This document shows positions 1 to 28,242 of a stretch of 28,242 nt of DNA, one piece after another (within the stretch, counting starts at the first letter, position 1; each line of letters begins with the position of its first letter). The position numbers and the translations under genes are program-made. This stretch comes from a virus: positions 1-28,242 of IMG/VR virus record IMGVR_UViG_3300025705_000017. One strand, written 5' to 3'. Below the pieces are notes generated by a model. The model worked only from the letters and a program-made list of their open reading frames with translations. It did not search any database and was not told the DNA's origin.

Positions 1-1551
1 GACGCACCTATGGATTCACTACCTTGTGGGTTTAGAGGATATCAAACTAGACAGTATTCAGGAGTTAAATCACCATTCTTAGAATATAAAACAAAATACG
101 ACACACCAGGTGAAGTTATTTGGAACCCACCATTTGGTGCGGCTTCAGGTACAGACAATGAAACGAGAAGTTCAGGTGATAGAGTAAGAAGAACATACTT
201 AGGTGTTTCTAACACCGCAGGTATAGATGTGGATTTCTTATCATATAAAGGAAAACAAAATCCTACTAATTTAGCAACCGCTACTGATTCACAACCATGG
301 TCTTACCTAACTAAAGGTTACCATATGGATTCAGGAGCTACGGTTATTTTAATTTCATCTAACTATACTACTTCAGGTGAAACCGCTTTTGAAGTCGGTG
401 ACGCTAGTTTTGATGGGGAACCTCAAAATGAAAGTAACCCATATTACAGATTAAATGCACGTAAGTTCACTGTAGTACCGTCAGGAGGTTTTGATGGATG
501 GGACATATACAGACAATATAGAACTAACGGTGATAGGTACCAATTAGGTGCGTCTGGCTTTAGGGCTGGAGCAGCACCATCAATAACTTATCCAACCGCA
601 ACAGGGTGGGGGGCGTTTAAACAAATTGTTGGTCCAGACAAATTAACTTGGGCTAACACTGATTACTACGCATACCTATGGGGTCAGTACACATTCAATA
701 ATCCTGAATCGGTTAACATTAACGTGTTTACTACACCTGGTATTGATTATGTTAACAACTCAAATTTAGTTGAGTCGGCAATTGACATGATTGAACAGGA
801 CAGAGCAGATTCAGTTTATATTTGTACAACACCTGATTATAATATGTTTACACCTTCTTTAGGGAATTTTGATACGGACTTCATTTATCCTGAAGAGGCG
901 GTAGATAATTTAGAGGATACAGGAATTGACTCTAACTACACTGCATCTTATTACCCGTGGATTCTTACGAGAGATACTGTTAATAATACACAGATTTATC
1001 TTCCACCAACAGGTGAAGTTGTTAGAAACTTAGCATTAACAGACAACATCGCTTTCCCATGGTTCGCATCAGCGGGTTACACGAGAGGTTTAGTTAATTC
1101 TGTTAAAGCACGTAAAAAACTAACACAAGAAGATAGAGATACACTTTATCAAGGTAGATTAAACCCGATAGCAACCTTCTCTGATGTCGGTACAGTTATT
1201 TGGGGTAACAAAACTTTACAGATTAAAGAATCTGCACTTGATAGAATAAATGTTAGAAGATTATTACTACAAGCACGTAAGTTAATTTCGGCAGTAGCGG
1301 TAAGATTATTATTCGAACAAAACGATGAACAAGTTAGACAAGAGTTCTTAGACTCAGTTAATCCTATCTTAGATAGTATTAGAAGAGACAGAGGTTTGAT
1401 TGACTTTAGAGTTACAGTTTCAAATACACCTGAAGATTTAGACTCTAATACGTTAACAGGTAAAATTTACTTGAAACCAACAAGAGCACTTGAATTTATA
1501 GATATTGAATTCTTGATAACACCTACAGGAGCATCTTTTGAAGATATTTAA
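1..1551 (+). CDS. 18: Tail sheath protein (gp18-like), 5' end outside the window
   Basis: Contractile sheath subunit that surrounds the tail tube and shortens to drive it through the host envelope. The reading frame is open from base 1, and the first ATG (base 10) lies inside the protein, so the N-terminus is missing; about 516 codons are visible, against 659 residues in T4 gp18. The C-terminal third has the sheath family pattern: WGNKTL, then a helix with RINVRRLLLQARK, a LLFEQND segment, and a final strand block with YLKPTRALEFIDIEF ending in a short GASF tail. These C-terminal strands interlock neighbouring subunits in known sheaths. The tail tube gene follows about 1.2 kb downstream, as expected for the sheath/tube pair, although two extra genes are inserted. 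Family assignment is firm; the exact start is not visible. Confidence 0.93.
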   Translation, partial: DAPMDSLPCGFRGYQTRQYSGVKSPFLEYKTKYDTPGEVIWNPPFGAASGTDNETRSSGDRVRRTYLGVSNTAGIDVDFLSYKGKQNPTNLATATDSQPWSYLTKGYHMDSGATVILISSNYTTSGETAFEVGDASFDGEPQNESNPYYRLNARKFTVVPSGGFDGWDIYRQYRTNGDRYQLGASGFRAGAAPSITYPTATGWGAFKQIVGPDKLTWANTDYYAYLWGQYTFNNPESVNINVFTTPGIDYVNNSNLVESAIDMIEQDRADSVYICTTPDYNMFTPSLGNFDTDFIYPEEAVDNLEDTGIDSNYTASYYPWILTRDTVNNTQIYLPPTGEVVRNLALTDNIAFPWFASAGYTRGLVNSVKARKKLTQEDRDTLYQGRLNPIATFSDVGTVIWGNKTLQIKESALDRINVRRLLLQARKLISAVAVRLLFEQNDEQVRQEFLDSVNPILDSIRRDRGLIDFRVTVSNTPEDLDSNTLTGKIYLKPTRALEFIDIEFLITPTGASFEDI

Positions 1552-1572
1552 TAACTAACTATATTTATATTA

Positions 1573-1598
1573 AGGAGGAGGGTTAATTCCCTCCTCTT
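1573..1598 (+). other. GC-rich stem-loop after the sheath gene, no U-tract
   Basis: A 10-bp stem (1573-1582 with 1589-1598, one G-T pair) closes a 6-base loop. It is unusually G/C-rich for this genome. It is not followed by a T-run, so it does not look like a standard intrinsic terminator. It could stabilise or process the abundant sheath mRNA, or act as a weak terminator. The 5' arm contains GGAGG sequence that would be sequestered in the stem and lies about 50 bases from the next ATG, so it is unlikely to be a ribosome binding site. Confidence 0.5.
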
Positions 1599-1627
1599 AG
1601 CCAATTAAACGTTTAAACAAAAATAAA

Positions 1628-1771
1628 ATGGAATTCAAGAAAAAAACACTTAACGAGTCGTTAAACGTAAAGTCTGACGGAAAAAAGTCTTTTTCTAAAA
1701 AACCTCAGAATATTGTTATATCTGAGTCACAATTAGAAAGACTAATGGTAAAAATTAATAAGAAAAACTAA
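1628..1771 (+). CDS. Small basic protein, 47 aa, unknown function
   Basis: A short ORF with ATG at 1628 and TAA at 1769-1771, after an A-rich leader (caaaaataaa) and 8 bases before the next gene. The product is strongly basic in its first half (many Lys) and ends with a predicted amphipathic helix carrying the motif VISESQLERLM. Similar I-S-E-S-Q-L-x-x-L motifs occur at the ends of small phage proteins as I recall, but I cannot name a family. The tight spacing to the HAD gene and the in-frame start support it as real; it is too short for coding statistics. It could be a small virion or assembly factor; no function is claimed. Confidence 0.55.
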   Translation: MEFKKKTLNESLNVKSDGKKSFSKKPQNIVISESQLERLMVKINKKN

Positions 1772-1779
1772 GTAGAAAG

Positions 1780-2631
1780 ATGAGTTTAAAGAAGGTTATT
1801 AGAGAATTTTATCACGAAAAAAAATTACAAGAAGGGTTTGACCCTGAAGGTAATCCCGATTTAAAGTATTATGCTTTTGATTGGGATGATAATATTGCGA
1901 CTATGCCGACACAAATCATACTTTTGTCCGATGAGGACGAGGAGGTGGGAATGTCAACAGAAGACTTCGCCGACTATCGAGGTATGATTGGTAAAGAACC
2001 TTTTGAATATAAGGGTAAAATGATTGTAGGGTATGCCGATGACCCTTACAGAAATTTCGGAGTTAAGGGTGATAACGCCTTTATAGTGGACTCCCTATTA
2101 GCAAAACCAGGTCCATCGTGGAATGATTTTGTTGAAGCGATAAACGGGGGGTCAATTTTTTCAATAATCACTGCAAGAGGTCATACACCATCGGTATTAC
2201 GTGAAGCGATTTATAATATGATAGTGACTAACCATAACGGTATTAGCAAGGAGTCTTTAATTGACAATCTTAAAAAGTATCGTAATATGTCGGGTGATGA
2301 GGAAAAAGATTCGTCCATAATGATTAATGATTATTTGGATTTAAATAAATACCATCCTGTAACATATGGTGAAGGTAACGCTGCGGACCCTGAGGAGGGT
2401 AAAATTAAAGCTTTAAGGAGTTTTATTGCGTATGTTAAAGAAATGAGTGAGAGAATCGGTAAAAAAGCCTTTCTTAAGAATGATATAAAAAATAATTTCG
2501 TACCAATGATTGGGTTTTCTGATGATGACCCAGGCAATGTAGAAAAGATTAAAGCATTTTTAGATAAAGAATATAAAGATAAACCAGTTAAAATGTATTT
2601 AACTAAAGGAGGAGATAAAAAAGAAGTATAA
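1780..2631 (+). CDS. HAD-superfamily phosphatase-like protein
   Basis: Predicted 283-aa haloacid dehalogenase (HAD) fold hydrolase, a family that mostly removes phosphate from small molecules or proteins through an aspartyl-phosphate intermediate. Motif I is seen at residues 31-39 (YAFDWDDNI), giving D34 as nucleophile and D36 as acid/base. Motif II is the Thr in SIITARGH (T131). The acidic metal-binding motif IV is GFSDDDPGN (residues 245-253, D248/D249). All the key residues are present, so it is probably active. The 110 residues between motifs II and IV could hold a cap and the motif III lysine (several Lys, not resolved). It sits between the sheath and tube genes, which suggests co-expression with late structural proteins, but there is no direct evidence that it is in the virion. 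The substrate is unknown. ATG 1780 follows an A-rich leader without Shine-Dalgarno sequence. Confidence 0.75.
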   Translation: MSLKKVIREFYHEKKLQEGFDPEGNPDLKYYAFDWDDNIATMPTQIILLSDEDEEVGMSTEDFADYRGMIGKEPFEYKGKMIVGYADDPYRNFGVKGDNAFIVDSLLAKPGPSWNDFVEAINGGSIFSIITARGHTPSVLREAIYNMIVTNHNGISKESLIDNLKKYRNMSGDEEKDSSIMINDYLDLNKYHPVTYGEGNAADPEEGKIKALRSFIAYVKEMSERIGKKAFLKNDIKNNFVPMIGFSDDDPGNVEKIKAFLDKEYKDKPVKMYLTKGGDKKEV

Positions 2632-2707
2632 TTATTATTATATTTTATTTGCTCTAGTAGATTACTGAAAAAAAAATAAAAGTAAATAGAAAAACTTTTA
2701 AACTGGA

Positions 2708-2715
2708 TATTTATA
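2708..2715 (+). promoter_or_regulatory. TATTTATA box upstream of the tail tube gene (candidate late promoter)
   Basis: TATTTATA lies 36 bases before the tube ATG in a 120-base intergenic region that otherwise holds A-tracts and no convincing terminator. The same box precedes several other structural genes here. A role as the -10 element of a phage late promoter is an inference; such boxes also arise by chance in AT-rich DNA. Confidence 0.35.
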
Positions 2716-2751
2716 ATTAAATAAACTAAAGAAATATAAAACCAAAATACA

Positions 2752-3240
2752 ATGGCAGACTTATTAATGAAAATGCCCGTTCCCTATGAACCAAAAAGGA
2801 AGAACCGATTTATACTATCGTTTCCATCTTCATTGGGTATTAATTCTTGGTATGTTGAGTCTACATCAAGACCTAACATCCAAATCGGGTCAACAGAGAT
2901 TCCTTTTTTAAACACCTCTACATACGTAGCAGGTAGATTCGTGTGGAACACGATAAACGTTACATTCCGTGACCCAATTGGACCATCAGCGTCACAAGCG
3001 TTAATGGAGTGGGTTAGATTACATTCAGAGTCCGTAACAGGACGTATGGGATATGCTGCAGGTTATAAGAAAGACTTAGACCTAGAGATGTTAGACCCAA
3101 CAGGTGTGGCGGTTGAAAAATGGATTCTACAAGGAACATTTTTAACTGATGTTAATTTCGATAGTTTAGGATATAGTGATGATGCGTTAGCTACTATTAC
3201 AGCTACATTACGTCCTGATAGATGTATTTTGGTATACTAA
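2752..3240 (+). CDS. 19: Tail tube protein (gp19-like)
   Basis: Subunit of the inner tail tube through which DNA leaves the particle; 162 aa, close to T4 gp19 (163 aa). The sequence matches the family layout: an N-terminal KMPVPYEPKRKNRFILSFP strand pair, a WYVESTSRPNI loop, a central FVWNTINVTFRDPIGPS block and a C-terminal pair of strands ending near TITATLRPDRCILVY. The fold is the double-sheet barrel shared with Hcp. ATG at 2752 follows an A-rich leader (aaaccaaaatacaATG) without Shine-Dalgarno sequence. A strong terminator follows, so the tube mRNA probably ends here, consistent with the need for many copies. Confidence 0.93.
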   Translation: MADLLMKMPVPYEPKRKNRFILSFPSSLGINSWYVESTSRPNIQIGSTEIPFLNTSTYVAGRFVWNTINVTFRDPIGPSASQALMEWVRLHSESVTGRMGYAAGYKKDLDLEMLDPTGVAVEKWILQGTFLTDVNFDSLGYSDDALATITATLRPDRCILVY

Positions 3241-3282
3241 TATAAAACAAGTATTGATAATAAACCAATCAATTGTATATTT

Positions 3283-3318
3283 AAAACCATAGAGGTCATT
3301 GAACTTCTATGGTTTTTT
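3283..3318 (+). terminator. Intrinsic terminator after the tail tube gene
   Basis: A 13-bp stem (3284-3296 with 3303-3315, one G-T pair) with a 6-base loop is followed directly by a T-run (3313-3318). It ends the tube transcription unit 17 bases before the next ATG. Confidence 0.88.
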
Positions 3319-3334
3319 ATTTAAATAAACTATT

Positions 3335-4084
3335 ATGGACCAAGGAAAACAATACGGACAAGCAAATATGAATTTACCACACGATGTGGTACCATTACCA
3401 TCGCAAGGTATTTTTTACACTAATAAGAAAAAATCACTTAAAGTCGGTTATTTAACCGCTCAGGATGAAAACTTATTATTATCTAATTCAGGAAGTAAAA
3501 ACTTAGTGATGACATTACTAAAAAATAAAATTTACGAACCTGATTTTAATGTTAACGAATTATTAGATGGGGACGCCGAGGCTGTATTAATATTTTTAAG
3601 AAATACTGCGTTTGGTTCTGACTATAACTTTGTATTAAAAGACCCAAAAACAGGTAAGGATTTTAATTTTAAGGTGGCTTTAGATGAATTAAACATTGAA
3701 AAAACTAAGATAAAACCTAATGAAAAGGGCTTATTTGAATTTAATTTACCAAAAACAGGTGTCAATGTTGTATGTCGACTTTTAAATATTCAAGATACTA
3801 ATGAGTTATCTGAATTACCTGATTTATACCCTGACGGAGTAACGGTACCTCTTGTTACTAAACGGTTAGAAAAGTTAATCATTTCCATAGATGGGGATGA
3901 AAATAGAGAAAAAATATCAACCTTTATAAGTACGCTACCTATTATGGATTCAAAATTTATTAGAAACACAATGAAAGATTGTGAACCTAAGTTGGACCTT
4001 AATAGAACTACTACAGCCCCGTCAGGAGAAAAAGTGACTATGCGTATCACTTTTGGGGCGGAGTTTTTTCGTCCTTTCTTCTAA
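3335..4084 (+). CDS. Baseplate hub protein, gp26/gp51 (T4_baseplate) type
   Basis: A 249-aa protein with the pattern of the T4 baseplate hub assembly family (gp26/gp51 type) found in many T4-like phages. The N-terminus has the typical LPHDVVPLPSQGIFY segment followed by a strand with KVGYLTAQDENLLL. The middle has a short repeat of beta strands, and the tail ends in strands with FGAEFFRPFF. In T4 such proteins help assemble the central hub and need not be abundant in the virion. The position after the tube gene and before the tape measure fits. The TAA at 4082-4084 is preceded by TTC and followed by C, and the +1 frame continues open into the next ORF (see findings). Start ATG 3335 is clear. 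Which T4 gene it corresponds to is not certain, so no symbol is given. Confidence 0.72.
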   Translation: MDQGKQYGQANMNLPHDVVPLPSQGIFYTNKKKSLKVGYLTAQDENLLLSNSGSKNLVMTLLKNKIYEPDFNVNELLDGDAEAVLIFLRNTAFGSDYNFVLKDPKTGKDFNFKVALDELNIEKTKIKPNEKGLFEFNLPKTGVNVVCRLLNIQDTNELSELPDLYPDGVTVPLVTKRLEKLIISIDGDENREKISTFISTLPIMDSKFIRNTMKDCEPKLDLNRTTTAPSGEKVTMRITFGAEFFRPFF

Positions 4085-4097
4085 CTATAGGAAAATT

Positions 4098-4259
4098 ATG
4101 CTCGATGAGTTCTATTATCTAAGTAAACATGTTAATATGTCTTACTCAGACCTACAATTAATGCCCACCTTTGAGAGAAAGTTTTTTATTGATAAACTTT
4201 CATCTGAATTCCAAGAAAAAAACGAACAGATAGAAAAACAACGACAGAAATCTAGATAA
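4098..4259 (+). CDS. Short helical protein, possible C-terminal part of the gp26-like hub protein
   Basis: From ATG 4098 the product is 53 aa: MLDEFYYLSKHVNMSYSDLQ at the start, then LMPTFERKFFIDKL and a charged Lys/Gln-rich end. Pattern: two short helices around MSYSDLQLMPTFERKFF. The frame is open further upstream to 4038 (a TGA at 4035-4037 closes it), overlapping the preceding gene by about 45 bases in the +1 frame. A TTG at 4053 would give 68 aa, but the ATG is preferred. Either it is a separate small protein translated by coupling, or it is joined to the hub protein by +1 frameshifting. It may act as an assembly chaperone or hub partner; this is inferred from position only. Confidence 0.6.
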   Translation: MLDEFYYLSKHVNMSYSDLQLMPTFERKFFIDKLSSEFQEKNEQIEKQRQKSR

Positions 4260-4263
4260 TCGA

Positions 4264-4271
4264 TATTTATA
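4264..4271 (+). promoter_or_regulatory. TATTTATA box upstream of the tape measure gene
   Basis: TATTTATA ends 16 bases before the ATG at 4288. The surrounding bases (ATATTTATAATAAAAGAT) closely resemble those before the gene at 18069, which supports a shared signal. The function as late promoter is inferred. Confidence 0.4.
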
Positions 4272-4287
4272 ATAAAAGATATTTCAT

Positions 4288-6240
4288 ATGTTTATGTTTG
4301 ATTCCAATAATGGTGATGTAGAGAAGATAACGGGTAATATTGCCAGTAATATTAAAATGGCTGATATTTCTCTTCTTAATTTCACTAAAAGTCTTAAAAA
4401 TAGTTTAACCGATATACAAGGAGTAATTAACTCCGTGGCGGGTTATAATACTGTAGCCGCAAATACCGCTAGAGAGACTATGGGGTCCACAAGGATTGTT
4501 GGTAACGCAATACAAAAAGCGTCCGCAGCCGCCGCAGAAAATACTTTATTACTTGGAAAAGGTGTTGAAGATAATATTAAATTATATGGGGCTCTAAATG
4601 AGTCCATGATGAGATTAACATTTTTCACTGACAAACAAATTGAGTCGTTTCAAGTCTTAGGTTTTACCGCTAATATGTCTGCCGCGGAATTAGCTACCAT
4701 GGCTACCTCATTTGATACCTTAGGTTATACAACCGACAAAACATTGGAAACTATGGAAGGTATGACAAAACAGGCTCGGTCATATGGTTTAAATGTCTCA
4801 GAATTTATGGGTGGTGTTAACAAGAATTTAAAGTTAATGACATCATATAATTTTAAAGATGGTGTGAAAGGTCTTTCTAATATGGTTGCACAAGCTCAAT
4901 CTTTAAGAATTGATATGAGTACAACTGTTAGTTTAGCTGATAAATTAATGTCCCCTGAAGCCGCGATTGAAACCGCCGCAGGTTTCCAAATGTTAGGTGG
5001 TGCCATTGGTAAACTAGGTGACCCATTCCAGTTACTTCACATGGCTCAAACGGATATGGAAGGTCTACAAGATAGTGTTGTTGGTATGGCAGCGGCATCG
5101 GTGAATTTTAACGAAGAAACGGGTGAATTTAATATCCCTGTTACTGAGATGTATCGACTTAGAGAGGCTGCGGATTTAGCTGGAATGGGTTACCAAGAGA
5201 TGACCGAATTAGCTATGAAGGCAGCTCAAAAAAATAAGAAATTAGATATATTAGGTAATCTTAGTGGTGTAAATGATGAACAAAAAGAGTTAATTTCTAA
5301 TCTTGGTAAGATTAATGGAGACGGTAATATTGATATTACTATGCCTGACGGAACACTTAGACAAATTGGTCAAGGTTTCAATGATATGACCGCCAATGAT
5401 TATGCTGAATTAGAAAAAGTTGTAGCTAAAGATAAGATGAGTGAGCTCGATGTGGCTAAAAAATCGATGGGTTATCTTAATGAAATTGCCGCGGCTCAAT
5501 CAGTTCTAACGAATATGACTAGACTACAATTAGCACAAGGTGATGGTTTTACAAATATAGCGGAAGGTTTAGTAAGTTCTAGTACAAATGTGATTGACTC
5601 TCTTAAAGGTGAGAACGATAAAGGTGAAAGAGGCAAAGGTAGAAGGGCACAAGAATTTTTTCAAATACCTGATAAAGTTGTCGAAGCGTTTTCTTTGGGA
5701 TTAAGTCAATTAAAAGTAAGTCCAGACCAGGCCGATAAATTTGCGGATGCTGCGTATGGGTTTATTCAAAAGGCATTTGATTTAGCCGCTATAGAATATG
5801 GAAAATTTGATTTTGAAGGGGATGTTATGAAAAAACTTAAAGACCTTTTTCCTGGTTCGACCGCAACGCCTACTGAACGTTCAAACAATACGGAGGTTCA
5901 ACCTGTTACAGGTGAGGGTAATACAAATGAAAATAATGGAGGTGGGGAAGGTGTCCCACCCACTCAACGAGATAATTTCTCTGTGAATAATTTAAATACT
6001 TCAAGTCTTAACATTAATGAACCGACTACGAGTGCCATCGCATCTAATTCTAACCTTAATGTGAGTGGTGAAGTTAATTTAAAACTTGATAATATGCCGA
6101 CTAATTCGGTTATGACTAAGGAGGAGTTCGCTAGATACTTAATTAATAATCCAGACGCAATAGCCGCAATCAGTTCCCAACTACTTAATAAAGATGAGAC
6201 GTATGGTGGGTCTGTGACTAGTATGGGTAGGAACTCATAA
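4288..6240 (+). CDS. Probable tail tape measure protein (gp29 role)
   Basis: A 650-aa, mostly helical, Ala/Met/Asn-rich protein, probably the tape measure that sets tail length and later leaves with the DNA. Evidence: location between tube/hub genes and the large baseplate genes; a long helical N-terminal and central part (about residues 10-500) with runs such as NTARETMGSTRIVGNAIQK; and length close to T4 gp29 (590 aa). At roughly 1.5 angstrom per residue, 650 aa would fit a tail near 100 nm, which is a rough estimate. Residues about 525-590 are low-complexity (Asn, Thr, Gly, Ser), then a C-terminal strand segment with GEVNLKLDNMP and a helix with YLINNPDAIAAISS. There is no clear membrane segment or enzyme domain. 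The two Met codons at the start (MFMF) leave a 6-base doubt. It could instead be a hub-associated DNA-ejection protein. Confidence 0.6.
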   Translation: MFMFDSNNGDVEKITGNIASNIKMADISLLNFTKSLKNSLTDIQGVINSVAGYNTVAANTARETMGSTRIVGNAIQKASAAAAENTLLLGKGVEDNIKLYGALNESMMRLTFFTDKQIESFQVLGFTANMSAAELATMATSFDTLGYTTDKTLETMEGMTKQARSYGLNVSEFMGGVNKNLKLMTSYNFKDGVKGLSNMVAQAQSLRIDMSTTVSLADKLMSPEAAIETAAGFQMLGGAIGKLGDPFQLLHMAQTDMEGLQDSVVGMAAASVNFNEETGEFNIPVTEMYRLREAADLAGMGYQEMTELAMKAAQKNKKLDILGNLSGVNDEQKELISNLGKINGDGNIDITMPDGTLRQIGQGFNDMTANDYAELEKVVAKDKMSELDVAKKSMGYLNEIAAAQSVLTNMTRLQLAQGDGFTNIAEGLVSSSTNVIDSLKGENDKGERGKGRRAQEFFQIPDKVVEAFSLGLSQLKVSPDQADKFADAAYGFIQKAFDLAAIEYGKFDFEGDVMKKLKDLFPGSTATPTERSNNTEVQPVTGEGNTNENNGGGEGVPPTQRDNFSVNNLNTSSLNINEPTTSAIASNSNLNVSGEVNLKLDNMPTNSVMTKEEFARYLINNPDAIAAISSQLLNKDETYGGSVTSMGRNS

Positions 6241-6252
6241 TATTAATAGGGG

Positions 6253-6260
6253 TATCTTTG
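6253..6260 (+). promoter_or_regulatory. TAnnTTTG match (Bacteroidota-type -7 element), isolated
   Basis: TATCTTTG matches the -7 consensus TAnnTTTG of Bacteroidota primary sigma factors, in the gap before the 1591-aa gene. No TTTG or TTG is visible about 20 bases upstream where the -33 element should be. It is a weak candidate only. Confidence 0.25.
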
Positions 6261-6303
6261 TATAAATCTATTCTTTTAGTTTACACAAAATTATGTTACC
6301 ATC

Positions 6304-6311
6304 TATTTATC
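6304..6311 (+). promoter_or_regulatory. TATTTATC box upstream of the 1591-aa gene
   Basis: TATTTATC differs from the recurring TATTTATA box at the last base and ends 16 bases before ATG 6328, the same distance as at 4264-4271. The late promoter role is inferred. Confidence 0.35.
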
Positions 6312-6327
6312 TAAAAAGAATATATAG

Positions 6328-9300
6328 ATGTCATTAAGTCCATTATCATTTGATTCTACTGAAAATTTTAGAAAAAAATTATTAGTAAAAAATCTACAAC
6401 CATATAATAGTGATGGTTTTACTCCTGCGTCACAACCAGGACAAAGCGAAGTTATTATAAATGATATTGGTGTTATTGACTCTCAAGAGGTAGAGGTGAT
6501 TGGTTCTGATGAAGGAAACTACGCTTATGTTAAAAACCAATATGGACCTGAAGGTGGTTTTGGTGAGCCGAAATCTATTGATGACATTACTTTTATAAAT
6601 TCTGTAACGAGTTTTAGTAATACTTTAAATTTAGATATGAATCAGGGCATACCTGCCTTAGTCGGTAAAAGTCCTTATAACACATTTATTGCGTCATCAT
6701 ATAATCCATTTATATTATTAACAAGTCAAAACCCTCAAGGGGATAACGGTTCATTATCTCAAGATTCTGATTTAGCGAGAATTGCTGCGGAATCACTTAA
6801 GACTGAGTTTCAATATCGAATAGCCGAAGAAACATATCAACAAACTATAGGTAGAGTAAACGCGATAGATGCGTTAACAGACCCATTTGATTTACTCGGT
6901 ATCGTCACAGGTAATAAATCTATTATTGAGAGAGATTGGAAAATTTCAGTACCTAAGAGTTTAATTGGTAAAGGTTTAGATTTCATTAGTAGAGTTAGTG
7001 GTGTGTATTCACCATATTCGTGGATACCTGGTGATTACTTTAGTTCTGAACCAAAACAAATGTATTTAAATCAAATAGCCAATAAAATAACAGGTTTATT
7101 TGATAAGAGAGGAGTTTTAAAGTTACCCACCGAAAAGACAGGAATGCAAATATTCTTGGATAATACAGGTGGTGGACAACGTTCAAGACTTTTTCACGGA
7201 CTTAGATTAAACCGTTATATACCTGATTATAATAAAAACTTCTTAACCGATTTATTTACAAAGGTACCTAAACAAAATTATTACGTAGGTAGTTCGCAAC
7301 AAGAAATGAGAGATGTTGTTGCTCCTGCGGAGTCATTACCGTTAGATAGAGATGGTAATAAAACTCAAACACCAGTATATGGTTATGATGAGGTTGCTAA
7401 AATTTACGAAAACGAAGAAAAAGATAATCAATATAAATTTGGTTTAAATCAAACCTCAACATATGATGATGGGGGATTACAAGGAGGATTTACTTGGGTT
7501 TCACCAAAATATAAAGATAGGGCAGGGCAAAAAGTTGGTAAAGGTGCGGAGTTTTTTGGTACTATTGATACGGATTGGAATGAACAAGGGGTTCAAAATA
7601 CTTTTACAGCTACACAATCGGTAGACGGTTCTGGAAATTACCAATACACTAAAGGTTCTATATTAGATAATACACAAAAATTAATTAACGCTGCCGATGA
7701 GGTAGTAGGTGTTAGAAAACTACAACATGTTGGTAATGCCATTGACCAAGTATCAAAAGTGTTTCATGATGGTACGAGAGAACTAACAAAAGGTTCAAGA
7801 GTAATTGCCTATAAAGATGTTGATGGTGATATCGTTGGACAGGAGTATTGTCGTGTATTCACTAAAGATACCCCATATTACTCTATGGGTGATTTACAAA
7901 AAACTGAGGGAATTACAACGGCAAATAGACGGTTTACTTACTCAGTGTTAGATAGTACATACAATTTAAACATTGCGCCAATGAGGGGTAATGAAAGTAC
8001 AAACATAGTAGGTAATGATTTTAGTCCTAAAGGTGAAGGAGTTAAAAAATACATGTTTTCTTTAGAAAACTTAGCATGGAGAACGTCAAGAAAAAAAGGG
8101 TTCACCTATCAAGACCTACCACATTGTGAGAGAGGACCTAATGGTGGTAGGATAATGTGGTTCCCACCTTACGATATGAAAGTAAGTGAAACAAACTCAG
8201 CGAATTGGAATACAAATGAGTTCTTAGGTCGACCTGAACCAATTTATACGTATAATAATACAACAAGAAATGGTAATTTAAGCTGGAAGATTGTGGTTGA
8301 CCACCCATCAATACTAAATGCTATAGTGGATAAAGAATTGGCGAATCAGAGTAATAACAATAAAGTTACAGGTATTGTGGATTCATTTTTTGCTGGTTGT
8401 AGAAAATACGACATATATGAATTAGCCTTAAGATACCCTCAATTTACTTATAATGATATCTACGAGATAATTGTTAACTCACCTGTACCTGAAGAAGTTA
8501 AGGAAAATTTTGATTTTATAAATCCTGGCGTACCTGGAGATGAGGACCCCGCAGTTGTTGAGTATGTTGATAAAGTAAAAGAGGATACTTACAGTTTTGC
8601 TTATTATTTTGATAATGATGTTCCTGGGCCAACAAACGCTACATCAACCACCTCTGATGAGTCTTACCAAACAACATTAACTAATTATATCGCTAGACAG
8701 AGTGATTATAATAAAAACGCGAGTACCGAAAATAAAGTGGGGGTTAAGGAGTTCTATGAAAAAAATATTTTAACAGGACCTGAAAAGGGACCGTTACATA
8801 GTACTTTATTATTTATTGAAGGAGTTGGAGAGGCGTTAAATGCCGGTTCTACAGTTGAAGTCTTATTACAAGGTTCGGCATCGTCACCTAATGCTGTTGA
8901 TTATAATAAATCATTATCAAAAAGAAGAATCGATAGTGTTATACAATATTTATTACCATTAAAACCTTCAAATAGTCAAAAAACGTTACAACAGTGGAAA
9001 GATGATGGTAAATTTATAATTAAAGAGGTTGCGTCGGGAGAACAGGTGACTATTGGTGGTGTCGATTGTACTCAAGATTTACCTCAAGGTGATAAGGTAT
9101 ATTCACCACAGGCGATGGGTTGTAGAAGAGTATTTTTTAACAGTGTTGTTGAAACACCATCTCAAGAAGAAGTTCCGGTAAGTGATGAAGAAAAGACGGT
9201 ACCCACAAAAGATACTGTAACGGAAACTGTTACTGAGGAACCAATTAAATATAAAGACCCAACAACAACCGCAAAACAAAAACAAGAGGTAGCGAAGATA

Positions 9301-11103
9301 ATAGTTAGAAAATTATTGACTGAGTGTGATTACTTTAATTTAGTAAAGGAAAGTTCGCCGATGGTTTATAGTGGTATAAAGGAAAAAATAAAGTACTTCC
9401 AACCAGCATTTCACTCTATTACACCTGAAGGTTTAAATTCAAGACTTACTTTTTTACAACAATGTATTAGACCTGGTGATACTATACCTGTAATAGGTGA
9501 TGATGGTAGACCAACTGAGTTTAATGCAAAGAATACATCATTTGGGGCGCCACCGATATGTATATTAAGAATTGGTGATTTCTATCATACTAAAATTGCT
9601 ATTAATCAAATATCTATCAGTTATGAACCATTAACTTTTGATTTAAATCCTGAGGGGATAGGTGTCCAACCAATGTTAGCGGATATTAATATGTCATTTT
9701 TCTTTATAGGTGGTCAAGGATTGAAAGAACCTGTAAATAGATTACAAAACGCACTTTCATTTAATTATTACGCCAATACAGAGGTTTACGATGAAAGGTC
9801 TGTAGTTACAGAACAAAGGGACGAGTTAAATCAAGAGATATGGGAATCTATAGAAAGTAATGTAGTCTTTGATGGTAAAGATAATATACCAACTAATGAT
9901 AACATACCAACTAAAGGTGTTACAATTGGTACTATTAAAACTGACGAATTAACCACTTATCCTACAACTACCACAACTACAACTAGTGGTCAAACCTCTT
10001 TTAAAACGATAATGGCAACTGCGGTTGAGGATGTTAAAAATTACGCAAACTCAATGACTGAATCACTCACTCAAGTAGCAAATACTTACTCAATAGATGG
10101 TTTGGCTTACTTTACGGACGAAAGAAATTATACTGACGGTAAAACGTTAGGTTACTATACTGATGGATTTACAGGTACAACTACAAATACCAAACTATTT
10201 GGTAAACCAAAAGAGGACGAGTTACAAAATAAAATAAATAATCTTTTTGATGAAATAATTGATGATGTGAATAATGATAATTCACCATTACTTAAAAAGA
10301 TACATAATAAGAATTTTACAAATGCCGATATAGATTTATATAAGTTTAATATAATTACTTTAATTAATGAAGTTAAACCAAATTACATATCAGATTATAT
10401 GAGTGTTATGCCAAAAGTTGTGAATAATCAATTAAGTCTAATCGAAACCATAGATAAAATAAGTTTTGTAATGACGAATACAGATGGCTTTGCGGATAAG
10501 GCGAGAAATGTACAACAAGAATTAACAGCAACTGATAGTGTTGACAAAACTTCTAAAAACGCAAATAACACATACGAAGAAATGGAAAATGATATGGTGA
10601 CTTTAAGTACTGACTTAAAGGAGTTTTATGACCAAATATTTGACGATAATAAAAAATTAGTCGAAAAACCATTTAAACCTGATTACTCATTTTCGATTGA
10701 ATACCAAGATGAGGGTCAATATTACTCTCGTTTTATGAATGCTATGTATCAAAAAATATTAAACGATAAAGACACGGTTATATTAAAACTATTGAATGAT
10801 AGGTTAGGTAACATCAATAAATGGGACAGATACGTTAATAATCTTGTTGATGACTTACAAAGGAACTATGAAAAAGTACAAAGAAAAACTGAAAGAGAGT
10901 TAGACAGATTTAGTAAACGTAGTTCAGTTAGGAAGTTTAACGACTATTCACCATTTACTAAAGAAAAAGAAAGAATATTTTATTATATAAACGTACCTAA
11001 AGAGAACATAAATTCAGTTAGAGATGGGTACTTTAACGAACTGTATTCTGGATTAAATAAAGGTACTGCAGAATCATACAACGGAAAAGTAACATTTAAT
11101 TAA
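6328..11103 (+). CDS. Giant baseplate/tail-tube-end protein with OmpA-like domain
   Basis: 1591-aa structural protein. Its parts, in order: an N-terminal region (about 1-600) rich in Tyr/Asn/Gly with no recognised fold; residues about 605-665 with ETNSANWNTNEFLGRPEP and WKIVVDHPSI, a pattern I associate with tail-tube-end or cap proteins of T4-like phages; residues about 753-942, an OmpA/MotB-like domain (SFAYYFDNDVPG strand, then YNKSLSKRRIDSVIQYL, the NxxLSxxRxxxVxxYL motif of peptidoglycan binding, and the last strand MGCRRVFFNS). The linker near 950-985 is Glu/Thr/Pro-rich. Residues about 1075-1155 (CILRIGDFYHTKIAINQ, then PEGIGVQPMLADINMSFFFI) resemble LysM-adjacent tube-initiator domains. 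A Thr-rich linker (about 1211) precedes a helical C-terminal part. Neighbours gp53-like and the 2203-aa protein indicate a hub role. It may combine T4 gp48/gp54-like functions with wall binding; this is inferred. Structural class is fairly sure, exact T4 equivalent is not. Confidence 0.7.
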   Translation: MSLSPLSFDSTENFRKKLLVKNLQPYNSDGFTPASQPGQSEVIINDIGVIDSQEVEVIGSDEGNYAYVKNQYGPEGGFGEPKSIDDITFINSVTSFSNTLNLDMNQGIPALVGKSPYNTFIASSYNPFILLTSQNPQGDNGSLSQDSDLARIAAESLKTEFQYRIAEETYQQTIGRVNAIDALTDPFDLLGIVTGNKSIIERDWKISVPKSLIGKGLDFISRVSGVYSPYSWIPGDYFSSEPKQMYLNQIANKITGLFDKRGVLKLPTEKTGMQIFLDNTGGGQRSRLFHGLRLNRYIPDYNKNFLTDLFTKVPKQNYYVGSSQQEMRDVVAPAESLPLDRDGNKTQTPVYGYDEVAKIYENEEKDNQYKFGLNQTSTYDDGGLQGGFTWVSPKYKDRAGQKVGKGAEFFGTIDTDWNEQGVQNTFTATQSVDGSGNYQYTKGSILDNTQKLINAADEVVGVRKLQHVGNAIDQVSKVFHDGTRELTKGSRVIAYKDVDGDIVGQEYCRVFTKDTPYYSMGDLQKTEGITTANRRFTYSVLDSTYNLNIAPMRGNESTNIVGNDFSPKGEGVKKYMFSLENLAWRTSRKKGFTYQDLPHCERGPNGGRIMWFPPYDMKVSETNSANWNTNEFLGRPEPIYTYNNTTRNGNLSWKIVVDHPSILNAIVDKELANQSNNNKVTGIVDSFFAGCRKYDIYELALRYPQFTYNDIYEIIVNSPVPEEVKENFDFINPGVPGDEDPAVVEYVDKVKEDTYSFAYYFDNDVPGPTNATSTTSDESYQTTLTNYIARQSDYNKNASTENKVGVKEFYEKNILTGPEKGPLHSTLLFIEGVGEALNAGSTVEVLLQGSASSPNAVDYNKSLSKRRIDSVIQYLLPLKPSNSQKTLQQWKDDGKFIIKEVASGEQVTIGGVDCTQDLPQGDKVYSPQAMGCRRVFFNSVVETPSQEEVPVSDEEKTVPTKDTVTETVTEEPIKYKDPTTTAKQKQEVAKIIVRKLLTECDYFNLVKESSPMVYSGIKEKIKYFQPAFHSITPEGLNSRLTFLQQCIRPGDTIPVIGDDGRPTEFNAKNTSFGAPPICILRIGDFYHTKIAINQISISYEPLTFDLNPEGIGVQPMLADINMSFFFIGGQGLKEPVNRLQNALSFNYYANTEVYDERSVVTEQRDELNQEIWESIESNVVFDGKDNIPTNDNIPTKGVTIGTIKTDELTTYPTTTTTTTSGQTSFKTIMATAVEDVKNYANSMTESLTQVANTYSIDGLAYFTDERNYTDGKTLGYYTDGFTGTTTNTKLFGKPKEDELQNKINNLFDEIIDDVNNDNSPLLKKIHNKNFTNADIDLYKFNIITLINEVKPNYISDYMSVMPKVVNNQLSLIETIDKISFVMTNTDGFADKARNVQQELTATDSVDKTSKNANNTYEEMENDMVTLSTDLKEFYDQIFDDNKKLVEKPFKPDYSFSIEYQDEGQYYSRFMNAMYQKILNDKDTVILKLLNDRLGNINKWDRYVNNLVDDLQRNYEKVQRKTERELDRFSKRSSVRKFNDYSPFTKEKERIFYYINVPKENINSVRDGYFNELYSGLNKGTAESYNGKVTFN
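9880..9915 (+). repeat. Short in-frame tandem duplication, 18 bp x 2
   Basis: Two 18-base copies (9880-9897 and 9898-9915) differ at 2 positions and encode DNIPTN then DNIPTK in a linker of the 1591-aa protein. A Thr-rich segment follows nearby. This looks like slippage-driven growth of a flexible linker. Confidence 0.6.
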
Positions 11104-11105
11104 TT

Positions 11106-11423
11106 ATGAGATATTGGAACAGATATACAGACTTTTTAGTTAACGGACAACAATCAGTAGTTCCGTTTGTTAGAATACCCTCAAAACCTTCGGATAAAAG
11201 ATTTATTTTTAGGACTGGTCGTAGTAGGTTAGATAAACTAAGTTATGAGTTTTATGAATCACCGTATTTTGGTTGGTTAATATTGGCCGCGAATCCACAG
11301 TATGGTGGTTTAGAGTCTAATATTCCTGATAACGCTCTACTTTTTATACCATTTCCCCTAACAAATTCTTTACAGGACTACAAAGCGGCGGTGGAACAAC
11401 ATTTCTTCTACTATGGCAGATAA
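11106..11423 (+). CDS. 53: Baseplate wedge protein, gp53-like (LysM-like)
   Basis: A 105-aa protein with the LysM-like core of gp53, a wedge component that helps join wedges around the hub. Diagnostic stretch: TGRSRLDKLSYEFYESPYFG, then WLILAANPQYGGLESNIPDN and LLFIPFPL, matching the family pattern of DxLxxxxYxxxxxxWxIxxAN followed by IPxxxxLxIP. It is much shorter than T4 gp53 (196 aa) but similar in length to many gp53-like LysM tail proteins of other phages. The ATG is 3 bases after the stop of the giant gene, and the last 11 bases overlap the next gene, so the three are probably translated together. Confidence 0.8.
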   Translation: MRYWNRYTDFLVNGQQSVVPFVRIPSKPSDKRFIFRTGRSRLDKLSYEFYESPYFGWLILAANPQYGGLESNIPDNALLFIPFPLTNSLQDYKAAVEQHFFYYGR

Positions 11424-14400
11424 TAAATTTTTTGGTAACGATAAGGTTTATGTACAAACCGAATATGATAATGTTGTACTAATTGACCCCAACAAAGTTG
11501 TCAATTCTGACGGTACGGTTCAAGAACGCAATGTCAAACAAGAAAATTTAATAACCTACGCAAACTTAGAGGCGAGGGTAATACCAAGAACAAAATTAGC
11601 TATTGGGTCTAATTACTCGGATAGTGTTAAAAATGTGGGGGTGGCTCAATTAAAGGTTAATTTTATGGAAGGTAATCCACAAAATCAAAAAGAACCCAAC
11701 GTCAACTTAGGAGGTAAAGACTCTGAAGACCCAAAATATTTTGATTCTACATGGACTGACCAATTTTTACCTGGACAAAATAATAAAATGGAAAATGACA
11801 TTTTTAGTTCAGGAAGAGGCGTTGATACACAATTATTAGGTATTACCAGAATTAACATAAAAATGAATCCTGCATTTGTCCCTACGGTTACTATTGAAAT
11901 GACCGATGTACAGGGAAGAGTTTTATTTGAAAGGGGTGATAAGTCGCCGTATTCGATATTCATGAATTTACCATACCCAATTTTTATTTTAACGGTAAAA
12001 GGTCATTATGGTAAAGCGATTAAGTTAGAGTTAATGTTAAAAGATTTTAACGCCAGATTTGAACCTTCAGACGGTAGTTACAAAATAACGACCTCATATG
12101 TTGCTAGGTCACACGCCTTTCTAAAAGATACGTTATTAGATTATCTATACACTACACCACATATGTACCCAAAAAGTTATGAACTTGAAAACGTCAAGGG
12201 GGTACCTGCGGGAGGAACAGTTGCAATTGATAAGATTGATACCACTAAAGGAATGGAAAAAATAAAAGAAGTGTATTCTTTATATAAGGCTAAAGGTTTA
12301 GTAAGTGAGGATTTTCCTGAAATTACTCTTAATCAAATGAGAATGAGGTTAGAGTACTTTAATCGTTATGTTATGGAGGCGTATTCTAAAGAAGATATGT
12401 CAGTTTTAACTAATATCGTCAATTATGAGAGAGCCATTACGAAATATAGAAGAAGTCTTTATCCTGATGTTGGTAAAAATTGGTATAATCAGTATATTGA
12501 CAGGAATCAAATCTATATTTTAAAAGATACTAAAGCTACCGTGTTGTACGGATTAAATCCTGACCTTGATGAACAAGGACGTAGAACCGCAATATCAAAA
12601 TTAAAAATTGCGATTGACGAAGGTAATAAATCATTACAAGATAACCCAACGTTTTTTCTTCCTGGTACTTATGAGATAGAAGGTAAATCAAATCCTTCAA
12701 AAATTGCGGTTAACATTAAAGCTAGTGACTTAATAGAAGATATTACGGACCCAGAGGTAATAGATTATAAGGCAACATATATTAAACGTAATGGTAATGA
12801 ACCAACAGAAGAGCAATTAAAAAAGTTTGAAGGGGACATTAAAGGAGCGTTTAAAGTTTCGTCCAAAAGTTATAAAGTTGGAAAGGATGGTGAATTACAG
12901 GAAACTGATAGCCCTTCAGTACTTATCGCTTTTGGTGGAGTTTTTAAAAGTGCTAACTTTCAAAATGGTAGTTTTCTGGCTAAATTAGCTAAAATTGAGA
13001 CTACATTTAAAAGATTAAAGGAAGAGATTGAAACAAAATTATCTGAAGCATTAGCTAAAAAAATTGTAAGTTCAGATGTGGGATTAGGATTTAATCCAAC
13101 AATGAATAATGTCTTAGCGGTTATATGCGCAAACGCTGAGGCGTTTTATAGGTTAATGGATGAGACTCATAGAAGGGCGTGGGATGTTAGAGATAATCCG
13201 GTAAGGTTAACTGCGATTTTTGAAAAGGAATTTGGTGTTGATGCGTCTAAAAACTCATTAAAAACAGTAAAAGTTGATGGTAAAGAACCTACTTTACAAA
13301 ATAGTCAAATAGTTTATCCGTGGCCACAATATTTTATTGAAGAGACGGTTGATAATAAAACTGAATATACTCTAACTTATCCGGGTGACCCCGCAGTGGT
13401 TAATACGTTACAGGGATGGAACCATAATGTTTGGCCTGAAATACAATTTACTGAGGAATATATTACAGCGTCTTTAGAAAAAGACAAACCTAATATTAAT
13501 ATAAATTATGGTAATGAAACCCAAGTCACTAACTATATTGGAATAAATTCAGTGGAGTTCCCGTTCGATAATTCGCCATATACCAATGAAGAATATGTTT
13601 CATTTTTCTATGAAATATATGAAAGAACCTACTTAGGAGCTAACTATAGTAAAGTAGTTAGAAATAATAATTTTAGAAAAACGTTATATAACGTATTGGC
13701 GGATTTTGAATCATCTAACATAAAAGATGGTGTAGATAACATTCCTGAATTAATGAAAATATTAAAGGAATTTAAATTTAATGCGTCAACTTTTAATCGA
13801 TACCTTTTATCAATTTCTAATAATGGTGAAGGTAGTTATTTTGCCAGAAAGGTGAGAGACATATATACTCAAAATTATATAAAAGGTTATATTGAACACG
13901 ATTTTGGTATCTACAGTCAAGAAAGTATGAATACAAATTCGGTTGAGGTTATATCATCAACAGAGTCAGTAAAAGATTTAGAAACTTATATTACGGGAAC
14001 GTCATCAAACGCTACTACGTTAATGGATGTGTATCCATTTAATAATCTTAAATGGTTAAAAGAAAATATTTCTAACGGTAAAGATATATCAAATATTGAA
14101 AGAGCTAATAGTACTACTAGTATTATGAATTTTAATATTCTTAAAAAGAGTATTGCGACGTTTGATGACCAATCATCTGATGATGTAAGATATAAAAATA
14201 ATTTTATCACTTATTACCAATACGATAAAAACTACCCGTCAAATCCAAATCAAAACACTAGTAATAATAGTGATAGTACGCAGTATCAAACAAATGCTCA
14301 GGTTAAGGATTATTATTTAAACAGAGAAAATAAAGATTTTTATTTAACGGAAAGTCCAATAGATTATGGGACTGATTATAATACTGCAACAAACAATTTA

Positions 14401-17400
14401 ACAACAATACAGACAACGTCTCTATTGAATACTCCTTATTTTACTAATGCAATATTGAAGGGGGTATCGGGTGAAACAAATCAAGAGGTAAACCCATATG
14501 TTGGTTTAGGTTATATATATTTGAATTCACTGCCACTACCAACATTAAGTGAGAAATATTTAACAAAAAACACTAGCGATGCTGGTGTTGATACTGTAAA
14601 ATGGGGAGATAACATTTATGCTGGTTTAAGTAAGTTTGCTGCTCTCCATAAAATACCTTACCTTTGGTTATTAAAGTACGGTTCAATATGGCATAGATAC
14701 AAAGAAGATAAAGTAGGTAATGGAGATATTCTTGATGGGATATGGAAAGATTTTGATTATGTTAACGCGTATGACCCAATTACTAACGATATAAATAAAG
14801 TTTATGATGTACAAAACTATACGGGGGGTAGTGCGACCTATGTTCCTCAAAAAACTGAAGTAGTTCCTGTACTAATACCTAATATAATAAATCCAACACT
14901 TCCAGGTACACTTGTTAATTTTAACAAACAAATTACTAAAAATGGATTTTATCCTAAAGTGGTAAATGACACTTACAAATTCTTTACTGGTAAATCACCT
15001 TTAACGGGGTACACCAACACTGAAATGAATGACTTATTTAATAATGGTAAATTCAAATTAGGTAAATCACAAAGTAATTTTTTACCTGCGGGATATGACC
15101 AAGATAACGTACTTAACACTTTAAATTATGATAGTTACTACCAGTACTTTGATATTGAGGGTAACGTTAGTTTTGATTTTAATTTTACAGTTTCAGGTGA
15201 AAATACTACTTCACCAAAGATGTTAATAATACCATCTTCAGGTTATTTAAAATTTACACAAGCCCAAAGAGAGTGTCTAAACTCACAAAATCACTTAACC
15301 CAAAGTATAGATATTAATAATAAATCGATTCAAAATGGTAATGTTAGGTCATTGTGGGCGTCATCTAATTACGGGTATTATAATAATGAATGGGTAAGAA
15401 AACCCAAGACAAATCAATATATTAAAGTTATTGATACGGGAGATACTCAACAAAATGCGTTTAATATTATTAATAAAAATAATGATAACCCATATAAATC
15501 TATTGAGGAAATTTTTGCAATTTTCTCTAAAGAGATGTTAGATGAATTTGAAAAACACTTTTTAAACTTTTGTAAAAAAGATAAGGACTATGAAGATATA
15601 GTATTTAATCCATCCACACCTAACGATGACGAGTACTTAGGGGCATTTAATATTGAGTACAATTATAATATTGAAAAAGTAATGAAAAGTTTACTCATTA
15701 TTGATAAACCTGAATTAACAGATAATTCAATAAATGATGTTAAGAGTATTTCTGATAATCAAATGGAACAATTTGTCAATTTAAATAAAACTCAAATACA
15801 GGAAAGGGATATTATATTAAAAATAGGTAACCCAGGGAGATTTAATAGACGAGTGTTTGATTCATTCTCATCCATTGAAAATATTGTTCCAATAGACCCA
15901 ATTGACTTTAGTTATTATAGAGAGAATACTGTTCCAACTGCGACAAACTCGACTACATTGGCTGCTAGCCAAGGAACATTCCCTGAAGTATGGGATGAAT
16001 TATATTTACGTGTTGGTACGTATGAAGACTTTGATTTAATGTATAGTGATAATGGTTCCTTTATTACTGATTTTTTTCCTGTTATGGATATTCAGTTTAC
16101 TAAAGAAAATGTTAGAGATTTGTCACAAATTATTAAAGTTTTTGCAACACAAAAAATGAATGACAATAATTTAACTAAGAGTGATTTTCAACAAACATTT
16201 GATGATTTTATGTCAGGTCAGGTAACATTTCAAAATGACATGTTAAACCAAATTTTTACTAATTTAAATAAAACGTTACCGTCAGTTAAAGTAAACAATA
16301 CCCAATCAAGAATTTCTAAATTAGACGATAAGGGAGGTGCTTTAAAAACTGAATTATGGGAAACATTTAAAAACTTTAATGATAGGTGGATATCAGGTCA
16401 AGATGTTAAGAATAAAACATTGTTTGAGCAATTTCTATTTTTGGATAAGGCGAATAGACCTATTGGTGATAAGGTAATCATTAATATTAATCAATTAAGA
16501 GGGTTTTTAAAAAGTAATTTAGCTCAAACTAGTGTGTTGGACTTAATAGGTAGTATTTTAGAAAAAAATAATTTTATATTTATGCCCACACCATCTTACG
16601 CTAATTTTTATGGTAGAAACGAAAGAGTAAAAGAAGGTATGCCTAACCCCGCGTTTAGTGATGTTGCTAATAATACTTTTGGAACATTTTTAGAAGTAGA
16701 TACCCATACCTCTGAACCTAAATTATTGGCGATATATGTTGGTAAACCCGCCGAAAAATTAAACACGTCACCTGAAAACGATAATTACTTATACGGGGAC
16801 GATTCTTTTGATATATCAATACCGTCACAAAGTGGAGTTAGAGCAACCGAAGATGGTGTCACCAATTTCTCAGATAGAAATAAGGTAGTTGCGTTTAATG
16901 TAGACTTTGGTATACAAAATCAAAGTATATTTAAATCAATCAATATTGATATGTCACAAAGAAAAAATATAGCACCAACGTTTCAAGTGCTCGCGGATAT
17001 GGGTGCTCAGGCCGATGGACAAAAAGTGGCTCAACAGTCGGTAAGTTTATATAATTTTTATAAAGCGGCTAGTTATAATTGTAGTGTTACGTCTATGGGT
17101 AACGTTATGATTCAACCTACAATGTATTTTAATTTAAGGTATGTTCCAATGTTTTATGGTCCTTATTTAATAACAAGTGTAACTCATGATATCACTACCA
17201 GAGATTTTCAAACGAGTTTCGAGGGGGTACGTATGTCAAAATACTCACTAAAAATGCCTAATGGATTAATATCTAGTGTTAATCGAGAAATAGTACAAAA
17301 CTACTTATCGGAAGTTAGAAGAATACCCACACTTGCGGGTTCTACTGCAGATACAGTTACTAGGTCAACAGATATAAAAAATAGTTCAACCAAGAGTGGG

Positions 17401-18024
17401 GCAAAAACACAAATTGTTGACAATCAAAAATGTGTTGCGGTACAAAAAATTAATAAACCTTATGTTGATATTACACGAAAAAGTATTACTCAGACTAAAT
17501 TTAAAACTTTAATTGACGGAAGTAGTAATCTTAATGAAAATGTAAAACGATTTATTTTTGGGGTGGGTTATGTTGAAAATGGTAATGGTACTAATGTGGA
17601 GAGTATAAACAATAATCACTTCAACTTAAAAAACCTTAAAGAAAACGCAAGATGGACAATTAACTTTGAAGAACAAACCTGTGTAAATGATAATAACTAT
17701 GCGGTACCATACTTATCATTTAAATCGCCAGCCGATTCAATTAAATTTATGGGTCAAGTATGTTCACAGTATAAACAAATAATTGACGCATTTTTAGTTA
17801 ATACAACAATAAATGGTAATTTACCTAAAACATTTGCATACTTATGGTATTATACCTTTAGATTTACTACTATGGATAAAGAATTGACTGCGGGTAGTAA
17901 TATCGATGATTCGATTATTGCGTCAGTTAATCATGATTTAAATGCGAATAGCGTATCAAAACAACTTTTTGATAAAGCTGAGGCGGTTTTTAAATCTAAA
18001 ATAAACACTTGGAATAGAAACTAA
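11413..18024 (+). CDS. Giant baseplate hub protein with possible C-terminal muralytic domain
   Basis: 2203 aa, the largest gene in the window (6.6 kb). N-terminal residues about 141-255 include LGITRINIKMNPAFVPTVTI, FILTVKGHYGKAIKLELMLK and FLKDTLLDYLYTTPHMYP, a pattern I recall from large phage hub proteins. Residues about 1860-1970 contain NCSVTSMGNVMIQPTMYFNL and FYGPYLITSVTHDITTRDFQ, typical of gp27/VgrG-like hub cores that bind the tube. Residues about 2015-2203 may be a glycoside-hydrolase-like wall-degrading domain: FGVGYVENGNGT with candidate catalytic Glu E2055, then NNHFNLKN about 13 residues later, similar to the E...N-x-F-G/N pattern of glucosaminidase-type enzymes. It may replace T4 gp27 plus gp5 lysozyme. 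The ATG overlaps the gp53-like gene by 11 bases. The central 1500 residues are unassigned. Hub role likely; the enzyme call is tentative. Confidence 0.68.
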   Translation: MADNKFFGNDKVYVQTEYDNVVLIDPNKVVNSDGTVQERNVKQENLITYANLEARVIPRTKLAIGSNYSDSVKNVGVAQLKVNFMEGNPQNQKEPNVNLGGKDSEDPKYFDSTWTDQFLPGQNNKMENDIFSSGRGVDTQLLGITRINIKMNPAFVPTVTIEMTDVQGRVLFERGDKSPYSIFMNLPYPIFILTVKGHYGKAIKLELMLKDFNARFEPSDGSYKITTSYVARSHAFLKDTLLDYLYTTPHMYPKSYELENVKGVPAGGTVAIDKIDTTKGMEKIKEVYSLYKAKGLVSEDFPEITLNQMRMRLEYFNRYVMEAYSKEDMSVLTNIVNYERAITKYRRSLYPDVGKNWYNQYIDRNQIYILKDTKATVLYGLNPDLDEQGRRTAISKLKIAIDEGNKSLQDNPTFFLPGTYEIEGKSNPSKIAVNIKASDLIEDITDPEVIDYKATYIKRNGNEPTEEQLKKFEGDIKGAFKVSSKSYKVGKDGELQETDSPSVLIAFGGVFKSANFQNGSFLAKLAKIETTFKRLKEEIETKLSEALAKKIVSSDVGLGFNPTMNNVLAVICANAEAFYRLMDETHRRAWDVRDNPVRLTAIFEKEFGVDASKNSLKTVKVDGKEPTLQNSQIVYPWPQYFIEETVDNKTEYTLTYPGDPAVVNTLQGWNHNVWPEIQFTEEYITASLEKDKPNININYGNETQVTNYIGINSVEFPFDNSPYTNEEYVSFFYEIYERTYLGANYSKVVRNNNFRKTLYNVLADFESSNIKDGVDNIPELMKILKEFKFNASTFNRYLLSISNNGEGSYFARKVRDIYTQNYIKGYIEHDFGIYSQESMNTNSVEVISSTESVKDLETYITGTSSNATTLMDVYPFNNLKWLKENISNGKDISNIERANSTTSIMNFNILKKSIATFDDQSSDDVRYKNNFITYYQYDKNYPSNPNQNTSNNSDSTQYQTNAQVKDYYLNRENKDFYLTESPIDYGTDYNTATNNLTTIQTTSLLNTPYFTNAILKGVSGETNQEVNPYVGLGYIYLNSLPLPTLSEKYLTKNTSDAGVDTVKWGDNIYAGLSKFAALHKIPYLWLLKYGSIWHRYKEDKVGNGDILDGIWKDFDYVNAYDPITNDINKVYDVQNYTGGSATYVPQKTEVVPVLIPNIINPTLPGTLVNFNKQITKNGFYPKVVNDTYKFFTGKSPLTGYTNTEMNDLFNNGKFKLGKSQSNFLPAGYDQDNVLNTLNYDSYYQYFDIEGNVSFDFNFTVSGENTTSPKMLIIPSSGYLKFTQAQRECLNSQNHLTQSIDINNKSIQNGNVRSLWASSNYGYYNNEWVRKPKTNQYIKVIDTGDTQQNAFNIINKNNDNPYKSIEEIFAIFSKEMLDEFEKHFLNFCKKDKDYEDIVFNPSTPNDDEYLGAFNIEYNYNIEKVMKSLLIIDKPELTDNSINDVKSISDNQMEQFVNLNKTQIQERDIILKIGNPGRFNRRVFDSFSSIENIVPIDPIDFSYYRENTVPTATNSTTLAASQGTFPEVWDELYLRVGTYEDFDLMYSDNGSFITDFFPVMDIQFTKENVRDLSQIIKVFATQKMNDNNLTKSDFQQTFDDFMSGQVTFQNDMLNQIFTNLNKTLPSVKVNNTQSRISKLDDKGGALKTELWETFKNFNDRWISGQDVKNKTLFEQFLFLDKANRPIGDKVIININQLRGFLKSNLAQTSVLDLIGSILEKNNFIFMPTPSYANFYGRNERVKEGMPNPAFSDVANNTFGTFLEVDTHTSEPKLLAIYVGKPAEKLNTSPENDNYLYGDDSFDISIPSQSGVRATEDGVTNFSDRNKVVAFNVDFGIQNQSIFKSINIDMSQRKNIAPTFQVLADMGAQADGQKVAQQSVSLYNFYKAASYNCSVTSMGNVMIQPTMYFNLRYVPMFYGPYLITSVTHDITTRDFQTSFEGVRMSKYSLKMPNGLISSVNREIVQNYLSEVRRIPTLAGSTADTVTRSTDIKNSSTKSGAKTQIVDNQKCVAVQKINKPYVDITRKSITQTKFKTLIDGSSNLNENVKRFIFGVGYVENGNGTNVESINNNHFNLKNLKENARWTINFEEQTCVNDNNYAVPYLSFKSPADSIKFMGQVCSQYKQIIDAFLVNTTINGNLPKTFAYLWYYTFRFTTMDKELTAGSNIDDSIIASVNHDLNANSVSKQLFDKAEAVFKSKINTWNRN

Positions 18025-18049
18025 TTTAAGAAAAAGAGCATTTATCGTA

Positions 18050-18061
18050 TATTTATAAATA
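18050..18061 (+). promoter_or_regulatory. TATTTATAAATA perfect palindrome (late-promoter-like)
   Basis: A perfect 12-base palindrome that contains TATTTATA and, at 18054-18061, TATAAATA, the exact T4 late promoter box. It ends 7 bases before ATG 18069, so a transcript starting just downstream would be leaderless or nearly so; it may instead be read from further upstream. It shares the flanking AAAAGAT with 4264-4271. Confidence 0.4.
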
Positions 18062-18068
18062 AAAGATT

Positions 18069-18293
18069 ATGGATACTAAAGCATTATTAGACCAGTTTTT
18101 GTCAAAAGACACTAGAATAACTGAAAAAAATACGGGTAATGGTTACAAAGAAGTTTGTGATTTAGATACTGGAGATTGTTATACCGTAAGAATGAGAGAT
18201 GGCCTTATAGAAAGAGTTGATAATTCTATGAAACTAAATAGGACTTTAAGAGTTGAAACACCTCACGGGGTGAAAACACTCTTGAACGGTTAA
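18069..18293 (+). CDS. Small conserved-looking protein, 74 aa, unknown function
   Basis: 74 aa, with a helical N-terminus (MDTKALLDQFLSKDT) and a central strand segment CDLDTGDCYTVRMRDGLIER that contains two cysteines six residues apart (C50 region) and a Gly turn, followed by a basic tail. It lies 44 bases after the giant hub gene and 13 bases before the 205-aa gene, in the same direction. The ATG follows AT-rich DNA without Shine-Dalgarno sequence. I do not recognise a family. It could be a small virion or assembly protein; the compact Cys-strand-Gly pattern suggests a small beta fold, not a metal site. Confidence 0.7.
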   Translation: MDTKALLDQFLSKDTRITEKNTGNGYKEVCDLDTGDCYTVRMRDGLIERVDNSMKLNRTLRVETPHGVKTLLNG

Positions 18294-18306
18294 AAAAAAA
18301 TACAAA

Positions 18307-18924
18307 ATGTCTGTAGATAAGAAAATATTAGAAGAGATAAGTAAATATAATAATATTAACAAATATATTAGCGAGCAAGAAACTGATTTGCCTGAACCAA
18401 TTGAAGGTGGAGGTGAAGATGTTGAGTTAGATGGTTCTGAACTTGATATTGACGATGTACAACCTGTCGATGTTGAGTCTGACCCTGAAGTGGAAGTTGT
18501 GGGTGAACCTACATCTGAATTAAGTGGTGAAGAAAGTGGTACTGAAGAATTAGATATCACTGATTTAGTGACGACTCAAAAAGATATGTCTACCAAACAA
18601 GAGGAGTATATGGATAGTATGATGGATAGGTTAAATGACCTCACTTCTAAATTATCTGATATGGATAAAATATTAGTCAAAATTAATAGTTTAGAAGATA
18701 AAGTAGAAAAGTATCGTCAAAAATCTCCTGAAGAAAAATTACAATTAAGAAGTTTAGATAGTTATCCGTATAATCAAAAGTTAACTGATTTCTTTATGGA
18801 CAAAGGTCCCGATATGGAAAAAACGGGTAAAAATGAATATGTTTTAACTTCCGATGAAGTTGAGAACTACACTGATAGAGACATTAAAGATTCATTTGAT
18901 GCACCATTAGAAAACGAATATTAA
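18307..18924 (+). CDS. Acidic/coiled-coil protein, 205 aa, possible virion or scaffold protein
   Basis: 205 aa in three parts. The N-terminal helix (ILEEISKYNNINKYISEQE, residues about 8-26) is followed by a very acidic, low-complexity stretch (about 27-88, many Asp/Glu). A coiled coil (about 96-138) has LNDLTSKLSDMDKILVKINSL. A distinct C-terminal part (about 140-205) includes KSPEEKLQLRSLDSYPYNQK and LTDFFMDKG, which looks like a conserved folding unit. The strongly acidic stretch is reminiscent of scaffold or chaperone proteins. It is the last gene before the terminator at 18964, so it closes the structural operon. I do not recognise a named T4 gene. Virion association would be the simplest test. 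Confidence 0.65.
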   Translation: MSVDKKILEEISKYNNINKYISEQETDLPEPIEGGGEDVELDGSELDIDDVQPVDVESDPEVEVVGEPTSELSGEESGTEELDITDLVTTQKDMSTKQEEYMDSMMDRLNDLTSKLSDMDKILVKINSLEDKVEKYRQKSPEEKLQLRSLDSYPYNQKLTDFFMDKGPDMEKTGKNEYVLTSDEVENYTDRDIKDSFDAPLENEY

Positions 18925-18963
18925 CACCCCTTATATATTATATCAACTTTATAAATAAAAATT

Positions 18964-18990
18964 AAAGACCATTCTAAATGGTCTTTTTTT
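18964..18990 (+). terminator. Intrinsic terminator closing the structural operon
   Basis: A perfect 10-bp stem (18964-18973 with 18977-18986) with a 3-base loop is followed by further T residues. It separates structural genes from the replication cassette. Confidence 0.88.
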
Positions 18991-18992
18991 AT

Positions 18993-19025
18993 TTGACTTA
19001 ATGACTTTCTTTGTTATATTATAAT
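18993..19025 (+). promoter_or_regulatory. 32: Promoter candidate for the gp32 gene
   Basis: TTGACT (18993-18998) with a 16-base spacer to TATATT (19015-19020), each one mismatch from the sigma70 boxes. An overlapping TATAATTG (19020-19027) is one mismatch from the Bacteroidota -7 element TAnnTTTG, but its spacing to the upstream TTTG is long. The placement directly after a terminator and 40 to 50 bases before the gp32 ATG supports an early or middle host-type promoter; there is no TATTTATA box here. Confidence 0.5.
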
Positions 19026-19066
19026 TGAGTAAACGATAAATAAATAATAACAGAGAAAAAAAAATT

Positions 19067-19927
19067 ATGGCAAATGCATTAGACGCGGTATTGGCTCAGT
19101 ATGAGCAAAATACTTCAAAATCAAACACAGGAAAACAATCTATCTCTCAAGAAGATAGGTTAAAACGTTATTTCACGACTTATTTACCAAAAGGTACGAG
19201 TTCGGGACAGAAAAGAGTACGTATACTACCAACACCTGACGGTTCATCACCTTTTAAAGAAGTGTGGTATCATGAGGTACAGATTGATGGTAAATGGACA
19301 AAACTTTACGACCCAGGAAAAAATGACGGAGAACGTTCACCTCTTACTGAGGTTTACGAAGAGCTAATCTCAACAGGTAAAGAATCCGATAAAGATTTAG
19401 CTAGGCAGTATCGTCCACGTAAATTTTACATTGTAAAACTTATCGACAGAGATAATGAGGACCACGGACCTAAATTTTGGAGATTTAAAGATAATTACAA
19501 ACAAGAAGGTATCTTAGATAAAATTATTCCAATTTGGAAAGCAAAGGGTGATGTGACCGACGCTAATGAGGGACGTGACTTGATGGTCGAACTATCAAAG
19601 GCAAAAACACCTAAAGGTATTGAGTACACTGTAGTACAAACGGTTATGTATGATGACCCATGTGCTATTCATACGGATGAGTCCCAAATGAAAGAATGGA
19701 TGACTAATGAGTTAACATGGCAAGATGTTTATGCACAGAAACCCGTAGAGTATTTAGAGGCGATTGCGAGAGGTGAAACACCTGTATGGAGTAGTGACCT
19801 AAAGAAGTACGTATATGGTGATGACTCTTCTGAAGTAGTCTTAGGTGGTTCAAATGAATCAACTAAAACTGAGGAGACTACTGACCCACAATCAAAAATG
19901 GGTGTAGACACAGACTTACCATTTTAA
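19067..19927 (+). CDS. 32: Single-stranded DNA-binding protein (gp32-like)
   Basis: 286 aa (T4 gp32: 301). It coats ssDNA at replication forks and recruits UvsX, helicase and repair partners. The pattern fits gp32: an N-terminal basic/Gln region for cooperativity; the core with YLPKGTSSGQKRVRILPTPD, then WYHEVQIDGKWTKLYDP (strands that bind ssDNA) and aromatic-rich KFYIVKLIDRDNEDHGPKFW; and a Thr/Glu acidic C-terminal tail for partner binding. T4 gp32 has a Cys/His zinc site; this protein has one Cys only (DPCAIH), so the zinc site is absent. The tail ends in DTDLPF, close to the DDIPF-type tip of bacterial SSB (see findings). It lies alone between two terminators with its own promoter candidate, consistent with high dosage. 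Confidence 0.88.
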   Translation: MANALDAVLAQYEQNTSKSNTGKQSISQEDRLKRYFTTYLPKGTSSGQKRVRILPTPDGSSPFKEVWYHEVQIDGKWTKLYDPGKNDGERSPLTEVYEELISTGKESDKDLARQYRPRKFYIVKLIDRDNEDHGPKFWRFKDNYKQEGILDKIIPIWKAKGDVTDANEGRDLMVELSKAKTPKGIEYTVVQTVMYDDPCAIHTDESQMKEWMTNELTWQDVYAQKPVEYLEAIARGETPVWSSDLKKYVYGDDSSEVVLGGSNESTKTEETTDPQSKMGVDTDLPF

Positions 19928-19944
19928 TAACAACTAATATGATG

Positions 19945-19976
19945 ATGGTGACGACAGTGATGTCGTCACCATTTTT
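19945..19976 (+). terminator. Strong intrinsic terminator after gp32
   Basis: A perfect 12-bp stem (19945-19956 with 19961-19972), GC-rich for this genome, has a GTGA loop and is followed by a T-run. It limits gp32 mRNA; uvsX downstream then needs read-through or another promoter. Confidence 0.92.
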
Positions 19977-19994
19977 ATCAATTTAAAAAAAAAT

Positions 19995-20999
19995 ATGGCA
20001 ATAAAGAAAAAAGATTTTAGTAGTATAAAAAAGAAATTTTCTACATCCGCAAAATACAAACCACAAAGGTTTTTTGATTTGGGTGAGGATTTCTTAGATG
20101 CTGTTGGATTACCTGGACCAGCAATAGGTCATTTAAATATGTTTTTAGGGCATTCAGATACGGGTAAAACAACTGCGTTAGTAAAAGCGGCAGTAGATGC
20201 ACAGAAAAAAGGTATATTACCTGTATTCATTATTACGGAACAAAAATGGTCTTTTGAACACGCAAAACTTATGGGTTTCGAGTGTGATGAAGTAGTTGAT
20301 GAGGAAACAGGTGAATTAGATTGGGACGGCTTCTTTATTTTTAATAATAATTTTAATTATATAGAACAAATAACTGACTTTATTAATGAATTATTAGACG
20401 CTCAGTCTAAAGGTGAATTAGACTATGACTTATTGTTCTTATGGGATTCAGTAGGTTCAGTACCATGTAAAATGACTTTTGACGGTAAAGGTGGTAAAAT
20501 GCATAACGCATCTACATTAGCGGATAAGATAGGTATGGGTATCAACCAAAGAATTTCGGGCTCACGTAGAGCGGATTCTAAGTATGAGAATACTTTATTA
20601 ATTGTTAATCAACCTTGGGTACAACTTCCTGATAACCCATTTGGGCAACCTAAGATAAAGAGTAAAGGAGGTGAAGCGATTTGGTTAAATTCTTCTTTAG
20701 TTTTCTTATTTGGTAATCAAAAAGATGCGGGTACTACCACTATATCTGCAGTTAAGAACAAAAGAAAAGTAAAGTTCGCTTCAAGAACAAAAATATCAGT
20801 AATGAAAAATCACATTAATGGATTAGGATATGCTGATGGGAAAATAATTGTAACCCCACACGGATTCTTAGCAGGTAAGGAAAGTAGTGAAGAAAAAAAA
20901 TCAATTGAAAAATACAAAGGTGAACAATCTGAGTATTGGAAAGAAGTCATTGGAGTAGAAGGTGACTTTAAGTTAGAAGAAGAAAAACAGGAAGTGTAA
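19995..20999 (+). CDS. uvsX: UvsX-like RecA-family recombinase
   Basis: 334 aa recombinase that forms filaments on ssDNA (with gp32 partner) and drives strand invasion, used in T4-type recombination-dependent replication and repair. Walker A is GHSDTGKTT at residues 52-60, Walker B is LLFLWDS at 146-152, and the L2-region signature is NQPW at 205-208. Its P-loop has a full GxxxxGKT pattern. The C-terminus (from about 290) is highly charged, ending EEEKQEV. It lies 18 bases after the terminator's T-run; the RNase H gene follows 18 bases later, which fits a replication operon. Start ATG follows an A-run with no Shine-Dalgarno sequence. A host-type RecA is less likely given the neighbours and the length. 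Confidence 0.88.
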   Translation: MAIKKKDFSSIKKKFSTSAKYKPQRFFDLGEDFLDAVGLPGPAIGHLNMFLGHSDTGKTTALVKAAVDAQKKGILPVFIITEQKWSFEHAKLMGFECDEVVDEETGELDWDGFFIFNNNFNYIEQITDFINELLDAQSKGELDYDLLFLWDSVGSVPCKMTFDGKGGKMHNASTLADKIGMGINQRISGSRRADSKYENTLLIVNQPWVQLPDNPFGQPKIKSKGGEAIWLNSSLVFLFGNQKDAGTTTISAVKNKRKVKFASRTKISVMKNHINGLGYADGKIIVTPHGFLAGKESSEEKKSIEKYKGEQSEYWKEVIGVEGDFKLEEEKQEV

Positions 21000-21017
21000 C
21001 AATTTAACGCATAAAAA

Positions 21018-22034
21018 GTGGTTAAAACATTATTAATTGACGGAAATAATTTATTTAAAATAGGTTTTCATGGAGTTAGAGATTTCTATCATGAGGGTAA
21101 ACATATTGGAGGTATCTATCATTTTGTCAATACAATCAAAAAGTTTCTTAATGAACACAATCATGATAAAGTAATTGTGTTTTGGGATGGGGAGAATAAC
21201 TCATCCCAAAGAAAACTTATTTCACCAGACTATAAGGGTAATCGTAGGCAAACTTTAAATGAGGCTAAAAAAGAATCGTTTGAGTGGCAAGTACAACAAG
21301 TTAAAGCTTATCTTGAAGAAATGTTTATCAGACAAGTTTCTGTTAAAAATACTGAAAGTGATGATTTAATTGCTTATTACTGTCAAATATCTGAAAACGA
21401 GTATAAGACTATATATTCTTCAGATAAAGACCTTACACAACTTATATCGGACAAAGTGGAGGTGTACCAACCGATGAAGAGAATAACCCTTAAAAATGGA
21501 GATTTAGTCCCTTTAAAGGATATATCTATCCCTCACCAAAACATATCAACATTTAAGATTATATCGGGAGATAAATCCGATAATATTGACGGTATCCGTT
21601 ATATGGGAGAAAAAACATTTGTTAAGTTATTTCCCGAAATAGTTGATAGTGTCGTAACTATTGATGATATTTTAAAACGTGCGGAGGAGCTACATAAAAA
21701 TGATAAAGACAATCGAGCATTACAAAATTTACTCTCAGGTAAAACTAAAAGAGGAATTTATGGTGAAGAATTTTTTATAATAAATAAAAAACTCGTAGAT
21801 TTGTCTCAACCATTATTAACTGAAGACTCAAAAGAAATAATTAAACAGTACCATACAGAAAATTTAGACCCTGATGGTAGAGGTTATAAAAACTTAATGA
21901 GAATGATGATGAAAGATGGAATTTTTAAGTATCTACCAAAACATGACAACGCGTGGGTTGAATTTTTAACCCCTTTTATGAAATTAACAAGAAAAGAAAA
22001 AAGAAGATTTAAAACTAAAAAACGTTTAATATGA
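21018..22034 (+). CDS. rnh: RNase H, FEN-1/PIN family 5'-3' nuclease (T4 Rnh-like)
   Basis: 338 aa nuclease that removes RNA primers and short DNA flaps of lagging-strand fragments. The metal-binding acidic residues fall in typical places: LLIDGNN near the N-terminus, VFWDGENN with the following RKLISPDYKGNR arch, TESDDLIAYY, and IYSSDKDLTQLI. The helix-three-turn-helix follows as IISGDKSDNIDGIRYMGEKT. T4 Rnh is 305 aa, so this protein has some extra C-terminal basic sequence (KLTRKEKRRFKTKK, residues about 320-335), perhaps DNA- or partner-binding. The start is GTG at 21018, since the protein begins directly with the first strand (VKTLLIDGNN) and no ATG lies just upstream. Its last four bases (ATGA) overlap the next gene, so they are probably co-translated. 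Confidence 0.88.
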   Translation: MVKTLLIDGNNLFKIGFHGVRDFYHEGKHIGGIYHFVNTIKKFLNEHNHDKVIVFWDGENNSSQRKLISPDYKGNRRQTLNEAKKESFEWQVQQVKAYLEEMFIRQVSVKNTESDDLIAYYCQISENEYKTIYSSDKDLTQLISDKVEVYQPMKRITLKNGDLVPLKDISIPHQNISTFKIISGDKSDNIDGIRYMGEKTFVKLFPEIVDSVVTIDDILKRAEELHKNDKDNRALQNLLSGKTKRGIYGEEFFIINKKLVDLSQPLLTEDSKEIIKQYHTENLDPDGRGYKNLMRMMMKDGIFKYLPKHDNAWVEFLTPFMKLTRKEKRRFKTKKRLI

Positions 22035-22495
22035 AAGAAAAAACAGAAACAACCAAATTAGAGTTCTTAATGACTCTAAATGATAACTTTGTTGTACAGA
22101 GGTACTTTAATGTTAGAGGGTATAACCCTAAGGCTAGAGGGAGTGTTGAACTTTATGAGGTAATCAGAAATGCGTCTGAAGTAATTCAGGAAGATTTGAA
22201 AATCAAATCGTGTAACTACCTTTCAGAAAATATTGGTCAAATAACGGTCAATCCTGAATTGTTAGAGACATCAAATACTGAAGGTGATGAGTATTTTAAC
22301 ATCTATCTTAAGATAGGAGATGAGACAATTTGTCATAGAATTTGGGATGCTAAAATATACCCACCTAAGACTAGATACACTGTGGATGTACGCCCACACC
22401 TAAAAAAGTTACTTCGCGAGTTAACTGACACTTTCTCAAGTGAAAATTTAACTTACAAGTACATGGAGCATTCACTAATTCACCCATATTTATAA
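22031..22495 (+). CDS. Unknown replication-cassette protein, 154 aa
   Basis: 154-aa protein of unrecognised family. It starts with ATGA overlapping the RNase H stop and ends just before the helicase gene (31 bases), so its job is probably linked to replication. The sequence mixes a helical N-terminus (TTKLEFLMTLNDNFVVQRYF, then a charged VRGYNPKARGS segment) with strands in the middle (FNIYLKIGDETICHRIWDAK) and a helix near the end (HLKKLLRELTDTF). There is no visible P-loop, zinc site or catalytic motif. Position suggests a helicase loader, a helicase or gp32 partner, or an accessory nuclease subunit; none is supported by motif. Confidence 0.72.
   Translation: MKEKTETTKLEFLMTLNDNFVVQRYFNVRGYNPKARGSVELYEVIRNASEVIQEDLKIKSCNYLSENIGQITVNPELLETSNTEGDEYFNIYLKIGDETICHRIWDAKIYPPKTRYTVDVRPHLKKLLRELTDTFSSENLTYKYMEHSLIHPYL
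22487..22494 (+). promoter_or_regulatory. TATTTATA box before the helicase gene
   Basis: TATTTATA lies over the end of the 154-aa gene, 32 bases before ATG 22527. It overlaps coding sequence, so chance is a fair explanation. Listed for completeness of the motif set. Confidence 0.2.
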
Positions 22496-22526
22496 TTTAC
22501 AAACACAGATTAAAACTCAAAAAAAT

Positions 22527-23906
22527 ATGTCAAAAGAAAAGAATTTTGGTTACCTCGGTAATACATTTCAACTACAAATACTTAACAATATTATCCTTCA
22601 TAAGGATTTTGCAAGTTCTATTGTAGATGTGTTGGAACCTAAGTACTTTGACAATCAATATTTTAAGTTAATCATGCAGATGACCAAGGAGTATTATCAC
22701 AAGTACGAACACGCTCCTTCGTTCTCAACACTTGAACAAATTACAAAATCAGAAGTTACATCACCTATGGCCCAAAAAATGGTCTTAGATATGATTACTC
22801 AAGTAGTAGACGCACCTGATGATGGATACCAATACGTTCAAGAAAAGGCGTTAAAGTTCTGTAAACAACAAGAATTACAGAAGGTAATGACTAAAGCACA
22901 GAAGATTATCGATAAAGGTGATTTTGAATCTTATGACCATTTAGAAGAAATGGTAAGAGAAGCTTTACAAGTTGGGGAAGTCGATACGGGAACTGCAGAT
23001 GTTTTTTTTAATTTAGATGAGGTTTTGGATGATGATTTTAGACATCCGATTCCGATTGGAATAACAGGTATAGATAACCTACTAAAAGGTGGGTTAGCGA
23101 AGGGTGAAATTGGTGTTATTTTAGCTCCGACAGGTGTTGGTAAAACCACAGTACTTAGTAAAATAGCTAATAACGCATTTAACTTAGGTTATAATGTTTT
23201 ACAAATATTTTTCGAAGACAACCCTAAGATTATACAAAGAAAACATTTCACTATGTGGACAAAAATCGCACCCGATAATTTGTCACTACAAAGGGAAGAA
23301 GTTTTAGAAAAAGTAAGACAAATTAAAGAAAATGCATCTAATCGATTAGTTCTAAAGAAGTTACCATCCGATACGTTAACGATGAATCAGATAAAGAATC
23401 AGATACGTAAAATGATAGCGGAAGGGACTAAAATAGATTTAGTTGTAGTTGATTATATTGATTGTATCGTTCCCGATAAAAATTTAGGGGACGAATGGAA
23501 AAGTGAAGGTTCGGTTATGAGAGGGTTTGAATCTATGTGTCATGAATTAGATATAGCAGGATGGACGGCCACTCAAGGTAACCGTTCTTCAATATCTTCT
23601 GAAGTAGTTACTACGGACCAAATGGGTGGTTCAATTAAGAAAGCTCAAGTAGGTCACGTTATTATTTCTGTTGCTAAATCCCTACAACAGAAAGAAATGA
23701 ATTTAGCAACAATTGCTATTACTAAATCAAGAATTGGTAAAGATGGAATTGTATTTGAAAATTGTAAATTCGATAACGAAATGATAGAAATTGATACGGA
23801 CAGTAGTGTAACATTCTTAGGAATGGAAGAACAAAAAGAAGAAAAGAACAAAGTACGTATTCAAGAACTTCTACAAAAAAGAAAACAAAGGGAAAATAAA
23901 TTATAA
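22527..23906 (+). CDS. 41: Replicative DNA helicase (gp41, DnaB-like)
   Basis: 459 aa hexameric 5'-3' helicase that unwinds the fork. The N-terminal domain (about 1-150) is helical, as in DnaB-like N domains that dock primase. The RecA-like motor starts near 170: Walker A is APTGVGKTT at residues 200-208, Walker B is LVVVDYID near 304-311, and further helicase motifs follow (TATQGNRSS near 350, and the region around IAITKSRIGKDG near 395-406). T4 gp41 is 475 aa, so the length fits. The C-terminal 30 residues are highly charged (KKRKQRENKL). A primase gene (T4 gene 61) is not seen in this window. It lies between an unknown gene and nrdB in one direction with short gaps. Confidence 0.9.
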   Translation: MSKEKNFGYLGNTFQLQILNNIILHKDFASSIVDVLEPKYFDNQYFKLIMQMTKEYYHKYEHAPSFSTLEQITKSEVTSPMAQKMVLDMITQVVDAPDDGYQYVQEKALKFCKQQELQKVMTKAQKIIDKGDFESYDHLEEMVREALQVGEVDTGTADVFFNLDEVLDDDFRHPIPIGITGIDNLLKGGLAKGEIGVILAPTGVGKTTVLSKIANNAFNLGYNVLQIFFEDNPKIIQRKHFTMWTKIAPDNLSLQREEVLEKVRQIKENASNRLVLKKLPSDTLTMNQIKNQIRKMIAEGTKIDLVVVDYIDCIVPDKNLGDEWKSEGSVMRGFESMCHELDIAGWTATQGNRSSISSEVVTTDQMGGSIKKAQVGHVIISVAKSLQQKEMNLATIAITKSRIGKDGIVFENCKFDNEMIEIDTDSSVTFLGMEEQKEEKNKVRIQELLQKRKQRENKL

Positions 23907-23928
23907 ATTTTTTTAAAAACAATAGTAA

Positions 23929-25209
23929 ATGGACAATCTAATAGATAGTGTCTCAAAAGACATTCGTTACGTAATAAAGAGAAGTGGGGATAAAGTAGTT
24001 TTTAAATCTGAAAAGATTGAAATGGCTATTTTAAATGCCATGAAAAGTATTGATAAAGTTGATGAGGATATGGCTGAAAAAATTGCTAGACTCACAACAA
24101 AAGGACTTTTCAGAGGTAATAAAGAAAGAATTCCTAACGTAGATGAAATTCATGATATGGTTGAAAATAAGTTAATGGATAACGGCTTAAATGACGTTGC
24201 CAAAGAATACATTATTTATCGTTCTAAGAACCAACCTAACATCTTTTCAAAAAGAATTAATCTTAAACCTTACGAATACCCTAATTTAAATGAGTATGTT
24301 GACGCAATTAGACATTCATACTGGGTACACACTGAATTTAATTATACGTCAGATATCCAAGATTACAAAGTACATTTAAACGAAAAAGAAAAATCGGCAG
24401 TTGAAAGAGCGATGTTAGCAATTTCACAAATTGAAGTCGCAGTTAAATCATTTTGGGGTGACATTTATAAGAGGATGCCAAAACCTGAAATTGGTAATGT
24501 CGGTGCAACATTTGCGGAATCGGAAGTAAGACACGCAGACGCATATTCACACTTAATACAACTATTAGGTCTTAATAATGAATTTGAAAATTTATTAGAA
24601 GTACCACAAGTGAGAAGGAGAATTAAATATTTAGAGAAAGCGATTTCAAATTCAAAATCAGTTGACGATAAAGAGTATTTTGAGTCTATAGTTTTATTCT
24701 CGATGTTTGTTGAAAACGTTTCGTTATTCTCACAATTTTTAGTTATTATGTCATTTAATAAACATAAAAACAAATTAAAGGGTATTAGTAACGCGGTTGA
24801 GGCGACATCTAAAGAAGAAAATATTCATGCTGAATTTGGGTTTGAGTTAGTTAATTTAATTAAAAAAGAAAACCCTGAATGGTGGACACCTCAGTTAGTT
24901 GAAGATTTAATTATTGCAACTAAAGAGGCTTACGAGGCTGAGACTGAAGTGGTTAATTGGATTTTTGAAAAAGGTGATTTAGATTTCTTAACTAAAAAAC
25001 AAACAATGGAGTTCATTAAATATAGATTTAATGTATCTTTGAATTCTATAGGTGTTGACAGTATATTCGAAACTAATGATACATTATTAGAAACTACAGA
25101 GTGGTTTGATGATGAGATTTTAACGACCAAACATACTGATTTTTTCAATAAAAGAAGTATTAACTATAGTAAGAAACAAAAATCAATAACGTCAAACGAC
25201 TTATTTTAA
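23929..25209 (+). CDS. nrdB: Ribonucleotide reductase small subunit NrdB with N-terminal ATP-cone
   Basis: 426 aa radical-generating subunit of class I RNR, which makes deoxynucleotides with NrdA. Residues about 12-105 are an ATP-cone (VIKRSGDKVVFKSEKIEMAI, ending near KEYIIYRSK), an allosteric nucleotide switch normally found on NrdA. The ferritin-like core has metal ligands E169, E199, H202, E262, E297 and H300; Y206 occupies the radical tyrosine position (ExxHxxxY spacing). The first ligand is Glu where E. coli has Asp. Family knowledge: ATP-cones on NrdB are known in Bacteroidota, where they control activity through the small subunit, and some such enzymes use a manganese cofactor with Tyr not oxidised. 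Whether this one does is inferred. nrdA follows after 30 bases. No Shine-Dalgarno sequence. Confidence 0.92.
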   Translation: MDNLIDSVSKDIRYVIKRSGDKVVFKSEKIEMAILNAMKSIDKVDEDMAEKIARLTTKGLFRGNKERIPNVDEIHDMVENKLMDNGLNDVAKEYIIYRSKNQPNIFSKRINLKPYEYPNLNEYVDAIRHSYWVHTEFNYTSDIQDYKVHLNEKEKSAVERAMLAISQIEVAVKSFWGDIYKRMPKPEIGNVGATFAESEVRHADAYSHLIQLLGLNNEFENLLEVPQVRRRIKYLEKAISNSKSVDDKEYFESIVLFSMFVENVSLFSQFLVIMSFNKHKNKLKGISNAVEATSKEENIHAEFGFELVNLIKKENPEWWTPQLVEDLIIATKEAYEAETEVVNWIFEKGDLDFLTKKQTMEFIKYRFNVSLNSIGVDSIFETNDTLLETTEWFDDEILTTKHTDFFNKRSINYSKKQKSITSNDLF

Positions 25210-25239
25210 AAAGAAACAAAACAATAATAAAACAATAAT

Positions 25240-26946
25240 ATGAAAAATAGAAAACCTTTTAATTGGATTAATGAAGAATCAATAACGTTTCTTCGTAGAG
25301 GTTATTTAAGTGAGGGTGAAGAACCTTTAGATAGAATAAAAACAATTGCACAACACGCAGAAAAACTTTTAGGTAAAGAAGGGTTTGCTGAAAAATTTTA
25401 CGACTATATGAGTAAAGGATGGTATTCGTTATCATCACCTGTATGGGCAAATTTTGGTAAAGTTAGAGGTTTACCGGTAAGTTGCTTCGGTTCTAATGTT
25501 AGTGATAATATAGAATCAATATTATTTACTCAAGCGGAAGTTGGAGAAATGAGTAAAATGGGTGGTGGTACCTCAGGGTATTTCGGTAACATTAGAGGTC
25601 GTGGAGCTAAGATAACTGACAATGGACATGCTCCTGGTGCGGTTCACTTCATGAATTTATTTCAGAGTGTTGTTGATAATATTTCACAAGGGGCGACAAG
25701 AAGAGGTCGTTTCTCACCTTACTTACCCGTTGAACATCCAGATATTATGGAGTTCTTAGAGATTGGTACCGAAGGGGCTCCAATCCAAGATTTAACACAC
25801 GCAGTTACAGTGACTGATAAATTTATGGAAGAAATGATTGCGGGTGACGATGAGAAAAGAAAAATATGGGCAAAAGTAATCCAAAGAAGAGGTGAAATTG
25901 GTTACCCATATATTATGTTTCATGACACGATGAATAATAATGCACCTAAAGTTTACCAAGATAAGGGGGCTAAAATTTATAACTCTAATCTTTGTTCTGA
26001 GATAGCTCTACATAACTCTGAAGATGAATCATTTGTTTGTGTATTATCTTCAATGAATGTGTTACACTATGACGAGTGGAAAGATACCGATGCTGTTGAA
26101 ACTATGGTTTATTTCTTAGATGCAGTAGTTACTGAATATTGTAATAAATTAGAGGAATTAAGAGACAATGGTACTAGAGAAGGTAAAATGGCGTTTCTTT
26201 ATATGGAAAAAGCTTATAACTTCGCTAAGAGACAAAGAGCGCTTGGTTTAGGTGTTTTAGGTTGGCACTCACTATTACAATCAAAAGGGTTAGCTTTTGA
26301 TACAAGAGAAACTGCTAAACTTAACGTTGAAGTATTTAAAACTATTAAAGATAAATCATATAAAGCGTCAGAGGAGTTAGCTGAAATATTTGGAGAACCT
26401 GAATATCTAAAAGGTTATGGTAGACGAAACGTAACTCTTAATGCGGTTGCTCCGACTACCTCATCAGCATTTATTCTTGGTCAGGTATCGCAATCTATTG
26501 AACCGATTTGGTCTAACTGTTATGTTAAGGATGTTGCTAAGATGAAGGTAACTATAAAAAATCCAGTGTTAAAAGAATTATTAGACTCTATGGGTCGAGA
26601 TAATAAAGAGACTTGGGATAGTATAAAAAAGGGTGATGGGTCAGTACAACACTTAGACTTTCTAAGTGATGAACAAAAAGATGTCTTTAGAACTTTTGCT
26701 GAGATTAACCAATCATCGATTATTAATCAGGCAGCAATTAGACAAGATTTTATTGACCAATCACAGTCTTTAAACTTAATGGTATCACCTGAGATGCCGA
26801 CTAAAGACGTTAATAAATTACTTATTGACTCATGGAAGTTGGGGGTTAAAACTTTATATTACCAACATTCTATGAATTCAGCACAGGCATTTGCAAGGAA
26901 AAAGTTAAATCTAAATGATTTACAATGTGTTGCATGTGAAGGTTAA
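25240..26946 (+). CDS. nrdA: Ribonucleotide reductase large subunit NrdA, lacking an ATP-cone
   Basis: 568 aa catalytic subunit that reduces ribonucleotides. Active site: N250, C252 and E254 in NSNLCSE (radical Cys and helpers); C82 in LPVSCFGS and C267 in FVCVLSS as the redox pair; Tyr pair Y540/Y541 in LYYQHSM for radical transfer from NrdB; C-terminal C563/C566 (CVACEG) for re-reduction by a thioredoxin-type partner. The protein starts directly with the catalytic part, so it lacks the roughly 90-residue ATP-cone of typical NrdA, which explains its short length; the cone is on NrdB instead. The pair is therefore complementary. The ATG at 25240 lies in an A-rich leader. It is the last gene before a strong terminator. 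Confidence 0.93.
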   Translation: MKNRKPFNWINEESITFLRRGYLSEGEEPLDRIKTIAQHAEKLLGKEGFAEKFYDYMSKGWYSLSSPVWANFGKVRGLPVSCFGSNVSDNIESILFTQAEVGEMSKMGGGTSGYFGNIRGRGAKITDNGHAPGAVHFMNLFQSVVDNISQGATRRGRFSPYLPVEHPDIMEFLEIGTEGAPIQDLTHAVTVTDKFMEEMIAGDDEKRKIWAKVIQRRGEIGYPYIMFHDTMNNNAPKVYQDKGAKIYNSNLCSEIALHNSEDESFVCVLSSMNVLHYDEWKDTDAVETMVYFLDAVVTEYCNKLEELRDNGTREGKMAFLYMEKAYNFAKRQRALGLGVLGWHSLLQSKGLAFDTRETAKLNVEVFKTIKDKSYKASEELAEIFGEPEYLKGYGRRNVTLNAVAPTTSSAFILGQVSQSIEPIWSNCYVKDVAKMKVTIKNPVLKELLDSMGRDNKETWDSIKKGDGSVQHLDFLSDEQKDVFRTFAEINQSSIINQAAIRQDFIDQSQSLNLMVSPEMPTKDVNKLLIDSWKLGVKTLYYQHSMNSAQAFARKKLNLNDLQCVACEG

Positions 26947-26972
26947 GGAATAAAATAATAGTATTTTATGTG

Positions 26973-27005
26973 AAAAGGTTGGATTCGTCTAACCTTTTTT
27001 CTTTT
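26973..27005 (+). terminator. Intrinsic terminator with a TTCG tetraloop after nrdA
   Basis: An 11-bp stem (26973-26983 with 26988-26998, one G-T pair) closes a TTCG tetraloop and is followed by T-rich sequence. It ends the replication cassette and insulates the wedge genes. Confidence 0.9.
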
Positions 27006-27032
27006 ATATTTAGATAAAATAATCTGTGTTTA

Positions 27033-27040
27033 TATTTATG
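27033..27040 (+). promoter_or_regulatory. TATTTATG and TATTTAGA boxes before the wedge genes
   Basis: Two near-copies of the box lie between the terminator and ATG 27045: TATTTAGA at 27007-27014 (30 bases from the ATG) and TATTTATG at 27033-27040 (4 bases from it). The first has a usable distance; the second is too close unless the mRNA is leaderless. As the wedge genes follow a terminator they need a promoter here, so the region is a good candidate even if the exact box is unclear. Confidence 0.35.
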
Positions 27041-27044
27041 GAAT

Positions 27045-27506
27045 ATGGCGAACGGTAAAACATACGGAGTATTCTTTCCATTCAGGGATAGTTTACAAGG
27101 GGACTACCTTAGATTGACTCAATCAACTGATGAGGAGATTAGGGCAGATTTACTACATTTAATATTAACTCGGAAAGGAAGTAGGTATTATTTACCTGAT
27201 TTTGGAACTCGTATTTATGAGTTTATTTTTGAACCAATGGACGGTCCAACATTCGATGCAATAAAGGCCGATGTCCGACAAGCCGTAGATAAGTACATAC
27301 CTAATTTACAAATAAATGATATTACAATAGAACCTTATGTAGAGGCGGAACCTTTACCTGGTGAAATAAACTATGATGAGTTAGGTGGTCAAATTTTTAG
27401 AGTGGCTAGTGATAGTGCGGTTGAGTACACTGCAAAGCTAAGAATTGACTATACAATTGTTAGTGGTACATTTTCATCAAAAGATTTCGTGATTATAAAT
27501 ATTTAA
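27045..27506 (+). CDS. 25: Baseplate wedge protein gp25-like
   Basis: 153 aa (T4 gp25: 132 aa), core wedge protein related to the TssE/gp25 family that contacts the sheath and gp6 at the baseplate centre. Pattern seen: EIRADLLHLILTRKGSRYYL, PDFGTRIYEFIFEPMDG and a DVRQAVDKYIPNLQINDITI segment, which is the classical LLxxxxGxRxxxPxFGxxLxxxxFEP order. There is a short Gly/Tyr/Phe-rich N-terminus (GKTYGVFFPFRD). The C-terminal strands (YTAKLRIDYTI) complete the fold. It is followed by gene 6 with a 6-base gap, the same order as in many contractile systems, which supports the assignment. Confidence 0.92.
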   Translation: MANGKTYGVFFPFRDSLQGDYLRLTQSTDEEIRADLLHLILTRKGSRYYLPDFGTRIYEFIFEPMDGPTFDAIKADVRQAVDKYIPNLQINDITIEPYVEAEPLPGEINYDELGGQIFRVASDSAVEYTAKLRIDYTIVSGTFSSKDFVIINI

Positions 27507-27512
27507 TAGTAT

Positions 27513-28242
27513 ATGGCTAACCGTAAAATTTCATACACAGATAGAGACTTTCAATCCTTAAGACAGGAATTGATAAATTACACACAACAATATTACCCTG
27601 ATTTAATAGGTAATTTCAATGACGCATCCATTTATTCGGTATTTATGGATTTAAATGCTGCGATTGGTGATAACTTACATTACCATATGGACCGTAGTAT
27701 ACAAGAGACGGTACTTCAATATGCACAACAGAAGTCATCAATATATAATATCGCAAGAACGTATGGGTTAAAAATACCCGGTAATAGACCGTCCATCGCT
27801 TTAGTTGATGTATCTATTACAGTACCAGCTTTAGGTGACCAAGAAGATGAGAGATATTTGGGTACTATGAGAGCGGGTTCTCAGTTTGTTGGTGGTGGTC
27901 AAGTATTTGAGAACCCTAATGACATTGAGTTTAGTTCACAATATAATAGTGAAGGTTACCCGAATCGTACTAAGACGCCAAATTTTGACGCGAATAATCG
28001 CTTAATAAATTATACTATGACCAAAAGAGAGGTCGTAGTTAATGGTTTAACTAAAACCTTTAAAAAGGTTATTAATAATAACGATGTTCGACCATTTTTT
28101 GAATTCTTTTTACCTGAAAAGAATGTTATTAGTATAACTTCTATAATACAAAAAGATGGTGTTAACTATCAGTCTCCACCCACATATGATGAATTTATAA
28201 GTTCAACTAATAAATGGTATGAAGTCGATGCGTTGGCTGAGT
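27513..28242 (+). CDS. 6: Baseplate wedge protein gp6-like, 3' end outside the window
   Basis: ATG 27513 opens a frame with no stop before the window end (243 codons). The product starts MANRKISYTDRDFQSLRQEL, then YYPDLIGNFNDASIYSVFMD and LNAAIGDNLHYHMDRSIQET, which is the N-terminal pattern of gp6/baseplate J-like wedge proteins (acidic D-F-N-D-A-S, then D-x-x-A-x-x-x-D segment with a helix of Tyr/His). gp6 forms the inner ring of the wedge and contacts gp25 and gp53, both encoded in this window. The A-rich leader lacks a Shine-Dalgarno sequence and partly overlaps the end of gp25. Length and C-terminus cannot be judged. Confidence 0.88.
   Translation, partial: MANRKISYTDRDFQSLRQELINYTQQYYPDLIGNFNDASIYSVFMDLNAAIGDNLHYHMDRSIQETVLQYAQQKSSIYNIARTYGLKIPGNRPSIALVDVSITVPALGDQEDERYLGTMRAGSQFVGGGQVFENPNDIEFSSQYNSEGYPNRTKTPNFDANNRLINYTMTKREVVVNGLTKTFKKVINNNDVRPFFEFFLPEKNVISITSIIQKDGVNYQSPPTYDEFISSTNKWYEVDALAE

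Follow-up and report, generated by a model that had tools for sequence, protein, structure and literature searches.

An OmpA-type, host-related domain in the predicted tail-tube initiator of uncultivated T4-like phages

How contractile tails meet the cell wall past the outer membrane is poorly understood, and the viral contig analyzed here (IMG/VR record IMGVR_UViG_3300025705_000017, positions 1 to 28,242, the whole 28,242-nucleotide stretch being referred to as the window) raises this question in a specific form, a first-pass annotation having placed an OmpA/MotB-like peptidoglycan-binding domain in the middle of a giant tail or baseplate protein. It has to be asked whether such a domain is present, which tail protein carries it, where it came from, and whether it serves to hold the cell wall or to build the baseplate. 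The features that bear on these points are collected in Table 1.

Table 1. Predicted tail genes of the window and features of the 1591-aa protein (window coordinates; res, residues of the 1591-aa protein).
Feature	Position	Strand	Basis or remark
Tail tube protein	2752..3240	+	phrog_4542 E=6.6e-28
gp26-like baseplate protein	3335..4084	+	PF12322 E=1.2e-7
Predicted tube-initiator protein with OmpA-type domain, 1591 aa	6328..11103	+	ORF; homologues in 73 IMG/VR loci
Barrel N-terminal half, res 590-659	8095..8304	+	Best conserved part, mean 85% identity to window; immuto gp035 core homology
Conserved, probably helical segment opening the insert, res 660-722	8305..8493	+	64% mean identity
Variable linker ahead of the domain, res 723-755	8494..8592	+	28% identity, 57% T/E/P/D/K/S, low pLDDT
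OmpA-type domain, res 752-949	8581..9174	+	Profiles, AF2, Foldseek, pocket alignment
Ser852, at the DAP-binding Asp position (PorE Asp576, A. baumannii OmpA Asp271)	8881..8883	+	Alignment
Y859-N860, L863, R866-R867, other pocket residues (PorE Tyr583, Asn584, Ile587, Arg591)	8902..8928	+	No variation across 67 phage and 36 bacterial sequences
Cys914, phage-specific	9067..9069	+	66/67 phage, 0/36 bacterial
Cys932, phage-specific, just before Arg933	9121..9123	+	65/67 phage, 0/36 bacterial
Variable Thr/Glu/Pro-rich linker behind the domain, res 941-982	9148..9273	+	22% identity, 64% T/E/P/D/K/S, 23-44 aa
Conserved, probably helical segment closing the insert, res 983-1030	9274..9417	+	69% mean identity
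Barrel C-terminal half, res 1031-1160	9418..9807	+	82% mean identity; collinear with immuto core
gp53-like baseplate wedge protein	11106..11423	+	phrog_7145 weak E=0.02; immuto gp034 at same position E=1.1e-10
2203-aa protein at baseplate-hub position	11413..18024	+	Position vs immuto gp033; last ~200 aa weakly glucosaminidase-like

Regarding the domain itself, homology delimits an OmpA-type block at residues ~752-949 of the 1591-aa product of the open reading frame at 6328-11103 (plus strand), that is, at window 8581-9174, a few residues off the span first proposed (8587-9150, residues 754-941). A search with PF00691, the check suggested together with that proposal, gave E=0.053 for the window segment alone, under the curated cutoff, and E<=0.1 for 30 of 32 dereplicated family members, with 1.6e-8 as the best value, which bears out an OmpA-like domain in the middle of the protein. 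The family profile had 44 matches in the PDB, the first 28 of which, and 38 in all, are OmpA/Pal/YfiB/MotB-type. In the AF2 model of residues 585-1165, the OmpA-type domain alone is predicted with confidence (block means ~80-95), and Foldseek against the PDB placed the PorE C-terminal domain, Pal and OmpA on top, at an E-value (6e-3) that is modest owing to the length of the query and the poor quality of the model elsewhere; the fold assignment therefore rests mainly on the sequence profiles. At the level of profiles and model the predicted beta-alpha-beta-alpha-beta-beta fold of OmpA type at residues ~752-949 is confirmed, in agreement with the strand-helix order that the first-pass annotation had described.

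The carrier protein was placed by way of its phage relatives. Similarity of the sheath pointed to Flavobacterium phage immuto and Microcystis phage Mel-JY01. The immuto genes run in the order sheath, tube, gp26-like hub subunit, tape measure, small ORF, gp035, gp034 (gp53-like) and hub, and this is matched in the window by sheath, tube, gp26-like, long ORF, 1591-aa protein, gp53-like and hub, the long ORF being called a tape measure by position only. The 1591-aa protein sits between the ORF at the tape-measure position and the gp53 and hub genes, as tube initiators do, and its N-terminal barrel half (~window 8150-8310) is matched by immuto gp035 (716 aa). The barrel of the window protein gave a poor AF2 model, and its assignment comes from the collinear profile match to immuto together with Foldseek: a model of the uninterrupted gp035 core (35 sequences, pLDDT 72) matches chains of eCIS baseplates and of phage tubes or initiators, with a best E of 1.5e-6, the baseplate-initiators of A-1(L) and the T4 baseplate-tube complex being among the matches. 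These matches give entry titles, and we take the chains behind them to be of the initiator type known as gp48/gp54 and Afp7/Pvc7/Cis7. Through its immuto homologue, we read the 1591-aa protein as the predicted tail-tube initiator of a T4-like phage; gene order and the immuto core match thus agree with the position at the end of the tail tube that had been suggested.

The domain belongs to a block of ~370 residues that falls between the two barrel halves. Compared with the immuto core by HHalign, the N block alone gave 53.0, and removal of residues 660-1030 with joining of the two blocks raised this to 69.0, against 53.3 for a control with the block order reversed; the C block alone, with the deeper alignment, reached E=4e-4 in a single comparison. 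An earlier shallow alignment had given E=0.83 for the C half alone and no gain over the reversed-order control, and the insertion is supported because the deeper alignment gave the collinear gain that the shallow one had not. An OmpA match was found in none of 52 immuto-type proteins, and in the window family the domain is always flanked by the two conserved blocks. Among the loci listed as L155-L194, both blocks are in the same ORF wherever this is complete, with the exception of L187, where an ORF of its own holds the second block. In this locus (L187:3604-8465) the OmpA domain and the second barrel half lie on two overlapping ORFs, for which a sequencing error, a split gene and a frameshift are all candidate causes. 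Mean identity across the family is 42% for the OmpA domain, against 82-85% for the barrel.

The suggestion that the protein fuses two or three units that T4 makes separately was not upheld, since a single initiator barrel was found in it and the other baseplate proteins are separate genes, the tube, gp26-like, gp53-like and hub proteins each being encoded on their own in the window. Profile comparison with the barrel found no second copy in residues 1-584 and 1165-1591, which speaks against a fusion of several T4 units, and no Pfam unit was found in these two flanks either.

Regarding the surrounding genes, the C-terminus of the 2203-aa protein was considered as a candidate peptidoglycan hydrolase. 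Its end (window 17428-18024) matches PF01832 at E=0.045, only when cut shorter, and the candidate was rejected, as 4 of 25 homologues have weak matches (best 0.0033) and the Glu of GYVENG is lost in distant members. The immuto hub, unlike this weakly glucosaminidase-like end, terminates in a VanY carboxypeptidase domain, and wall-enzyme modules of the hub seem to be swapped or decaying between phages. Between the sheath and tube genes (window 1780-2631) there is an ORF of 283 aa with a DWDDNIATMPT motif that looks HAD-type phosphatase-like, and UvsX/RecA-like, exonuclease-like, helicase-like and ribonucleotide reductase genes (window 19995-26946) stand between two groups of tail genes, with the hub before them and gp25 and gp6-like genes after.

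The question of origin was approached by searching bacterial and archaeal genomes with the domain. A single locus was confirmed, on a MAG that bears the title uncultured Flavobacteriales bacterium; its product is a TPR/beta-propeller/OmpA protein with a DUF1573-like tail. Within this MAG the relative matches at E=1.5e-28 across nearly the whole domain, and the next OmpA at 1.1e-8 over 76 residues. A match at 1e-10 was present in 73 of 100 genomes of the same order, nearly always in exactly one copy, and a match at 1e-12 in at least 7 of 296 genomes sampled from the phylum, a lower bound in that some genomes had only 11 candidates scored. This widespread, mostly single-copy bacterial protein (L075-L114) falls under all NCBIfam cutoffs in the members scanned, its architecture is distantly like that of PorE of the type IX secretion system, and its function appears to be undescribed.

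In the tree, the phage domains and the bacterial subfamily are set apart from the eight other OmpAs of the MAG (support 100/99), and the bacterial subfamily forms one clade (100/96). As judged from sequence, a common ancestry of the phage domain and the bacterial subfamily domain is shown. Phage monophyly received 49/84 only, and a reading of the transfer direction from the tree was dropped for this reason. Transfer from bacteria to phage would be the likelier direction, given that OmpA domains belong to the general make-up of the envelope and that insert-free phage relatives exist; most likely, the domain entered the phages from a host in a single, ancient capture and has diversified along with them since. 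Bacteroidota-type promoters were tried as a separate clue to the host and set aside, 4 matches against 1.45 expected being too weak.

Beyond the 73 loci on IMG/VR viral contigs with homologues of the whole protein, a scan with the domain alignment gave at least 438 confirmed stretches carrying the OmpA-type domain, and a search of 50,697 phage records found no homologue of the domain or of either the 1591-aa or the 2203-aa protein. The distant members L067, L068 and L069 have ~50-55 extra domain residues, largely between the second helix and third strand, and GSTTS/GSSTT in place of GSASS. A divergent relative (L073:6477-10691) carries in this place an OmpA-like insert of a more general kind (GFAS...N..LS.MRA), which may have replaced the OmpA-type domain independently. 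The literature searched, with incomplete coverage, described no phage baseplate with an OmpA domain. That an initiator can carry a cell-wall-binding fold is already known from LysM, and the new element is an OmpA-type, host-related domain inserted in the initiator barrel.

Whether this domain could bind peptidoglycan depends on its pocket. In the complex of PorE with a piece of peptidoglycan, DAP is bound by the Asp576, Asn584 and Arg591 side chains, Tyr583 and Ile587 making further contacts (PMC7192894), and Asp271 and Arg286 of A. baumannii OmpA were reported to be critical for DAP binding (PMC6572160). The PorE pocket spacing maps exactly onto Ser852, Tyr859, Asn860, Leu863 and Arg867 of the window protein, and all five positions rank within the 20 least variable of 198 alignment columns (p=6e-6). 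The Tyr, Asn, Leu and Arg do not vary over 67 distinct phage sequences, 36 of the bacterial subfamily and eight other OmpAs; at the position of the ligand Asp, all phage (67/67) and bacterial subfamily (36/36) sequences have Ser, and 8/8 other OmpAs of one MAG have Asp. The first-pass annotation had taken loss of the ligand-binding Asp/Arg pair in all homologues as a sign against its reading; of this pair the Asp is lost and the Arg is kept throughout, as are Asn and Tyr. Since Ser is found in all phage and subfamily rows, the Asp was lost before or at the phage/bacterial split and not by decay inside the phages. The conservation of the pocket would fit a retained ligand site, and it would also fit a constraint on the fold.

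The phage-specific Cys914 and Cys932 flank the loop ahead of the last strand, and E. coli OmpA has a disulfide in the corresponding loop. A disulfide between the two, if formed, would by analogy suit an extracytoplasmic working place.

The most likely role of the domain would be that of a tethered, host-derived grip on the cell wall, a reading that we put at about even chances. In such a grip, some six copies of the domain, going by hexameric initiators, would ring the tip of the tube; contraction of the sheath would bring the tip into the periplasm, where the Tyr-Asn-Leu-Arg pocket retained by the domains would bind peptidoglycan stem peptides and keep the tip at the wall during injection. 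The observations at its base are the domain, its relatives, its place in the barrel, the conserved pocket and the variable linkers, and linkers that vary on both sides of the domain, next to a barrel of 82-85% identity, would support a tether. Against a grip, the Asp reported as critical in A. baumannii OmpA (PMC6572160) is Ser throughout, and binding by the Ser version is a candidate activity; the YN..L...R residues may be kept by the needs of the fold as well as by those of a ligand; and known initiators use LysM, likewise a cell-wall-binding fold, as a structural part (PMC8894135, PMC8894136). The available evidence fits a scaffold as well, and we regard a structural connector, in which the OmpA fold would link the tube initiator to wedge or hub without wall binding and the conserved residues would keep the fold, as nearly as likely, if a little short of even. 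The LysM domains of the initiator-like Alg7 and Cis7 contact wedge proteins, that of Alg7 interacting with peripheral wedges and that of Cis7 having bound the tube to Cis9 and Cis12 (PMC8894135, PMC8894136), and LysM is also found in the tube initiator of Mu and in gp16 of A-1(L), which adjoins the initiator (PMC11915804, PMC10966104). The loss of the ligand Asp points the same way, as does the phage-specific Cys pair, which suggests stabilising constraints of the domain's own, whereas flexible, fast-changing linkers on both sides and a domain so much less conserved than the barrel (42% identity) are unlike a tightly packed interface, and the invariance of all five pocket positions also speaks against a mere connector.

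The relationship to one specific, mostly single-copy host family, and not to OmpA in general, together with the distantly PorE-like architecture of that family, would also allow mimicry, with the domain standing in for the host TPR/propeller/OmpA protein at its binding site, be this peptidoglycan or a protein partner, and thereby docking the tail at a particular envelope machine and not at the wall in general. As the host family scores far under the PorE and CHU_0125 cutoffs and its role and partner are putative, this is improbable. In its widest form, the proposal that a widespread, uncultivated T4-like lineage captured a host envelope anchor in its initiator, and that this anchor attaches the injecting tube to peptidoglycan, or to the envelope site of the host protein, through a Ser-type pocket unlike the canonical Asp/Arg one, is offered tentatively, at somewhat less than even chances.

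Cell-wall-binding folds in initiators (LysM) have so far been described as structural parts. The present case is an OmpA-type fold inside the predicted initiator, encoded on hundreds of contigs from uncultivated phages; its host relative can be identified and its pocket is defined, and the choice between grip and scaffold is therefore directly testable on one domain of ~200 residues. The domain also suggests itself as a marker for phages of Flavobacteriales-type hosts, and it reveals a subfamily of OmpA domains in which Ser replaces the ligand Asp.

Compared with the tube initiators of contractile systems (T4 baseplate-tube, cyanophage A-1(L), eCIS baseplates), the window protein has the same predicted barrel fold, that of its immuto homologue, and the same gene position, but known initiators have, next to the barrel, a LysM domain or a small domain of alpha/beta or helical type, whereas here an OmpA domain is carried on linkers within it. 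Gp035 of Flavobacterium phage vB_FspM_immuto (YP_010114648.1) shares the gene neighbourhood and a homologous core barrel; however, it is a protein of 716 aa with an uninterrupted barrel and without the OmpA domain. With the PF00691 family (OmpA, Pal, YfiB, MotB, TagL and the PorE C-terminal domain) the phage domain agrees in profile and predicted fold and has in common the pocket Tyr-Asn-x-x-Leu-x-x-x-Arg, followed by Gly-Glu and Arg-Arg/Ala-Val motifs; it differs in ~55 additional residues between the first strand and first helix and in being part of a virion tail protein and not of a periplasmic one. Canonical DAP binders have the ligand Asp, which is Ser in the phage domain, while Asn860 (PorE Asn584) and Arg867 (A. 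baumannii Arg286, PorE Arg591) are kept. Closest is the Flavobacteriales TPR/propeller/OmpA protein (L075, L087, L112 and others), alike over the whole domain of 190 residues, with a (F/L)YFxNDxPxP start, Ser at the Asp position and 17 positions conserved in both groups; the two are nevertheless far apart, the window domain being 31% identical to that of L075, the bacterial form having G(F/Y)ASP where the phages mostly have GSAS(S/A)P, and the phage protein lacking TPR and propeller (no TPR or PD40 match in 1591 aa).
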